Below, in pieces: positions 1 through 64,000 of a stretch of DNA of 64,000 nucleotides. Source of the DNA: Psychrobacter sp. AH5 (GTDB taxonomy: Bacteria > Pseudomonadota > Gammaproteobacteria > Pseudomonadales > Moraxellaceae). Numbering within the stretch: position 1 is the stretch's first letter; the number at the start of each line of letters is the position of its first letter. The notes beneath the pieces are model-generated. The model searched no databases, was not told the origin of the DNA, and was given only the letters and a program-made list of their open reading frames with translations. A program made the position numbers and the translations under genes. The stretch lies in the NCBI RefSeq assembly GCF_040371085.1, contig NZ_JAMBMT010000001.1, positions 1,550,001 to 1,614,000 of the forward strand, in the 5' to 3' direction.

Positions 1-2483
1 CCTCCTTCGCTCTGTAGCTGCTGGATATGATTGACTTTATCGGTTGGTGACAGACCGTTGAAAGCAGCCGACATACCCAAAGAGTCCGCCATGACTAGCG
101 CTTGCGGACTAGGATCTCCGGTCAACATGATAGATTCTATACCAAGCTCTTTGAGGCTATCAAGGGTCGCTTTGGCGCTATCGCGAACTTTATCATTGAA
201 ATAAAAGCAGGCGAGCGCTTGCCAACTAGGCTCGCTATTAGCCGTATCATCCACGAGCGCTTGGCAAGATAATACTACCGCGGAACTGGCTCGATGAGTA
301 AGTAAATCAATATCTAACGTTTGCGAACGGCCATTGCTATTAGCCGTGTCCATAGCGAACTCGGCATGACCGATACGGTATAGCACCCCATCAATCATCG
401 CCTCAACACCGCCCGCTGGATAATGCTGCAGATCTTGGGTGGCAGGCAGATGCAGCTGATAAGCGGCGGTAAGTAGCGCGTGAGCAATGGGATGACGACT
501 ACCGACCTCAAGCGCTGCTGCTATCGATAATAGCTGGTCTTGGTAGTCCGTTGCCGTGCTAACCTTTGTCTTTTTTTCAATTAAGCTAGCCTTGTTTTGA
601 GTTAACCTATTAAACGCTGCAGCAGAAGTTAATAGCTCAATATTCAATAAGTTCGGCTTACCAAAGGTAAGCGTGCCGGTCTTATCAAAAGCTACATGAG
701 TAATCTCAGCAAGAGTTTGTAGCGTATGACCACGCGTGGTCAAAAAGCCATAGCTCGCCAACCTATTGGTCGCCACCGTCAAGGCAATCGGTGTTGCTAG
801 AGACAAGGCGCAAGGACAAGTAGCGACCAATACCGCCACCGTCGCCCAAATAGCTTGGCTTGGATCAACAATGTACCAGCCAATAAATACCAGTACCGAT
901 AACACCAAAATACGTGCCACGAACCAACGCGCGAGCTTATCGGCTTGCTGAGCGAGTTTGGGCTTTTCACTCATAGCGCGGTTCATTAGCCGATCGATCA
1001 GCCCCATTTGGCTGTCTTCTGGCAAGGCCGTCACTAGCATCTCAAATGGCTGACTGTCGTTTTGCGCGCCGCCAACGATATAATCGCCCTGACGCTTGAT
1101 GATTAAGTCGCCCTCACCAGTAAGCAAGCTTTGTGACACAGTAGCGGTTGGGCTAAGTAAGATACCATCGCTGATGATCTCAGCACCAGCTTCAACCATA
1201 ATGATATCGCCTACTTGCAAGCTGTGGGCGGTGACCATTTTATTCGCTATAGATGAATCAGTAGAAGCCTCACTCGCAGCGGTTGATTGTTGCCAGGCTA
1301 AAGCAATCTCTTCGGTCAGCTGCTTAACGCTGGCGTCCATAGTTTGCTTAAAGTTAGGCAATGCACTGACCTGCTGCTCCGGTAACGGCTCTGATTGCTG
1401 CAAACTGTCCAAACGCTCTAAAATATGATTAGCAGAAGCTTTGTCCTCAGCGATTTTTTGGACCAGTATCGGCTCAACCACTACTAGATCGTTCGCCATC
1501 GTGGCCGCTTTTAGACGGGCATTGTGCTCGATATAGCGTCCTGCCAATAAGAAGAAGATAAACATACTAACCGAGTCGTAGTAGGTCTCCCCTTGTCCAG
1601 TCACCGTGGCATAGAGGCTGGCGAAAAAAGTCACTATTAAAGCGACACTGACTGGCACATCCATATTGACTTGACGCGCCCGAATCGCCGCCCATGCGGA
1701 GGTAAAAAACGGCACGCCAGCATAAAAGAACACCGGAATGCTGACAAATAGCGACACCCAGCGCAAAAAGTCACGCTGAAAGACCAACATGTCGCTATAT
1801 TCACCAAAATAAATCGCCACCGCATACATCATCGCTTGCATAGAGCCCAATGCAGCGATACCGAGCCTTAATAGCATCTGATTATTATGACGAGCGAGCA
1901 TCGCCTCATGAGTATCTTGCCGATAAGGTTTGGCCTCGTAACCAATCTCATTAATGACTGCCAAAATACGACTAATCGGCAGCTTGTCCTCATTCCAAAT
2001 GACGCGCATACGCTGATTGGTCAGATTGACCTGACACTTATCGATGCCATTAATCTCATACAAGCGCGACTCAATCAGCCATGTACAAGCGGCGCAGCGC
2101 AAATTATTGACCGAGAGCTCAGCGACTGACAAGCCATCTTGCGCATAAACAAACTGCGACTTAATCTCATCATGATCATAAGCTTCGAGGCGCGTCAGCT
2201 GAGTTGGCAGGCTAGCGGTACGGTTAATCTCCGAGCGATCCAAATAATACTGCTCAAGTCCAGTCTCAACGATACTCTGAGCCGCCAATTGACAACCCAT
2301 ACAGCACATCTCACGCGACTCTCCTAATATCTGTGCGTGAAATGGGGGCTTGGGTACCGGATCACCGCAGTGAAAACAGTGCTCAGCCGGGGGCAACACT
2401 AAGCCTTCGATGATAGAGTTATCCTCGTATCGAGCATCAGACGCGGAGGAGTACTTGGAGGATGATGTAAAAGAACTGGACAT
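1..2483 (-). CDS. ccoI: Heavy-metal (copper) P1B-type ATPase, CcoI/FixI type, 3' end outside window
   Basis: This is a Cu+-exporting P-type ATPase of the inner membrane. The CcoI/FixI branch supplies copper for cbb3 cytochrome oxidase assembly. The N-terminus has a cysteine-rich metal-binding segment (FHCGDPVP, then CCMGC), followed by a heavy-metal-associated domain with CAAC near residue 128, then membrane segments. The ion-binding CPC motif is at residues 556-558 and the phosphorylation motif DKTGTLT starts at Asp600. The frame is open to base 1 and is cut just before the expected GDGxND motif, so roughly the last 100 residues are missing. The start is the ATG at 2483. The cysteine-rich N-terminal extension favours CcoI over CopA. 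The cco oxidase genes are not visible, so the link to cbb3 oxidase is inferred from family. No FNR/Anr-like box was evident upstream. Confidence 0.88.
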   Translation of the reverse strand, partial: MSSSFTSSSKYSSASDARYEDNSIIEGLVLPPAEHCFHCGDPVPKPPFHAQILGESREMCCMGCQLAAQSIVETGLEQYYLDRSEINRTASLPTQLTRLEAYDHDEIKSQFVYAQDGLSVAELSVNNLRCAACTWLIESRLYEINGIDKCQVNLTNQRMRVIWNEDKLPISRILAVINEIGYEAKPYRQDTHEAMLARHNNQMLLRLGIAALGSMQAMMYAVAIYFGEYSDMLVFQRDFLRWVSLFVSIPVFFYAGVPFFTSAWAAIRARQVNMDVPVSVALIVTFFASLYATVTGQGETYYDSVSMFIFFLLAGRYIEHNARLKAATMANDLVVVEPILVQKIAEDKASANHILERLDSLQQSEPLPEQQVSALPNFKQTMDASVKQLTEEIALAWQQSTAASEASTDSSIANKMVTAHSLQVGDIIMVEAGAEIISDGILLSPTATVSQSLLTGEGDLIIKRQGDYIVGGAQNDSQPFEMLVTALPEDSQMGLIDRLMNRAMSEKPKLAQQADKLARWFVARILVLSVLVFIGWYIVDPSQAIWATVAVLVATCPCALSLATPIALTVATNRLASYGFLTTRGHTLQTLAEITHVAFDKTGTLTFGKPNLLNIELLTSAAAFNRLTQNKASLIEKKTKVSTATDYQDQLLSIAAALEVGSRHPIAHALLTAAYQLHLPATQDLQHYPAGGVEAMIDGVLYRIGHAEFAMDTANSNGRSQTLDIDLLTHRASSAVVLSCQALVDDTANSEPSWQALACFYFNDKVRDSAKATLDSLKELGIESIMLTGDPSPQALVMADSLGMSAAFNGLSPTDKVNHIQQLQSEG

Positions 2484-2784
2484 AGTCGCTCTTATTTTTG
2501 ACAGACTTATCTGTTGGACAAGTAGGTTACGATTTCATATAAAAAACATAATAAACATAGGCACAAGCCATTATCTTATATGGCAGCTATAATCAATATT
2601 AAAAGTGGCTGAGCATTTAAAAGCCCCTTTTACTATTAACACGTATCAAACCTTCAAAACGTACCCCTGCTCAGAATCTATCCAATCTCCATACTAGTGT
2701 TATTAAGCTCATTTATTATAACGGTTTAGCGAATCTAAGTTATAAACGCTTAAGCTGAGATGATAGATTGAAAAATTTGTTAAA
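2484..2784. other. Intergenic region between divergent ccoI-like gene and mrcB
   Basis: About 300 bases separate two divergently transcribed genes, so both promoters should lie here. The stretch is AT-rich. I see no convincing small gene, and no obvious FNR-type palindrome next to the ccoI-like start. Confidence 0.5.
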
Positions 2785-5280
2785 TTGCGTCATTATGAGG
2801 CAGTTTTTTTATGTCAAAACGGTGTGTTATCAGTGCAAAAACCTAATCTTACTAAGCTGCAGTCACCAAAACGGGTGATAAGCTCCCTGCCCTCAAAACA
2901 AGGCGGGATTGTTTTTAGCAGTATTTTGCTAATCATTGTCATCGTGGCTATGGTTTTATTAGCCCTGTATCTGATCAAGCTTGATCGTACTATTACCCAT
3001 AAGTTTGAAGGCAAACGTTGGGATATTCCAGCCAAGGTTTACTCGCAGCCGCTTGAATTATACCAAGGGGCTAACGTCGATAATGAGACGATGAAAACTT
3101 GGCTTGAGCTGCTAAATTACCAAAATAAAAAAGATTATGATCGCACCGGTAGCTTCCATAAATCTGGTAGCACTTACTTTATCCATACTCGCGGCTTTAG
3201 TTATAGCGCTAATGATGTCGATAAAGAACAAGTCATAAAAATGACTATTGCTAATAAAAAAATCAAAAGCATTCAGAGCACTGAGCCAAATGACACCGGT
3301 ATTATTCGCCTAGAACCGGTCAGTATTGGCGGTATTTATCCAGATAGCAATGAAGATCGTTTAGTGGTCTCTTTAGACGAGGTGCCACAGCCACTGATAG
3401 ACGCGCTAATTGCCACCGAAGATCGCGGTTTTTATGAGCATAAAGGTATCTCAATAAGAGGCATCGCGCGAGCAGTAGCCAACAACTTCTCGGGCGGCTC
3501 TATGCAAGGCGGCTCTACCATCACTCAGCAGCTGATAAAGAACTTTTATCTAAATTCAGACCGTACTATGAAGCGTAAGGCCAACGAGGCGCTGATGGCG
3601 GTACTGCTAGAGCTGCATTATAGCAAGGATGAGATACTACAAACTTATCTAAACGAGATTTACTTGGGTCAAAACGGCAATCGCTCTATCAATGGCTTTG
3701 GCTTGGCTTCACAGTTTTATTTTAACAAACCTCTAAACGAGCTACGCTTGGATCAACAAGCCATGCTAGTGGGTATGGCTAAAGGCCCAAGCGTCTATAA
3801 CCCTCGTCGTCATCCCGAAGCGGCCAAAACTCGTCGTAACGTAGTGCTTAGCAATATGCAAGCTATGGGTACACTAAGCCAAGAAGAGTTTGAAGCTGCT
3901 AGCGAAAAATCTTTGGGCGTAGTCGATAAACCTGTCGAGGGCAAAAGCCAATTCCCTGACTTTTTGGACATTGTCAAACGTGAGCTAAACGACGTTTATT
4001 ATTCAGATGATCTCAAAAACGAAGGACTTATCATTATCAGTACCCTCGATCCTATTGCCCAGCTAGCGGCTGACAAGGCTGTGGATAATAAGCTAGGTGA
4101 GCTGCGCCGCAGTAGTAGCAAAACCAAAGATCTGCAAGGGGCTTTAGTCAGTGCCAATCCTGAAACCGGCGAGCTGGTCTCTGTGGTCGGTAGCGGTAGC
4201 GAATTTACTGGCTTTAACCGTGCAGTAGACGCCAAACGTCCGGTAGGCTCATTGCTCAAACCCATCATTTATATGACCGCTCTTGAGAGTGGCCGCTATA
4301 ACCTAGCCAGCTCCGTAGATGACTCTCCTATTACTATTACTCTAAAAGATGGCGACTGGAACCCCAAAAACTACGATGGCCGTGATCACGGTTTTGTGCC
4401 CTTATCGACTGCCCTAGCCAAGTCCTATAACCAAAGTGCGGTACGTTTGGGTATGGAATTTGGGTTAGATACCTTTGCCAAACAGCTTCGCCGCATGGGC
4501 ATTGAGGAGAAAATACCGCCTTACCCTTCAACATTGTTAGGCGCTGTTAACCTAAGCCCTATGGATATGCTTGGGGTTTATCAAGTCTTTGCCACCGGCG
4601 GTTTTCGTACTCCTATTCATAGTATTCGGACGGTTATCGATGATCGCGGTCGTATTTTGCAGCGCACCGGACTAAACACCCAGCGTAGCTTGCCGCCAGA
4701 AGCGAACTTTTTGACTAACTATGCCTTGCAACAAGTGGTAAAAGAGGGCACTGGGCGCCGGGCCAATTCTTTGGGTAGCAGCCTTAATATAGCCGGCAAG
4801 ACGGGAACCACTAACGACTACCGCGACGCTTGGTTTGCCGGTTATAGTGGCAACTATGTCAGCGTGGTTTGGGTAGGCCGCGATGATAATAAACCTATTG
4901 GTCTAAGCGGTGGTACCGGAGCGCTACCAGTTTGGGTGGATTATATGCGCAGGCTTAAACTGACACCGGTGGCGATGGCTGAGCCTGAAGGTATCGAGTG
5001 GTTATGGCTTGAGAATAACTCAGGCAAGCTGTCTAATGAAAAATGCGCTAACGCCCGCTATTTGCCCGTGATGTCGGCTTATCTGCCAAAAGAAGCTAGT
5101 GATTGTGCTTTGCAGCTTTATCAACAAGAGCGCGCGCGTGAGCAAGGGTTTAGTATTGAGCCTGCGCAGCCAGAAGCGGGAGATAATAAGCAGCAAGTTA
5201 ACTCTGATGAAGAAACACAGAATAACGGCGATGAGAGAAATGCAGATACTTGGTATGATCGAGCGCTTGAGTGGTTTTGA
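2785..5280 (+). CDS. mrcB: Bifunctional penicillin-binding protein 1B (transglycosylase/transpeptidase)
   Basis: This class A PBP polymerises glycan strands and cross-links peptidoglycan from the periplasmic side of the inner membrane. A short cytoplasmic tail is followed by one signal-anchor helix (residues ~45-65) and the UB2H-like segment WDIPAKVYSQPLELY. The GT51 domain has EDRGFYEHKG and QGGSTITQQL. The transpeptidase domain has the catalytic serine in SLLKP, the second motif in SYN, and KTGTTND. The C-terminal tail is rich in E, Q and N. The length of about 830 residues suits PBP1B. The start is uncertain: the longest frame begins with TTG at 2785, and GTG at 2824 or 2833 are alternatives. 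None has a strong ribosome-binding site, although GAGG occurs at 2797-2800. Confidence 0.95.
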   Translation: MRHYEAVFLCQNGVLSVQKPNLTKLQSPKRVISSLPSKQGGIVFSSILLIIVIVAMVLLALYLIKLDRTITHKFEGKRWDIPAKVYSQPLELYQGANVDNETMKTWLELLNYQNKKDYDRTGSFHKSGSTYFIHTRGFSYSANDVDKEQVIKMTIANKKIKSIQSTEPNDTGIIRLEPVSIGGIYPDSNEDRLVVSLDEVPQPLIDALIATEDRGFYEHKGISIRGIARAVANNFSGGSMQGGSTITQQLIKNFYLNSDRTMKRKANEALMAVLLELHYSKDEILQTYLNEIYLGQNGNRSINGFGLASQFYFNKPLNELRLDQQAMLVGMAKGPSVYNPRRHPEAAKTRRNVVLSNMQAMGTLSQEEFEAASEKSLGVVDKPVEGKSQFPDFLDIVKRELNDVYYSDDLKNEGLIIISTLDPIAQLAADKAVDNKLGELRRSSSKTKDLQGALVSANPETGELVSVVGSGSEFTGFNRAVDAKRPVGSLLKPIIYMTALESGRYNLASSVDDSPITITLKDGDWNPKNYDGRDHGFVPLSTALAKSYNQSAVRLGMEFGLDTFAKQLRRMGIEEKIPPYPSTLLGAVNLSPMDMLGVYQVFATGGFRTPIHSIRTVIDDRGRILQRTGLNTQRSLPPEANFLTNYALQQVVKEGTGRRANSLGSSLNIAGKTGTTNDYRDAWFAGYSGNYVSVVWVGRDDNKPIGLSGGTGALPVWVDYMRRLKLTPVAMAEPEGIEWLWLENNSGKLSNEKCANARYLPVMSAYLPKEASDCALQLYQQERAREQGFSIEPAQPEAGDNKQQVNSDEETQNNGDERNADTWYDRALEWF

Positions 5281-5415
5281 TTGGTAGGAATGGGTAGGAT
5301 ATGTTGAGTAGCTCCGATTAAGTCCGTATAATCTACTAGCTATAATATCGAGTAGATAGTCTGCTAATTATGAGATTATTAATACATTAGGTAAAGTAAA
5401 GGTAGCAGGTTTGAC

Positions 5416-6273
5416 ATGACGATATTAGCACCGCAAAAATCACCCGCTTTATTCGTAGTACTCTTTAAATTACGCTTACTGACCTCAAATCTAAAGCTGT
5501 TAGCTTCTATTTTGCTATCCGCTTTAGTATTAACGGCTTGCCAAACTGTGCCTTCTGTCCCGGCGATTAGCCAAAAACCGATTAGCTCAGAGCAAACGGT
5601 GACTAGCACGGCTCAGTCTGGAGATGGTGATCAAGGCTATTATGAAGCTTATAGTGATGATGATTATCCTATTGAGCCTTATACTGCGCCTGAAGAAGAG
5701 ATTTCCCCTTCTTATCCTGTCTATGACGATGCTTTATATAACGATAACAGCTCGCAACCTGCAACTTATAGCTCATCATTACCACCGATGCCTAGTGATA
5801 GTGCTATTGAGACCGTGCTGCCGCCGGTGATTACTCCTCCAGCTAGTAGAGGCGATTACGTTGTCCCCCAGCAGCCCACATTGCCCTCACATAGCGAGCT
5901 ATTGGAGCGGGCACGACAAAATTCGCAGCAGCAAAGTCGTCAATCTACTAGTAGTAATAGCAACTTGCCAGCGTTTCGCAATCTTATGCAAATGGGCACC
6001 TCTCAGCTAAAAGCTGGCAATCTTAGCGCGGCGGAAAGTAGCTTTACGCGGGCTCAGCGCTTAGCTCCTAGATCCTCGGCGGTCTATTTTTATTTATCAC
6101 AAGTGGCGCTAAAGAAAAACCAGCCTCGTAAAGCTGAAGCCATGGCTCGTCGCGGCCTCACTGTCTCACAAGACGCTAGTCGTCGCCGCGCTCTATGGCA
6201 GCTTATCCTCAGATCTGGGCAGGCTCAAAATAATGCTCGCGTTATCAAAGAGGCGCAGCAAGCGCTACGCTAG
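5416..6273 (+). CDS. TPR-containing outer-membrane lipoprotein (hypothetical)
   Basis: This is a predicted lipoprotein with a long basic N-terminal stretch, a hydrophobic segment and a lipobox ending LTAC at Cys42. A low-complexity linker rich in S, P, D and Y covers residues ~45-180. A tetratricopeptide-like region follows at ~190-280 (AGNLSAAESSFTRAQRLAP, then YFYLSQVALKKNQPRKAEAMARRGL). The linker suggests that the TPR domain is held away from the membrane. It lies downstream of mrcB on the same strand with a 135-base gap. That position fits a cell-envelope role such as a PBP1B-associated factor, but this is inference from position only. The specific function is not recognised. Confidence 0.75.
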   Translation: MTILAPQKSPALFVVLFKLRLLTSNLKLLASILLSALVLTACQTVPSVPAISQKPISSEQTVTSTAQSGDGDQGYYEAYSDDDYPIEPYTAPEEEISPSYPVYDDALYNDNSSQPATYSSSLPPMPSDSAIETVLPPVITPPASRGDYVVPQQPTLPSHSELLERARQNSQQQSRQSTSSNSNLPAFRNLMQMGTSQLKAGNLSAAESSFTRAQRLAPRSSAVYFYLSQVALKKNQPRKAEAMARRGLTVSQDASRRRALWQLILRSGQAQNNARVIKEAQQALR

Positions 6274-6374
6274 CGATGAAGCTAGGTTACAAGACTTTTA
6301 TTGAACTTATAAATCTATAACTGACTCGTTCTAATTCAAAATTTAGCTTATTTTTACTTATTAAGGTTATTTTT

Positions 6375-7301
6375 ATGGCATGGCAACAACTGCATTTACA
6401 GTGCGAAAAAACCAACGTCGATCTTGCTGAGGCATTATTATTAGAAGCGGGCGCTTTATCCATCATGCTAGACGATGCCGGTGATCAGCCACTGTTTGAG
6501 CCGCTGCCAGGTGAATCGCCGTTATGGGATGAAGTAATATTGACTGGTATCTTTGATGCAAGCTCTGAAAATGGTAGTCGGCAAGCGGTTGAGCAATTAA
6601 GCCATGAGATTGCCGCGCAAGTACAAGCCAGTCGTATTTGGCTGAGCGCTATCGAAGATAAGGACTGGGAGCGCGAATGGATGACCCATTACCAGCCTAT
6701 AGAGTGCGCTAACAACCTATGGATTGTGCCTGAATGGTTGACCCCGCCGGCTCCTGAGGCCACCAATATTATTATGGATCCAGGCTTAGCTTTTGGCACC
6801 GGCTACCACGCCACCACTCGCCTTTGTTTAGACTGGCTAACTACAGAGAGTTTGCAAGATAAAGTGGTCATCGATTATGGCTGCGGTTCTGGTATTTTGG
6901 GTATTGCCGCCTTATTATTAGGGGCGCGCCAAGTCTATGCGGTAGATATTGATCCACAAGCGGTATTAGCAACTAATCAAAACGCTGAGCGTAATCATGT
7001 CGATGATCGCCTGCTGGCTTTTTTACCTGAAGAGTTCAACGACTATTGTGCCAATAATAAGGTGATACCAGTAGATATCATAGTCGCTAACATATTGGCA
7101 AAGCCGCTCATTGGCTTAGCGCCTTATTTTGCTACCCTTATCGCTCCTAAAGGCAGAATCGTGTTAGCAGGACTTATTGAGTCGCAAACCGAAGCTGTGA
7201 CTGAGGCATATCAGCCTTACTTTACTCTTGATCCTAAGCATGCTTTTACGGCACAAGAGGATCATCACTGGCAACGTTTATCAGGAACGTTTACAGACTA
7301 G
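6375..7301 (+). CDS. prmA: Ribosomal protein L11 methyltransferase
   Basis: PrmA uses S-adenosylmethionine to trimethylate ribosomal protein L11 in the cytoplasm. The N-terminal substrate-recognition domain includes DWEREW near residue 97. The Rossmann methyltransferase domain has AFGTGYHATT near 140 and the SAM-binding motif DYGCGSGILG near 168. The motif IIVANILAKPL matches the N-P/A-L loop region of the family. The length of 308 residues is about normal. It opens a prmA-DUF3426-fis run that is well known in gammaproteobacteria. Confidence 0.96.
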   Translation: MAWQQLHLQCEKTNVDLAEALLLEAGALSIMLDDAGDQPLFEPLPGESPLWDEVILTGIFDASSENGSRQAVEQLSHEIAAQVQASRIWLSAIEDKDWEREWMTHYQPIECANNLWIVPEWLTPPAPEATNIIMDPGLAFGTGYHATTRLCLDWLTTESLQDKVVIDYGCGSGILGIAALLLGARQVYAVDIDPQAVLATNQNAERNHVDDRLLAFLPEEFNDYCANNKVIPVDIIVANILAKPLIGLAPYFATLIAPKGRIVLAGLIESQTEAVTEAYQPYFTLDPKHAFTAQEDHHWQRLSGTFTD

Positions 7302-7381
7302 CAACATCTAATTACATCTGTTACGATATCCACTGCAGTCCATAGTTAGGGCTAGTTTATGCAGCTTTTGGAATGGATAAC

Positions 7382-8305
7382 ATGACGACGCAAATCAAAA
7401 CCCAGTGCCCCAATTGCTATTCATATTTTGATTTGCCGCTAGAGTTAACGTCGCTATTGCATCATCCCAATACTCCAATGCGCTGTGGTCATTGTCAGCA
7501 CGATTTTATTATTAACGAGCATTTGATAGCCTCGGCTGATAAAGCTACCTGTGTTAGCTCTACCGACTCAGAATCTGAACACGATAGTGATAATTCTTGG
7601 TTAGAAGAGCTGATTTTAAATTTAAATAACGAAGGTCAACCTCATTATTCAACGAGCGCGACAGAAAAAAAGCTTAATCAGCCCTTGGATGAATCATTAA
7701 CTAGCGCTGTATGGGACGCTTCACCGTCTTCGATAAAAAGTGAGGCTGCAAGTATTTTCTCAAAACCGCTTTATGTACCAGACAAAATACTAGCAGATGA
7801 TAAAAAACAGCTCTCGTGGGGAGAGGATAAAAAGCGGCGTTCATTAGCTACGCTATTATGGCTAATAGGTTGTTTAGTCTTAGTGCTAGCGCTATTTGCG
7901 CAGTATGTTGTTTTTAATCTAAACACTTTGCTCAAAAACCCAGATCACGCCGCTCGCTTAGAGACCGTCTGTGCTATAGCGGCCTGTAGCTTGCCTTCTG
8001 CTGATCTAGAGGCTTTTATCATTACCGATATTGACTTTAGCGCTAGCAAGATTGAAAACGCTAACACCTTTACCGATATAAAAGCGACTTTAGAGAATCA
8101 AAGCACCAAAACGCAACTGCTTCCTAGCCTTAAAGTTAGTATTTATGACCATGACTCTCTACTTGGTGAATTCATCGCCCTACCAGAGGATTATTTGATA
8201 GGTCGTCAAGAGCAGTTAGCAGCAGGTTACGGTAAACCTTTTATATTCACTATTCCCATCAGCGCTAAACAAATTAGCCAAGTGACTATAAAAGCTATTT
8301 ATTAA
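7382..8305 (+). CDS. Zinc-ribbon and DUF3426 domain protein
   Basis: An N-terminal MJ0042-type zinc ribbon (two CxxC pairs, CPNC and CGHC) is followed by an acidic low-complexity linker. One transmembrane helix (LLWLIGCLVLVLALFAQYVV) and a periplasmic DUF3426 domain follow; the latter contains SLPSADLEAFIITDIDF and ends in a strand pattern typical of the family. The function is unknown. The gene sits between prmA and fis, as in many Pseudomonadales. I place the start at ATG 7382, which has GGA about nine bases upstream. An in-frame ATG at 7373 would add three residues. Confidence 0.85.
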   Translation: MTTQIKTQCPNCYSYFDLPLELTSLLHHPNTPMRCGHCQHDFIINEHLIASADKATCVSSTDSESEHDSDNSWLEELILNLNNEGQPHYSTSATEKKLNQPLDESLTSAVWDASPSSIKSEAASIFSKPLYVPDKILADDKKQLSWGEDKKRRSLATLLWLIGCLVLVLALFAQYVVFNLNTLLKNPDHAARLETVCAIAACSLPSADLEAFIITDIDFSASKIENANTFTDIKATLENQSTKTQLLPSLKVSIYDHDSLLGEFIALPEDYLIGRQEQLAAGYGKPFIFTIPISAKQISQVTIKAIY

Positions 8306-8353
8306 AGTGATTTACTAAAGTTATTGACTGAACATCATGAAGGACATTACCTT

Positions 8354-8653
8354 ATGGCACCCTATGCGCAATCTCCAGCCAACCGTTTTGCCCAAAGCGT
8401 TCATTATACTAAACCTGCTGAGGGCTCAGAGCCTCTACGCTACCATGTCGAGCGTATGGTTCGTGAGTATTTTTCGGCATTAGGCGATGAATTACCAACC
8501 GATCTGTATGAGCTTATCTTAAAAGAAGTTGAGCTGCCTTTACTAAAGGTTGTCCTTGAAAAGACGCGCGGTAATCAAACAAAATGCGCGCAAGTGCTAG
8601 GATTGAACCGTGGTACTTTACGAAAAAAGCTAAAATGCTACGATTTGATGTAA
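8354..8653 (+). CDS. fis: Fis-family DNA-binding protein
   Basis: This is a small nucleoid-associated regulator of the Fis family. The C-terminal helix-turn-helix reads LEKTRGNQTKCAQVLGLNRGTLRKKLK, which is highly characteristic. The N-terminal half supplies the dimer helices. I chose ATG 8354 because GAAGGA lies about nine bases upstream; a TTG at 8324 would extend the protein by ten residues. At about 99 residues it matches E. coli Fis length. It follows the DUF3426 gene closely and precedes purH. The dusB gene that commonly sits immediately upstream of fis in other gammaproteobacteria is not present here. Confidence 0.92.
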   Translation: MAPYAQSPANRFAQSVHYTKPAEGSEPLRYHVERMVREYFSALGDELPTDLYELILKEVELPLLKVVLEKTRGNQTKCAQVLGLNRGTLRKKLKCYDLM

Positions 8654-8868
8654 ATAACTGCTTTGAATGAATTAAAGCCACTGATGTAATCACGTAAAAA
8701 AGACAAAAGCTGACCACCCTTAATTAAACATGGCAATGAACAAACGGGCTACTCCTTAGCGCACATTGCCTATACTACCTTGCCTAAAGTGTCATGTATC
8801 AAACAGTCATAGTGTTAATTTACTGTCGAATACTTTTCACTTTCAGGCTTTTTTTATGGAATGATTTT

Positions 8869-10449
8869 ATGACTAGCAAACCATTAGCTCTTCTTTCAGT
8901 ATCTGACAAAGCCGGTATCGTAGCATTCGCGCAAGGTCTTATCCAATCAGGTTTTGGCCTGCTATCTACCGGTGGTACTTACCGCCTGCTAAAAGATAAT
9001 AATATCGAAGTCACCGAAGTCTCAGACTACACCGGTTTTGCTGAGATGATGGATGGCCGCGTCAAAACTCTACACCCTAAGATCCACGGCGGTATCTTAG
9101 GTCGCCGCGGTATCGATGATAAGATTATGAGCGAGCATGCTATTGAGCGTATCGATATGGTGGTGGTCAATCTATATCCGTTCGCTGAAACTATCGCGCG
9201 CGCTGACGTTACTATGACTGAGGCTATCGAAAATATCGATATTGGTGGCCCTACCATGGTTCGCGCCGCGGCTAAGAACCATGCTCACGTGGGCATCGTC
9301 ACAAGTCCTGCTGACTATGATCGCGTACTTAGCGCATTGGGTAAAGGCACGACGCTTACGCCAGCTTTGCGTTACGATTTGGCGGTAAAAGCCTTTGAGC
9401 ATACTGCTCAATACGATGGCATGATTGCTAATTTTTTAGGTAGCCGCGTTAATGAGACTCAGCAGCCAGAAGCTTTTTCGCGTACGCTAAATCTACAATT
9501 TGATAAAGTAGAGGATTTGCGCTACGGTGAAAATCCGCATCAGCAAGCGGCTTTTTATGTCGAAAACAGCGCTTCAAGTGGCGCAGATGCTTCGATTGCC
9601 ACCGCAAAGCAGCTACAAGGTAAAGCTTTGTCTTATAATAATATCGCTGATACTGACGCCGCTCTTGAGTGCGTAAAAGCCTTTAGTGCGCCAGCTTGTG
9701 TCATCGTCAAGCATGCTAACCCTTGCGGCGTGGCTATCGACTCCGACCAAGTAGCCGCTTATCGTACCGCTTTTAGCACCGATCCTGAGTCCTCTTTTGG
9801 CGGTATTATTGCTTTTAATACGCAGCTCACTGTAGCCGCTGCAAAAGATATTATTGATAATCAATTCGTAGAAGTCATCATTGCCCCAAGTATTGAAGAG
9901 GGCGTGTTAGCCGTAACTGGCGCCAAGAAAAACGTTCGTGTCTTAGTATGCGGTGAGCTGCCAGCATTGACAGAGCACAAGGCTAAGTTTGACTACAAAC
10001 GCGTCAATGGCGGCCTACTAGTCCAAGAGCAAGATTTGGCGATAATCGGCGCTAATGAGCTGCAAATCGTCACTGACGTGCAGCCAACCGAGGCGCAAAT
10101 TGCTGATCTGTTATTTACTTGGACAGTAGCTAAGTACGTCAAATCAAACGCTATCGTTTATGGCAAAAATAAGCGTACTATTGGCGTGGGCGCAGGCCAA
10201 ATGAGCCGGGTCAACTCTGCACGCATTGCCGCGATTAAAGCGGAGCACGCCGGCCTTGCAACCGAAGGCGCAGTGATGGCATCAGATGCCTTCTTCCCGT
10301 TCCGTGATGGTATCGACAATGCCGCTGAGGTAGGTATTGCTGCTATCATTCAGCCGGGCGGCTCTATGCGCGATGATGAGACTATCGCTGCTGCCAATGA
10401 GCATGGCATAGCTATGGTGTTCACCGGTATGCGTCATTTCCGTCATTAA
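8869..10449 (+). CDS. purH: Bifunctional AICAR formyltransferase / IMP cyclohydrolase
   Basis: PurH catalyses the last two steps of de novo IMP synthesis. The N-terminal MGS-like cyclohydrolase domain covers [26 protein letters not shown] and the [15 protein letters not shown] region. The C-terminal transformylase domain has [24 protein letters not shown] and the K-H-x-NPCG motif ([11 protein letters not shown]), and it ends DGMRHFRH-like (TGMRHFRH). The start is ATG 8869, giving 526 residues, the normal family length; the longer open frame from 8794 has no family match. A strong hairpin terminator follows at 10500-10533. Confidence 0.97.
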
Positions 10450-10499
10450 TAGTGATAGGGTTTTAGAATAGATCGTTTGTTAATCTATTGATAAACTAG

Positions 10500-10533
10500 C
10501 CGCTTAGCATTTTATAATACTAAGCGGTTTTTT
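10500..10533 (+). terminator. Rho-independent terminator after purH
   Basis: The stem CCGCTTAG at 10500-10507 pairs perfectly with CTAAGCGG at 10520-10527 across a 12-base loop. A run of T follows to 10533. It lies 50 bases after the purH stop and also separates purH from the convergent AraC-type gene. Confidence 0.88.
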
Positions 10534-10541
10534 ATGGTTTT

Positions 10542-11717
10542 CTATTTGACTGACTTTTGAATAAAAGCTTTACGGTAGTGACTTGGCGACTGACCATAGC
10601 GCCTTTTAAAAGCGCCACTAAAAGAATGATCAGAGGCGTAACCGACAAGCTCGCTTATCTTGCCGATAGAGTATTGCTCTTGCCGCAAAAACCTAGCGGC
10701 AAGTCGCAAGCGATAGTGACTAAGATAAGCTTGTGGAGTAATGCCAATCAGCTGCCTAAAGCGCGCGCTCAGGCTTGAGCGCGATAGCCCAGACTCTTTA
10801 GCCAACTCTTGCAACGTCCAAGCTTCTTGTGGATAACTGTGCATCAAGTATAAAGTCTTTGATAGATAAGGGTCTTTGAGAGCGGCGAGCCAATGAGCGT
10901 TATTATGCTCTTTTGTAGCGCTAGACGACCTATCATCCGCTAAACTTTCTACCGCTGTTTTCGGGGTTAGCTGCCAAGGAGCGTCCGCCCATAGCTCAGC
11001 TTTTTGCTTGGTAGGATGAGTGACAGCAGTGACGTACTGCTTGCTGCTCGAGACTGTCTCTAGTTGCTCGACATACTCTCTTATGCATTCGATCATAAGC
11101 ATACTAGCCAGCCGCTCTAGCATAGTGCTCTTGCCTGGTCGTTGTAGCCCTACTTCTAATTGAAAAAACTGTAAGCCAATTTTAACGACTTCGTTATAGG
11201 CGGAGTGCTGTTGAGTGGGCTGCGGTAAGCTATCTGGTAATGAGGACAATAGTGGTCTTGCCATATCCCTATCAAACTGGCTACGCACGACGATAAACCT
11301 AGCTAGCATAGTGCTCTTTATTTGAGTGCTCTTTATTTGTTCGCTCTCTTTGTTCTCAATATTAGTATCAGTGTGGGTTTCGATAAGAGTATCGTTTTTA
11401 CGGCTAGAACCATTGATCACTAAATTGATCTGGCCTTGTTTATGAGCTGGCATGTCAGTACTAGTAACCGCTTTAGATATATCAGGACTGGACTGAATGC
11501 GGTAGCCTTGTTTCGAAGTTAGCATAATCATATTGTTAGCGGTTATAGATTGATACTGATTGGCATAATACAAAACTATCTCACCGCTCATCACGACGAT
11601 AAATGTCAGATAATCGCGCTTGTGCTGTTCAAGTCGCCATTCACCCCCTGCCTGCACGCTAATATATTGTACTTGTTGTAAGTGCATCTCATCGAACAAA
11701 CGACTCAAAATATCCAT
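10542..11717 (-). CDS. AraC-family transcriptional regulator, probable regulator of adjacent alkane monooxygenase
   Basis: The 391-residue protein has an N-terminal cupin-like ligand-sensing domain of the AraC type and a long, poorly conserved middle rich in polar residues. The C-terminal domain has two helix-turn-helix motifs: LQELAKESGLSRSSLSARF with IGITPQAYL, then KISELVGYASDHSFSGAFKRRYGQSP. It is divergent from the alkane 1-monooxygenase across 217 bases. This matches the alkR/alkM layout described for Acinetobacter, where an AraC/XylS-type protein activates the hydroxylase on n-alkanes. A similar role is inferred from position; the effector is not determined by sequence. Confidence 0.86.
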   Translation of the reverse strand: MDILSRLFDEMHLQQVQYISVQAGGEWRLEQHKRDYLTFIVVMSGEIVLYYANQYQSITANNMIMLTSKQGYRIQSSPDISKAVTSTDMPAHKQGQINLVINGSSRKNDTLIETHTDTNIENKESEQIKSTQIKSTMLARFIVVRSQFDRDMARPLLSSLPDSLPQPTQQHSAYNEVVKIGLQFFQLEVGLQRPGKSTMLERLASMLMIECIREYVEQLETVSSSKQYVTAVTHPTKQKAELWADAPWQLTPKTAVESLADDRSSSATKEHNNAHWLAALKDPYLSKTLYLMHSYPQEAWTLQELAKESGLSRSSLSARFRQLIGITPQAYLSHYRLRLAARFLRQEQYSIGKISELVGYASDHSFSGAFKRRYGQSPSHYRKAFIQKSVK

Positions 11718-11934
11718 GACTTAGCCTACGCTTAAATTACTAAAGTAAGATTAACATAACGAAAACTTAATGATAAATGGACACTGATAAAGCGTTTTGG
11801 ACGCAAAGTGAGATATCAGTGTATTTAAGCGACGTTTTGACCCCTTCTAAAGCTCATAATGCATTATAAGCGTCACCCTATTTAATAATTTTCAGTAGAG
11901 TTTGAGATTCCTATAGTTTTGATACAAGGATAGT

Positions 11935-13200
11935 ATGATGACTAAAACTTTAAATAGTCAGCAAAATGCCATTATTCAAAATGCTGTCAATCAGTCAGCT
12001 TGGCAAGATCCAAAACGGCGCTTTTGGCTCTGTAGCCCAGCTTTACCATTTTTAGGCTGCTTGTTTGCAATAGGATTAAGGGATCAAAAAGGGTTTGACC
12101 TCAAAAACACAGCCATGGCGTGGGCAGGCACTTTACTCATCCATGCCATCATACCGCTTGCAGATGTCATCGTGGGCAGAGATGATAGCAATCCTCCTGA
12201 TAATGCTATGAAAGCGCTGGAACAAGATCCTTATTATCGATGGATAGCCCATGCTTTTATACCGCTGCAATATACTGCCCTTATATTGTTGGCTCGTCAA
12301 TATATCGAACGAGATCTGCCTTGGTACAATCGATTAGGAGTGGCGTTGACGGCAGGTATAGTAAGCGGTGTCGCTATTAATACCGCCCATGAACTGGGAC
12401 ATAAGACTGATCGTCTCAATCGTAATTTAGCGCGTTTAAGCTTAGCACCAGCGGCCTACGGACATTTTGCCATAGAGCACAACTTTGGTCATCATCGCTG
12501 GGTTGCTACCCCAAAAGATCCTGCAAGTAGTCAGTATAATGAGAGTTTTTGGCAGTTTTTGCCCCGTACCGTAATAGGCGGATTGCGCTCATCGATAAAT
12601 ATTGAGAGCGAACGTCTCGCGCGCCGAGAAAAAAGCTTTTGGCATCCAGACAATGAATTATTACAAGGATGGGCGTTATCTGTAGCGCTTTATGCCCTTC
12701 TTTACAAAGTGTTTGGAAAAAGAATTCTTCCATTTATAGGCTTGCAAGCCATATATGGACTTAGTTTATTGGAAGTGGTCAATTATTTAGAGCATTATGG
12801 CTTACTTAGACAGCAGGACGAAAAAGGTCGCTTTGAGCGTACCCAACCTGAGCATAGCTGGAATAGCAATCATACCGTCACTAATTTATTCTTGTACCAG
12901 TTGCAACGTCACTCTGATCACCATGCGCATCCGAGTCGCGCTTATCAGCTATTGCGACATTTCGATGAAGCACCGCAGTTGCCTATTGGCTATGCGTCTA
13001 TGATCCTGCCCGCTTATATTCCACCCTTGTGGTTTGCTATTATGAATAAGCGCGTTAAGGCGCACTATGATAATGACATGAGTAAAGTCAATATGCACCC
13101 TAAGCCTTTGAGTCCAATGATGCAGCGTATAACAGATAGCATAGAAAAAGGGTTAGACTTGTTTGGACGTTTGAGATCTAAGCGTTGGGATGATAAGTAA
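11935..13200 (+). CDS. alkB: Alkane 1-monooxygenase (integral-membrane di-iron hydroxylase)
   Basis: The enzyme oxidises medium to long n-alkanes to 1-alkanols in the inner membrane, using electrons from rubredoxin. All family histidine motifs are present: HELGH (152-156), EHNFGHH (181-187), NYLEHYGL (283-290) and LQRHSDHH (323-330). Hydrophobic segments lie at about 35-50, 60-80, 105-120 and 135-150, and again at 245-280. The length of 421 residues is normal. The start is ATG 11935, with AAGGA just upstream (ATG ATG doublet). No rubredoxin or rubredoxin reductase gene lies beside it, so the electron carriers must be elsewhere. The Acinetobacter name alkM would be equally apt. Confidence 0.96.
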   Translation: MMTKTLNSQQNAIIQNAVNQSAWQDPKRRFWLCSPALPFLGCLFAIGLRDQKGFDLKNTAMAWAGTLLIHAIIPLADVIVGRDDSNPPDNAMKALEQDPYYRWIAHAFIPLQYTALILLARQYIERDLPWYNRLGVALTAGIVSGVAINTAHELGHKTDRLNRNLARLSLAPAAYGHFAIEHNFGHHRWVATPKDPASSQYNESFWQFLPRTVIGGLRSSINIESERLARREKSFWHPDNELLQGWALSVALYALLYKVFGKRILPFIGLQAIYGLSLLEVVNYLEHYGLLRQQDEKGRFERTQPEHSWNSNHTVTNLFLYQLQRHSDHHAHPSRAYQLLRHFDEAPQLPIGYASMILPAYIPPLWFAIMNKRVKAHYDNDMSKVNMHPKPLSPMMQRITDSIEKGLDLFGRLRSKRWDDK

Positions 13201-13227
13201 AATATCATTGAGATTAAATTTATCCAT

Positions 13228-13263
13228 AAAAAAGGACAGACTATTTATTATTCTGTCCTTTTT
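13228..13263. terminator. Bidirectional terminator between alkB and a convergent SDR gene
   Basis: The inverted repeat AAAAGGACAGA (13230-13240) / TCTGTCCTTTT (13252-13262) has an 11-base loop. T-runs occur in both orientations. It lies between two convergent genes and can serve both. Confidence 0.88.
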
Positions 13264-13307
13264 AAAGCTTTATTTGCTCAAAACGACTAAACTATAAAGC
13301 TATCAAA

Positions 13308-14069
13308 TCAAGCGAGCATGCCGCCATCTACTAGCACACAAGCGCCCGTAGTATAGCTTGAAGCATCAGATACTAAGTACAAGACCGTACCTGCCATCTC
13401 ATCAGGATCAGCGACGCGCCCTAATGGAATCGCATGCAGCGCCATTTTTAGTACTTTATCATTAGTGGTCAATGCTGAGGCAAACTTAGTATCGGTCAGA
13501 CCTGGCAATAAAGCATTGACGCGAATATTTAGCGGGCCACATTCTTTGGCAAAGGATTTCGTCATGCTAATCACCGCCGCTTTGGTAATCGAGTAAATAC
13601 CTTGCTTGTCGCCTGCGACGATACCATTGACCGAAGCGGTATTCAGAATAACGCCGCCGCCCTGCTCTTTCATCATCTTGCCCGCCGCGATCGACATAAA
13701 GAAGTAACCGCGAATATTAACATCGACCGTCTTCTCAAAAGCGCCAAGATCGGTGTCCAAAATATGACCATAATAAGGGTTAGCCGCGGCATTATTAACT
13801 AAGATATCGATTTGACCAAACTCGCTTTTGATATGCGCAAATATGGCTTCGATCTGATCCATCTCGCCCACGTGACAGGCATAGGCGCTCGCTTTATCGC
13901 CGTTAGCGACTATGCTATCAGCAACCGCTTGGCAAGCGTCAATCTTGCGACTAGAGACGATGACATGCGCGCCGCGTGAAGCAAGAAGACGAGCAATAGA
14001 CTCACCAATACCACGGCTTGCGCCTGTGACTAAAGCAATCTTACCGGTTAAATCAAATAAATCTTTCAT
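13308..14069 (-). CDS. Short-chain dehydrogenase/reductase
   Basis: This is a classical SDR of 253 residues. The cofactor motif TGASRGIG is near residue 15, NNAA near 92, the catalytic Ser in NTASVNG near 144, and YxxxK in IYSITKAA near 158. The C-terminus DGGMLA is typical. It probably oxidises or reduces a hydroxyacyl or secondary alcohol substrate with NAD(P), but SDR substrate cannot be read from sequence. It lies last in a minus-strand run after a second SDR and an acyl-CoA dehydrogenase, separated from the former by a repeat-containing gap. A role in fatty-acyl or related catabolism is inferred. Confidence 0.9.
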   Translation of the reverse strand: MKDLFDLTGKIALVTGASRGIGESIARLLASRGAHVIVSSRKIDACQAVADSIVANGDKASAYACHVGEMDQIEAIFAHIKSEFGQIDILVNNAAANPYYGHILDTDLGAFEKTVDVNIRGYFFMSIAAGKMMKEQGGGVILNTASVNGIVAGDKQGIYSITKAAVISMTKSFAKECGPLNIRVNALLPGLTDTKFASALTTNDKVLKMALHAIPLGRVADPDEMAGTVLYLVSDASSYTTGACVLVDGGMLA

Positions 14070-14111
14070 TGTTATTCCTTCTATTTAAAAATTTTAGAAT
14101 TAACTATAGTC

Positions 14112-14240
14112 AGTTCAAAATAAAGTCGATACGCTAATATTAACGTGCAGCTGGTATAAATTTTCCTTGCGTGCTGTGTCTACGCTGACAGAGGCTGCAT
14201 AAAATTCATCCCAGCTGCCCTGTATCTGTTTTAAAGTGAG
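14112..14240. repeat. Dispersed intergenic repeat, copy A
   Basis: This element closely resembles the one at 21100-21210. Shared blocks are CTGGTATAAATTTT, GCGTGCTG, AAAATTCATCCCAGC, a TTTTAAAGTG block and TCGACTATATCA, all in the same order. The arms GCTGGTATAAATTTT and AAAATTCATCCCAGC form an imperfect inverted repeat, so the unit can fold. It fills the gap between two SDR genes. It holds no open frame of note. It looks like a REP- or MITE-like genome repeat. Confidence 0.75.
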
Positions 14241-14262
14241 TCGACTATATCACTGTAAATTA

Positions 14263-15066
14263 TTAAGCCAACATACCGCCATCTAAAGTAAAGGAATGAC
14301 CATTCATAAAGCTACTCTCATCGCTAGCCAGCCAAGCGATAGCGCCTGACACCTCTTCTACTTTACCTAGGCGGCGTAACGGACTGGCTTTGATAGTCGC
14401 TTGTTGTGCGCGCTCATCCATTTTCGCCATAGTGTTTTGTACCATTGGCGTATCGATAAAGCTTGGACAAACCGCATTAAAGCGAATATTGACCCGTGCA
14501 TACTCGTGAGCTGCCGACTTGGTTAAGCCCATAACCCCATGCTTAGCGGCACTATAAGCGGACAGTAGCGGCGCTGAACGCAAGCCAGCAATAGAAGCCA
14601 CATTTATCACATGACCACCGCCGTTCGGAGCCATACAAGCTACTGCGGCGCGCATACAATGCCAAACGCCTTTTAAGTTTACCGCGATATTACGATCAAA
14701 CTCATCATCGCTCAGCTCATGCATGGGTTTTGGCGCATGGTCGATACCAGCGTTATTGATGACGACATCAAGACCGCCAAGCTCGCTCATAGCAAACTCA
14801 AATAGCGCGCGGACATCATCGCCGTCAGTGACATCGACTCGTCTAAAAGTAATACTTTGATTTGCCGCTAACGCCTCTTTATAGACGCTATCGCCTAGCG
14901 TCTCGTTCAGATCACCGATAACCACTTTTGCGCCGCGACTGGCTAATAGCTTCGCACTAGCTGCGCCAATACCTGAAGCGCCGCCAGTGATTAGAATACG
15001 TTTACCCTCGACGTTTGAGGCAGGTAAGTTGCTGAGAGTGGTTGCTTCAATTCCGTTTGCAGTCAT
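14263..15066 (-). CDS. Short-chain dehydrogenase/reductase
   Basis: A 267-residue classical SDR begins with an extra ~22 residues before the cofactor motif TGGASGIG. The conserved NNAGIDHAP, Ser in NVASIAG, YxxxK in AYSAAKHG and C-terminal DGGMLA are present. It resembles NAD-dependent hydroxyacyl/hydroxybutyrate-type dehydrogenases, but the substrate is uncertain. It starts 44 bases downstream of the acyl-CoA dehydrogenase stop, so the two are probably co-transcribed and may act on consecutive acyl intermediates. Confidence 0.9.
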   Translation of the reverse strand: MTANGIEATTLSNLPASNVEGKRILITGGASGIGAASAKLLASRGAKVVIGDLNETLGDSVYKEALAANQSITFRRVDVTDGDDVRALFEFAMSELGGLDVVINNAGIDHAPKPMHELSDDEFDRNIAVNLKGVWHCMRAAVACMAPNGGGHVINVASIAGLRSAPLLSAYSAAKHGVMGLTKSAAHEYARVNIRFNAVCPSFIDTPMVQNTMAKMDERAQQATIKASPLRRLGKVEEVSGAIAWLASDESSFMNGHSFTLDGGMLA

Positions 15067-15109
15067 GATTTATCCCTTTAAAGTTTTGATTATAGTTTAC
15101 TACTGATTA

Positions 15110-16915
15110 TTAGAACCACTCCGCTTGCATATCGGTGCAGACGGAGTTGTCATTAGTTAATAATTGAATGTCGCGCTGAATAGTGGGCAACTCCCAATCG
15201 ATAAAATATTTCGCCGCTTGAATTTTGCCATGATAGAAGTTTTGCTTATCGCTATCTTCTTCATTAGCGAGCAGTTGCTCGGCAATGCTAGCTTGGCGAA
15301 TCCAAATCCAGCTCACCACGATGGAAGCAAAAATATTCATTAAAGCTTGCGCGTTACCGGTCAAAGTAATGGCTTTTTCAGTCGGTAAAATTTTACTCAA
15401 ATGCACTAATACTTCATGCAAATGCTCCGTATAAGGCATCAATTTTCCGGCAAGTTTTGCGGTCTCAGGCGTAGTAATACTTTGCAAATCTTGGGTGATT
15501 TCACGCTTAAGAATTTGAATGCCAAGACCACCCTTTTGCCATAGCTTACGAAATGACAAATCTAGTGCTTGTACGCCGTTTGTGCCTTCATGAATGGGAT
15601 TGAGACGATTATCACGCCAAAACTGCTCAGCATGATATTCACGCGTGTAGCCTGCGCCGCCTAACACTTGAATGCCTAAGTCATTGGCTTTAGGCCCATA
15701 TTCAGAAGGCCATGCTTTGATGACTGGTGTTAACAAATCGAGCAATTCTGATAGCTCATTTTTGACGGTTTCATTGTCGCTGGTATTGATGCGGTCAATG
15801 AGGTTTGAGCCGTATAGACACAGAGCCATACCGCCCTCAGAATAAGCTTTTTGTGCCAACAGCATCCGCTTAACATCACCATGATTAATGATAGCAGTCG
15901 CCTCATGCTCAGGCTTATTATTCGGGGCAATACGGCCTTGGGTTCTATCTTTGGCATAATCAAGCGAGTATTGATAACCGCGATAACCAATCATCGCCGC
16001 GCCAAAGCCAACGCCGATACGCGCCTCGTTCATCATCTTAAACATATAGCGCAGACCAAAATGCGGTTCGCCCACTAAGTAGCCATAGCACTCGCCTTTA
16101 TCACCAAAGCTTAAAGCGGTAGAAGTGGTACCACGATAACCTAGCTTATGTAGCAACCCTGTCAAATGCACGTCGTTACGCTCGCCGATTGAGCCGTCCT
16201 CCTTGAGGCGATATTTTGGCACCACAAATAAGGAGATGCCTTTGACGCCGCCGGGCCCACCGGGTATTTTTGCTAATACTAAATGCACGATATTATCGGA
16301 TAGCTCATGGTCGCCACCAGAGATGTAGATTTTGCTACCCTTGATACGATAAGAGCCATCTTCTTGAAGAGTTGCCGTGGTTTTGATATCTGCTAATGAC
16401 GAGCCGGCATGTGGTTCAGTCAAAGCCATCGTTCCGGTAAATTCGCCCGTTAGCATTCCCGGCATAAAAGCCTCTTTGACTTCATCGCTAGCAAAATGCG
16501 CGATGACGTTAATAGCCGCTGAGGTCAAAAAAGGATAAGCGGTGGTAGAAGGATTTGCCGCCATAAAATAACCCGCCACTGCGGTCATCACCGTTTCTGG
16601 TAATTGCATGCCGCCATCTGCAAAGCTATAACGACCAGCAATAAATCCTGACTCACGAAAAGCGTCAAAAGCGACCTTAACGTCATCAATCATGCTAACG
16701 GTTTTGCCATCAAACTTTGGCTCATCTTTATCAGCCAAATGGTTATGCGGTAAAAACAAATCGGTCGCTATCTTTTTGGCGGTATCTAATACCGCATCAA
16801 AAGTGTCGCGGCTATGCTCAGCAAATTTATTATGCTCAGTCAACGCTTCGCTATCTAAAACATCGTACAACTGAAAAGGTAATTCGAAGTCATTAATCAA
16901 AGTATCGGCAGCCAT
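15110..16915 (-). CDS. Large acyl-CoA dehydrogenase (about 600 residues)
   Basis: This FAD-dependent dehydrogenase belongs to the long branch that carries an extra C-terminal domain (DmdC/3-methylmercaptopropionyl-CoA and long-chain-like enzymes). Visible motifs are TGTMALTEPHAGSSL near residue 155, KIYISGGDHEL near 195, and the active-site region QVLGGAGYTREYHAEQFWRDNRLNPIHEGTNGVQALDL near 410-450. It catalyses alpha,beta-desaturation of an acyl-CoA, and the acyl chain cannot be inferred. The ATG at 16915 has AAGGG about eight bases upstream. It is divergent from a GlxA-type regulator and heads the run with two SDRs, which suggests an inducible beta-oxidation-like module. Confidence 0.92.
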   Translation of the reverse strand: MAADTLINDFELPFQLYDVLDSEALTEHNKFAEHSRDTFDAVLDTAKKIATDLFLPHNHLADKDEPKFDGKTVSMIDDVKVAFDAFRESGFIAGRYSFADGGMQLPETVMTAVAGYFMAANPSTTAYPFLTSAAINVIAHFASDEVKEAFMPGMLTGEFTGTMALTEPHAGSSLADIKTTATLQEDGSYRIKGSKIYISGGDHELSDNIVHLVLAKIPGGPGGVKGISLFVVPKYRLKEDGSIGERNDVHLTGLLHKLGYRGTTSTALSFGDKGECYGYLVGEPHFGLRYMFKMMNEARIGVGFGAAMIGYRGYQYSLDYAKDRTQGRIAPNNKPEHEATAIINHGDVKRMLLAQKAYSEGGMALCLYGSNLIDRINTSDNETVKNELSELLDLLTPVIKAWPSEYGPKANDLGIQVLGGAGYTREYHAEQFWRDNRLNPIHEGTNGVQALDLSFRKLWQKGGLGIQILKREITQDLQSITTPETAKLAGKLMPYTEHLHEVLVHLSKILPTEKAITLTGNAQALMNIFASIVVSWIWIRQASIAEQLLANEEDSDKQNFYHGKIQAAKYFIDWELPTIQRDIQLLTNDNSVCTDMQAEWF

Positions 16916-17090
16916 AATAATCCCTTATTATTCGAGCTTATTGAAGCTCATAAATTTAAGTAGAGTTTAATAAACTCAGTTATTGATTAATAGTAAGCTA
17001 ATTTAGCGCTATACCGTATTGTCATTTATGACATAATTAAGGTGAAAGAAGACATTTAATTTTTAATTTAAAGCATTAAGGATACATCTC

Positions 17091-18089
17091 ATGCCACAAG
17101 CAAAGCCTTATGAAGTCATCATTCTCGGATTTGACGGCGTGCTTGGTAGCGTGCTCTCAGGAGCGCTTGATTTGTTTTCTTTTACTGGGGTAAGCTGGCA
17201 GCGATTTTTGGATTTGGAAGTACAGCCGAGATTTAGAGTACAAATTGCAAGCTTAGGCGGCGTCGACATTAGAGCCAGTAATCGACTTATCATTCAAGCG
17301 CATTGCGATATCAGTAAGGTAGCAAGTTGTGATTTATTACTCATTCCCACCATTGGCGATTCGATAGATAAAGTACTGAGACAAAATGCACCACTGTTAC
17401 CTCACTTGCAACGCTTAGCGGCAACGCAGGCCGATATCGCTAGTAATTGTAGCGGTGCTTTTCTACTAGCGGCAGCAGGGTTACTCGACGGCAAAATAGC
17501 AACGACGCATTGGGGCTATGCTGATAAGTTTAAAGCGGACTACCCACAAGTTAATTTGCAAGAAAATCAGTTTGTCACCCAGTCAGGTAATATATTTTGT
17601 GCGGCAGGAGGCAGCGCTTTTTATGATTTAGCGCTACTACTGATTGAGCGCTATTGTGGACGCGAAGTTTCTACCCAAGTGGCAAAGACGCAGATTATTG
17701 ATAGTAAAAGAGGCAGTCAAAATAGCTATATCAATGTGACTTTGCATAAGCCGCATAGCGATACGCTCATAAAGCAAGTACAGGAATTTATCGAAAACAA
17801 CTTTGAGCAGCCGCTACAAGTTAGCGAGCTTGCAGCGATGATTAACGTGACGCCGCGCACCTTGAACAGGCGCTTTCAAGCTTGCGTGGCGATGCGGCCG
17901 ATTGAGTATATCCAAGCAGTAAGAATTGAGCAGGCCAAAAGGCTACTAGAATCAGGCGAGGTCACGATAAAATCGCTCGCCTACCAAGTCGGCTATAGCG
18001 ACATCTCATCATTCACTCGGCTGTTTAAACGAGCGACAGAGCTAACCCCCAAAGAATATCGCGATAAATTTTCACGCTTGGCGATTTAA
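17091..18089 (+). CDS. GlxA-family transcriptional regulator (DJ-1/PfpI-like domain plus AraC helix-turn-helix)
   Basis: The N-terminal half (~1-190) is a class I glutamine-amidotransferase-like sensor domain, with CSGAFLLAAAGLLDG containing the nucleophile-elbow cysteine and the following ATTHWGYADKF. The C-terminal 100 residues are an AraC DNA-binding domain with VSELAAMINVTPRTLNRRF and IKSLAYQVGYSDISSFTRLFKR. The gene is divergent from the acyl-CoA dehydrogenase across 175 bases. It most simply controls the acyl-CoA dehydrogenase/SDR genes; that target is inferred from layout only. Confidence 0.9.
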   Translation: MPQAKPYEVIILGFDGVLGSVLSGALDLFSFTGVSWQRFLDLEVQPRFRVQIASLGGVDIRASNRLIIQAHCDISKVASCDLLLIPTIGDSIDKVLRQNAPLLPHLQRLAATQADIASNCSGAFLLAAAGLLDGKIATTHWGYADKFKADYPQVNLQENQFVTQSGNIFCAAGGSAFYDLALLLIERYCGREVSTQVAKTQIIDSKRGSQNSYINVTLHKPHSDTLIKQVQEFIENNFEQPLQVSELAAMINVTPRTLNRRFQACVAMRPIEYIQAVRIEQAKRLLESGEVTIKSLAYQVGYSDISSFTRLFKRATELTPKEYRDKFSRLAI

Positions 18090-18163
18090 CAGTAAAGTTG
18101 CGTAGCAAGATGCTGAGTCAAAAACCCAGCCTAAGCCTCAAAAATCCTTAACCTTAGTTAATA

Positions 18164-19024
18164 CTAACGCACCAAAATAACCGGAGAGACGGTACTCGCC
18201 AAAATCTCAGTCGTGGTACTACCCAAAAATAGTTGCTGCCATTTAGAATGACCATAAGCACCAATCACCATGATATCGATGTTATTTTCTAATTGAAAAG
18301 TCAATAAGCCATTGACGGCATCGCCTTGCGGTAGATGATGACAGTCAATGTTATAACCTGCGTTAAGCAGTTCAGCTGCCGCCGCTGATAAGCTGTTTTT
18401 TGAGGTGGCGTCATGATTACCTATCATCACCAAATGACCTTGCAGCTTTTTTAATACTTCACTTTTGGCAATACGTTTGATGACTTTAATCGCCGTTTTG
18501 CTAGCATCAAAAGCAATCATATAGGAGCTTGGCTCTTTAAATGGCTCTGAGCAAATTAAGATAGGCACACTTGAGGCGCGAGCAACGGTTTCGATTTGGC
18601 TACCGATATTGATCCGGCTATTTTTATGATCTTCGCCGCGGCGTCCCATCACGATAGCGCGATTCATATCGCTAAAATGCTCAATGGCGGGCAATAATTT
18701 ACTATGGCGCTGATAGATATTAACAGGTACAGTGAAGTTTTTATTAATATAGCTTTTGGCATCTTTCACCAAAGCGGCGCTATAGTTATTGGCGATCTTA
18801 GCTCGGCGCTCGTCTATCTCTGACAATTCTTGCAATAGGATTTGCCGACTGTCTATGCCAATAGAGCCTGATAAGTCGCGCCTTACCGAAGCTGGCACTT
18901 CGATAATGTTCAATAATCCGACGGGCAAACTAAGTCGATCAGCATACCATGCCGCGTAGCCACAGATAGACTCAGTGACTGCTGAGCCGTCGATACAAGC
19001 TAAAATGTGTTGTTGAGCCGCCAT
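18164..19024 (-). CDS. Tandem-domain universal stress protein
   Basis: Two UspA domains are fused (residues ~1-145 and ~160-286). Each ends in a nucleotide-binding loop: GRRGEDHKNSRINIGS in the first and GAYGHSKWQQLFLGSTT in the second. The second fits the ATP-binding G-x2-G-x9-G-S/T pattern, while the first is degenerate in spacing. Tandem Usp proteins are cytosolic and respond to growth arrest or stress. It stands alone between a regulator and a broken acetyltransferase. No partner is evident. Confidence 0.92.
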   Translation of the reverse strand: MAAQQHILACIDGSAVTESICGYAAWYADRLSLPVGLLNIIEVPASVRRDLSGSIGIDSRQILLQELSEIDERRAKIANNYSAALVKDAKSYINKNFTVPVNIYQRHSKLLPAIEHFSDMNRAIVMGRRGEDHKNSRINIGSQIETVARASSVPILICSEPFKEPSSYMIAFDASKTAIKVIKRIAKSEVLKKLQGHLVMIGNHDATSKNSLSAAAAELLNAGYNIDCHHLPQGDAVNGLLTFQLENNIDIMVIGAYGHSKWQQLFLGSTTTEILASTVSPVILVR

Positions 19025-19128
19025 GACAATCCTCCAATAATCGTCTAAATTAATGCTAATAACATAGTTACCATTTATAACAGCTTATTAGCAGATATTA
19101 ATGATTTCAAAAACTTTAAACCAACCAG

Positions 19129-19712
19129 TTATCCCTTGATCATAGACTGTTGCCAATCTTTTTGGCTTATTTTATATAATACATGTTTTGCTAATGGATG
19201 ATTAGAGTCTAGCATAGGATGATAAAAGTCTTGATAACTATTGCTCATGCCTAGACGCTGCATCAACCTTTGTGAAGGCTTATTAATCACCGCGGTAAAA
19301 GCCACCACTTCATCTAGATCTAATACTTCAAAGGCAAATTTTAACGATTCTTTTGCTGCTTCTAACGCGTAGCCCTTGCGCCAATACTCTTCATGCAAGC
19401 GCAGCCAATCTCAACATTAGGGGCAAATGGCATATCCTTATGTACTTTATTTAGACCAACCATGCCAATAAATTTATCATTCTTTGTAGAGTCGCCTTTT
19501 AGACTGACTGCCCAAAAGCCCCAACCGTTATCTTTTAGCAACTGCTGGCACTTATTAGCAATGATGTTACTAGTCTCTGTTGACAGCACTTTAGGGAAAT
19601 ATTGCATGACATCGCTATCAGCATTCATTTGCGCAAATATTGCAAAATCTTTTGGCTGCCATTGTCTTAATATGAGTCGTTCGGTCTCAAGCTTAGCTGT
19701 AAGTTTTATCAT
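19129..19712 (-). pseudogene. GNAT-family N-acetyltransferase (RimJ/RimL type) broken by a one-base frameshift
   Basis: Two overlapping frames together make one normal RimJ/RimL-like acetyltransferase. The upstream piece (19712 to 19362) starts ETERLILRQWQPKDF and runs to NVEIG, then goes out of frame. The downstream piece (19398 to 19129) resumes with HEEYWRKGYALEAAKESL and ends with the conserved NKPSQRLMQRLGM region. Insertion of a single C on the + strand near 19402 would restore EIGWRLHEEYW, the usual family wording. The break is therefore a one-base deletion in the acetyl-CoA-binding region. It could be a true inactivating mutation or a sequencing error. Confidence 0.85.
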
Positions 19713-19764
19713 AATTCAAATAGGTTTTATAACTCATTAATAAGCGAGTGAATATCAATAATTA

Positions 19765-20283
19765 TCAATGGCGCTCTAATAAGAGCTGTACCCGCGAATA
19801 CATAATCAAAGAAACACCGTTAGAGATTAGCTCAATCGCTAGTAATACGCCAAGGGTATAGATTGAGGATTGCGGATAGCCACTAAAAATAAGAATCGCT
19901 AAGGCTATAGAGATTAGGCCTGATAATAATACCGGTACAAAAGCAGGACTACCTTTGAGGCCAAAAGCTACCACCATTCTAACTAGACCTGTCGCCATAA
20001 ATAAAATAGCGATCGCCATGGTCAAAGTTAAGATGCCTTGCATAGGGTTTTGTAATAGCTCAATACCAATAAACACGCCCAATACCCCACCTAGAGCAGC
20101 TAGAACTTTACCACTGGTACTAGGCGCACGAAACAGCGCTATAAATTGTAATATACCAACAAATAAAAAGATAAAGCCTGCCAACTGCTCAGCGGCAAAA
20201 CTTGCACTAAGCGGATTGAATAAAGCAAATATCCCCCCAAGAATACTAATAACACCAATCACTAGCCATAAAGTCCGACTCAT
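19765..20283 (-). CDS. HdeD/DUF308-family integral membrane protein
   Basis: The protein has 172 residues with about six hydrophobic helices. It starts SRTLWLVIGVISILGGIFALFNP, which is typical of HdeD/DUF308 proteins where each helix pair begins with a similar W-x-G-x3-I/L pattern. In E. coli, HdeD contributes to acid resistance at high cell density. Whether this protein does so is not known. It is a single gene with no visible operon partner. Confidence 0.85.
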   Translation of the reverse strand: MSRTLWLVIGVISILGGIFALFNPLSASFAAEQLAGFIFLFVGILQFIALFRAPSTSGKVLAALGGVLGVFIGIELLQNPMQGILTLTMAIAILFMATGLVRMVVAFGLKGSPAFVPVLLSGLISIALAILIFSGYPQSSIYTLGVLLAIELISNGVSLIMYSRVQLLLERH

Positions 20284-20461
20284 AAGACAACCTTAGTTAC
20301 CATTTAATAATCGATAAATTATACCCTTAACGATAATTTTTGTTGTCAGCTAGTGGTAATGGCTTTGTTCCATCCTGTTAATAGTAAAGTTTCGTCATTG
20401 AATTAGGCTGATAACTCTGCTAACTGCGGGCAAACATCAGTTAACAATTAAAAAATTCTAG

Positions 20462-21028
20462 TTATTTATTAGCAGTTATAGTCATAAGCTCTAAAGTGCT
20501 AAGCTCACCATAAGCCGCAGCAGAGTGCCAATCGCTAGCCAGCTGCGGTATAGGCTGATGATTGACTAGCATTTTGGCGGCGTTAATCCAGCCTCCATGT
20601 CCAACCGCTAAGATAGGCTCATCATCATGTGCTCGCGTCTTTAGCCAGTGCTCTACTCGAGTAAATAACTGCGTTAGACTCTCACCCGTTTCAAAATTAA
20701 AATCGGTAAAATGATCGCACCACTCGTCAATCTCTTGCTTAGTAATGTGCTGCCAAGCCTGCCCATCCCACGCACCAAAATTAAGCTCAGATAACTCACC
20801 AGCCATATTTAATTGAAAACCTCGCTGCGCCAATATCTCACCGACTTTTAATGAGCGCTGTAGCGGACTAACCCAAATCACTTTAGGCAATTTATGCACA
20901 CAAGCAAAGCGCTCGATCTGATTGGCCAAACGTTTCAGCTTGCGCCGATCAACTGTCATATCTGTTTGCCCCAGACAAATGCCCTTTGCTGCAACTGGTT
21001 TAGGATGACGCCAGATATAGAGTTTCAT
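20462..21028 (-). CDS. cobC: Histidine phosphatase family protein, probable alpha-ribazole phosphatase (CobC-like)
   Basis: This is a phosphoglycerate-mutase-fold phosphatase of 188 residues. The catalytic histidine lies in LYIWRHPKP at the N-terminus (RHP rather than the common RHG). It is followed by CLGQTDM, the arginine motif SPLQRSLKVGEIL, the ELNFGAWDGQAW motif and the second histidine in LAVGHGGWI. The order and the ELNFGxWDG wording point to CobC, which removes phosphate from alpha-ribazole-5-phosphate or from cobalamin-5-phosphate. It lies downstream of cobS and cobT on the same strand, which supports that role. A repeat-bearing gap of 178 bases lies between it and cobS. Confidence 0.82.
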   Translation of the reverse strand: MKLYIWRHPKPVAAKGICLGQTDMTVDRRKLKRLANQIERFACVHKLPKVIWVSPLQRSLKVGEILAQRGFQLNMAGELSELNFGAWDGQAWQHITKQEIDEWCDHFTDFNFETGESLTQLFTRVEHWLKTRAHDDEPILAVGHGGWINAAKMLVNHQPIPQLASDWHSAAAYGELSTLELMTITANK

Positions 21029-21099
21029 TAAGAATAATCCTCATAAATATCACTTTAAAAAACCTATTTATAGCCAGTTGAAAGTAAAACTGTTATAGA

Positions 21100-21210
21100 T
21101 TTAAGCGCGCTACTGGTATAAATTTTGCTGGCGTGCTGCTTGCATTCGAGCCTGCACAAAATTCATCCCAGCAGCGCTATGTCATTTTTAAAGTGTATCG
21201 ACTATATCAA
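21100..21210. repeat. Dispersed intergenic repeat, copy B
   Basis: This is the second copy of the element seen at 14112-14240, in the same orientation. It contains ACTGGTATAAATTTT, GCGTGCTG, CCTGCACAAAATTCATCCC, AGCAGCGCTATG, TTTTTAAAGTG and TCGACTATATCA. The outer arms (CTGGTATAAATTTT and AAAATTCATCCCAG) are imperfectly complementary. The right end supplies the cobS stop codon (TGA on the minus strand at 21207-21209). Confidence 0.75.
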
Positions 21211-22076
21211 AAAGGTAGAGTGGCGGCCAATCCTGCATAAATAGCCACTTCGCTTAACTGCTGAGTCGCGCCAAGTCCATCACCAGTATAACCCTGCAAA
21301 CGACGACGCAATAATCGGCGCATATAGTCGGTCGCTATCAGTGCTAGCGCTAATGCGAGCAGCCCTTGCCAAATACTAATTTGCTTAATAGCGTCAGGAA
21401 AGATTAGTCCAATTAAAACCAGCCCAATCACTACCCAACTACTAGCAAATAGCGCTTGTATCGGGGTTAACTGCTGCGCCATCGGTTTGGCTTTGGCGTG
21501 ACGGGTATCGCCGCCATAAGGCAATAGTGCTATTAGGCTGATACAAAGCAAGCGTGAGGCGCTATGAGCGATAATCAAAGCGACCACGGTGACAGGTATC
21601 GGCATAGTCGCTAGCAAGGTGATTTTGATTAGTAGCGCGGAGACCAAACCCAAAACCCCATAAGTACCTAAGCGCGAGTCTTTCATAATCTCCAAGGTAC
21701 GCTTGCGAGTCAGACCACCGCCAAGCCCATCACAAGTATCGGCAAGGCCATCTTCATGAAAAGCACCTGTCAGCCGAATACCAAAAACCGTACTAATCAC
21801 TGCGCCAACTAATGGATTAAACCCTATACTGGTTAGCCAAAACACGCCTGCACATAGTAGCCCAACCATTAAACCGACGGCAGGAAAATGACGACTACTT
21901 TGATGCAGCCAATCAGGCTCATAATGAGTAAATGCAGGTACAGGCAAGCGCGTTAAAAACTGCATGGCGACTAATAAAAGCGTCCATTCGTGCTTAAAGC
22001 GTCTCCAAGCACTCATTTTGTTATCTAAATTAGCTTTTGGTCTACGCGGTTTAAATAGCTTGGGTAGCGGTGACAT
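21207..22076 (-). CDS. cobS: Adenosylcobinamide-GDP ribazoletransferase
   Basis: CobS joins adenosylcobinamide-GDP to alpha-ribazole (or its phosphate) at the inner membrane, the last assembly step of the cobalamin nucleotide loop. The signature FHEDGLADTCDGLGGG is at about residues 106-121, and RLGTYGVLGLV follows. Several hydrophobic helices are visible. There is an N-terminal basic extension of about 25 residues before AMQFLTRLPVP. The start ATG overlaps the cobT stop, so the pair is translationally coupled. At 289 residues it is slightly long because of that extension. Confidence 0.95.
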   Translation of the reverse strand: MSPLPKLFKPRRPKANLDNKMSAWRRFKHEWTLLLVAMQFLTRLPVPAFTHYEPDWLHQSSRHFPAVGLMVGLLCAGVFWLTSIGFNPLVGAVISTVFGIRLTGAFHEDGLADTCDGLGGGLTRKRTLEIMKDSRLGTYGVLGLVSALLIKITLLATMPIPVTVVALIIAHSASRLLCISLIALLPYGGDTRHAKAKPMAQQLTPIQALFASSWVVIGLVLIGLIFPDAIKQISIWQGLLALALALIATDYMRRLLRRRLQGYTGDGLGATQQLSEVAIYAGLAATLPF

Positions 22077-23161
22077 TATTGGTTTTTCTCGCTATTGTTG
22101 TTCGCACTACTGTTTTTTTCACTACTATTTTTCTCGCTAATGCCGGCATCACTAAAACTTGCCATCTCATTGATAATCGCGCAGGCTGATTGTAATAGCG
22201 GATAAGCTAACGCCGCGCCGCTACCCTCGCCTAAGCGCATTTGCATATCAAGTAGCGGCTCAGCATTTAATAGCTTTAATAATTGCGCATGACCCGGCTC
22301 GACTGAATGATGAGCGAATACTGCATATTGAACAACTCCTGGCGCGAGACGCTCGGCCACTAATAAGGACACGCTAGCGATAAAACCATCGATTAACAAT
22401 ATCCGTCTATCACTAGCCGCTTGTATTAGCGCTCCTACCATCATCGCAATCTCAAGCCCGCCCAAAGCCGCGAGTGCTGCAAATGGCGATTTAGCCTTAC
22501 GATGAAACTGTAGCACTTGGCTGAGTATCTGCTGTTTATGTTTGAGTCCTGCATCATCAAGCCCTGTACCACGGCCGATACAATCGGCTATTGGCAAATC
22601 GCCTAAACGTGCAAGCAACAGACTTGCCGCTGAAGTATTGCCAATGCCCATCTCCCCGACGATTAGCAAATTACCGGTTAGCTGTTTGGCCACGCTCATA
22701 CCATTATTAAGCGCCAGCAAACACTCCTCGTCTGTCATCGCAGGCTCAGTTAGCGCGTCCCGACTGCCCTTTTTAACCTTATAGCCACTGAGTAATTGCG
22801 GATGCGTATCAAAATCGGCATCAACGCCGGCGTCCACAACCTTAAGCTCGATATCATGCTGACGCGCTAATACATTAATAGCCGCGCCGCCATTTAGGAA
22901 GTTATGCACCATTTGCGCGGTTACCGCACTAGGAAAGGCTGAAGTGCCATGCTTAGTCAAGCCATGATCGGCGGCAAACACTCTTATCTGCGGCTGCTCA
23001 ATCTGCGGCTGAGTGCTGCCTTGGATCATACCTAGTTGCAGACCAAGCGACTCTAAGCGCCCAAGCGCGCCGAGTGGTTTTGTCTTATTATCGATAATCT
23101 GCTTGAGCTGCTGATAAAGTTGCTCATTGGCAACAGCGGTAATGTTTGGAGGTGTCATCAA
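22076..23161 (-). CDS. cobT: Nicotinate-nucleotide--dimethylbenzimidazole phosphoribosyltransferase
   Basis: CobT makes alpha-ribazole-5-phosphate from dimethylbenzimidazole and nicotinate mononucleotide. Characteristic segments are TKPLGALGRLE near residue 30, FAADHGLTKHG near 65, NFLNGGAAINVLA, GEMGIGNTSAASLL near 168, and the catalytic glutamate region MRLGEGSGAALAYPLL near 310. The C-terminus carries a low-complexity tail of E, K, N and S (GISEKNSSEKNSS) that is not part of the enzyme fold. No cobalamin riboswitch is evident upstream: only about 40 bases precede the divergent gene region. With cobS and cobC it forms a nucleotide-loop salvage set. Confidence 0.96.
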   Translation of the reverse strand: MMTPPNITAVANEQLYQQLKQIIDNKTKPLGALGRLESLGLQLGMIQGSTQPQIEQPQIRVFAADHGLTKHGTSAFPSAVTAQMVHNFLNGGAAINVLARQHDIELKVVDAGVDADFDTHPQLLSGYKVKKGSRDALTEPAMTDEECLLALNNGMSVAKQLTGNLLIVGEMGIGNTSAASLLLARLGDLPIADCIGRGTGLDDAGLKHKQQILSQVLQFHRKAKSPFAALAALGGLEIAMMVGALIQAASDRRILLIDGFIASVSLLVAERLAPGVVQYAVFAHHSVEPGHAQLLKLLNAEPLLDMQMRLGEGSGAALAYPLLQSACAIINEMASFSDAGISEKNSSEKNSSANNNSEKNQ

Positions 23162-23282
23162 TGGTTAATCTTAGTTATTCAATAAATAAAAATAGCTGAC
23201 TATGGTAGCAGATTATTTTACTGATAATGCTATGATTGACAGACTTAACCACCTTTACCTTTATATGATAAAAGAGCTCTCA

Positions 23283-24488
23283 ATGAATATCTTAATCGCA
23301 CCCGACTCTTTTAAAGAAAGCCTTGATGCTATAGACGTTTGCCGCGCTATTGAGTCAGGGTTTAGACAAGTTTTTGCAGAGGCGAATTATACGCTACTGC
23401 CGATGGCAGACGGCGGCGAAGGCACTACAAGCGTCATATCCTACGCGCTTAAAGGACGCTGGATGACAGCCACCGTCCACGATCCGCTGATGCGGCCTAT
23501 TACGGCCAAATATCTGCTGTTAGCTGATAACACCGCTGTGATAGAAATCGCTGCAGCGTGCGGGTTGGCTTTATTGACAGACGCCGAGCGTAACCCTTTA
23601 ATCACCAGTAGTTATGGCGTCGGCGAGCTGATCTTAGCTGCTTTAGCTAACGGGGCACAGCGTTTTATCATTGGCCTTGGCGGCAGCGCCACCAATGACG
23701 CGGGGCTTGGTATGTTAACCGCGTTGGGTATCAGGTTTTATGATAGCGATAATAATGAATTAGCGCCAGGCGGATCGCAACTAGCCAATTTGCAGCGAAT
23801 AGATAGCTCGACTATGCACGCAAACATTAAACAAATCTTATCGCAAGAAACAACGGCTTTTAGAGTGGCTTGTGATGTAACCAATCCTTTATACGGTAGC
23901 AATGGTGCCAGCAACATTTTTGGCCCGCAAAAAGGCGCTGATAAGCAGCAAGTTAAGATCTTAGATAAAGCGTTAGCGCATTTTGCCGATATTTTTATAG
24001 CTCAAAACGCGCAAGGCAATGCTCATAAAAACTATCACAATACTGCAGGTGCAGGCGCTGCGGGCGGACTGGGGTTTGCCTTAATGGCTTTTTTAAATGC
24101 AGAGTTGCAATCTGGATTTGATATTGTCGCTAAGGCAACTGATCTTGCTGCGCATATTGCTAAAGCTGATTTAATTATCACAGGAGAGGGCAAGCTTGAC
24201 GCGCAAACCACGATGGGTAAAGTGGCAGGCGCTATCCACAAGCTGGCGAAAGCTCAGCAAAAACCTGTGATCGCTATTTGCGGCGCGGTTGATCGGCCCA
24301 AAAGCGCCTCTGCTTTAAACGCGGCTCAAAACCAAGATTTTGCGGTAATTCTGCCTAGTATTCAAAAGCTTAGCACTATCGATGAAGTACTAAAAAACGG
24401 CTACGATAATATCGAAACCACTGCCGCAAACTTGGCAGCAGCGCTACGCCTAGGTCAACAGCTCAGTAATAAAGCTCCTAAACTATAG
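23283..24488 (+). CDS. garK: Glycerate kinase
   Basis: This kinase phosphorylates glycerate to phosphoglycerate. Family motifs are LIAPDSFKESLDA at the N-terminus, LPMADGGEGTTSV, the IGLGGSATNDAGLGML loop near residue 130, CDVTNPLYGSNGASNIFGPQKGA, GAGAAGGLGFAL, and LIITGEGKLDAQT near 300. I chose ATG 23283 because the family begins MNILIAPDSFK; the longer frame from 23202 adds 27 residues with no match. The length of about 401 is somewhat above the family average. It is divergent from cobT. The assignment to garK versus glxK is not resolved. Confidence 0.92.
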   Translation: MNILIAPDSFKESLDAIDVCRAIESGFRQVFAEANYTLLPMADGGEGTTSVISYALKGRWMTATVHDPLMRPITAKYLLLADNTAVIEIAAACGLALLTDAERNPLITSSYGVGELILAALANGAQRFIIGLGGSATNDAGLGMLTALGIRFYDSDNNELAPGGSQLANLQRIDSSTMHANIKQILSQETTAFRVACDVTNPLYGSNGASNIFGPQKGADKQQVKILDKALAHFADIFIAQNAQGNAHKNYHNTAGAGAAGGLGFALMAFLNAELQSGFDIVAKATDLAAHIAKADLIITGEGKLDAQTTMGKVAGAIHKLAKAQQKPVIAICGAVDRPKSASALNAAQNQDFAVILPSIQKLSTIDEVLKNGYDNIETTAANLAAALRLGQQLSNKAPKL

Positions 24489-24528
24489 CCTAAATAATAG
24501 ACTCGTATTGATCTCAACCATATTTTCA

Positions 24529-24564
24529 TAAAAAATACCCCTTAACTAGATAATAGCTAAGGGG
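24529..24564 (-). terminator. Terminator for the acetyl-CoA hydrolase/transferase gene
   Basis: CCCCTTA (24538-24544) pairs with TAAGGGG (24558-24564). Read on the minus strand, the hairpin is followed by TATTTTTTAT. It lies just after the minus-strand stop at 24607. Confidence 0.82.
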
Positions 24565-24606
24565 CATTGTCATAAACTGAGCGAATTAGGACTAAGCTTT
24601 TTGCGC

Positions 24607-26133
24607 TTATTTAATACGCATATCACCAGTTTCGACGAAACGCTGATGCCATGACAAGGCTTCTGTCAAGATATGCGGCGTGTGCAGAGATCCTGCTTTT
24701 TGAGCGCGGTCATAGTAGTCTTGGAGCATAGGACGATAATCAGGATGCGCGCACTTATCGATAATCAGCTGGGCACGCTGACGCGGCGACTTACCACGCA
24801 GATCAGCAAAGCCTTGCTCAGTCACCAAGAACATCACATCATGCTCAGTATGGTCGTGATGCGAGACCATAGGTACGATGGCTGAGATCGCGCCGCCTTT
24901 CGCGGTTGATGGGCTCACAAAAAATGAGAAATGCGAGTTACGGGTAAAGTCGCCAGAACCACCGATACCATTCATCATCTTCGTACCCATGATGTGGGTT
25001 GAGTTGACGTTACCATAGATGTCCGCTTCAATCATCGCATTCATCGCGATAATACCTAAACGGCGAATCACTTCTGGATGATTGGTATACTCTTGGGGAC
25101 GCAGGATCAGCTTGTTACGCAAAAACTCAATATTATCATTAAAGCGTTGTAGCGCATCAGGACTGAACGATAATGCCGTGGCAGATGCTGAGGTCATCTT
25201 ACCGCTTAGCACTAGATCAAGCATACCATCTTGCAGAACTTCGGTATAACCCATCAAGTTATCAAACGGGCTATCTTGAAGACCCATTAACACCGCATTT
25301 GCCACGTTACCAACGCCAGATTGTAGCGGTAGTAAGTTTTTAGGCAAACGGCCTTGTTTGACTTCATGATCCAAAAACTCAATGATTTGTGAAGCGATGG
25401 TTTTTGAATTTTCATCAGGATCAGCGAATTTACTATTGCGATCAGGCGCGTCAGTCATGACGATACCGATAATCTTATCAAGATCACACTCTAAGTACGG
25501 CGTACCAATACGGTTAGCAGACTCAACGATAGGAATCGGCTGACGATGCGGCGGCTCGCCCATGTCTTCTGGAATGTCATGCATGTTCTCTAACATCATA
25601 TTTTGACGCGCATTGACTTCAATGATGACTTTTTTGGCAGATTTGAGCCACTGATTATTGGTGCCGATACCCATTGAAGGAATGATTTTTCCTTCAGACG
25701 TAATAGCGGTCGCTTCAATCAAGGCGATGTCCATATCACCATAAAAACCAAAGCGTACTTGCTGCTCAAAATGTGATAAATGCATATCAACATAATCGGT
25801 TTGACCGGCGTTAATATTGTTACGCATTACTGGATCAGACTGGAAAGGAGCACGGAAATTAACACAGTTTGCTTCTGCCAATACGCCATCACAGTCATGA
25901 GCAGTTGAGGCACCTGTTAGCATACCGATGCTAAATTCTTCGCCATTCGCGTGAGCCGCTTTTGCGCGATTAGCAATAGCCGTTGGTACGAATTTAGGAT
26001 AGCCTGCACCGGTAAACCCTGCAATACCAAGAGTCATACCGTTTTTTACAAATGAGGCCGCCTCTTCAGCAGACATAATCTTTTCACGTAAACCTTCGTG
26101 TTGTACGCGTTGTTCATGGTTGTTTGAGCTCAT
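24607..26133 (-). CDS. Acetyl-CoA hydrolase/transferase family protein (succinyl-CoA:acetate CoA-transferase type)
   Basis: The protein has 508 residues and belongs to the class I CoA-transferases of the Ach1/AarC/Cat1 group. Visible motifs are GMTLGIAGFTGAGYPKFVP near 32, MLTGASTAHDCDG near 72, LPLQSGVGNVANAVL near 265, SFSPDALQRFNDN near 323, and the C-terminal GIGGSGDFTRNSHFSFFVSPSTAKGGAISAIVPMVSHHDHTEHD. It interconverts acetate/acetyl-CoA with succinate/succinyl-CoA or hydrolyses acetyl-CoA; the split cannot be decided from sequence. It is a single gene with its own terminator. It probably balances acetyl-CoA and succinyl-CoA pools during growth on fatty acids or acetate. Confidence 0.9.
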   Translation of the reverse strand: MSSNNHEQRVQHEGLREKIMSAEEAASFVKNGMTLGIAGFTGAGYPKFVPTAIANRAKAAHANGEEFSIGMLTGASTAHDCDGVLAEANCVNFRAPFQSDPVMRNNINAGQTDYVDMHLSHFEQQVRFGFYGDMDIALIEATAITSEGKIIPSMGIGTNNQWLKSAKKVIIEVNARQNMMLENMHDIPEDMGEPPHRQPIPIVESANRIGTPYLECDLDKIIGIVMTDAPDRNSKFADPDENSKTIASQIIEFLDHEVKQGRLPKNLLPLQSGVGNVANAVLMGLQDSPFDNLMGYTEVLQDGMLDLVLSGKMTSASATALSFSPDALQRFNDNIEFLRNKLILRPQEYTNHPEVIRRLGIIAMNAMIEADIYGNVNSTHIMGTKMMNGIGGSGDFTRNSHFSFFVSPSTAKGGAISAIVPMVSHHDHTEHDVMFLVTEQGFADLRGKSPRQRAQLIIDKCAHPDYRPMLQDYYDRAQKAGSLHTPHILTEALSWHQRFVETGDMRIK

Positions 26134-26319
26134 ATTTTTATCCTAATAACTTCCTTATTAATGTTAACCCCTATTTGAGCAATAAGGGCCTGTTGAGAAG
26201 AGGTATATAATACAACCTCATCTCGTCTGTCAAACCACTACATCATAAAATATAAACAGCAACTACTAGCTGGCATAAAACAAAGTAGCCTGATTATTAC
26301 TTTGACTATTACGCTTACC

Positions 26320-26748
26320 TTATATTTTCTGTGCCAATAGTTTAGCAAGCAATTCGTCTATTTCAACCTTAAATTCCTTATCTTCGATCTTATTTGCTGA
26401 TATTTTTGCATTTTCTAAGCTTTTTATCGCCGCATCCGTCTGAGCTAGCTCAATTTGTAGTACCGCCATAGAAAAAGCGATAGAGGCTAGATGATCTTTT
26501 GAATTGATAGCGGCCGCTTTGGCTAATGCTTTTTCATAAATTACTAACGCTTGGTCCAGATCTTCGGTAAAATCTGCCAAAGTCTCCCACTGCTCGGGAT
26601 GATCTTTATCGCTATTTTCATTATCGGTACAAATCGCTTGCAAGTCGCCATACAATTTATCAAAAGCGGCTTGATCGCCTATACGGTCAGCCTCAAGTAG
26701 CTCTTCGGCTAAGATATAAATAGCCTTATAAATTTTGGTATTAATCAT
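26320..26748 (-). CDS. Small TPR-like hypothetical protein
   Basis: This 142-residue soluble protein is rich in alanine, glutamate and lysine and is predicted to be all-helical. Repeated helix-pair wording (DLDQALVIYEKALAKAAAI, then SIAFSMAVLQIELAQTDAAIKSLENAKISA) suggests two or three tetratricopeptide-like repeats. There is no signal peptide. It is not recognised beyond that. It starts at ATG 26748 and stands alone between the CoA-transferase and a lipoprotein gene. Confidence 0.7.
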   Translation of the reverse strand: MINTKIYKAIYILAEELLEADRIGDQAAFDKLYGDLQAICTDNENSDKDHPEQWETLADFTEDLDQALVIYEKALAKAAAINSKDHLASIAFSMAVLQIELAQTDAAIKSLENAKISANKIEDKEFKVEIDELLAKLLAQKI

Positions 26749-26881
26749 GGTATTACCTTTATAGACAAGAGCTTTTTATTAATGAGAGCTTATGAGCAAA
26801 TAAAGAAGTATAACTTAAAACACGATATTGAGATACTTATTGTGACGTTTATAACCCGGTTAATAAAAATGAGAAGCCAGC

Positions 26882-26911
26882 AAAAAGGACAAGATTGTTT
26901 ATACCTTGCCC
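26882..26911 (-). terminator. Probable terminator of the DsrE-like lipoprotein gene
   Basis: GGACAAG (26887-26893) pairs with CTTGCCC (26905-26911), with one G-U pair. Read on the minus strand it is followed by TTTTT. It sits about 40 bases past the stop of the minus-strand gene ending at 26953. Confidence 0.65.
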
Positions 26912-26952
26912 TTGTTATTATGATAAGTCTTTATCGCTGTCAGCGCTATTAT

Positions 26953-27444
26953 CTAAAAGCTAACCACTTTTGTTGTAAGATCAGTGATCAGCTCAGCAAT
27001 ATCTGAGGGGTCTGCAGTGCCAACGCCCTCAATCAGTGCTGAGGGATCAAGCCCTTTACCCGGCAGATAAATCGCGCAGACTTCAACCTTAGTATTACTA
27101 TTCTCCATCACCGCTTTCATAAGGCCTTGTGGACTCATATTAAAAGGGGGCTGACCAGTAGTGGCGCTTGCTGGTGCATCACGCAGTGCCATATCACCCG
27201 CTTTACCGCAGAGTAATACTCGAGTATCTGCCCCTTGTTTTGCTGATTGCATAGTCAATACCATAGACATCAGCTGCACTTGGGGATCCTCTGAGGTCAC
27301 ATTAAATAGCACCGATGACTTAGCTACCGGGTCTTTCACTACAGGGGCAGCTTGAGGTTTTTGCACCATGGCATTGCTAGCGCTACAACCAATCATCAAC
27401 GAGGTTGCGCCTACTGCTAATAAAGCGGTCAGCATCTTTTTCAT
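26953..27444 (-). CDS. DsrE-like secreted protein with probable lipoprotein signal
   Basis: A signal sequence (KKMLTALLAVGATSLMIGC) ends in a lipobox-like IGCS. The rest reads like a DsrE/DsrF-type fold: LMSMVLTMQSAKQGADTRVLLCGKAGDMAL, then SPQGLMKAVMENSNTKVEVCAIYLPGKGL with two conserved-looking cysteines (CGKAG and VCAIY). Cytosolic DsrE proteins handle sulfur. Exported homologues are of unknown function. I chose ATG 27444 because GGAGAA lies about six bases upstream; an ATG at 27456 would add four residues. Confidence 0.72.
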   Translation of the reverse strand: MKKMLTALLAVGATSLMIGCSASNAMVQKPQAAPVVKDPVAKSSVLFNVTSEDPQVQLMSMVLTMQSAKQGADTRVLLCGKAGDMALRDAPASATTGQPPFNMSPQGLMKAVMENSNTKVEVCAIYLPGKGLDPSALIEGVGTADPSDIAELITDLTTKVVSF

Positions 27445-27579
27445 CGTCTTCTCCATTAAGGCTTATATTTAGGATTATTACTACTAGCTCATATTAAATA
27501 TAATATAAAAATATATAATATGGTTAACAGCATAACGCAAATCAAAACAATAAACGAGCCTTAAATAAGATTATTTAGC

Positions 27580-27734
27580 ACTAAAAACTTTGGTGGTGTG
27601 TCAAAAAGTATGCTGATTAAAATTTGAACAATTTTTGAAGCCTTGAAAGCCCTATAGAATCAGAGAACTTAGCATAGATTTCTTATTGACTTTTATCGCC
27701 AGCATACTTTTTAAAACACCACCAAAACTTTTAA
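27580..27734. mobile_element. MITE-like element with long terminal inverted repeats
   Basis: The left arm, about 35 bases, contains TTTGGTGGTGT and AAAAAGTATGCTG. The right arm contains CAGCATACTTTTT and ACACCACCAAAA and is its near-perfect reverse complement. About 85 bases without coding capacity lie between the arms. The size, arm length and intergenic position fit a miniature inverted-repeat element mobilised in trans. No transposase is present and target-site duplications are not clear. It accounts for most of the 320-base gap 27457-27779. Confidence 0.65.
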
Positions 27735-27779
27735 GATCTGCAACCATTATCTGCTTTGTGACTCGTTGACAATGGCTGT

Positions 27780-28121
27780 TTACTCAGCAGCGATAGCGAT
27801 CATCTCAACAAGTAGCTCAGGACGCGCGAGTGCCGACTCCCCGCAAGCGCGCGCAGGGGGCTCGATACCTTCAAACCAAGCATCATAAACCTCATTCATC
27901 GCTGCAAAGTCGGCCATATCTTTTACCCAAACGGTCATCGATAATAGCTTTGATTTATCGCTACCGACTTCTTCTAATAGTGTTTGGATCTTCTCAAGAC
28001 AAGTCAAAGTTTGCGCTTTGATATCGTCTTCTGCGTTACCTACTTGCCCGCACAGATAAATGGTTTTATTATAAATAACGGTTTTACTCATGCGCTGAGT
28101 GCTATGTAGCTTTTTAATCAT
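27780..28121 (-). CDS. RidA-family protein (enamine/imine deaminase type)
   Basis: The 113-residue YjgF/YER057c/UK114 protein starts with MIKKLHSTQRMSKTVIYNKTIYLCGQVG and has the family C-terminal PPARACGESALARPELLVEMIAIA. The conserved Arg and Glu that act on the imine carboxylate are visible in PARAC and VEMIA. RidA proteins hydrolyse reactive enamines/imines such as 2-aminoacrylate or products of amino-acid oxidation. It lies directly downstream of a D-amino-acid dehydrogenase, whose product is an imino acid, so a functional pairing is plausible. Confidence 0.9.
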   Translation of the reverse strand: MIKKLHSTQRMSKTVIYNKTIYLCGQVGNAEDDIKAQTLTCLEKIQTLLEEVGSDKSKLLSMTVWVKDMADFAAMNEVYDAWFEGIEPPARACGESALARPELLVEMIAIAAE

Positions 28122-28182
28122 TATCTATCCTTACTTTATAGAATTTTATTACGCAATCATTAAAAACAGCTAAAACGTGAAA

Positions 28183-28221
28183 GCCGCTATCTTAGAGCAT
28201 TACAAACTAAAAGATAGCGGC
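28183..28221 (-). terminator. Hairpin between the D-amino-acid dehydrogenase and RidA genes
   Basis: GCCGCTATCTT (28183-28193) pairs perfectly with AAGATAGCGGC (28211-28221). On the minus strand it is followed by a weak T-rich stretch (TTTCACGTTTT). It may be a partial terminator or a processing hairpin that sets the RidA expression ratio. Confidence 0.65.
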
Positions 28222-28231
28222 AAAACCAGTC

Positions 28232-29485
28232 TTATTTTTTAGAGAAACGCTGCGCATTAAACGGCTCAACATCGACCATTAGCGGCTTATCATGAATCAG
28301 CTCTTCAATGAGGCGACCAGTGACCGGGCCTAGCGTGAAGCCTTGATGACTGTGACCAAAAGCGAACCATAGCTTGTCATGCTTGCCAGCAGGACCAATG
28401 ACCGGCTTCATATCCGGCATACAAGGACGCGAGCCGGCCCAAGCTTCGCTCTCTACTGCGTCTTCTAATGGTAATATTTTGCGTGCAAGTTTTAGCACGG
28501 TATTTAACTGCCCAAAGTTCTTGGGCGCGTTCATCGTGGTCATCTCAGCACCGGTAGTGATACGAATACCTTGCTGCATGGGCCCCATCACAAACCCTTT
28601 ATCCATATCAAACATACTGTGATGAATGGTGTTTTTGTCATGCACTTTAAAATGCTGATGATAGCCGCGCATCGGGAATAACGGCAGATCATAACCAAGC
28701 GGTTTGATCAGCTCATTGGACCAAGGACCGGCGGCAATAACTAGCTTATCACTATAATAAGTCTCGCTATCGGTAACCACCTTCCAGCCCTGACCCTCTT
28801 CAGGCTCAATCTTAGTCACATTACTCTCTACTATCGTACCATCCATCTGCTCAAAGTTTTTGGCATAAGCTTTGACCAAAGAGCTTGGGTTTGACACTTG
28901 CCAAGAGTTTAGCCAATGGATAGCGCCAACGAAACCATCAAAATTAGCATTGGGCTCTAAGGCTTTTAATTCATCCAAGCTTAATACTCTATGCTCAACG
29001 CCCTGTTCGCGATCTTTTATCGCCGTCTCGATAGCCGTCTGTAGCGTCTCTTTTGAGCGGTGCAATTGTAGCCAGCCATCACGAGTGATCAGCTCATCAG
29101 CGCCTGAGGCCTCAATCATGGTTTGATGCTCGCTAGTACAATGAGCAATCAAGGTCTGCCACTCACTTTCTATCTGCTTGACTGAAGCGGGCGATGAGAA
29201 TTTCCAGTACTGCAATAGCGCTTGGTGATAACGCAGAATAGCAGGAACTCGGTAGCGAATATCAGTGCCTTGATTGGGCAGCACTCTCACCATCTCAGTG
29301 ATCTGACGCGGAAACGGATGCGTATGAATGGCTTCTCGTTGAATGAGGCCTGCATTACCATAAGAGGTCTCAAGACCCGGCAGCTTACGATCTAGCATCA
29401 GCACCTTAGCATTGTTTTTTTGTAGATGCCAAGCAATTGAGGTGCCGACCATGCCCGCACCAATAACTATAACGTCATAACGCAT
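28232..29485 (-). CDS. dadA: FAD-dependent D-amino-acid dehydrogenase (DadA-like)
   Basis: The protein has 417 residues. The N-terminal dinucleotide-binding motif VIGAGMVGTSIAWHL is followed by LDRKLPGLETSYGNAGLI, the wording typical of DadA. Later it has VIAAGPWSNELIKPLG and the C-terminal FAD motif GHSHQGFTLGPVTGRLIEELI. It oxidises D-amino acids to 2-imino acids and passes electrons to the respiratory chain at the inner membrane. The neighbouring RidA supports imino-acid production. It may instead accept glycine or other amines (DAO superfamily), so the symbol is a best guess. Confidence 0.85.
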   Translation of the reverse strand: MRYDVIVIGAGMVGTSIAWHLQKNNAKVLMLDRKLPGLETSYGNAGLIQREAIHTHPFPRQITEMVRVLPNQGTDIRYRVPAILRYHQALLQYWKFSSPASVKQIESEWQTLIAHCTSEHQTMIEASGADELITRDGWLQLHRSKETLQTAIETAIKDREQGVEHRVLSLDELKALEPNANFDGFVGAIHWLNSWQVSNPSSLVKAYAKNFEQMDGTIVESNVTKIEPEEGQGWKVVTDSETYYSDKLVIAAGPWSNELIKPLGYDLPLFPMRGYHQHFKVHDKNTIHHSMFDMDKGFVMGPMQQGIRITTGAEMTTMNAPKNFGQLNTVLKLARKILPLEDAVESEAWAGSRPCMPDMKPVIGPAGKHDKLWFAFGHSHQGFTLGPVTGRLIEELIHDKPLMVDVEPFNAQRFSKK

Positions 29486-29794
29486 AACATACCCTTAAAG
29501 TAGGAGGAGAAATAGAGTTTGTAGAATGATAAGATAAATAACCCAGAGCACTTTAAGGGGTTATGGTAACGCATTATAGCGAAGATTAAAGCACTTATTA
29601 ATAATAAATTTTGGCTAAAATACTTTTAGTTATAAGTTATTGAAAGCGCTTTTTATTTTTATAAAAAATATGCTAGTACTGGCCATTTAGTGCTTAGCAC
29701 TTAGTAACAGGGTTATCCTAGCTAGCCAGTATATAAGAGTTTATGATAGACGCCTTAAATTTACCCTTGTCATGATTATATTGGAGTATGCGCT
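29486..29794. other. Intergenic region between divergent DadA-like and SMR genes
   Basis: About 310 AT-rich bases hold the promoters of two divergent genes. TTGGAG precedes the TTG start at 29795. I see no small gene or convincing operator. Confidence 0.45.
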
Positions 29795-30139
29795 TTGAGT
29801 CCTATCTTAGTCGGCTATAGCTTTTTGATGTTAGCTATTATTTTTGAAGTCTTGGGCACGACTTTTTTGGTCAAATCTGAGCAGTTTACGCGCTTAGTGC
29901 CGACGCTCTTTATGGCAGTACTTTATATTGGCTCGTTTTATTTTTTATCACAAACCATCAAGACTATTCCCTTAGGTATTGCCTATGCTATTTGGGGCGG
30001 CGTGGGTATTATTCTAACCGCTATGATTGGCTTTGTTATTTTTAAGCAAAGCATCGATATACCGGCGATTATTGGCATCGCTTTGATTATCAGCGGAGTT
30101 ATTGTGATTAATGTATTCTCAAAAACGGTGGGACATTAG
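29795..30139 (+). CDS. Small multidrug resistance (SMR) family transporter
   Basis: The 114-residue protein has four transmembrane helices. The essential membrane glutamate is in helix 1 (AIIFEVLGTTFLVKSEQF), matching Glu14 of EmrE. PLGIAYAIWGGVGIILTAMIGF is helix 3 and GIALIISGVIVINVFS is helix 4. SMR proteins are proton-coupled exporters of cationic drugs or guanidinium. The sequence does not tell the Qac-type from the Gdx-type with certainty. Translation starts at TTG 29795, with GGAG about ten bases upstream; the ATG at 29787 is out of frame and soon stops. Confidence 0.9.
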   Translation: MSPILVGYSFLMLAIIFEVLGTTFLVKSEQFTRLVPTLFMAVLYIGSFYFLSQTIKTIPLGIAYAIWGGVGIILTAMIGFVIFKQSIDIPAIIGIALIISGVIVINVFSKTVGH

Positions 30140-30146
30140 GACTTTT

Positions 30147-32321
30147 TCACCACCAAACCGGATCGGCGCTTGCCAGTCTTGCTAAACCTTTTTTCGCTGA
30201 CTTAACCTCAACCTTATCCGCTGGCAACTCGGCAATAAACCTTGAAGGCTTATCGAAGTAGCCTGAGTAGCTGGCAAAATAATCAGGCGCGGTCAAGTAC
30301 AGCTTATTTTTCGCACGGCTACAAGCGACGTAGAACAGCTTACGCTCTTCTTCTAACTCCTCAAAATCATCTAAGGAGCGATAGTGCGGGGTCATGCCAT
30401 CGACTAGTGAGTTGACAAACACTATCGGCCATTCAAGTCCCTTAGCGCTATGAATGGTCGAGATAGTGACTTTGTCATTATTATCATCTTCGGGCGTGTC
30501 CATTGCTGCCACTGAATCATTGGGTGGATCAAGTGCTAGGTTTTCTAAAAAGTCATCGAGACTGCCATACTCAGTCGCTAAGTTTTTGAGGACGCGAAAG
30601 TCTTCACTGCGCTCGCGCCAGTTCTCCTCAACTGTTTTTAGGATAGGAATATAAAAATCAAGGATCAGCTCAATGATAGTTTCAACTGACTGAGCTTGTT
30701 GCGCTTTGCTCAAGGTGCTATGCAGCGGCGCAAGCTGCGGACTTTTTTTACTAAACTTGGGCAGTAACAGCGGCTCAAACGAGTTGTCATCGCTATTGAT
30801 CGCTTGCGTTAAGCGCGTAGCGGTGACCGCCCCTACCCCCTTAAACAGCGTTAAAATTCGATGCCAAGCGATAGTATCATTGGGGTTATAAAGGATTTTG
30901 ACAAAGGCGAGTACGTCTTTGACATGGCGGCGCTCAATAAACTTAATACCGCCAACGACGATAAAAGGAATGCCGCGCTCCATAAACTCTAGCTGTACAT
31001 AGTTAGATTGAAATGAGGTTCGGCATAGCACCGCAAAGTCGTTATAATCATAGTCGGCTTTGTGTTCAACGACTTTATCGGCGATATCTTTGGCTTCGCG
31101 GGTCTCGTCGCTGCCCCGGCTAAAGACAGGCTTATCGCCTGTGATAGTCGCGTTCGAATAGAGCTGCTTTTGATAGCCTAGAGTGATTTGCTTAGATAAA
31201 GCATTGATGTAGTCCAAAATAGCCGGCGTACTACGATAGTTTTGCTCAAGCTTAATCAAGCTCGCTTCAGGATAAGTCTCACCAAACAGTAAGATGTTTT
31301 CATAATTAGCGCCGCGAAAGGCGTAGATGCTTTGATTGTCATCACCTACCACCATTAAGGATACTGAAGCAGGAGCACAGATCAGATCAATGAGCTGCTT
31401 TTGCGGAATATTAGTATCTTGATACTCATCCACCATCACATAGCGATAATTGTCCTGCAAGAGCTGACGGAACTTGTCATTGGTTTTTAGATGACGCACC
31501 ACTTGACTGATGATATCATCAAAATCATATAGGTGGTTGGCGCGTTTATACTCATGAAAATCAATAGCTAGCTGCTCGATAATAGGAATATGAATGGCGA
31601 TATCAGGATAGCTATCCTCAACTAAGTCTTTGATAGCAATGCGGCGATTTCTAGAAGTAGAGAATATATTTTGCAAAGTACGTTTGCGCGGAAAGGCTTG
31701 TTTCTTAGTCTGAGCCGGATACTTTTTTTCTTTGAAAATAAGATCTATAGCGTCCTCGCTATCCCCGGTATCCAAAATAGTAAAGCGCGGATTAATACCG
31801 AGTAGGCCTGAGTACTGCCGCAGTAGCCGATTACAGAACGAATGAAAAGTGCCGCTAGTAATATCATTGAGCATTTTGCTGGTCGGTAAAGTATCTTCTG
31901 CTAACTCATCCTCAGATAAGGTATCGACAAGCAGGGTTTTGGCGCGACTTTTTATCTCATTAGCAGCTTTACGAGTAAAGGTTAGTAGCAATATTTGTTT
32001 GGGCGCCACGCCGTTCTCTAATAGATAGCTGGTGCGATAAGTTAAGGTTTTAGTTTTACCCGAACCTGCGCCGGCGATGACTAAAGCTTTACCTGCGATA
32101 GTGGTCGCAGCCAGCAATTGATTAGGATTTAGCTCACGAGCATAATCGACTTTTAGACCTAACTCTGCACGCAAACGCGGCTTTAACACATTGTCATCAG
32201 CGTCAATCAAATTAGCCTCAAGCTTTTTGATAGCCAGTTGCAAGCGCTCAAGTTTGGGCTTGATATCAGCGAAGTTTTGGGGATATTGGTAGGATTCAGT
32301 ATTAAAAACGGTAGCTGACAT
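30147..32321 (-). CDS. UvrD/Rep-family ATP-dependent DNA helicase
   Basis: This is a superfamily 1A helicase. It has the Q-motif region LNPNQLLAATTI, Walker A AGAGSGKT, DYYDFDDI-like YDFDDIISQV, Walker B VDEYQDTN, motif III VGDDNQSIYAFRGA, motif IV LEQNYRSTPAIL, motif V TISTIHSAKGLEWPIVFV and motif VI FYVACSRAK. It probably unwinds DNA during repair or replication restart. I start at ATG 32321 (MSATVF), giving 724 residues: the longer frame to 32453 would read through the terminator of the upstream nlpD-like gene at 32408-32441. It converges on the SMR gene with only a few bases between stops. The wording differs from canonical UvrD and Rep, so no symbol is given. Confidence 0.88.
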   Translation of the reverse strand: MSATVFNTESYQYPQNFADIKPKLERLQLAIKKLEANLIDADDNVLKPRLRAELGLKVDYARELNPNQLLAATTIAGKALVIAGAGSGKTKTLTYRTSYLLENGVAPKQILLLTFTRKAANEIKSRAKTLLVDTLSEDELAEDTLPTSKMLNDITSGTFHSFCNRLLRQYSGLLGINPRFTILDTGDSEDAIDLIFKEKKYPAQTKKQAFPRKRTLQNIFSTSRNRRIAIKDLVEDSYPDIAIHIPIIEQLAIDFHEYKRANHLYDFDDIISQVVRHLKTNDKFRQLLQDNYRYVMVDEYQDTNIPQKQLIDLICAPASVSLMVVGDDNQSIYAFRGANYENILLFGETYPEASLIKLEQNYRSTPAILDYINALSKQITLGYQKQLYSNATITGDKPVFSRGSDETREAKDIADKVVEHKADYDYNDFAVLCRTSFQSNYVQLEFMERGIPFIVVGGIKFIERRHVKDVLAFVKILYNPNDTIAWHRILTLFKGVGAVTATRLTQAINSDDNSFEPLLLPKFSKKSPQLAPLHSTLSKAQQAQSVETIIELILDFYIPILKTVEENWRERSEDFRVLKNLATEYGSLDDFLENLALDPPNDSVAAMDTPEDDNNDKVTISTIHSAKGLEWPIVFVNSLVDGMTPHYRSLDDFEELEEERKLFYVACSRAKNKLYLTAPDYFASYSGYFDKPSRFIAELPADKVEVKSAKKGLARLASADPVWW

Positions 32322-32407
32322 TAGGAGCGATAACCTTTGGCTTGATGGCTTTGAATTTATAGTATTCGATTTATACTTTTTGCTTGATAACAAAAGATGT
32401 TCGATAT

Positions 32408-32441
32408 AAAAAAACTGGCCATTAATAGTATCAATGACCAG
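32408..32441 (-). terminator. Terminator of the NlpD-like gene
   Basis: CTGGCCATT (32415-32423) and AATGACCAG (32433-32441) form a nine-pair stem with one G-U pair on the minus-strand transcript. It is followed by seven T. It follows the minus-strand stop at 32485 and constrains the helicase start. Confidence 0.85.
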
Positions 32442-32484
32442 CGCTAACAACAATCACAATTGGCAGGATTTAGAGGTTTAGATC

Positions 32485-33276
32485 TTAACGGCCTAATACT
32501 GCACGAGGATCGATAGGATTGCCATTGAGACGAACTTGGAACTCCAGCGCCACTTGCTGAGTTTGACCGGTGCTGCCCATCGTGGCGATACGTTGACCCG
32601 TCTGCACCTGCTCGCCCTCTGCTACCAACAGCTGACTGTTATGCGCGTAAGCGGTAATGTAATTATCACTGTGGCGAATCATAATCAAGTTGCCGTATTC
32701 GGCTAGGCCATTGCCAGAATACAGAACAGTGCCGCTTTGGCTGGCTAGTACCGGATCGCCCTCACGGCCAGCGAACCACATTCCCATATTGCCGGTAGTG
32801 CTATCAAAATTACGGATGACTTGGTTTTGGGTAGGATACTGATAGCCTGAGGTAGAGTTGGCAGTATTTTGATAAACAGGGGCTGGCGTTGGCGCAGGGC
32901 TAGGCGTATAGGTTGGGCGGGTGTTAACCGGCGGGCGATTATTGGCATTATAAGTAGTAGTGCTAGCCGCTTGATTTCCTTGCCACAGCTTTAGCCATTG
33001 TCCGGTGTAGATGGTATATTTGCTATCAAGATTATTGAGCGCGCCAATTTGGCGATAATTTAAGCGATAGCGCTCAGCGATTTGGCTCACGGTATCGCCG
33101 CGTTTGACTAGATGATAATTAGGCACGCCTTGATTATTGGTAACAATTTGAGGGCCTGAGACATTATTATTTTGGTAGGTAGGCTTGGTGGCACAGCCTG
33201 ACACAGTAAGCATAGCTATGCTCAAAGAGCCAATAAAAGCAGCTGTTAGCGGCGATTTGAGAGTGAGGGTTTTCAT
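32485..33276 (-). CDS. nlpD: NlpD-like lipoprotein: LysM plus degenerate M23 peptidase domain
   Basis: The signal peptide ends in a lipobox VSGC. A LysM domain follows (YHLVKRGDTVSQIAERYRLNYRQIGALNNLDSKYTIYTGQWLKL), then a low-complexity P/T/N linker, then an M23 domain (GMWFAGREGDPVLASQSGTVLYSGNGL, IMIRHSDNYITAYAHN, GQRIATMGSTG). The metal-binding HxxxD of active LytM enzymes is missing at the start of the domain, so it is probably an amidase activator in daughter-cell separation, as for NlpD/EnvC. The start ATG 33276 has AGGAAAA upstream; an ATG-led extension to 33306 is less likely. The usual gammaproteobacterial neighbour rpoS is not present. Confidence 0.88.
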   Translation of the reverse strand: MKTLTLKSPLTAAFIGSLSIAMLTVSGCATKPTYQNNNVSGPQIVTNNQGVPNYHLVKRGDTVSQIAERYRLNYRQIGALNNLDSKYTIYTGQWLKLWQGNQAASTTTYNANNRPPVNTRPTYTPSPAPTPAPVYQNTANSTSGYQYPTQNQVIRNFDSTTGNMGMWFAGREGDPVLASQSGTVLYSGNGLAEYGNLIMIRHSDNYITAYAHNSQLLVAEGEQVQTGQRIATMGSTGQTQQVALEFQVRLNGNPIDPRAVLGR

Positions 33277-33306
33277 ACGAGTTTTCCTATAGTTCATTCG
33301 ACTCAT

Positions 33307-33809
33307 GGAGATGCTATAAAATACAGTTACGACACGCGCTAGTATAGAACGATAAACTAAGGCTTTATCAAGAGGATGTCAAATCGATTCGCTAGCCGCT
33401 TTATCACTGGTAATAAACCTATCCTTTGAGCCATTCTCTGCGCACTAGCAACACCGTTACTAAAAGCTGTTTCTTAGAGAATTTTAAAGGTTTTAATTTC
33501 GCTTCTTTTTCGCTTCTTTCTCGCTTTTTTTAGTATCTTTGAACGAGCTGTCCAACCTTTTTTGCAGTGAAGTCAAAGTATTAGGTTATAATACCTACTA
33601 CTAGCAGGGTTATATCATTGAGGTGATGTAACAATATTACGCTATTGGTTAATGATAGAGTAACGTAGATAAATATACTACCGTTATGTTGCTGTGATTG
33701 GCTCTCAGGTCACAATACATCTACACATTGGCCGATATTTTATGTGACATTTTAAGCTTTTCCTATTACCATAAGACCACTCAATAATGTTAAGCGAGCG
33801 TGATACCGG
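33307..33809. other. Long intergenic region upstream of a secreted protein gene
   Basis: About 500 AT-rich bases lie between divergent genes. TATAAT occurs around 33586 and could be a -10 element. A polypyrimidine stretch (TTTCGCTTCTTTTTCG with further CTTC repeats) lies near 33500. No supported gene is seen. Confidence 0.4.
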
Positions 33810-34244
33810 ATGAATAATAATTTGATTTTATCTACCTTTTTTGTTGCCAAAAAAACGGCCTCTAAAATTGGCATTGCAGGTCTAATCATGTCCGCTGCGA
33901 TGTTATCCCAAGTTAGCCAAGCAGCAGATAATGTAGCCACTACTATTCCCTTAGATATGTCGGGCATGAATATTACCAAGCACGAGATTGCAGTGATGCA
34001 AGTATTGTCAGAGATCTGTCCGCCTATGCTCTATGGCAACCAAAAACAGCGTTTTTATAAGTCTTATAATGTGCAATTGCATGAGCTGATGCCCTCATTA
34101 GAAGACCCTAAAGCGGCGATTCAATACTTATCTACTCAGCAAGATTATCGCCAAATTTTACAAGGCATTCGTAGCTGGACTATGAAATTCTCAAAAAGTG
34201 AAAATAAAGCGCTTTGTGAAGATCTAGCCAATGCTGCTTTGTAG
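33810..34244 (+). CDS. Secreted hypothetical protein
   Basis: The 144-residue protein has an N-terminal signal peptide (basic start, IGIAGLIMSAAMLSQVSQAAD with likely cleavage after QAA). The mature part is helical with two cysteines (LSEICPP and ALCEDL) that could form a disulphide. The wording KHEIAVMQVLSEICPPMLYGNQKQRFYKSYN looks conserved but I do not recognise a family with certainty. It is followed by a good terminator and therefore forms a single-gene unit. Confidence 0.72.
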   Translation: MNNNLILSTFFVAKKTASKIGIAGLIMSAAMLSQVSQAADNVATTIPLDMSGMNITKHEIAVMQVLSEICPPMLYGNQKQRFYKSYNVQLHELMPSLEDPKAAIQYLSTQQDYRQILQGIRSWTMKFSKSENKALCEDLANAAL

Positions 34245-34307
34245 ATTGGCTTGGTAAGTCGTGTCATTAAGGCTTAAAAAGTAATACTCGTATAAAGTAA
34301 TTATAAC

Positions 34308-34355
34308 AGCTTGCTATCGCTATTCTTATCTAAGAGCAGCATGGCAAGCTTTTTT
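34308..34355 (+). terminator. Terminator after the secreted protein gene
   Basis: AGCTTGC (34308-34314) pairs with GCAAGCT (34344-34350) around a 29-base loop. A run of T follows. Confidence 0.7.
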
Positions 34356-34769
34356 GTGCAAAGGATTATTAGCGATAAAGTGCTGATCTAACACTTACTA
34401 AGCTTTTATAGGCTCTAAGAGTAACCCAACTGACTTTTGTTGCTTTCAAGGACTATAAATTTCGTCAATCGTGTGCTTAGCTATTGATGACTAAGCCTTT
34501 TTAGATTATTCTTGCTAGCGTTAATGAGTAAGCTCACTAGCCGTTTTGATTAAGCTAGTTTTAGGAAATAATCACTTATACGGTGATTGTAAAAACGATC
34601 AGCAGTGAGCGGATGACTTCAAATTTATCGTACTTATTTGTCATATCTAAACAGGTATTTGAGATAGGTGTTCATTTTATATCTATTAAAATTAGTAATT
34701 ATTTAACTCTTTAGTATTACTAATGCGGTTAGTAGATGTCTTTAGATTCATGATGTGGTGTAACAATTT
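34356..34769. other. Long leader/intergenic region upstream of dacC with further hairpins
   Basis: About 410 bases without a supported gene. A small hairpin GCTTAG (34475-34480) / CTAAGC (34491-34496) is followed by CTTTTT, resembling a terminator. A second nested hairpin (GCTAG..TGAG/CTCA..CTAGC) lies near 34515-34545. These would suit a short untranslated RNA or a leader, but no family is recognised. Confidence 0.4.
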
Positions 34770-35936
34770 ATGACAGTTAAGCGTGTAAAAAAACAGCTTG
34801 TACAGCTAGTGATTGGTGTTAGCGTCTCATTGGGTGCAGTAGCCGCTAGCGGCGCTATTCAGCCACCTGAGATGGACAATACGGCTTATGTATTGATGGA
34901 TTACAATACGGGTGAGATCTTGGCTCAAAAAAATGCCAATCAGCCTCTCCCGCCGGCCTCACTAACCAAAATGATGACCAGTTATATCATCGAACAACGT
35001 TTGGCCTCAGGAGATCTAAAGGAAGATGAACAGGTTTTGATGAGTGAGAATGCTTGGTGCCGCGGTACTAGTAGTCAATCGTGCATGTATGTTCCTGTCA
35101 ATCAGACAGCTAGTGTTATCGATATGCTACGCGGTATTATCATTCAATCCGGAAACGATGCTTCAACAGCTATGGCTGAGCATATCGCAGGCTCTGAGGC
35201 CTCGTTTGCCATTTTGATGAATGAGCAAGCCAAAAAATTAGGTATGGAGAATACTAATTTTGTCAATCCAACCGGCATGCCAGCTGAGAGCCACCGAGCA
35301 TCAGCACTTGATTTGGCTAAGCTTGCCCGCGCTATCATCAAAAACAGCGGTGATTACTATAGTTTATACGCTGAAAAAGAGTTTACCTATAATGGCATCA
35401 CGCAAGGGAACCGTAATGCCTTATTAGCCACTGACTCAACTGTTGATGGTCTAAAAACAGGTCATACCGATGCGGCAGGTTACTGCTTAGTAGCCTCAAG
35501 TAATCGCGATGGTATGCGTCTGATCTCTGTAATTATGGGCACTGAGAGTCAGCAAGCGCGTGCTGATCAGTCTCGTGAGCTGCTCAACTGGGGCTATGGT
35601 CATTTTACTACGGTCACCAAAGCGCCTGCTGGACAATTTGTCAGCAAAGTGCCGGTTTGGTTTGGTGAAGCAGAAGAGGTTGAGCTTGCTACAGCTGATA
35701 ACCTACAAATACTCACCACCAAAACGCAAAAGAATAAAATCACTACGGTAGTCGATATTCCTGAGAATTTACAAGCGCCTATCACTAAAGGTCAAGAAAT
35801 CGGCAAAATGATGGCGGTAATCGATGGTAAAGCAGTCGCCTCGGTGCCTATCATCGCTACCAATGATGTCGCTCAATCCGGTTTTTTCAGTCGTATGTGG
35901 GAGCACGTAGTACGCTGGGCACAAAACTTGTTTTAG
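34770..35936 (+). CDS. dacC: D-alanyl-D-alanine carboxypeptidase, PBP5/6 type
   Basis: This class C low-molecular-weight PBP trims the terminal D-Ala from peptidoglycan pentapeptides. A signal peptide (VIGVSVSLGAVAASGA) precedes PPEMDNTAYVLMDYNTGEIL. The catalytic SxxK is SLTK (in PPASLTKMMTSYI), SxN is SGN (IIIQSGNDASTAMAEHI), and KTG is KTGHTDAAGYC. The C-terminal domain ends in an amphipathic helix (FSRMWEHVVRWAQNLF), the usual membrane anchor. The length of 388 residues is normal. The symbol is one of several used for this family (dacA/dacC). Confidence 0.95.
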   Translation: MTVKRVKKQLVQLVIGVSVSLGAVAASGAIQPPEMDNTAYVLMDYNTGEILAQKNANQPLPPASLTKMMTSYIIEQRLASGDLKEDEQVLMSENAWCRGTSSQSCMYVPVNQTASVIDMLRGIIIQSGNDASTAMAEHIAGSEASFAILMNEQAKKLGMENTNFVNPTGMPAESHRASALDLAKLARAIIKNSGDYYSLYAEKEFTYNGITQGNRNALLATDSTVDGLKTGHTDAAGYCLVASSNRDGMRLISVIMGTESQQARADQSRELLNWGYGHFTTVTKAPAGQFVSKVPVWFGEAEEVELATADNLQILTTKTQKNKITTVVDIPENLQAPITKGQEIGKMMAVIDGKAVASVPIIATNDVAQSGFFSRMWEHVVRWAQNLF

Positions 35937-35959
35937 TGGTTAGATAGTCCAGACTAACA

Positions 35960-35987
35960 GGCCAGGCATTTATGCTTGGCCTTTTTT
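35960..35987 (+). terminator. Terminator after dacC
   Basis: GGCCAGGCAT (35960-35969) pairs with ATGCTTGGCC (35972-35981), with a tight loop and one mismatch or wobble. Six T follow. It also separates dacC from the convergent sensor kinase. Confidence 0.88.
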
Positions 35988-35988
35988 A

Positions 35989-38016
35989 TTATTTTTTTAA
36001 TAGATGATAAAGAGTCCTACTATCTTGAGTTGCAGCATAGCAATAGTCTACTCCTGCCGCTTTAAGCAAATATTCAAAATTCTCCAAAAACCGCTCTTGG
36101 TGCGCAGGATACCAATAAATGATTAGTACTCGGTAGCTTGTTTCTTTTGCACGAATTAATTTGGCTAGATGAGCGGCTTGTTTTGGTAATAGCTCTTGAG
36201 CAATCATAACTATATCGACTTTCGACGCTTCAAGCTCTTGTAAGACTGCAAACTCGTGCTGCTTAGCCATAACTCTTGCGCCCAAAGCTTGCAATCGGTC
36301 AGCTATCACGCCCATTTTTTCATTATGATAATAAATAATAGTTAGAGCAGAAAGCGGTTTTTTAGAATACTGAAGACTAGAGTACTGCAGATTAGAATAC
36401 TGGGAGTCAGAGTAGTGAGAATTATTCTGATAAGCGTTTTGTAGCGGTAAAATGATAGTGAACTGACTCCCTACCTCAAGCTCGCTAGTAACTTCAATAG
36501 AGGCTCCTAATAACTGCGCTATTTGGCTAATCACTGGTAAGCCCACTCCAGCCCCTTCATAATCACGCGTCCGACTTGGATCTATCTGAAAAAAGGGTTC
36601 AAAAATGTCTTTTAGATACCTCTTATCAATACCTATACCGGTATCGCTTACTTTAATCTCCCAGCGAATACTTTTATTAAAATGAGTCAATTGCGATTCA
36701 ATAATAATCTGGCCACTTTCAGTGAATTTAATAGCGTTTTCAATCAAAGCTCTCAAGATCTGTTTTATTTTATTAGCGTCGCCTTCAAGCTCATAATCTA
36801 TATGATAAATACGACTAATAAGCTCCAAATCTTTTTGTTTAGCGGCTGCTTCAAATTCAGCTATTAGCTCTGAGAGTAGCTGTAGCGGATTAAACACCCT
36901 AAGATTGATACTGATCTGCCCTTTCTCTATTTTATTAAGCTGAATGATACGCTCAATGGTCGCCTCTAAATGCTGGCTACCTTTATTGATAATAGCTAAA
37001 GTATCTTTTTGCTCCATACTCAGATAGTAATTATCAAGTAATTGCAAACCGCCAGAGATAGCATTTAATGAGGTTTTTAACTCATGAGTGATCATGCTCT
37101 GAAAGTTGTTGCGCTGTACGTTTAAAGACAAGTCCTTATTGTATAACTGCTGCTCAAATACCGCTAACGCCTCAAGCTGTTGTTGGTGTTTTTTTAGCTG
37201 CTCAAATAAACCTACCAAAGCCAGACGAATAGCTGTCAGCTCTGTAAGTTTAAAATGCTGCTGAATAACGGGTAATTGCTCAATGTCGGGATTGCTTACT
37301 ACTATTTGGCACACTTTTGGTAGCTCAGCTATCTCTTTAGTTGCGCCTTTTAGACGACGCAGCAGATAAAATAAACTAGCAATGCTAACCAAAAAAATAC
37401 CCAATAACAGCAAATAATTTTGAGATAACCACTGCAAACGTAGTTGTTTTATATCTAGGCTAATATTGATATAACCAATCAATACTTGTTGCGCGCCCAA
37501 GGGCTCAGCTTCTTGAGCATTAGCGCTCTCGGTGTTGCGACTTTGATTATCAATAGCTGCTAATTGTGCAGCATTATAATAATGACTACTGCCCAAATAA
37601 CGGCTAGTTACCGCTCTATTAAAACTAATACTATCGGCAAATAGAGCTTTATACCAATCGCGATTATTGCGCTCGATATTATTAATATCGTTAGTTTCAT
37701 TGGTATCGTTAATATCGTTGGCATCCACTGCCAATATAGGAGAATCAGAGGAATAAAAAGTTATGTTACTTAAGGCCGGGTTATTATCTAATAGTACATT
37801 AATCTGCCTAGCAACTAGCCTGGCGCCATCTACCGTTGAGGCACTATTCACTAGTAACTTTGAGAGCTGCTGCACATGTGAGCGCTGCTGTTTATAATAT
37901 TGCACAAAACCATACACTATAGACCAACCACAGATAATGATAAAGACCACTAAAAAGGTTGGAACAATCAATCGCCTAATAAAGCTAGCAAAAGAGGTTG
38001 AGAATAGGTTGCTCAT
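35989..38016 (-). CDS. Membrane sensor histidine kinase with C-terminal degenerate receiver
   Basis: A two-helix membrane sensor (helices ~15-35 and ~193-212) flanks a periplasmic domain. The dimerisation/phosphoacceptor motif MITHELKTSLNAISG has the histidine at residue 311. The ATP-binding domain has N box ALIENAIKF, G1 DTGIGID, F box FEPFF and G2 GAGVGLPVI. The last ~120 residues look like a CheY fold (ALTIIYYHNEKMGVIADRL, VDIVMIAQELLP, RVLIIYW) but lack the phosphorylatable Asp, with Ala/Gln at the usual site. No response regulator gene is adjacent, so the partner is unknown. Two in-frame microsatellites sit in linkers. A likely outcome is signalling through an unlinked regulator or phosphotransfer protein. 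Confidence 0.88.
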   Translation of the reverse strand: MSNLFSTSFASFIRRLIVPTFLVVFIIICGWSIVYGFVQYYKQQRSHVQQLSKLLVNSASTVDGARLVARQINVLLDNNPALSNITFYSSDSPILAVDANDINDTNETNDINNIERNNRDWYKALFADSISFNRAVTSRYLGSSHYYNAAQLAAIDNQSRNTESANAQEAEPLGAQQVLIGYINISLDIKQLRLQWLSQNYLLLLGIFLVSIASLFYLLRRLKGATKEIAELPKVCQIVVSNPDIEQLPVIQQHFKLTELTAIRLALVGLFEQLKKHQQQLEALAVFEQQLYNKDLSLNVQRNNFQSMITHELKTSLNAISGGLQLLDNYYLSMEQKDTLAIINKGSQHLEATIERIIQLNKIEKGQISINLRVFNPLQLLSELIAEFEAAAKQKDLELISRIYHIDYELEGDANKIKQILRALIENAIKFTESGQIIIESQLTHFNKSIRWEIKVSDTGIGIDKRYLKDIFEPFFQIDPSRTRDYEGAGVGLPVISQIAQLLGASIEVTSELEVGSQFTIILPLQNAYQNNSHYSDSQYSNLQYSSLQYSKKPLSALTIIYYHNEKMGVIADRLQALGARVMAKQHEFAVLQELEASKVDIVMIAQELLPKQAAHLAKLIRAKETSYRVLIIYWYPAHQERFLENFEYLLKAAGVDYCYAATQDSRTLYHLLKK
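36363..36422. repeat. Four tandem 15-bp units inside the sensor kinase linker
   Basis: Four consecutive 15-base units, each starting TAGA or CAGA and containing TACTG or TAGTG, encode repeated S/N-x-Q-Y-S pentapeptides (SNLQYS, SSLQYS). They lie between the ATPase domain and the receiver-like domain. Confidence 0.85.
37684..37719. repeat. Four tandem 9-bp units in the kinase periplasmic domain
   Basis: Units AATATCGTT, AGTTTCATT, GGTATCGTT and AATATCGTT encode an N-D/E-I/T tripeptide run in the extracytoplasmic sensor segment. Confidence 0.8.
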
Positions 38017-38156
38017 ATTATCGACTTAAAGTAGCAGCGCTTGAAGTTATATGACTAATGGTAGGACTAAAAAGCTAGATCAGTGATGTAACGACATTAT
38101 TGACAATAACTAAACATCGCCATCAACACAGGAGTAGAAGCAAAGCCCTACTATAA

Positions 38157-38194
38157 AATAAAAAGGCAAGGAATACGAATGATTCCTTGCCTTT
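38157..38194 (-). terminator. Terminator of the der-distal transcript
   Basis: AAAGGCAAGGAAT (38162-38174) pairs with ATTCCTTGCCTTT (38182-38194) across a seven-base loop. On the minus strand a T-rich run (TTTTTATTTT) follows. It lies about 100 bases beyond the der stop. Confidence 0.9.
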
Positions 38195-38291
38195 ACTGAT
38201 ATTTTTTAGAGTCAATAAATGCCTCTATCGACTCTAGTAGCTTTTCACAGCTTTTCACAATAGATAGCTTCTAACCCTAAAGAGATAACTA

Positions 38292-39734
38292 TTAGCGTTT
38301 TTTGTCGCTGCGCTTGTCACTTTTTTTATCGCGTGAGGTATACTTATGCGCGCGGTTACGCTCGCGCTGTTTTAGCTGCTGAGCCTTGGCTTTGGTTGGC
38401 GTATCGCTCTTATTGGCATAAGGGTTTTCATTGAGCTTAAAAACGACATTAAGCGGTGTACCCTCAAGCTTGAACACTTGACGAAATTGGTTTTCAAGGT
38501 AGCGCTGATAGCTCTTAGGTAGTGAGCCGGTCTGATTACCATGAATCACAATTACCGGCGGATTGTGACCACCGATGTGCGCGTAACGCAGCTTAATACG
38601 GCGACCCGCTACCGTTGGCGGCGGATTGGCGGCGACGGCATCTTGCAAAATCTGTGTTAAGCGATTGGTTGAGACCTCAAACATCGAGGATTTATAGGCC
38701 TTTAGAATGGACGGATAAAGATTACCCACGCCGGTACCATGTAAAGCTGATATCAGGTGCACCTTAACGTAAGGAATGAAGTTAAAGCGGCGATCCATCT
38801 CAATTTTGATATAGTCTTTTTGCTCAACGCTTAAACCATCCCACTTATTGATCGCGACCACTAAAGCGCGTCCTGCATCTAACGCATAACCAATCATGTG
38901 CAGATCTTGATCAACGATACCTTCTTGCGCGTCAATGACAATCACCGTCACGTTTGAGTCTTCGATAGCTTGCAAAGTTTTGATGACTGAGAATTTCTCG
39001 ACCTTTTCATCGATTTTACCGCGGCGGCGCACTCCAGCTGTATCGATCAATACATAATCTCTGCCCTCGCGCTGATACGGAATATAAATACTATCTCGAG
39101 TGGTGCCGGGCATATCAAACACCACTACTCTATCTTCACCAAGTAATCGGTTCACTAGCGTTGACTTGCCAACATTAGGGCGACCGATAATCGCCAGCTT
39201 TAGGCCATTTGGCTCTTGGATATTTTCTTGCTCTGGCATATCGGCGGTAATGACTTCTAGCAAGTTGCCTACGCCGCGCCCGTGACTGGCCGCCATCGGG
39301 AAAGGCTCGCCTAACCCCAACGCATAAAACTCAGCCGGCGCTGAATCATGGACGCCATCGACTTTGTTAGCCACCACATAGACAGGCTTGCCTAAGGTAT
39401 GCAAAAACTTACCAATCTCAGCATCAGCGCCAATCATACCCGCTCGTGCATCCACCACAAAGACAATAATATCCGCTTCATGAATAGCGGTGTGCGACTG
39501 CTCAGACATATAGTCATCAATATTGCCGCTGCCATCATCCGCTTCACCTATACCGCCGGTGTCTACCACGATAAAGGCTTTACCTTCATACACCGCATCG
39601 CCATATTGACGATCACGCGTCAGCCCAGACAAGTCCGCTACTAGCGCTTGACGGCTTTTGGTGAATTGATTAAATAAGGTAGATTTACCTACATTTGGGC
39701 GACCGATTAAAGCCACTACAGGCTTGATACTCAT
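38292..39734 (-). CDS. der: Ribosome-assembly GTPase Der (EngA)
   Basis: Der is a double-GTPase that acts in 50S ribosomal subunit maturation. The two G domains each have a P-loop (GRPNVGKS near residues 11 and 184), with DTGGIG and DTAGVR as G3 and NKVD and NKWD as G4. The KH-like C-terminal domain has [22 protein letters not shown]. The tail is very basic ([20 protein letters not shown]). The length of 480 fits. It is the last gene of the pilW-to-der run, 398 bases after bamB. Confidence 0.97.
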
Positions 39735-40132
39735 GGGTTACTCTCAATAATAGTCCGTAACAGATAATAATGATAGCAATAGGCTACCAACTATCCTAGA
39801 CCTAAATAAATGATGATAAATAATAATAGCAGTGAGGTTGGCCTTGATGACGATACTTTAGGCTGTCATAGCCAGTAGCCAGCACTAAATTAGCAATCGT
39901 CTAAAGACAAGCGCGCAAGGGTACGTGAATTCACCGTTTTAAACAAGCTTTAATAAAAAGCATGAAACGCTGAACTGGCAGCGTTTACTAAAGATAAGTC
40001 TATTGGTGTCTATTAGTGGTTTTATAGCCGTTACTCAATACAGTAGCTACCTTATATTATAGCGTAAGATAGCTATCGTCTTTATATCGAACCAGTATAA
40101 TCAAGCCACCTATAGCTAGCGGCTAATGATGG
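39735..40132. other. Gap between bamB and der, with one hairpin
   Basis: The 398-base region is AT-rich. A neat hairpin AAACGCTG (39965-39972) / CAGCGTTT (39979-39986) is followed on the minus strand by CATGCTTTTT. It may be a weak terminator or attenuator after bamB. der may therefore have its own promoter in this gap. No gene is supported. Confidence 0.5.
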
Positions 40133-41338
40133 CTAGCGCGGCAGTTGCCAAATGGCCACTTGACCGGCCTTACTTTGAGTCATCAAACGATTACCAACAA
40201 CTTTTAGGCTACTCAAAGCGCCTTTGGTCTCTACGCGGCTGACGATAGCACCTGAGGCTGGATTGAATAGATGCACCACCCCTTCCAAATCACCAACCGC
40301 GATATAATTGCCGATCATCACCGGATTGGTAAGTTGACGATAAGCAAGCTCATCACTCTCCCACAGTATCTCACCAGTGCTACGGTTATAGGCGACGACT
40401 TTGCCCTCTAAGCTTGTAGCGATAACTTGCTGGTTATTGACCGCTAACGATTTGAGGCTAGCCAATTCATTGACAAACATCACTTCTCGAGAGGCTAAAT
40501 CGATACCTAGTAGCTGACCGCTGTAGCTAATAGCAAACAGCTGATTATTATCAACGATAGGCATACCATCGACATCGCTCATGCGCTCAACTTCACTACT
40601 ACCCGTACCGATACCGATACGGCGTGACCACTGTGGCAAGCCATCATCGACCGTAATAGCATGCAAACGACCATCAGCCGTAGCTAATAGAGCAGTCTTA
40701 TCATCTAATAATGTTGGCTCAGCGGCGCCGCGCACACTGATCGTGGGCACTCTAGTAGAAAACTGCCAAACCGACTGACCGTTTTGTAGCGATAGACCAT
40801 GCAAAAAGCCATCAGTCGCTGATAAAATAACGCGGTTGCTAGTAACAAGCGCCGGTGTCAACACCGAAGCGGATAACTGTTTTTGCCAACGCTTAGCACC
40901 GGTGGTACTATCAAAAGCTATAACCTGTCCGCTACGAGTACTGACTATGGCCGTCTGACTAAAAGCATCTAAAGCCACGCCGCCGGTGATCTCTTCACCG
41001 ACATCGAATGACCATAAGCGCTGTCCGGTACTATCAAAGCCGCTTAGATTACCACCGCGACTCGCCACTACTATTTGACCGTTATCGTAGCCTACTTGCA
41101 AATCTAGAGGATCTTTTTTGCCCGCTCCCTTACCAGTATCGACACTAAATACAGGCTGAAGCACACTAATAGGCTGTGCAATTTGTACTAGTTTGACAGG
41201 ATCATTGACCACCGGCTTGATACCACGATTACAGCCTACGGCAGCGGTAGCCATTAACGCTACTACTGCCACCTGCATGACAGTCTTTTTTATAGTACTG
41301 TGCTTGGTAGTCTGGCTTGCCTGAACAAATCGGGTCAT
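40133..41338 (-). CDS. bamB: Outer-membrane protein assembly factor BamB
   Basis: BamB is an eight-bladed beta-propeller lipoprotein of the BAM complex that helps insert outer-membrane proteins. The lipobox is AAVGC (Cys36). PQQ-like propeller repeats are visible (GFDSTGQRLWSFDVGEEITGG, AFDSTTGAKRWQKQL, GLSLQNGQSVWQF, AITVDDGLPQWSRRIG, AYNRSTGEILWES, LFNPASGAIVSR). The length of 401 is normal. It sits between yfgM and der, the standard gammaproteobacterial order. Confidence 0.95.
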   Translation of the reverse strand: MTRFVQASQTTKHSTIKKTVMQVAVVALMATAAVGCNRGIKPVVNDPVKLVQIAQPISVLQPVFSVDTGKGAGKKDPLDLQVGYDNGQIVVASRGGNLSGFDSTGQRLWSFDVGEEITGGVALDAFSQTAIVSTRSGQVIAFDSTTGAKRWQKQLSASVLTPALVTSNRVILSATDGFLHGLSLQNGQSVWQFSTRVPTISVRGAAEPTLLDDKTALLATADGRLHAITVDDGLPQWSRRIGIGTGSSEVERMSDVDGMPIVDNNQLFAISYSGQLLGIDLASREVMFVNELASLKSLAVNNQQVIATSLEGKVVAYNRSTGEILWESDELAYRQLTNPVMIGNYIAVGDLEGVVHLFNPASGAIVSRVETKGALSSLKVVGNRLMTQSKAGQVAIWQLPR

Positions 41339-41505
41339 TATATTCTCACTACAAAATTAACGGTCAATAAATTGGCTGTCGGTCGTTGCCCAGCCATCAC
41401 TATACTTTGCTACGGGTATAAATATAGATATAAATGATAAAGGTATCAACTACAAAACACCCAAATCTGATAAAACTACAAAAATAAAGAGATTATACGA
41501 TGACT

Positions 41506-42330
41506 TTACTGCGCTTGTTGTGCAGCCTCGTTGCTATTGTTAATCTCGCTAACACTAACATCGCTCGTGGCTAATGCTTGAGCGCTGCTCTCAGGACTAG
41601 CAGGTTGTTCAATAAGGCTAGTTTGCGCTTCTATAGGTTCAGGATATAGACCTAGGCTCTCCATTTTTAATGCCAACACTGCACGCGGCTCATTACGAGC
41701 GCTTAATAATTTCCACGCATTATTATAGGCCTTGATGGCTGCATCATTATTATTTTGCGCTTGATAAATATCGCCCAATAACTCTTGTTGACTGGCTTCA
41801 AACGAGCTAGGCAAATCACTTTTGGCTTCAGACAAAGCAGCCTCCACCTCCCCGGCAGCTAGTAATACTTGCGCATAACGTAAACGCGTTATCGCTTTGA
41901 GTCCAGCGTCGTCAAGCTCGATAGCTAAAGCCTGTTTTAGGCTATCGGCGGCGGCGGCAAAGTCATCACTATCCGCTTGCAAGCGTGATTTTAGCATTAG
42001 CGCCTGCCAAGCATAAATAGACTCGCGATGAGCGCTAACTAAGCTGTCGATATCACTATTGAGCTGAGTACGGCTTGCATCCAGTGCCGTTAATGCCTCA
42101 GCTTCTAGATCTGGGTTTTGAGCTGCTAAACTCACTTGTTCATTCAATAACTGGATATCGGCATACTGATCGGCGGCTACCGTATCGACACGCGCATGGT
42201 TATTTTGCCAATAAGTCCAACCAAAATAACCCGCTAACGCAAGCAAAATAATCGTCACAATATTGCCGCCGTATTGCTTAAGCGCTTGCATCGAATTGTC
42301 TGAATTTGGCGAACTAGGATTCAAAGCCAT
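41506..42330 (-). CDS. YfgM-like tetratricopeptide membrane protein
   Basis: An N-terminal cytoplasmic tail and one transmembrane helix (IVTIILLALAGYFGWTYW, residues ~25-42) are followed by a periplasmic TPR-type domain (UPF0070/YfgM). YfgM associates with the SecYEG translocon and periplasmic chaperones. Helix-repeat wording (ALMLKSRLQADSDDFAAAADSLKQAL and YAQVLLAAGEVEAALSEA) supports this. A C-terminal low-complexity tail is rich in S, A and Q. It lies between hisS and bamB as in E. coli. Confidence 0.88.
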   Translation of the reverse strand: MALNPSSPNSDNSMQALKQYGGNIVTIILLALAGYFGWTYWQNNHARVDTVAADQYADIQLLNEQVSLAAQNPDLEAEALTALDASRTQLNSDIDSLVSAHRESIYAWQALMLKSRLQADSDDFAAAADSLKQALAIELDDAGLKAITRLRYAQVLLAAGEVEAALSEAKSDLPSSFEASQQELLGDIYQAQNNNDAAIKAYNNAWKLLSARNEPRAVLALKMESLGLYPEPIEAQTSLIEQPASPESSAQALATSDVSVSEINNSNEAAQQAQ

Positions 42331-42427
42331 GGGTAATTACCTGATTGAGATTTATAATGAATGCTTATTTTATAACGCTACAAGCATTACCCCCAAAAGG
42401 GGAACGCTTTATTTAGGCTCGCTGGTT

Positions 42428-43723
42428 TTATGACGATTTGATTGAAAAGTTAGCGGCATCTAACAGCCATTCTTGAGCAGCGGTAGTTTGCTCACCTGTC
42501 TGCATGTTTTTAATGCTAACAGTATGATCCTCAAGCTCTTGCTGAGCCAAAATAACCGTCAATGCCGCGCCTGATTTGTCCGCCTTTTTCATTTGTGCTT
42601 TTAGGCTAGTGGCACTCGCCATCTTAATACGCAGATCAGGACGCTTATAACGAAGGTTTTGAGCATAAGCCATACCCGCGCCATAGACATCCGGATGCGC
42701 TACTACAAATACATCACAAGCTGAGGTTTGCTCAAAAGGCGCGACGGCTTCGATAAGCAATAATAAGCGCTCAAGACCCATAGCAAAACCAACCGCTGGC
42801 TCAGACTTCACCGGTTTATCGTTATCTGCGCCGATAGATTTTAATTGACCAATAAGACCATCATAGCGGCCACCGGCACAAACCGTAGCTTGGCTACCAA
42901 GCTTATCGGTCACCCATTCAAATACGGTTTTGTTATAATAATCAAGGCCCCGTACTAGATGTGGGTTGATCTCAAAATCGATGCCCAATGCTGTCAAATA
43001 CGCTTGTACTTGCTCAAAGTGCGCGACACTCTCCTCACCCAAAAAATCAGCAAGTTTAGGAGCATCAGCAAGCAGCGCTTGTGTGCTAGCTTCTTTACTA
43101 TCTAAAATACGTAAAGGGTTTGTCGTTAAGCGGCGCTTGCTATCTTCATCAAGCTCTTCTTGCTTATCGGTCAAATAGCTAACTAGCGCCTCGCGATAAG
43201 CCTGACGCTCATCAAGCTCGCCTAAGCTATTAAGCTGTAAGCGCATCTCATCTTTGAGATTAAGCTGTTGCCACATCAGGTGGGTCATAGCAATCAGCTC
43301 AGCATCAGCATCAGGTAGCGGGCTACCAAAGCTCTCAACGCCTAATTGATGAAACTGACGATAGCGACCTTTTTGTGGACGCTCATAGCGAAACATCGGC
43401 CCCATGTACCACACTTTGGGCGTATCACCGCGCAGTAGATTATGCTCGATAACCGCCCTTACCGCTCCTGCAGTACCTTCAGGGCGCAGCGTTAAAGGCG
43501 TTGGTGGCTCTGACTTATCGGCAAAGCTATACATCTCTTTTTCAACAATGTCGGTCGCACCGCCAATAGCACGGGCAAATAGATCGGTCTGCTCAACGAT
43601 AGGTAAGCGTATATGCTCATAACCGTAGCGACCCAAAATATTAGCTAATACTGCCTCCAATTGCAGCCACTGCGCTGACTGGCTTGGCAAGATATCATTA
43701 AACCCTTTAATAGCTTTGATCAT
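42428..43723 (-). CDS. hisS: Histidyl-tRNA synthetase
   Basis: This is a class II aminoacyl-tRNA synthetase. Motif 2 reads [15 protein letters not shown] (near residue 82), followed by [25 protein letters not shown]; the histidine-binding segments are [13 protein letters not shown] and AGGRYDGLI; motif 3 is [14 protein letters not shown]. The anticodon-binding domain is at the C-terminus. The length of 431 is usual. It lies downstream of ispG as part of the conserved block. Confidence 0.97.
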
Positions 43724-43857
43724 GGTACGCTTCTATCCTCAAACTTTAAGACGGTTATTTATAAAGGTGATTTTTATGCTAAGCACTCTGGCAAATAAGT
43801 CTTGCCAATATTATTTTAATAACGACACTGTTTAGTTAACGACTGTTTTATTAACAA

Positions 43858-44973
43858 CTATCTAACTCGAATGATTTCATTCTCACGTGATTTGGCTAAT
43901 TCTTCAGCGTGAGCGCGCACCATCTGCTCAATCTCATCCACTAAATTATCGGTATCGATTAGATGACTCTTCTCGCCCATTCGATAAACTAACGATTTAG
44001 GAGACGCACCAACGATACCGATATCGGCTTCTTTAGCCTCACCTGGACCATTTACTTTACAACCAATAACCGACAAATTCATTGGTTCACGTAGATCCTC
44101 TAAACGCGACTCTAAAGCCGTCATCACTTTAATAACGTCAAACTCTTGACGCGAGCAGCTAGGACAAGCGATGAAGTTTACGCCATTGGAGCGAATATTG
44201 AGTGATTTTAGAATATCAAAACCGATCTTAATCTCCTCTTCCGGCTCAGCGGCCAAAGAGATGCGAATAGTATCACCAATACCATCAAGCAACAAACCGC
44301 CTAAAGCAATAGCAGATTTGACCGCGCCCGTGCGATAAACGCCCGCTTCTGTCACTCCTAAATGCAAGGGATTATCAATCTGCGCCGATATCAAGCGATA
44401 AGCATCTAAGGTCAAAAATACGTTACTGGCTTTGACGGATACTTTGTATTGATCAAAATTAAGCCGATCTAAAATATCGATATGACGCATTGCAGATTCG
44501 AGCATCGCCTCGCCCGTGGGCTCAGTATATTTGCGCTGAATATCTTTTTCTAAAGATCCAGCATTAACGCCGATACGAATAGGAATATTGTAATCACGGG
44601 CACAGGCTACTACTTCACGAACCTTAGCATCACTACCAATATTACCTGGGTTAATACGCAGACAATCAGCACCAGCCGCCGCTACTGCTAAGGCAATTTT
44701 ATGATCAAAATGCACATCAGCAATAAGCGGTACGCTGACCAATTTACGAATCTCGCCAAAAGCTTTTACCGTATCCATAGTTGGAGTAGAGACGCGCATC
44801 AAGTCCGCACCCGCTTCTACGCAGCGCTCGATTTGGGCGACGGTGGCGGCCACATCACAAGTATCGGTATTGGTCATACTCTGCACACTGATCGGCGCAT
44901 CGCCACCAACGGCCACATCACCTACATATATTTTTTTAGTAACACGGCGATGAATAGGCGTTGACGTTGACAT
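43858..44973 (-). CDS. ispG: 4-hydroxy-3-methylbut-2-en-1-yl diphosphate synthase
   Basis: IspG is the iron-sulfur enzyme of the MEP isoprenoid pathway. Visible features are VQSMTNTDT near residue 30, [14 protein letters not shown] near 85, RINPGNIG, and the three cluster cysteines in ACPSCSR (near residue 270) and [11 protein letters not shown] (near 306). The length of 371 is standard. It follows rodZ at 35 bases, within the conserved block. Confidence 0.97.
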
Positions 44974-45008
44974 ACAAAATCCTTTACATAAGTAAAAATA
45001 TTAAAAGT

Positions 45009-45827
45009 TTATGGCGCAAGCTCAAATATAGCGCGATTGCCTGCTGAGTACTGATCAAGAGCTACAGTTTGTTGATTGAGGACTAAGCTGACATTATCAA
45101 CATCATCAATTTGGATACTAAATGGCGGTGTCCCTATTAGCGTATAGTTGCCTTTGGTCTGCTCACCATTCATCAAACTATTGCCCGAGGCGTCTGTGAT
45201 ATCGACATCGACTGCATCGGTAAGTTTAACCTCTAAAGTAGCACTACTTTGCACTTCACCGCCTAAATTAATTGCTGAACCAGAAGCCCCAACGCCGTCA
45301 TTTTCTGTAATGATTGCCGCGCCTTGCGCTTGTTCAATGGAGCTAATATCCTCTGCTACCGGCGTGGTTTCATCTACGTCTTGACTGGCATTACTCACCA
45401 TACGAAACAAAAATACCGCTAGGATAATCAGCGCAATCACGCCAAATATCAACAAAGGGTTGAAGCGAATACGACTGGTCGTATCACGCTGCAAAGTACC
45501 CATAGGTCGCAGTAGCGACTCAGCATTCGTAGCTGAACGCGCTTTTAGCTCATTGGGATAAGCCATATCAAAAGCATTAGCAACGCTATTGGGATCTAGC
45601 TGTAAGTATTTGGCATAATTAATAGCAAAACCGCGAGCAAAAGCCACTTGTGGTAATTCGGCAAAATTTTCGTTTTCAAGCGCCTCAAGGTGACGCTTGA
45701 GAATAAAAAGCTCAGCTGCCGCAGTCTCAATACTGACCTGTTTCTCTTTACGGGCTTGCTGCAACATGGCACCAAATGATTTTTGCGCATTAAGTTGGGT
45801 ATTTAGTGATGGTTCGGTCATTGCCAT
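45009..45827 (-). CDS. rodZ: Cytoskeletal/cell-shape protein RodZ
   Basis: RodZ links MreB filaments to the cell-wall machinery. The N-terminal helix-turn-helix (FGAMLQQARKEKQVSIETAAAELFILKRHLEALENENF) is followed by a single transmembrane helix (LLIFGVIALIILAVFLF). A periplasmic DUF4115-like domain follows (SATLEVKLTDAVDVDITDASG, ending GNRAIFEL). I start at ATG 45827, which has AGAGG just upstream. An ATG at 45821 overlaps the pilW stop as ATGA and is also possible. A longer frame to 45851 is less likely. Confidence 0.9.
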   Translation of the reverse strand: MAMTEPSLNTQLNAQKSFGAMLQQARKEKQVSIETAAAELFILKRHLEALENENFAELPQVAFARGFAINYAKYLQLDPNSVANAFDMAYPNELKARSATNAESLLRPMGTLQRDTTSRIRFNPLLIFGVIALIILAVFLFRMVSNASQDVDETTPVAEDISSIEQAQGAAIITENDGVGASGSAINLGGEVQSSATLEVKLTDAVDVDITDASGNSLMNGEQTKGNYTLIGTPPFSIQIDDVDNVSLVLNQQTVALDQYSAGNRAIFELAP

Positions 45828-46735
45828 GGTGCCTCTGGATTGTTTAGCCAAATCTTAAGTTGTTTTGCCTCGATGCTTAATGGATAAGCGGATAATAACT
45901 GACGCGATAATTGCTGGCGCTGTTTGATATCGTTTTGTGCAGCGGCTAGTTTGATACCTTGTAACATCAAACGCGGACTGACTCCCTGCCCCTGTACCAA
46001 TATTAAAGTTTCATCGTACAAGCGCTGGGCTTGCTGTACACGATTTTGTTCTAGTAATAAATCAACCAGTTCGATATGAGCGATTAAACTATTGCGATTG
46101 CCCTCTAAGGCACGCAAAAAAGCCTTAGCGGCAGCGGCATTATCGCCTAGTTGCAAATAAGTGCGACCTAGGTTTTCAAGAGCACCAATACGGCCCTCAT
46201 AACCTAATGCAGAACCGGCAATCTCAAACTGCGCGGCCGCCTCGCTATAGCGTTTCATCTGTGATAAATAAACGCCATAGTTATTACGAGCTTGCTCAAA
46301 GTCCGCGTCCAGGGCGATCGCCTTTTTGAAATATTCATCCGCTTTTTCAAGATTAAGGCGGCTACCCTCTTGCTGTAATAAAACGCCCATCATATCATAG
46401 GCGGGCGCATATCGGCTATTGGCAGCAAAAGCTTTTTCGAGTTGGCGCTGCGCAGCATCAAGCTCGTTTTTACGAATATACTGCGCTGCAAGTGAGGTTC
46501 TGACTCGGGCCACTTCTTGTTTATCGCTCTTTTTATTACTATTTTCGCTATTTGGACTTTGATAACGAGTACTGCCCGTCAAATCAGGGTTAGTAGTACT
46601 TTGACAGGCTGTTAATAGTAAAACTATCAAGCTACTTGCTATAACCAATCGCTGGTTTATGAGCAGCTTATTAGTTATAGACTGTCTTTTTTTCATAGAC
46701 AAATATCTCAATTTACTAGTATTAGCGTCATTCAT
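45818..46735 (-). CDS. pilW: Type IV pilus biogenesis TPR lipoprotein PilW/PilF
   Basis: PilW is a TPR lipoprotein needed for assembly of the pilus secretin at the outer membrane. The lipobox is LLLTAC, after a long N-terminal stretch. TPR units are clear: AAQYIRKNELDAAQRQLEKAF, AYDMMGVLLQQEG..EYFKKAI, ARNNYGVYLSQMKRYSEAAAQF, and ENLGRTYLQLGDNAAAAKAFLRALE. It lies between rlmN and rodZ, the conserved slot for this gene. The start is uncertain: ATG 46735 has AAGGA ten bases upstream, while the signal-peptide start at ATG 46696 is a shorter alternative. Confidence 0.9.
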   Translation of the reverse strand: MNDANTSKLRYLSMKKRQSITNKLLINQRLVIASSLIVLLLTACQSTTNPDLTGSTRYQSPNSENSNKKSDKQEVARVRTSLAAQYIRKNELDAAQRQLEKAFAANSRYAPAYDMMGVLLQQEGSRLNLEKADEYFKKAIALDADFEQARNNYGVYLSQMKRYSEAAAQFEIAGSALGYEGRIGALENLGRTYLQLGDNAAAAKAFLRALEGNRNSLIAHIELVDLLLEQNRVQQAQRLYDETLILVQGQGVSPRLMLQGIKLAAAQNDIKQRQQLSRQLLSAYPLSIEAKQLKIWLNNPEAPWQ

Positions 46736-46962
46736 AGCATCCAAATCCTTGGTTTTACTAGCACCAGCATTTATGACACAGGGCGAGTTAAAAAGGCTTT
46801 AGTGTAATGGATTTAGCGGCATTAAGTACAGTTAAGTTGCGACTTAGTCTTACTTGATCTCTCTAGATAACGATATAACCGTTTTCAAAAGCTAAAACTT
46901 TCTATCAGTATGTTAATCAGATTTCTAAAATATCTCTAATTTTGCTTAGGCTATTATTGTAT

Positions 46963-48189
46963 CTAAGCCTTATCTTTAAAAGGGCTGTCCTTGATAATCA
47001 CCTTCTGGGCGCTTCTATCTTTGATACTTTGCTGCCATTTAGCTGAGCGGCGCGTACGATCAGCCACTTGCCCTACTAGCTGACCACAAGCGGCATCGAT
47101 ATCATCACCGCGCGTTTGACGGATAGTACAGACAAAACCGGCCTGACTTAAGATATCACTAAAGGCATGGATGCGGTTGTTGCTTGATTTGCCATAATCT
47201 GCGTGCGGAAAAGGGTTGAAGGGAATCAAGTTAATTTTGCTAGGCAAATCGCCTAGTAGCGCCACCAATTGACGAGCATGGACATCGCTATCGTTAACAC
47301 CATCGAGCATCACATACTCAATAGTGACGTGCTTTTTGTGACGCGGATTGATATCGAACACGTAGTTTCTGGCAGCTGCCATCAGCTCGCTTAAAGGATA
47401 CTTTTTATTAATAGGTACTAGCTCATCGCGCAGCTCATCATTAGGCGCATGCAAAGAGATCGCGAGCGCCACATCGATATCTTTGGCCAGCTGATACATC
47501 TTAGGCACTACCCCTGAGGTCGATAACGTCACGCGGCGCTTAGATAAGCCGTACGCATGATCGCTTAGCATCAGCTGCATCGAGCTGACCACAGGCTCAT
47601 AGTTCAGTAGCGGCTCGCCCATACCCATCATCACCACGTTAGTGACTTTATTTTCCCACAAGCTATGATCAACATGGGCTAAACTGTCATTGTCATCACT
47701 CATATAAGAAGCGTTAGCGACCCATAATTGACCTAAAATCTCAGCAGCGGTTAAGTCGCGCTCAAAGCCTTGTTTGCCCGTACTACAAAAACTGCAATCA
47801 AGCGCGCAGCCCACTTGCGAGGAGATACAAAGTGTCTTACGGCCATCGATCTTACTATCATCAGCTGGAATAAGCACCGTCTCAACTAAGGAGCCGCCGG
47901 TGACTTCAAACACCCATTTGCGCGTGCCATCATCGCTATATTGACGATGAACGACTTTAGGCGCAGTGACACAAGCATTAGCTGACAACTTATCACGTAA
48001 GCCTTTACTAAGGTTGGTCATCTGCTCAAAATCAGTGACGCCGTGCTGATAAATCCACTTAATGACTTGGGTCGCCCGAAAAGGCTTCTCGCCGATACTT
48101 TTGAAATAATCGCTAAGCTGCGACTGTGTCATGCCTAATAAATTGGTTTTAAGAGGAGCTGACGGATTAGACGTTTGATGCACTGACAT
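46963..48189 (-). CDS. rlmN: Dual-specificity 23S rRNA/tRNA adenine-C2 methyltransferase
   Basis: RlmN is a radical-SAM enzyme that methylates A2503 of 23S rRNA and A37 of some tRNAs. The cluster cysteines are C128, C132 and C135 (CALDCSFC). GMGEPLLN and [17 protein letters not shown] follow. The C-terminal [11 protein letters not shown] carries the catalytic cysteine. The length of 408 is slightly longer than in E. coli. It lies between ndk and pilW. Confidence 0.97.
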
Positions 48190-48603
48190 AATAAATAACC
48201 TTGTTGCATAAGCTAAAACAGCAATGCAGTATTGTGAAGCATGAGCAATCCGCTATGAGCGCGGTCATCATCAATAGCAATCAATTTTATGGATCAAAAA
48301 CTAAAGCATTGATAAAAAGGTGCTGATAAGGGATTGATAACGCTATTAATTTTAAATACTTAGGGTGAGCTATTTTAAACTAAATTATCGCTAATTATAA
48401 AGCAATAATGAATATTAGGCTAACGACTGCCTATTTCAACCATCCACTGCTAGCGCTATATTTACACTTTATAGCACAAACGGCTTACACCCCATAGAGT
48501 ATAAGCCGTTTGGCGCTACTATTGATAAGCTTGTACCGCTTAGCTAAACGACGTCCAATAGCAACGCCCCTACCCTGATAAATACTAAACCGTTTGGGTA
48601 GTA
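48190..48603. other. Intergenic region between rlmN and ndk with one hairpin
   Basis: About 410 bases. The hairpin AAACGGCTTA (48478-48487) / TAAGCCGTTT (48502-48511) lies about 90 bases after the ndk stop (minus strand). It has only a short T-run on either strand, so it is a likely but weak ndk terminator. Nothing else is recognised. Confidence 0.5.
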
Positions 48604-49035
48604 TTAACGAGTACGAGTAGTAATTTCGTTATCATCGAAGAAGTAGCTGATTTCGCGCTGAGCTGATTCAGCAGAATCTGAACCATGAACGGCGTTTTCA
48701 TCAATGCTGCTAGCAAAATCTGCACGGATAGTTCCTTCAGCCGCTTCCTTTGGGTTGGTTGCGCCCATGATTTCACGATGCTTAGCAATAGCGTTTTCGC
48801 CCTCTAGTACTGATACTAGTACTGGACCTGACATCATGAATGATTTTAGATCGTTGTAGAATGGACGCTCAGCGTGCTCAGCGTAAAAACCACCCGCTTT
48901 TTCGTCATCAAGCTGTAGCATTTTTGCCGCAACAATTTTTAGACCATTTTTCTCAAAACGGCTGTAGATCTCGCCGATATTATTGTTACCAACCGCATCA
49001 GGTTTGATGATAGATAAAGTACGTTCGTTAGCCAT
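48604..49035 (-). CDS. ndk: Nucleoside-diphosphate kinase
   Basis: Ndk equilibrates nucleoside di- and triphosphates through a phosphohistidine. [12 protein letters not shown] begins the protein. The catalytic His117 lies in NAVHGSDS. The length of 143 is standard. It precedes rlmN as in many gammaproteobacteria. Confidence 0.98.
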
Positions 49036-49199
49036 GAAAAGCTCCTAATAAATAGTGAAGTAAATAAAATAAGGCGTCAAAATATGACTGCCTTATGCTT
49101 AGCAAATAAGTGCTGCCTATTATAATGATTAAGACTATAAATGATAGGGTTAATTTAGGGCTGTGCCTTGCAAAACCGTAAATATTATTACAGTCCATA

Positions 49200-49242
49200 A
49201 AGAAAAATCCCAGTGTCTTAACATATTAAGGCACTGGGATTT
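49200..49242 (-). terminator. Terminator of purA
   Basis: AAATCCCAGTGTCTTA (49205-49220) and TAAGGCACTGGGATTT (49227-49242) form a 16-pair stem with one G-U pair. On the minus strand it is followed by TTTCTTT. It lies about 60 bases past the purA stop, after a tandem repeat. Confidence 0.92.
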
Positions 49243-49262
49243 AGTTATATTATTTTTATGAT

Positions 49263-50601
<1,339 letters not shown>

Positions 50602-50794
50602 TTACAATAATGTATTTAAATAATTTGATAAAACGCTTATCAAACAAAAAGCGAAACTAAAAGTCATACTAAAGCTTTTAGCTGAAAATTAAACGATAAA
50701 ATTAAAATGCTTTGAAAAACTTCTTAATCAATATTCTTTAATCAATGTTTTATTCTGCTAACTCTCTGTGCTTAAACTCTAATACTATTAAAAG

Positions 50795-52120
50795 TTAGAT
50801 AGTAGATAATTGCCACTGCTCATCGATGAGACTGAGACGATGAGTGACCCCAGCTGGACTATCCTCAATATTTAACGGCACCGTGACCCGATAACCTTGC
50901 TGACGGTATTGATCAATTTGTTGTTGCAACGCCTGATTTTGATTATCATCAGCATCTGTCATAGCACTATAATCGACAATCACTACTGGCGCGCTTGCAA
51001 GCTCGATATGCGCAAGCAGACGACTGATATCCATACTAAAACCAGTAGCAGCACGTGGCGGCTGGTTTTGGATTAATTGGCTATCTTGACTTTGCATGCC
51101 ATCAAAACGGCCACCACGCACTAGCGGCTGAGTCTCACTATTGATATAGCCATTAAAGACAATACCGGTATGATAATGATAGCCTGAAAGCTCCGTGATA
51201 TCGATGCTAACCTGACACTGCCACTGCTGCTGTAAGTGAGTAGCCAAACGCTGTAATTCATCAGCGGCGGTAGCGATTTGCTTATCTTGCTTAGCGCTAG
51301 CTGAGAGCTTAGCTAATAAGCTATCCATGTTGTGACCAAAACGCGCTAAAGCATAAAAGTCCTCACCCATTGGTAGGGTTTGGCTAATGCGTTTGAGCTC
51401 AGGCAAATTCTTATTAGCGTATAAATTCATCAGCTGATCGGTATCACTATCAGAGAGCTTAGCCAATTGCGCTAAGCGCTTAAATATCGCGACGTGACCC
51501 AAATCAATATGCAAACTAGCTTTGAGCTTTAGACCATTGACCATAGTAAATAGTACATCTATTAGCTCAATATCTGCCTTTAGATCATCACAGCCAAAGA
51601 TCTCAGCCCCTAACTGTAGCGGCGTGCGTGAGCCAAACAGCCCTGAAGGCAGGGTATGAATCACGTGACCGGCATAACAATAACGCGCCACGCCCTCGCC
51701 GTGCTGAGCATCAATACGCAAGATTTGCGGCGTTATATCAGCACGCAAGCCCATCAAGCGACCGGTGAGCTGATCGATAATCTTAAAGGTCTGACGCTTA
51801 AGATCTTCTGAGGCGTCACTCAATAAGGACTCGGTATACTCAATAAGCGGCGGACAAACCAGCTTATAACCATGAGTAATAAGCTGCTGAGTGAGCTGAT
51901 GACGAAGCACCTCTTGTTTTTGTGCCTCCTCAAATAAGACATCAGCGACCCCATCCGGTAGTAACCAATTATTAGCGACTTCGGCAGCATAATTACTCAA
52001 AAAAGGCAGGGTATTACTCATCGCTTGCTGATTATTTTTATTATTATTATGCTGCTGAGTAGCGACTGGGGCTTCAGCAGAGGCTTGAGCAAAACTAGTA
52101 GAATCAGAACTGACAGACAC
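50795..52120 (-). CDS. hisZ: ATP phosphoribosyltransferase regulatory subunit (HisZ)
   Basis: HisZ is a histidyl-tRNA-synthetase-like subunit that activates the short HisG in the first step of histidine synthesis. It keeps class II motifs such as LTGRLMGLRADITPQILRID near residue 125 and the C-terminal VRGGRFDGM, but lacks aminoacylation signatures. The N-terminus has about 33 extra low-complexity residues (rich in Q, N and S) before MSNTLPFLSNYAAEVANNWLLPDG. Translation starts at GTG 52120, with AAGGA about seven bases upstream. The length of 441 exceeds the usual ~390 because of this extension. Confidence 0.92.
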   Translation of the reverse strand: MSVSSDSTSFAQASAEAPVATQQHNNNKNNQQAMSNTLPFLSNYAAEVANNWLLPDGVADVLFEEAQKQEVLRHQLTQQLITHGYKLVCPPLIEYTESLLSDASEDLKRQTFKIIDQLTGRLMGLRADITPQILRIDAQHGEGVARYCYAGHVIHTLPSGLFGSRTPLQLGAEIFGCDDLKADIELIDVLFTMVNGLKLKASLHIDLGHVAIFKRLAQLAKLSDSDTDQLMNLYANKNLPELKRISQTLPMGEDFYALARFGHNMDSLLAKLSASAKQDKQIATAADELQRLATHLQQQWQCQVSIDITELSGYHYHTGIVFNGYINSETQPLVRGGRFDGMQSQDSQLIQNQPPRAATGFSMDISRLLAHIELASAPVVIVDYSAMTDADDNQNQALQQQIDQYRQQGYRVTVPLNIEDSPAGVTHRLSLIDEQWQLSTI

Positions 52121-52615
52121 AATAAATCCTTGTTTGGCTTATCGCACAAACGCGACAGATAAGTTACATTGACACAAATGTTATGAGCGCTTTATATTTT
52201 TAGCACGCCTTATTATTAACCTAATTATGATAAAGCCGCTCGGCTTTGTAAATAACAGGTCTGCTATAATAGGTAGTTTTAACTATGGTATTTTAATAAC
52301 GAATAGATTGGAATGATAAAAGCTATTTTTGTACAACAAAATCATCTTTGTACAATAAAAACAATGCTCTAAAAACAACTGACATGCAAATCCCAGCTTT
52401 TAAACGTACTAACGCAAAAGGCTCACGGCACTGAATTTATAGCTTGAGCTTTTAGTTTATCATAGCCGCCAACATTCGACTAGTCACAATTGTGGTTAAT
52501 GACCGGCGGTTATTCTACTAATTGACATTATCTCACGCGCTGATTTAGCTTATGCCAACCTGCTATACCCATGTTACACTAGCGCATATTTTTTGAGAAG
52601 TTTTTGAGAGTTACT
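52121..52615. other. Divergent promoter region between hisZ and the DUF2237 gene
   Basis: About 490 bases, AT-rich. A TTGACA is at about 52521. Two copies of TTTGTACAA followed by AAAA lie 20 bases apart at about 52328 and 52347. A short AAAGCCGCTCGGCTTT palindrome lies at 52232-52247. No gene is supported. Confidence 0.45.
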
Positions 52616-53005
52616 ATGTCGACTAATTATCATCCAAATCCTGCTATCAACCAAACTAACGTCTTAGGGACAGCGCTTGCTAGCTGCTGCTTTGACCCTA
52701 TCACTGGCTACTATCGCAACGGCTTTTGTCATACTGGCAATCAAGATGTCGGACAGCATACGGTTTGCGCCAAAATGACAAGTGAGTTTTTGAATTTCTC
52801 AGCCAGTCGCGGCAATGATTTAATCACCCCTCTACCTGAGTATAATTTTGCTGGCTTAAAACCGGGCGATTATTGGTGTATTTGTGCGCTGCGCTGGGTG
52901 GAGGCGCTTGATTTCGATATTGCGCCGATGATTAAGTTAGAGGCCTGTCACGAGAGCTTATTAACTCTAGTCGATATCGAAACGCTAAAGCGTTATGCCT
53001 TATAG
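52616..53005 (+). CDS. DUF2237-family protein
   Basis: The 129-residue cytosolic protein is of unknown function. The family wording is complete: NVLGTALASCCFDPITGYYRNGFCHTG, DVGQHTVCAKMTSEFL, GNDLITPLPEYNFAGLKPGDYWCICALRWVEA, then the closing LEACHESLL. Five or more conserved cysteines suggest a metal or redox role. I start at ATG 52616 because GAGAG precedes it; TTG 52604 would add four residues. It is followed 41 bases later by corA, so the two are probably co-transcribed. Confidence 0.9.
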   Translation: MSTNYHPNPAINQTNVLGTALASCCFDPITGYYRNGFCHTGNQDVGQHTVCAKMTSEFLNFSASRGNDLITPLPEYNFAGLKPGDYWCICALRWVEALDFDIAPMIKLEACHESLLTLVDIETLKRYAL

Positions 53006-53046
53006 AGCCTTTAGAGCTTTATACCTTATAAAGACAAGGAGGGTAT

Positions 53047-54261
53047 ATGGATCGCGATGAAGACCTACTAGTCAAGACCACCACTCGTATTACCGCTGAT
53101 ACCAATATCGACAACCTCTATGCCAACAATGAGGAGGAGCGCTCGTACTTGGTCGATGATGACAGTTACATCTATGGTGATGCTGAGGCTACCGTCGAAG
53201 ATACTATAGAGACTATGACCGTCTACGATCCTGAGGCTGAGCGTTACGAAGAGATTGAGCCCTTTAGCGCTGATGAGGTAGTCAATTGCTATGCTTATTC
53301 GCGTAAAACAGGCGAACAGCTCGACGAGGTAAAATTAGGCGATGTCAGTAAAGCGCTGACTAATAATAATAAGTTTATTTGGCTAGGACTTTATGAGCCA
53401 AGCTTGCAAACTATGGCTAAGGTGCAAAGCGCTTTTGATCTGCATGAGCTGGCCATTGAAGATGCTTTTAACGATTATCAACGCGCTAAAGTTGAGAACT
53501 ATGACAATGACACTATCTTTGTGGTTATTCGTACTGCAAAGCTTGAGGACAATGTCATTCGTTATGGCACTACTGCTGTCTTTATGGGTAAAAACTATCT
53601 GATTACTATTCGTAACGGCCCTTCAAACTCTTATGCCCCAGTTCGTGATCATTGCCGTCGTCGCCCTGAAAAGCTGCGTATGGGGCCCATCTTTGTACTA
53701 CACGCCATTCTTGATTTTATCGTTGATAACTATATGCCTGTGACCGATCGTTTAGGCAATTATCTGCGTGAGCAAGAGCGCAATATTTTTACTTACGAAT
53801 TTAATAAAACCACGCTGCGTAACTTGTATGAGCTAAAATCACAGCTGGTACATATGCGCGCGGTGATTTTGCCCGTACAAGACATCTGTAGCTTTTTTAT
53901 TAATCACAAAAAGAGTGATTTAGTCGCCTCATTTTCTCAAGCGGCACGGCCTTATTTTAGAGATGTCAACGACCATTTGCTACATTCACTAGACGCTATT
54001 AACGGTCTAAATGAGATGTTAAGTGTGGTCATGAATACTTATATGGCTATGGTCAATATGGGACAGAATGAGGTGGTCAGAAAGCTTGCCGCTTGGGCAG
54101 GTATTTTGGCAGTACCTACGGCGATAGCAGGTATCTATGGCATGAACTTTGACTTTATGCCAGAGCTGCATTGGCAGTACTCTTACTTAGTCATCATGGC
54201 AATCATCATCTCACTTTGCGGATTTTTATATTACAACTTTAAGCGTTTAGGCTGGTTGTAG
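53047..54261 (+). CDS. corA: CorA-family magnesium/cobalt transporter
   Basis: The protein has 404 residues. A long acidic N-terminus (rich in D and E) is followed by the cytoplasmic funnel domain. Two C-terminal transmembrane helices frame the selectivity motif GMN (IYGMNFDFMPEL). The last residues are basic. CorA is a homopentameric Mg2+ channel in the inner membrane. The first ~60 acidic residues are longer than in typical CorA and may bind metal. The gene has GGAGG directly upstream of ATG 53047 and ends at a terminator. Confidence 0.93.
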   Translation: MDRDEDLLVKTTTRITADTNIDNLYANNEEERSYLVDDDSYIYGDAEATVEDTIETMTVYDPEAERYEEIEPFSADEVVNCYAYSRKTGEQLDEVKLGDVSKALTNNNKFIWLGLYEPSLQTMAKVQSAFDLHELAIEDAFNDYQRAKVENYDNDTIFVVIRTAKLEDNVIRYGTTAVFMGKNYLITIRNGPSNSYAPVRDHCRRRPEKLRMGPIFVLHAILDFIVDNYMPVTDRLGNYLREQERNIFTYEFNKTTLRNLYELKSQLVHMRAVILPVQDICSFFINHKKSDLVASFSQAARPYFRDVNDHLLHSLDAINGLNEMLSVVMNTYMAMVNMGQNEVVRKLAAWAGILAVPTAIAGIYGMNFDFMPELHWQYSYLVIMAIIISLCGFLYYNFKRLGWL

Positions 54262-54297
54262 TGCTTAATTAATGTTCTTGAAAGGTCTAACGTTAAG

Positions 54298-54338
54298 AAA
54301 TAACCCCGATAAGTGTATGCAACTTACCGGGGTTATTT
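54298..54338. terminator. Bidirectional terminator between corA and folD
   Basis: AAATAACCCCGATAAGT (54298-54314) pairs with ACTTACCGGGGTTATTT (54322-54338), with one internal mismatch. T-runs flank it in both orientations. Confidence 0.88.
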
Positions 54339-54381
54339 TATGAGATGAATCTTTATTACCAAATAGAAGTAACGACTGTTT

Positions 54382-55278
54382 TTACAAGCCCGCCGCCTTT
54401 TCCGCTGCCTCAACCGTTTGGCGAATAAGCGTATTGATTGTCATCGGTCCCACGCCGCCCGGTACTGGCGTATAAGCACTAGCGATACTTTCAATACCCG
54501 TCAGCTCTATATCACCGACGCCGCCATTATCCGTAGGATGGAAGCCTGCATCGACGACTACTGCGCCTTGTTTGATCCAATCGGCTTTAATGAGCTCAGG
54601 CACGCCTACTGCCCCGACGACAATATCAGCGCGCTCAATGTGAGCTTGTAGATCTTCGGTTTTTGAGTGGCAAATCGTTACGGTACAGTTGGCATTGAGC
54701 AGCATCATGGCCATAGGCTTTCCTAAGATTGGACTACGACCAACGACGACCGCCTGCTTACCCGATAGCTCAATACCGTAATGCTCTAGCAGATGCATGA
54801 TGCCCTGCGGCGTACAAGAGCCGAAAGCTGTCTCCCCCATACTCATGCGTCCAAAGCCCAAACAAGTCACGCCATCGACATCTTTTGCCAGATCAATTTG
54901 CTCAAAGCAAGCGCGTTCGTCAATGTGGCTTGGCACCGGATGCTGGAGCAAAATACCATGTACATCTGGATTACTATTGAGCTCATCAATCTTAGCTTTT
55001 AGCTGCTCGGTGGTGGTCTCAGATGCCATCTCAACTTTGATAGAGTCCATACCCACGCGTGTGCAAGCGTTGCCCTTCATACGTACATAAGTCGCTGAAG
55101 CTGGATCAGCACCAACCAAAATTGTCGCAAGGCTTGGCGTACGCCCGGTCTTATTTTTGATGGCCGCTACCCTTTGGCTTAGTGATTGCTCTATCTGTTT
55201 GGCAAGCGCCTTACCGTCCAAAACAGTAGCAGAATTTTGTTCCGTTGACGACTCGTTGATGTTTGACGAACTAGACAT
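54382..55278 (-). CDS. folD: Bifunctional methylenetetrahydrofolate dehydrogenase/cyclohydrolase
   Basis: FolD interconverts methylene-, methenyl- and formyl-tetrahydrofolate with NADP. It has [26 protein letters not shown] (catalytic Lys in YVRMK), [53 protein letters not shown] and [17 protein letters not shown] at the C-terminus. The length of 298 includes a short N-terminal polar extension. It is transcribed alone on the minus strand. Confidence 0.97.
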
Positions 55279-55598
55279 GATAACTCCAAGAATTTGACAA
55301 TAAACATAGAGGGATTGGCTATGATTTTACGCGTGATATTGTACCTCTGTTGCCTACAAAAACCCAGCTATTGAGCTTTATTAAAATAAAACTCTTTACA
55401 TTTTTTAGTTATTGGCGAGCCTTTTATTACTGTTTTTATAGCATCTACCTTCTTGCTATGACTAATAGTTTACTGCGGTGTCATTAGATTTGAAGTTACA
55501 TCTGTGTTAGGTTATTAACACAAAATTAATATTTAAGGTTATAAAGCTTAATATTCTTTTATTTTCAATCACATTTATGATTATAGTTAGGTGTAAAC
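55279..55598. other. Intergenic region upstream of the sodium:solute symporter
   Basis: About 320 bases between divergent genes. The only structure seen is the inverted repeat at 55503-55522, listed separately. The rest is AT-rich without a recognised gene. Confidence 0.45.
55503..55522. promoter_or_regulatory. Possible operator: 7-bp inverted repeat upstream of the SSS transporter
   Basis: TGTGTTA (55503-55509) and TAACACA (55516-55522) are exact inverted arms with a six-base spacer, about 80 bases before the transporter start. The size suits a dimeric repressor or activator site. The regulator is unknown. Confidence 0.4.
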
Positions 55599-57263
55599 TT
55601 GCAAAATGAGACATTGTTTCAGTTTTCAGCGTTAACCGTTATTTTATTACTTTTAGCTTTTTATGGAGGGACTTACCTTCTATCGTTATTAATCAAAAAA
55701 GACAAGGAGTCGACCACAGGTTTTATGGTAGCCGGTCATGGCGTAGGCTTTGGTATGGGCGCGGCTAGTATGACGGCCACTTGGATTTGGGCGGCCTCTT
55801 TTTATGCTGCGGCAACCTCCGTTTATAAATACGGTATATCCGGTCCGATTCATTACGGCTTTTGGGGCGCACTGATGATTTTATTCATCTACCCCTTTGG
55901 GATGCGCTTTCGCGAACTGGCTCCAAACGGTCACACTTTAGGCGAGCTGATACACGCCCGCCATGGCTCATCAAGCCAATTGATTTTAGCCATATCTAAT
56001 ATTATGGGCAGCTTAATTAGCTTGATGGTCAATTTTACCGCTGCAGGTGCTTTAGTATCGGTATTATCGCCTTTGTCTTTTCAGACTGGGGTACTTATCG
56101 CTGGTATCGGTGTATTGAGTTATACCTTAACCTCCGGCTTCAGGGCTTCGGTGTTTACCGACTTTGCTCAGCTTGTCGCCTTAATGGCTATCGGCGTGGT
56201 CATTATTCCAGCGGTATTATTCTCTATGGGTGGTCCTGAAGTGATGGTCAGCGAGCTGTCTAATTTAACCTTAGAGCAGCAAGATATCTTTTCATCAGAA
56301 GCCTTCTTAAATCAAGGCGCGCCTTTCTTTGTCGCGGTGTTAGCTTACGCTATTGGTAATCAGACCATTACCCAGCGCTTGTTCGCTATCGATAAAACCA
56401 AAATCAAAGCCACCTTTGTCACCGCTACCGTCGGTTATGCTGGTATCGTCATCGGCCTCGGTATGATTGGCCTTATGGCCTTAACTATCGGTATTGAGCC
56501 GTTAAATGGTGATATGAATAATCTAATCCCGCAAATGGTCAGTAGTTATTTGCACCCCATCTTTATTGCGTTATTCTTTATCTTAGTGATTGGTTCCTTA
56601 TCCTCCACTGCTGACTCAGACTTATCAGCGCTATCAACCATTATGATGGCTGATGTCTACGGCAAAAACATCGCCAAAAAAGGCCAAGCAAAACCAAAAA
56701 CCATGATGCTTGTTGGTCGCGGCACTATGATTGTCGCTACAGTTGCTGGCCTAATTTTTGCTAGCTTCAAGCTTGATATCTTGGTCATGTTAGTATTCGT
56801 TGGTGCTTTATGGGGCGCGGTAGTGTTCCCTGTCATTGCTAGTGTGTTCTGGGATCGCGTAACTAATGCCGCGTTTACCTCAGCGGTTATTGTCGCCTTA
56901 ATATTCTTCTGTATCGCCCGTTTTGAGCTGATCCCTATCACCGGTATTAGTGCATTATTCTTCGAAACTATGGCCAGCGTTGGCGCGGCAGTGGTGATTG
57001 GCCTGATGGTCTTTGGCTTTTTGGGTCGCAAGGCTGGCATGGGCGCAGCCCTTATTACTTTAATTTTGATGTTGATATTTGCCACTGGCTTCTTACGTGA
57101 TTATATGGTGCTGGTCGCCTCGTTAACTGCTTATGGCGTCAGTGCTATCGTTTGTACATTAGTGAGTCTCATGAGCAATGAGCGCTTCGAATTTGACTTG
57201 ATCAAACAGCGCGTTGGCGACTACGATAAAAAAGCCAAACTACCGCAACCTTCAAAATCTTAA
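55599..57263 (+). CDS. Sodium:solute symporter family transporter (SSS)
   Basis: The 554-residue protein has about 13 hydrophobic helices. The SSS family core is visible: FMVAGHGVGFGMGAASMTATWIWAASFYAAATSVYKYGISGPI near residue 45, SGFRASVFTDFAQ near 185, and SLSSTADSDLSALSTIMMADVYG near 330. The wording is closest to the urea/DUR3-like SSS branch, but the substrate is not certain. The translation start is TTG 55599, with TAGG upstream; the nearby ATG at 55605 is out of frame. A 44-residue membrane protein with a strong ribosome-binding site lies 105 bases downstream and is probably a partner. Confidence 0.9.
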   Translation: MQNETLFQFSALTVILLLLAFYGGTYLLSLLIKKDKESTTGFMVAGHGVGFGMGAASMTATWIWAASFYAAATSVYKYGISGPIHYGFWGALMILFIYPFGMRFRELAPNGHTLGELIHARHGSSSQLILAISNIMGSLISLMVNFTAAGALVSVLSPLSFQTGVLIAGIGVLSYTLTSGFRASVFTDFAQLVALMAIGVVIIPAVLFSMGGPEVMVSELSNLTLEQQDIFSSEAFLNQGAPFFVAVLAYAIGNQTITQRLFAIDKTKIKATFVTATVGYAGIVIGLGMIGLMALTIGIEPLNGDMNNLIPQMVSSYLHPIFIALFFILVIGSLSSTADSDLSALSTIMMADVYGKNIAKKGQAKPKTMMLVGRGTMIVATVAGLIFASFKLDILVMLVFVGALWGAVVFPVIASVFWDRVTNAAFTSAVIVALIFFCIARFELIPITGISALFFETMASVGAAVVIGLMVFGFLGRKAGMGAALITLILMLIFATGFLRDYMVLVASLTAYGVSAIVCTLVSLMSNERFEFDLIKQRVGDYDKKAKLPQPSKS

Positions 57264-57368
57264 TGAAATACTTTTTATAAAAATAGTAGTAGTTAAATTT
57301 TTGATAGATAGCGATTGGCAACTATTGTGCTAAGCGTTATCTATTTATAAGCCTCGAAAGGAGACAAT

Positions 57369-57503
57369 ATGGACAACACTTTTATCTATGGACTTTATAT
57401 CCTAATATGGCCAGCTATTACCTTAGCCGTACTAGTATTGATTTGTACTGCGACCTATCGTGATATCAAAAAAGCCAAACGCAATAATAAGGATATTGTC
57501 TAA
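57369..57503 (+). CDS. 44-residue membrane microprotein, putative transporter small subunit
   Basis: The reading frame begins MDNTFIYGLYILIWPAITL, has one hydrophobic helix (residues ~5-27), then a charged tail ending KNNKDIV-like (NNKDIV). AAAGGAGA lies seven bases upstream of ATG 57369, an excellent ribosome-binding site. It sits directly after the SSS transporter on the same strand. Small single-helix proteins encoded next to SSS transporters are annotated in other genomes as putative transporter small subunits, and the YGLYxLIWP start fits that style. I recall the family but cannot verify it here. Confidence 0.78.
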   Translation: MDNTFIYGLYILIWPAITLAVLVLICTATYRDIKKAKRNNKDIV

Positions 57504-57609
57504 CTAAGCTTTATCACGCTAACTAATTGTAATAGCTAGGTTAATTTATTATCGTTAGCAAAAGGATAATTATGATTAGCAAATAAGATTAATTTAGTCA
57601 AAAAATAGC

Positions 57610-57637
57610 TTGTAATTTAAATTAATTTTGCTAATAT
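57610..57637 (+). promoter_or_regulatory. Promoter of tRNA-Cys
   Basis: -35 TTGTAA (57610-57615), 16-base spacer, -10 TAATAT (57632-57637). The tRNA starts 11 bases further on. Confidence 0.7.
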
Positions 57638-57647
57638 AGTGACCCTT

Positions 57648-57721
57648 GGCTGGGTAGCACAGTGGTTATGCAGCGGATTGCAAATCCGTAGACGCCGGTT
57701 CGATTCCGACCCCAGCCTCCA
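57648..57721 (+). tRNA. tRNA-Cys (GCA)
   Basis: This 74-nucleotide tRNA has an encoded CCA. The acceptor stem GGCTGGG (57648-57654) pairs with CCCAGCC (57711-57717). The anticodon stem CGGAT/ATCCG encloses a loop with GCA. The T-loop GGTTCGATTCC is present. Confidence 0.96.
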
Positions 57722-57775
57722 GTTTTTAGCTTTACTATTTATCGCATTATTTATAAAAATCACGTCAATTTTGAC

Positions 57776-57803
57776 TTGCATTATTAAGATAACCGATTAT
57801 AAT
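57776..57803 (+). promoter_or_regulatory. Promoter of tRNA-Leu
   Basis: -35 TTGCAT (57776-57781), 16-base spacer, -10 TATAAT (57798-57803). It lies about 65 bases before the tRNA. Confidence 0.65.
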
Positions 57804-57869
57804 AGCGAGCACTTATCTAGTAACTAGACGGTCTATCAGCTAGCTTACATATTGGATAAAATAAGTTTT

Positions 57870-57956
57870 GCCCGGGTGGTGAAATTGGTAGACACAAGGG
57901 ATTTAAAATCCCTCGCTCTAACGAGCGTGCCGGTTCAAGTCCGGCTCCGGGTACCA
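57870..57956 (+). tRNA. tRNA-Leu (UAA), probable integration site
   Basis: This 87-nucleotide class II tRNA has a long variable arm (CTCGCTCTAACGAGCG region) and an encoded CCA. The anticodon loop TTTAAAA carries TAA. The T-loop GGTTCAAGTCC is present. A P4-type integrase gene starts 160 bases downstream, so the 3' part of this tRNA is the likely attachment site. Confidence 0.96.
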
Positions 57957-57989
57957 TTACATAGTTCTATGCTATCTCATAGAGTAGCC

Positions 57990-58013
57990 AAAGCCCCTGA
58001 TATCAGGGGCTTT
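57990..58013 (+). terminator. tRNA-Leu terminator, perfect 24-bp palindrome
   Basis: AAAGCCCCTGAT and ATCAGGGGCTTT are exactly complementary. It lies 34 bases past the tRNA-Leu CCA end. It is flanked by few T beyond the palindrome, but the stem itself supplies TTT. Confidence 0.8.
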
Positions 58014-58068
58014 GCTGTATCTGACGTCCTATACTGTCTTTTAATATCTATCCCAATCCATGCATCTG

Positions 58069-58107
58069 ATGTACACTACTATGTACACTGACTTTTAAAT
58101 GTACATT
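58069..58107. repeat. Three short ATGTACA-type repeats before the integrase
   Basis: ATGTACAC, ATGTACAC and ATGTACAT recur at about 58069, 58081 and 58099 in the leader of the integrase gene. The palindromic core TGTACA is common to all. They may be recombinase arm sites or an operator. Confidence 0.5.
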
Positions 58108-58118
58108 GGGTGGCAGTC

Positions 58119-59483
58119 ATGGGAATACGCAAGCCAATCAGCTCTGATCGCAGCATCAGCAGTCACAAGGCCGAAGACAAAGAATATCTGGTCTCTGTAA
58201 GAAACTACCCCATGCTGTATCTCATGGTCAGACCTAACGGCACTAAGTCTTGGGTTTATCGCTACCTGTCTCCTACTCACTCAAAAAATAAACGTATATC
58301 GCTTGGCGTGTATCCAAACGTCTCGTTCGCTCGTGCCTGTGAAATCTGGCGTGACTATGAAGAGCTACTAAGTCGTAATATTGATCCTAAAAATCACCGT
58401 GAAGAATTAAAGAATAGTATTATTAGTAAAACTAAAAACTCATTTAATCATTTTGCTTGGGAGTACTTTGATAGTTTAGAGCAGACTCAAAAAGGTAATA
58501 CGTTAATTCGTAAGAAAGGTCGCTTGGAGCTAATATGCTCATATATTGGTGATCAGCCTATCAGTGAAATCGACTCACCTAGAATGCTTGAAGTGCTTTT
58601 AGACATCCAAGCTAAGTCATTAAACAAAGCTGGCAAGCCCACAGATAAGGCGGAGCGCTGTGCTGGTATTGCTAGTGATGTTTTTATCTATGCTGGGGCA
58701 CGAGGCTTCTGTACGAGTGATCCTGCGGCGCTCATTAAAAGCCAGTTAGCTAAGTCAAGTTACGGTCATCGTCCTGCGGTTACTAAACCGAAGGACTTGG
58801 CTAAATTACTTAAAGCTATCGAGACAATAGAAGGTGATCCAAACACTATCAACTCTCTTAGGCTATTATCGTTACTGTTCGTGCGTAATGGAGATCTCAG
58901 GCGCATGCGCTGGGCTGACGTCGACTTAGATGTTGGTAGGTGGACATTAAAGCCGCTCAAAGGACAAGGCAAGGTAAACATGGTTAAGGACATGGTCGTG
59001 CCCCTACCTCGTCAGGCAGTGGCTATCTTACGCGCGCAGCAGCAAATCAATGGTCATACTAAATTCGTCTTCTACAGTGAGACGGCAAAAAAGCATCAGA
59101 TCATCTCTGATGCGACAGCGAATAAGCGTTTAAAAGATTTGGGCTACAAAGACATTCATTGTGCTCACGGCTTTAGAGCGACAGCGAAAACCATCCTACA
59201 AGAGCATTTAAAGTATCCTCTCGTGCTTGTTGAGATGGCTTTGGGACATACAACCAAAGATCCTAATGGCACCGCCTATGGTCGATTTGAGTACATTGAT
59301 GATCGTAGTGATATGATGCAGAAGTGGGCTGATTATTTAGATGCTTTGCGAGAAGGCAGAGATACAGCAGAATTTAAAGCAGATGCGCAATCCAAAACTG
59401 ACTCTACCGCGCAGCTCCAAGCATTGATTGATCAGCTGGGAGAGGATAAAGTAATGGAACTTCTTAAGAAGGAAGAGGCATAG
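58119..59483 (+). CDS. Tyrosine-type site-specific integrase (P4 family)
   Basis: The integrase inserts an island at a tRNA gene. The N-terminal DUF4102-like domain has EYLVSVRNYPMLYLMVRPNGTKSWVYRYLSP and ISLGVYPNVSFARACE. The catalytic domain has the first Arg in LFVRNGDLRRMRWADVDL, the box-II HGFRATAKT, LGHTTKDPNG and AYGRFEYIDDR with the probable Tyr nucleophile. I start at ATG 58119, which has a GGTGG close upstream; GTG 58110 adds three residues. About 454 residues is long but typical with its C-terminal tail. It lies directly beside tRNA-Leu. Confidence 0.93.
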   Translation: MGIRKPISSDRSISSHKAEDKEYLVSVRNYPMLYLMVRPNGTKSWVYRYLSPTHSKNKRISLGVYPNVSFARACEIWRDYEELLSRNIDPKNHREELKNSIISKTKNSFNHFAWEYFDSLEQTQKGNTLIRKKGRLELICSYIGDQPISEIDSPRMLEVLLDIQAKSLNKAGKPTDKAERCAGIASDVFIYAGARGFCTSDPAALIKSQLAKSSYGHRPAVTKPKDLAKLLKAIETIEGDPNTINSLRLLSLLFVRNGDLRRMRWADVDLDVGRWTLKPLKGQGKVNMVKDMVVPLPRQAVAILRAQQQINGHTKFVFYSETAKKHQIISDATANKRLKDLGYKDIHCAHGFRATAKTILQEHLKYPLVLVEMALGHTTKDPNGTAYGRFEYIDDRSDMMQKWADYLDALREGRDTAEFKADAQSKTDSTAQLQALIDQLGEDKVMELLKKEEA

Positions 59484-59504
59484 TCTTTCAGCTAATAAGT
59501 ACTA

Positions 59505-60401
59505 CTATATTCTAAGATCATATACAGCAATATTTGTGCTCATTAAACTATGACTATTAGAGTCATTATAATCATCATAAAAAATATTGTTATCTGGGAT
59601 TCCGATGCTAGCTATGTAAGCTTTTACTGATTCACGATTTCTTATATATGCCTTCTCAGCATCTTTATAATCTTCTTCCTTAGCCTCTATTTCCTCCGAT
59701 AGAAGCTTAGTCACATAGTCTGGCAACATTTCTGAAGATACTACACAACTGGTAATTTCTTCAGAACTATCTACTAAAGCTGAAAGCCTTTCTATAATTA
59801 GCCCTACGATGTTGCTATTATTCTGGTCGAGATATTCCTGTCCATAACAAAATAACTCATGAAAGTGGATACTTTTAGAGAGTAGTTTAGTCTTTGATAA
59901 CTTCGCATATGGCTTCTGCGGTGCAAGTTTATTCACAGTTTTAGCATGGGCTATGAATACACCAGAATCTTTGAGAAGCTTGCGTGAAACAATATTAACT
60001 TTACTTGTAGAAGAAGCACTGTAAAAAATATATAAGGGCACTTTTTTAGTTATATTAGCGTGACCTAATAATTTAGTAATTTGTCCCTTCGATTGGTCTG
60101 GATAATTAATAGCTGAAACGTATTTATTATGCTCTTTACTAATTTTTTTCGCTTGAAACAGTAAAGGCAAGCTCTGAGTTTTACCTACTAACCAAATCTC
60201 CATTCTAAAGTCAGCGCCTGATGTCTTGCTCTCCTGAAGTTTAGTATAGTGTCTGAAATCTAAATGTTGGAAACACTTATTAATATCTGCCCACTTCCAA
60301 AATAAATAGTCGGTAATAGATTCTTCGCCTACGTGTCTAACATTTTCAGTAAATTCTACTACTTGCCTTTCGACCTCTTTATGTTTTTCACACATGTTCA
60401 T
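59505..60401 (-). CDS. Putative PD-(D/E)xK-like nuclease, resembles DUF6615 proteins
   Basis: The 298-residue soluble protein has no signal peptide. The N-terminal half has the pattern EESITDYLFWKW (Glu26/27, Asp31), then KLQESKTSGADFRMEIWLV (Asp64, Glu68) and PLLFQAKKI (Gln83, Lys85). The D...(E/Q)xK spacing suits a restriction-endonuclease-like fold with a Q-x-K variant. The C-terminal half is helical and charged (EEIEAKEEDYKDAEKAYIRN). A DUF6615 match is suggested from memory and not confirmed. It starts at ATG 60401, with AGGAAAG upstream, and stands between an integrase and a GmrSD-type gene. The biological role is unknown; anti-phage defence is inferred from position. Confidence 0.7.
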   Translation of the reverse strand: MNMCEKHKEVERQVVEFTENVRHVGEESITDYLFWKWADINKCFQHLDFRHYTKLQESKTSGADFRMEIWLVGKTQSLPLLFQAKKISKEHNKYVSAINYPDQSKGQITKLLGHANITKKVPLYIFYSASSTSKVNIVSRKLLKDSGVFIAHAKTVNKLAPQKPYAKLSKTKLLSKSIHFHELFCYGQEYLDQNNSNIVGLIIERLSALVDSSEEITSCVVSSEMLPDYVTKLLSEEIEAKEEDYKDAEKAYIRNRESVKAYIASIGIPDNNIFYDDYNDSNSHSLMSTNIAVYDLRI

Positions 60402-60574
60402 ATTAGGCTTTCCTAGCTATCAAATTAATAAGTTGTATTTAAAAAACAATCGTCTTACAGGCATATACTATCTTCAAAAAACCGATTTTTCATCAAGCAC
60501 AATTCAAGATAACTATTATTTATAAGAAAGCTGTTTGTGTTAGCGTTTATGTCTAGCAGAATTACTGTAGAGAG

Positions 60575-62671
60575 TTATACGCCCTCACCCATCTGTATTT
60601 CTAAAGCTTGGCGAATCAGACCCATGACGTAAGGCACCTGAGAGATATTATTAATTCCTACCTCAGCATCCCCATTTCCCCATCGACCAAGATTGGTAAC
60701 ATCACGAGCTATACCTTTAGGATCATTTAGATCATGGAAGGGTATATTTAAAGTGAGACGCAGTCTACTCTTTTGAGGAACAACGTCCACAAAATTGGTA
60801 TCCGCTTTAAACGCAACATAAAGTTTCAATATATCTTCAGTGACACTAGGATCAAGTGCCATTATTTCATTGCGTAGCTGTTCAAAAAGCTCGCGCATGG
60901 GCATTCCTTTATTTAGTTGAGGATGATCAGCTAATGTGTAACTTCCTTGCTTTGGTGGAGTATTTTGATAAGTTCTTAATACCTCTTCAGTCAGCGAAGG
61001 AGTATCCCAAACTTTAATAGCACGATTAGCAAGTTGATTGGCTCTAGCCTTGATTGCTTGTTCATTCCATAATTCTACAGCACCTAAGCCTTCATTGAGT
61101 ATAAGAGGGCTATACTTGAAACCACCTGACATATCGCGTTTATCAGTAAATGGACGGTCACTATATTCAGAGTTATAACCAGTGAGTGTTAAGTTGCCCA
61201 AGGTATGTAGATAGGTTTCATGCACTCGTACCCATTCTTCACCAAGCTCATTCTGCCATTCTTTGGAAAGCTTTTCATTTTGAGGCATGATATGTTCGAC
61301 GGTATATTCGTGCACTGGAACACGCTCTTTGCGTTCAAAATTTTCCAAACGGCGTAACCAATAACTTCTACTACGTATGGTATACAAATCGCGGAGAACT
61401 AAATCACGCTTAAACTCATCATTACGTGGAAATCTCTTATAAGAACGCAATCCTAGTAAATGCGCTTTAAAACTTTCTAAATAACGTTCTTTATCCAAAG
61501 ATTTATGAAAAGTGGCAAAGGTTTTATTTAGAGAGTTGGTAGGAATAGCACAGACTGCACGGCGAAATACATAAGCTTCAATTAAGCGAATTGCTGTATG
61601 GAAGTCCTCTTTAGTAAGCTGCCCTTGACTATAGTCGTCATATAACTCAAGCAATAATGGATAAGCTACATCGACCTTTAATTCACGCAAGTCTCTGAAC
61701 GCCATAGACAGTTGATTATCAGCCTCTTTATCTAGTGCCATTGCACAGAAGTAGCTTGCAAATGCGTGGATATCTGCTACTAGCTGATCTACACCTAAGC
61801 CCATTGTTTCAGCATTTTGCGCGTGTTGCTTAAAGGCATCATAGACACCGTCGATACGCGGTATATCCCCAGTCTTAACAGTAAGGTAATGGCGCATAAA
61901 ACTATCAAAATAGCTGCCATATCCTTCCTGACCAAACTCAATTTCCATCGGTCGCCAATGATTATTATATAGTTTAGCTTGATGTTCTGGTTCTAACCCC
62001 ATTAGTACAAAGTTACGAATCAGATCAGCTTGGCTCAATGCCTTACCAGTAGAGTTCATACTCTCAAAAATCAGCTGTGGATTATCTTGATCTCGGCTTA
62101 GAGCGATATCAACAATAATTAGCTTAGCTAAACCACGGCAGAGTTGTTCCAAATTATTATTCAGTTTTTCGATCTTCTTATCAAAGAAATTGAAATTTTC
62201 TTCAACACGAAGTGAATGATTCTCTGGAAGTGGCTTCTGTGTTACTAACGCCAAAAGACTGTCTTTATCAGTCTGTGTCAATATTAATTTATATTTGCGT
62301 TCACCTTTTTCATAAGGATTAAGCAAATAGTAGTTACGTAACTTTTCTGCTGAGAACCCTTCTATTGGCTCGCTGTCACCAAGATGCCTTGATAAAGCCT
62401 CTAACAGTAACATAGCCGTCGTTAAGCGCTGTTGTCCATCTATAACTAACAATGGAGACTGACTTGATATTTGGTATAAACCTTGCTCGATATAAACAAC
62501 AGATCCAATAAAATGACCTCCTACAGCGTCATTACTACCTGCTCGAATGATATCATCCCACAGCTGTTGGCACTGTTGCTCGGTCCATGAGTAGGTACGC
62601 TGATAAATAGGAATAACAAATTGTGGTGACTTTTGCAGGAATTTAAGGAGTTTGGCTTCTGTTGCTTTCAT
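60575..62671 (-). CDS. GmrSD-type (DUF262/DUF1524) endonuclease
   Basis: The 698-residue single-chain protein of the type IV restriction class cuts modified DNA in the characterised GmrSD systems. The DUF262 (GmrS-like ParB/Srx nucleotide-binding) domain has IYQRTYSW (22-29) and the signature IDGQQRLTT (77-85). The DUF1524 (GmrD-like HNH nuclease) domain has VEHIMPQN with His460, then LGNLTLTGYNSEYSDRPF. A C-terminal DUF5655-like segment ends QVPYVMGLIRQALE. The target modification (hydroxymethyl- or glucosyl-cytosine, or another) is not determined. It lies next to the type I restriction genes. Confidence 0.92.
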   Translation of the reverse strand: MKATEAKLLKFLQKSPQFVIPIYQRTYSWTEQQCQQLWDDIIRAGSNDAVGGHFIGSVVYIEQGLYQISSQSPLLVIDGQQRLTTAMLLLEALSRHLGDSEPIEGFSAEKLRNYYLLNPYEKGERKYKLILTQTDKDSLLALVTQKPLPENHSLRVEENFNFFDKKIEKLNNNLEQLCRGLAKLIIVDIALSRDQDNPQLIFESMNSTGKALSQADLIRNFVLMGLEPEHQAKLYNNHWRPMEIEFGQEGYGSYFDSFMRHYLTVKTGDIPRIDGVYDAFKQHAQNAETMGLGVDQLVADIHAFASYFCAMALDKEADNQLSMAFRDLRELKVDVAYPLLLELYDDYSQGQLTKEDFHTAIRLIEAYVFRRAVCAIPTNSLNKTFATFHKSLDKERYLESFKAHLLGLRSYKRFPRNDEFKRDLVLRDLYTIRSRSYWLRRLENFERKERVPVHEYTVEHIMPQNEKLSKEWQNELGEEWVRVHETYLHTLGNLTLTGYNSEYSDRPFTDKRDMSGGFKYSPLILNEGLGAVELWNEQAIKARANQLANRAIKVWDTPSLTEEVLRTYQNTPPKQGSYTLADHPQLNKGMPMRELFEQLRNEIMALDPSVTEDILKLYVAFKADTNFVDVVPQKSRLRLTLNIPFHDLNDPKGIARDVTNLGRWGNGDAEVGINNISQVPYVMGLIRQALEIQMGEGV

Positions 62672-62803
62672 AGCTGTAAATATTTCCTTGATATTAATTT
62701 TGTCATTTATTAATTGATCACTACAATAACTTCAGAATTTGGGTATAGCTTAATTGATTCCAATAACGAGGTAGATTGAACCCTCTATATTGTTACTGTA
62801 TGC

Positions 62804-63457
62804 TTATAAGCTATTCCCGTATTTATCAAGCCAGTTAATCGCCTCTTTATAATCAGGATACAGTGACTTTAATAACGTCCAAAACTTAGCTGAATGATTC
62901 ATGATTTTTGTGTGTACAAGTTCATGAATGATAATATAATCTGATACTAGAGTTGGCACCTTAATCAAACGCCAATTTAGAGAAATATTTTTATCACTAG
63001 AACAATTTCCTAGTTTAGTTTTTTGATCTTTAATGTAGACAGCTTTGTAAGTGAAATTCAACCTTCCTGCTAGCTCTTTAGTTCTAGGCACTAAGTATTT
63101 TTTGGCTTCAGCCTTATACCACTTTTTTTGAACAACGGGATCTAGCAGATCTTTTTTGGCTCGAATTGTCTTATATTCATGGTCAATGATGACTTTAGTA
63201 CTACAAGTTTCATCGTAGAAGTAAGAGTACCTGTTACCAAACATTAAGAGTTGGTTACGGCCCAACTCAATCTGGATTTTCTTACTAAAAAAAGACTGCT
63301 GCTTAGTGACCCATTTTGATTTCTTAGTAATTAATGCCTCTATTTCATTATCAGCAAATGAAGTCGGCACAAGAACTCTGACTTGTCCATCTTCTGACAC
63401 CCTTATTCTGGCGTGTTTAACATCTTTTTTCTCTATTATGTAATTCTTTGATGACAT
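62804..63457 (-). CDS. YgjP-like metallopeptidase (DUF45/M48-like)
   Basis: The 217-residue protein has a zinc-peptidase motif HELVH (178-182) with a third ligand His188 in MNHSAKFW. An N-terminal beta-rich domain (RIRVSEDGQVRVLVPTSF) matches YgjP/DUF45 proteins. Such genes are often encoded beside type I restriction-modification operons, and this one starts a few bases after the HsdR stop, so it is co-transcribed and probably coupled. The function is thought to be regulation or proteolysis of the restriction complex; no experiment is cited here. Confidence 0.88.
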   Translation of the reverse strand: MSSKNYIIEKKDVKHARIRVSEDGQVRVLVPTSFADNEIEALITKKSKWVTKQQSFFSKKIQIELGRNQLLMFGNRYSYFYDETCSTKVIIDHEYKTIRAKKDLLDPVVQKKWYKAEAKKYLVPRTKELAGRLNFTYKAVYIKDQKTKLGNCSSDKNISLNWRLIKVPTLVSDYIIIHELVHTKIMNHSAKFWTLLKSLYPDYKEAINWLDKYGNSL

Positions 63458-63459
63458 TT

Positions 63460-64000
63460 TTAATTTAATCCAAAATACTTAATAATACTCAGCATAATAG
63501 CATCCATAAGTTGCGAGTCATCTTCAATACCCAACTCTTGGTATTTGTCTGAAGCTGCAAATATTTCAATATAAACCTGCAAACGTGTAACTTCTTTAGG
63601 TATATCCTGCCAACCAATGTAAATTTTCCTTTTAACAATTAATTCTACTATATCCTTAGCAAGCTCTTTGGTTAACTCATCATTAAAGCTAATTAGATTG
63701 GCGTTTTTAATGTGGGCATAGATCTCAAACGTCCCTTTATCTGCAAATCCCATTTTTTGAGGCAAGGTAGCAATATCATCAAGTTCATCGTAAAGCTTTC
63801 CTAGCTCAAGTAAAAGCTGCTCAATCGCCTGATTTTCTTCATTTTTCTTTTTTACTAGCTCATCCAATCGGTTCTGAAACTCAACATATGCTGCACTATT
63901 TACTTCATTCCTGCGGATGACTGTTTCAATATCACGTATAATTTTTTCTGCCTTATCTGATGGAGACAACTTAGTTTGTCTTAACTCATCCAGATAGTTC
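63460..64000 (-). CDS. hsdR: Type I restriction endonuclease subunit HsdR, C-terminal end only
   Basis: Only the C-terminal ~180 residues are in the window. The frame is open through base 64000 (NYLDELRQTKLSPSD at the edge), so the TTG-led piece beginning at 63969 is not the true start. The sequence is helical and charged (AEKIIRDIETVIRRNEVNSAAYVEFQNRLDELVKKKNEE), matching the C-terminal helical domain of EcoR124-type HsdR. The motor and nuclease domains lie outside the window. Identity rests on this C-terminal wording and on the neighbouring YgjP-like gene. Confidence 0.78.
   Translation of the reverse strand, partial: NYLDELRQTKLSPSDKAEKIIRDIETVIRRNEVNSAAYVEFQNRLDELVKKKNEENQAIEQLLLELGKLYDELDDIATLPQKMGFADKGTFEIYAHIKNANLISFNDELTKELAKDIVELIVKRKIYIGWQDIPKEVTRLQVYIEIFAASDKYQELGIEDDSQLMDAIMLSIIKYFGLN

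Follow-up and report, generated by a model that had tools for sequence, protein, structure and literature searches.

The Pseudomonas islands I23, I44 and I55 are the closest described counterparts of the locus analysed here. In the part of the source available to us, they have direct repeats at the tmRNA gene and carry no transfer genes, I55 islands are transduced by a jumbo phage, and I44 mixes defence with hydantoinase-type metabolic genes (PMC12595487). VPI-2 of Vibrio cholerae holds a type I restriction-modification (R-M) system with TgvAB embedded in it, and the excerpted text suggests that its type I and type IV systems complement each other, one directed at unmodified and the other at modified phage DNA (PMC11411939). 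In the RptR-RMS-DarTG-M48 island of EPEC, a type I R-M system is followed by a metallopeptidase gene, to which the accessible portion of the paper gives no role (PMC12255303).

We analysed 64,000 nucleotides of the Psychrobacter sp. AH5 genome (the window) and carried its numbering into the 52 kb of the same genome to the right (extended coordinates). Our reading, to which we assign a probability of about 80%, is that the locus is a 27.9-kb integrative, non-conjugative, helper-moved island in the 3′ end of tRNA-Leu(UAA) with predicted protective cargo. Compared with the available description of I23, I44 and I55, it agrees in having a short direct repeat at an RNA gene's 3′ end, in lacking recognised transfer genes and in the full I55-type family content, namely an integrase at one end, AlpA, YqaJ, an inovirus Gp2-like protein and variable anti-phage cargo (PMC12595487). 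It differs from I55, as presented there, in its target (tRNA-Leu here and tRNA-Ser in sister elements, rather than tmRNA) and in a core that includes DUF932 and a Gp3-like factor in strict order (PMC12595487). Like VPI-2, the island joins type I R-M to a GmrSD-family type IV system, but the latter is a single GmrSD-DUF5655 fusion downstream of hsdMSR-ygjP, whereas the VPI-2 excerpt describes a two-gene system inside hsd, and DUF6615 is present here in addition (PMC11411939). The type I R-M genes are followed by a metallopeptidase gene, as in the described part of the EPEC island, but a PADLOC scan gave no match to DarTG (PMC12255303). P4-type satellites and CP4-57 prophages share the integrase type and the AlpA and YfjJ families with our locus, but no P4 replication or capsid-remodelling family was found among the scanned proteins.

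Boundaries at tRNA-Leu(UAA)

The following features lie within the window:

57870..57956, + strand, tRNA-Leu(UAA) (taa), the integration target (ARAGORN; Rfam tRNA)
57940..57959, + strand, attL core TCCGGCTCCGGGTACCATTA (k-mer comparison with 52 kb of the same genome right of the window)
58070..58105, strand not applicable, candidate arm-type sites of the left end, with TGTACA at 58070, 58082 and 58100 (word counts)
58110..59483, + strand, tyrosine integrase of P4/CP4-57 type (PF13356, PF22022, PF00589)
59505..60401, − strand, DUF6615 protein of 298 aa, probable PD-(D/E)XK nuclease (PF20320, 46 bits, cut-off 23.8)
60575..62671, − strand, predicted GmrSD-type type IV restriction protein of 698 aa (GmrSD_N, GmrSD_C and DUF5655 in Pfam; PADLOC)
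62804..63457, − strand, YgjP/SprT-like zinc metallopeptidase of 217 aa (PF01863; HExxH)
63460..64000, − strand, 3′ part of hsdR (TIGR00348 over cut-off)

The last 17 bases of tRNA-Leu(UAA) form part of the att core, and k-mer comparison located attR, an exact 20-bp second copy of the attL core, at extended 85812-85831, 27.9 kb to the right. The initial annotation had predicted a tRNA-Leu-anchored island continuing beyond the window, which attR, hsdS and hsdM support. It had also expected a repeat of the tRNA 3′ end that includes GGTTCAAGTCCGG; the repeat exists, but it begins with TCCGG at 57940 and contains only the last five bases of GGTTCAAGTCCGG. Six sibling elements likewise have att pairs; the pair in G038 is 18 bases long and those in the other five are 20.

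The order of tRNA-Leu(UAA) and P4-type integrase was also called correctly (ARAGORN, Pfam), with 153 bases between them. The integrase has a GTG start and 457 aa, its Arm-DNA-bind_3, Phage_int_M and Phage_integrase domains all score above the Pfam cut-off, and it is 73-92% identical in six complete siblings. The candidate left arm-type sites have a partner TGTACA pair beside attR (extended 85734 and 85746), and of the eight occurrences of TGTACA in the 27.9-kb island, five are at the two ends. Four siblings have end counts of 3+2, G038 has 2+2 and G041 has 0+0; in G041 both element ends carry AGTATAC in place of TGTACA; the arm-like sites have thus changed together.

Predicted defence genes

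To the right of the integrase, the GmrSD protein, YgjP-like protease and hsdR end first read from the letters are confirmed by Pfam, GmrSD also by PADLOC; the putative nuclease is a DUF6615 protein in Pfam, and the grouping of type I and type IV systems is real (Pfam). The claim that only minus-strand genes follow the integrase holds inside the window, but plus-strand genes appear further right in the island. The gene calls are not a product of chance, since every named domain scores above the Pfam cut-off and hsdS and hsdM follow past the window. The whole hsdR gene encodes 1020 aa and reaches extended 66522, followed by hsdS to 67848 and hsdM to 69887. All three are intact with their catalytic motifs, except that HsdM motif IV reads NFPF, not NPPF, so its methylation activity is not certain. 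The GmrSD protein combines DUF262 and DUF1524 domains with a C-terminal DUF5655 and retains the motifs DGQQR, FESMNSTG and HIMPQ; by domains and motifs, it is a predicted type IV restriction protein.

The DUF6615 protein is probably a PD-(D/E)XK nuclease. Invariant columns in an alignment of seven sequences include E26, T30, G62, D64 and Q83-A84-K85, and the low-confidence model (pLDDT 59) shows a helix-strand-strand-strand-helix-strand order. With this pLDDT 59 model, Foldseek placed Rep15 at the top (E 6e-5), then SwaI, RecU, EcoRV, Hjc and PvuII, the restriction-enzyme, RecU and Hjc matches reaching only E 0.006-0.15. DUF6615 relatives occur in two plasmid records and no phage records, and a search of the open-licence literature found nothing on the family. 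Although DUF6615 and GmrSD are adjacent in 3/3 copies in the genus, a fixed pair was rejected because G068 has GmrSD without DUF6615 and GmrSD was unmatched in L108, the sole outside locus compared. Neither PADLOC nor PHROGs gave a family for DUF6615 or for the 358-aa and CoiA-like proteins of the island, and the 358-aa protein had no match in a PDB sequence search. NCBIfam gave no family for any of these three or for GmrSD, YgjP, AlpA, YfjJ, the Gp3-like protein and the 314-aa and 96-aa proteins.

The ygjP gene lies directly downstream of hsdR with two bases between them. Of the 18 long hsdR frames in the loci examined, 11 have YgjP on their strand at most 600 bases away. Several of these 18 frames and of the 30 YgjP loci are closely related or come from one and the same island, and the counts are therefore not independent; the 60 control loci all came from Psychrobacter. 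The gene order itself is not a discovery, as the accessible part of PMC12255303 is prior art. No article in the open-licence literature was found to link YgjP with type I restriction by name. The hsdR-linked YgjP may serve type I enzymes as a built-in protease for restriction alleviation or for DNA-protein crosslinks. DUF6615 and this protease are candidate parts of anti-phage loci.

Conserved core and variable cargo

The right end of the island encodes the excisionase/regulator AlpA, a Gp3-like directionality factor, a YqaJ exonuclease, DUF932, a 96-aa protein, a YfjJ/inovirus-Gp2-type protein and a 314-aa protein. AlpA, the Gp3-like factor, YqaJ, DUF932 and YfjJ are further mobile genes, whose absence the initial annotation would have counted against an island. 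Seven complete elements keep the order Int, AlpA, Gp3-like, YqaJ, DUF932, 96-aa, YfjJ, and their cargo differs (64 ORFs were listed from six siblings, with nine scanned by PADLOC and nine by Pfam, from three siblings). Besides defence genes, the cargo in the middle of our island comprises an NCS1 permease, an allantoinase-PuuE-like gene, a flavin monooxygenase (FMO) and an IS3 copy. The island is not purely defensive, and the IS3 copy and metabolic genes inside it suggest accretion, which counts against our preferred reading.

The core YqaJ was present in 66 retrieved loci, 61 of them from Psychrobacter; the site, assignable in all but 15, is tRNA-Ser, tRNA-Leu or a plasmid, and the sister elements sit at tRNA-Ser(GGA). 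The YqaJ and DUF932 profiles had no match in a PDB sequence search, and the Gp3-like protein was found in no phage records. In YfjJ, H189-C190-H191 and Y265 are invariant across 48 sequences. The highest-ranking Foldseek matches of its model (pLDDT 91) include parvovirus NS1 and AAV Rep nuclease domains; the HUH matches reach a probability of 1.00, yet the best E is 0.018 and none is below 0.001. YfjJ relatives appear in two Acinetobacter phage records (27.5% over 67%).

DUF932 relatives occur in 35 plasmid records, typed as conjugative (16), non-mobilizable (14) or mobilizable (5). Plasmids PsyG_26 and pARA3 carry the core, with YfjJ relatives annotated as inovirus-type Gp2. On plasmids a gene annotated for replication, distinct from YfjJ, adjoins the core, and YfjJ is thus not necessarily the initiator. 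Two loci that resembled excised islands, L122 and L123, were rejected as such because the integrase was unmatched in them (over 16.2 of the 20.9 kb and all 19.7 kb, respectively). L122 is a plasmid by title, and L123 by eye has replication-protein-like and metal-efflux-like genes; we take both as plasmids sharing the core.

Empty sites and recent movement

The gene following attR is ldcA. Both tRNA-Leu and ldcA were found in 74 of 80 genomes of the genus; the two were on different contigs in 46 and shared a contig without being convergent neighbours in seven, leaving 21 measured gaps of 70 bp to 51.6 kb. The insert-free sites sought in relatives exist in G076 (70 bp) and G067 (180 bp), which are other species and not sister strains. 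Several genomes hold other content in this interval, including G053 and G022, which carry the FMO gene without the core.

Psychrobacter faecalis DSM 14664 shares 17 kb of the island at 96-98% DNA identity (57576-66621 at 96.3% and 67173-75090 at 98.3%), with further matches in the IS3 stretch (84%) and at 76377-77094 (92%). Its FMO, AlpA and Gp3-like proteins are 100% identical to ours, whereas in the chromosomal background LdcA is 73% identical and the DNA around the tRNAs 79%. This difference between the island and LdcA argues for recent horizontal movement. One HsdS target domain has been replaced between the two strains, and a second block replacement lies right of the Gp3-like gene. The two species thus carry a natural pair of islands that are closely similar and yet encode restriction enzymes with one differing target domain, showing how specificity can be swapped within a moving island.

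Proposed mode of transfer

The locus has the marks of a tRNA-targeted integrative island: its integrase gene lies next to a tRNA gene, direct repeats bound it at both ends, the site is unoccupied in relatives of other species, and there is evidence of horizontal movement. Pfam found no relaxase or mating-pair genes among 19 island proteins, as an integrative conjugative element would have, and no capsid, terminase or P4 replication genes, as a prophage or P4 satellite would have, were found among these 19 or by PHROGs among 10; IS3 and shorter ORFs lay outside the scan. The PHROG matches among the 10 were to AlpA, RecE-like, DUF932 and unknown-function families only. With no capsid, terminase, relaxase or mating gene detected in the scanned proteins, the island would have to be moved by a helper. 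We propose that the integrase would recombine attL and attR, aided by AlpA and/or the Gp3-like factor, and that YfjJ, as an HUH-type Rep, would nick the excised circle and replicate it. YqaJ, together with its partners, may promote recombination between elements, swapping blocks, and the helper could be a phage by analogy with I55. The type I enzyme would act on unmodified phage DNA and GmrSD on modified DNA, with DUF6615 as a probable further nuclease; the cargo may owe its retention to the protection from phages that it gives the cell and thereby the island. Against this reading, neither an excised circle nor attP nor a packaged copy was seen.

With somewhat less than an even chance, the island would be an I55-like phage satellite, induced, packaged and transduced by a helper phage, perhaps a jumbo phage. 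Its layout is that of I23, I44 and I55 as far as the source describes them (PMC12595487), and core relatives occur in IMG/VR contigs, although some of what is listed there as proviruses may be integrated islands. The published I55 3′ signature was found in 0 of 390 genomes of the order and in four of 298 genomes of one genus, taken to be Pseudomonas. Against the satellite reading, and also against our main one, none of these four signature elements had a core gene (tblastn E 0.01; profile E 0.1); three had a related integrase and two type I restriction genes, in a comparison that covers the four elements and not I55 itself. Nor did PHROGs find a structural or packaging family among 10 island proteins, a further point against a satellite. 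Unlikely, in our view, is an immobile defence hotspot at tRNA-Leu, accreting by homologous recombination and IS activity around a relic integrase. The otherwise filled tRNA-Leu/ldcA intervals, the internal IS3 and both block replacements would fit it, but the integrase is open and accompanied by arm-like sites, the six other complete elements also have it in conserved form along with an att pair, and 17 kb is nearly identical in another species. A mobilisable element using YfjJ as relaxase with a conjugative helper is more improbable still: YfjJ does combine an HUH-like motif with a conserved tyrosine, and the core or its DUF932 gene occurs on plasmids, 16 of 35 such records being typed conjugative, but Y265 follows the motif at 189-191, the order known from Rep proteins rather than from relaxases, and the two plasmids opened, PsyG_26 and pARA3, are typed non-mobilizable.

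The preferred reading of a helper-moved island turns a guess from a single window into a testable genus-wide system with a fixed mobility core, two tRNA targets and interchangeable predicted defence cargo, and makes Psychrobacter a second genus for testing phage-borne transfer of defence islands. No description of a genus-wide family of this kind, or of a tRNA-Leu defence hotspot with integrase in Acinetobacter, was found in the open-licence literature. More tentatively, and with considerable doubt, YfjJ, the 96-aa protein, DUF932, YqaJ and the Gp3-like factor might form a portable, self-contained mobility module defining a new helper-dependent class in Moraxellaceae, with YgjP serving the type I enzymes. 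In such a module, the HUH Rep would start replication, and the exonuclease and Gp3 pair would recombine incoming and resident copies, exchanging cargo and core alleles.

The proposed module would be common to chromosomal islands at two tRNA sites and small plasmids of Psychrobacter and Acinetobacter, with relatives in Alcanivorax-like genomes.

Insertion site and extent of the island

The right end of the window was read in the initial annotation as the left end of a tRNA-Leu-anchored anti-phage island, and the gene layout it described was borne out: tRNA-Leu(UAA), the integrase, DUF6615, GmrSD, a YgjP-like protein and the 3′ part of hsdR all lie where it had placed them. The window covers bases 1,550,001–1,614,000 of contig C1. 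The right side was examined on the same contig to 52 kb beyond the window (extended coordinates continue the window numbering past 64,000), where the predicted attR is present: 20 bases repeat exactly the tRNA 3′ end and the three bases after it, and ldcA follows on the minus strand. The island is 27,892 bases long in a 3.24-Mb genome and has a G+C content of 38.7% versus 44% in its flanks. TGTACA words are paired at its ends, three on the left and two on the right, which is five of the eight in the whole island.

Features of the island
57870-57956, tRNA-Leu(UAA)
58110-59483, integrase
59505-60401, DUF6615
60575-62671, GmrSD
62804-63457, YgjP-like protein
63460-64000, hsdR, 3′ part
extended 67848-69887 (locus L004, 11848-13887), HsdM
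extended 70131-72215, pair of a 358-aa protein (L004, 14131-15207) and a CoiA-like protein (L004, 15310-16215)
extended 76937-78799, flavin monooxygenase
extended 85812-85831, attR, exact 20-base repeat

The left part runs integrase, DUF6615, GmrSD, YgjP, HsdR, HsdS and HsdM. The middle holds the 358-aa protein, which has no family, the CoiA-like protein, an NCS1 permease, an allantoinase-PuuE-like gene, an IS3 copy recognised by eye and the flavin monooxygenase. The right part, or core, comprises AlpA, a Gp3-like recombination directionality factor, YqaJ exonuclease, DUF932, a 96-aa protein, a YfjJ/YagK-type protein (inovirus-type Gp2 in plasmid annotations) and a 314-aa protein.

A search of 80 genomes of the genus matched ldcA in 79 and the tRNA-Cys/tRNA-Leu stretch in 76. 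In 21 genomes tRNA-Leu and ldcA are convergent neighbours on one contig. The gap between them is shortest in G076 (70 bp) and G067 (180 bp), measures about 1.2–1.7 kb in three genomes and spans 8.0–51.6 kb in 16, including the present genome. In G076, tRNA-Leu continues directly into sequence resembling that beyond attR here. Sites without the island are therefore present in G076 and G067, both of other species, which makes this a between-species comparison. G079 is labelled as the same species, although its LdcA is just 79% identical; it carries an attR together with core genes that are 26–87% identical, and thus another element. The flavin monooxygenase gene occupies the tRNA-Leu/ldcA interval of G022 (92%) and G053 (84%) without the core. 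G071 and G036 hold about 17 and 15 kb of extra DNA between attR and ldcA (L091–L096), which includes YgjP and a further type I system and suggests stacked insertions. A local rearrangement in G078 leaves tRNA-Leu and ldcA about 4.6 kb apart and not convergent.

A family of islands sharing one core order

The reading as an anti-phage island stands, and is better framed as a mobile island from a large family whose predicted defence cargo is exchangeable. Complete elements with both att copies occur in six further genomes (G028, G036, G038, G041, G068 and G071), and the seven span 22.1–36.5 kb. All seven keep the order Int, AlpA, Gp3-like, YqaJ, DUF932, 96-aa and YfjJ; the 314-aa protein is recognisable in four. 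Four siblings carry three plus two TGTACA words and G038 two plus two, while in G041 AGTATAC replaces TGTACA at both ends, a joint change that would be expected if one protein binds both. Sibling cargo was scanned in nine of 64 ORFs per library, drawn from three siblings. Type III restriction is cargo in G028 and G041, alongside an HKD+Snf2 protein in the former and a DrmD-like helicase in the latter; G068 carries GmrSD (79% identical) and a different type I system.

Scanning one genome per species with a YqaJ alignment (YqaJ is single-copy in the present genome) gave 66 loci, 61 in Psychrobacter and five in Alcanivorax-like or other gammaproteobacterial genomes. YfjJ, DUF932, YqaJ and Gp3-like keep a constant order in the Psychrobacter loci wherever the sequence covers them; AlpA was undetected in a few of these, including L169 and two plasmid contigs. 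Twenty-eight loci adjoin tRNA-Ser(GGA) and have a different integrase (25–29% identical), which flanks the core at its YfjJ end; 16 have a tRNA-Leu-type attR, two are plasmid-type contigs and 15 have no site assignment. The same block lies beside annotated replication genes on PsyG_26 (Psychrobacter) and pARA3 (Acinetobacter radioresistens), with Gp2 inverted in pARA3, and a DUF932 relative occurs in 35 plasmid records covering ten genera and every mobility type. IMG/VR contigs also carry the block, several with integrases 22–35% identical to that of the island. In YfjJ, an H-C-H and a later tyrosine are invariant across 48 sequences; its model is good (pLDDT 91). The top fold matches include domains of parvovirus NS1 and AAV Rep; no match has E <0.001.

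The kind of element is already known. The closest described elements, I23, I44 and I55, have the same layout in the available text of their report, where packaging of I55 by a jumbo phage is demonstrated (PMC12595487). By this analogy of layout, the island would work like them. Among four elements with the I23/I44/I55 end signature, from 298 genomes of one genus taken as Pseudomonas, three have a related integrase and two have type I restriction genes; no core gene was found in any of the four. Vibrio VPI-2 offers a precedent for type I and GmrSD systems within one island (PMC11411939, in part). Our literature search turned up no account of this family or of its core order, its pair of tRNA targets or the target-domain swap reported below.

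Transfer and block exchange

The stretches 57576–66621 and 67173–75090 are 96.3% and 98.3% identical in DNA to P. faecalis DSM 14664 (G016), and their proteins are up to 99.8% identical, against 73% for LdcA; the island has apparently been transferred recently, with exchange of blocks. The P. faecalis copy, whose contig ends before the right end of the island, differs in three blocks. In HsdS the first 180 columns are 93% and the last 26 residues 100% identical, while the second target domain (about residues 225–409) falls to 10–25% in 60-column blocks; the recognition targets of the two islands are therefore expected to agree in only one half. The IS3 stretch is 84% identical. The third block lies right of the Gp3-like gene, itself 100% identical: YqaJ and DUF932 are at 86–87%, and the 96-aa, YfjJ and 314-aa proteins at 28–38%.

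Restriction genes and other cargo

With intergenic spacings of −1 to 3 bases, hsdM, hsdS, hsdR and ygjP seem to form a single operon. Further along this strand come gmrSD, after a gap of 132 bases, and duf6615, after one of 173. Of the catalytic motifs, HsdR has GSGKS, DEAH and PIEAK, GmrSD both DGQQR and HIMPQ, and YgjP an HExxH. Motif IV of HsdM reads NFPF rather than NPPF/NPPY, here and in the P. faecalis copy; all other HsdM proteins with an extractable motif IV have NPP. In G008 (L107, about 3950–12430) the match to the GmrSD gene falls into two parts with ~8.5 kb of other DNA between them.

YgjP lies within 600 bases and on the same strand for 11 of 18 long hsdR frames in the loci examined. 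Of 521 plasmid records that match YgjP, 30 were listed and ten of those picked for diversity: ygjP adjoins a gene annotated as hsdR or hsdR-like in seven (one convergent, Priestia), tblastn recovered an unannotated hsdR in one (Acetobacter), and hsdR was not matched in two, both without annotation. hsdR was found in the 1.5-kb flanks of eight of 30 YgjP genome loci (the best 30 of 124 genomes with the family) versus none of 60 control loci, all from Psychrobacter. The available text on the EPEC RRDM island already draws the order of type I system and metallopeptidase, giving the latter no stated role (PMC12255303). EcoKI is described as controlled by ClpXP proteolysis (PMC11109961, in part), and the antirestriction protein ArdC as having a metalloprotease domain whose protease activity is dispensable (PMC7213743, in part). 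YgjP may serve the type I system as a protease of its own for removing restriction complexes.

DUF6615 is rare: a protein search found it in two of 369 genomes of the class, and the Pfam family in five of 398 of the phylum and three of 80 of the genus, each count including the present genome. At tRNA-Leu, all three genus copies (G000, G008, G016) are the first gene to the right of the integrase. Invariant columns among seven sequences include E26, T30, G62, D64 and Q83-A84-K85. The model is poor (pLDDT 59) but shows a helix followed by three strands, a second helix and a further strand; the Foldseek list is headed by human Rep15, followed by SwaI, RecU, EcoRV, Hjc and PvuII. Given these residues, the helix/strand order and the Foldseek list, DUF6615 is probably an Mrr-like PD-(D/E)XK nuclease.

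The 358-aa protein, judged by eye, has membrane segments and a zinc-ribbon-like motif. Its gene and the coiA-like gene are divergent and recur as a unit in several elements, including G028 and G071, where they lie between the restriction cargo and AlpA; at the filter used, the CoiA-like protein is found in nine and the 358-aa protein in eight of the 66 YqaJ loci. The pair could form a so far unassigned defence module.
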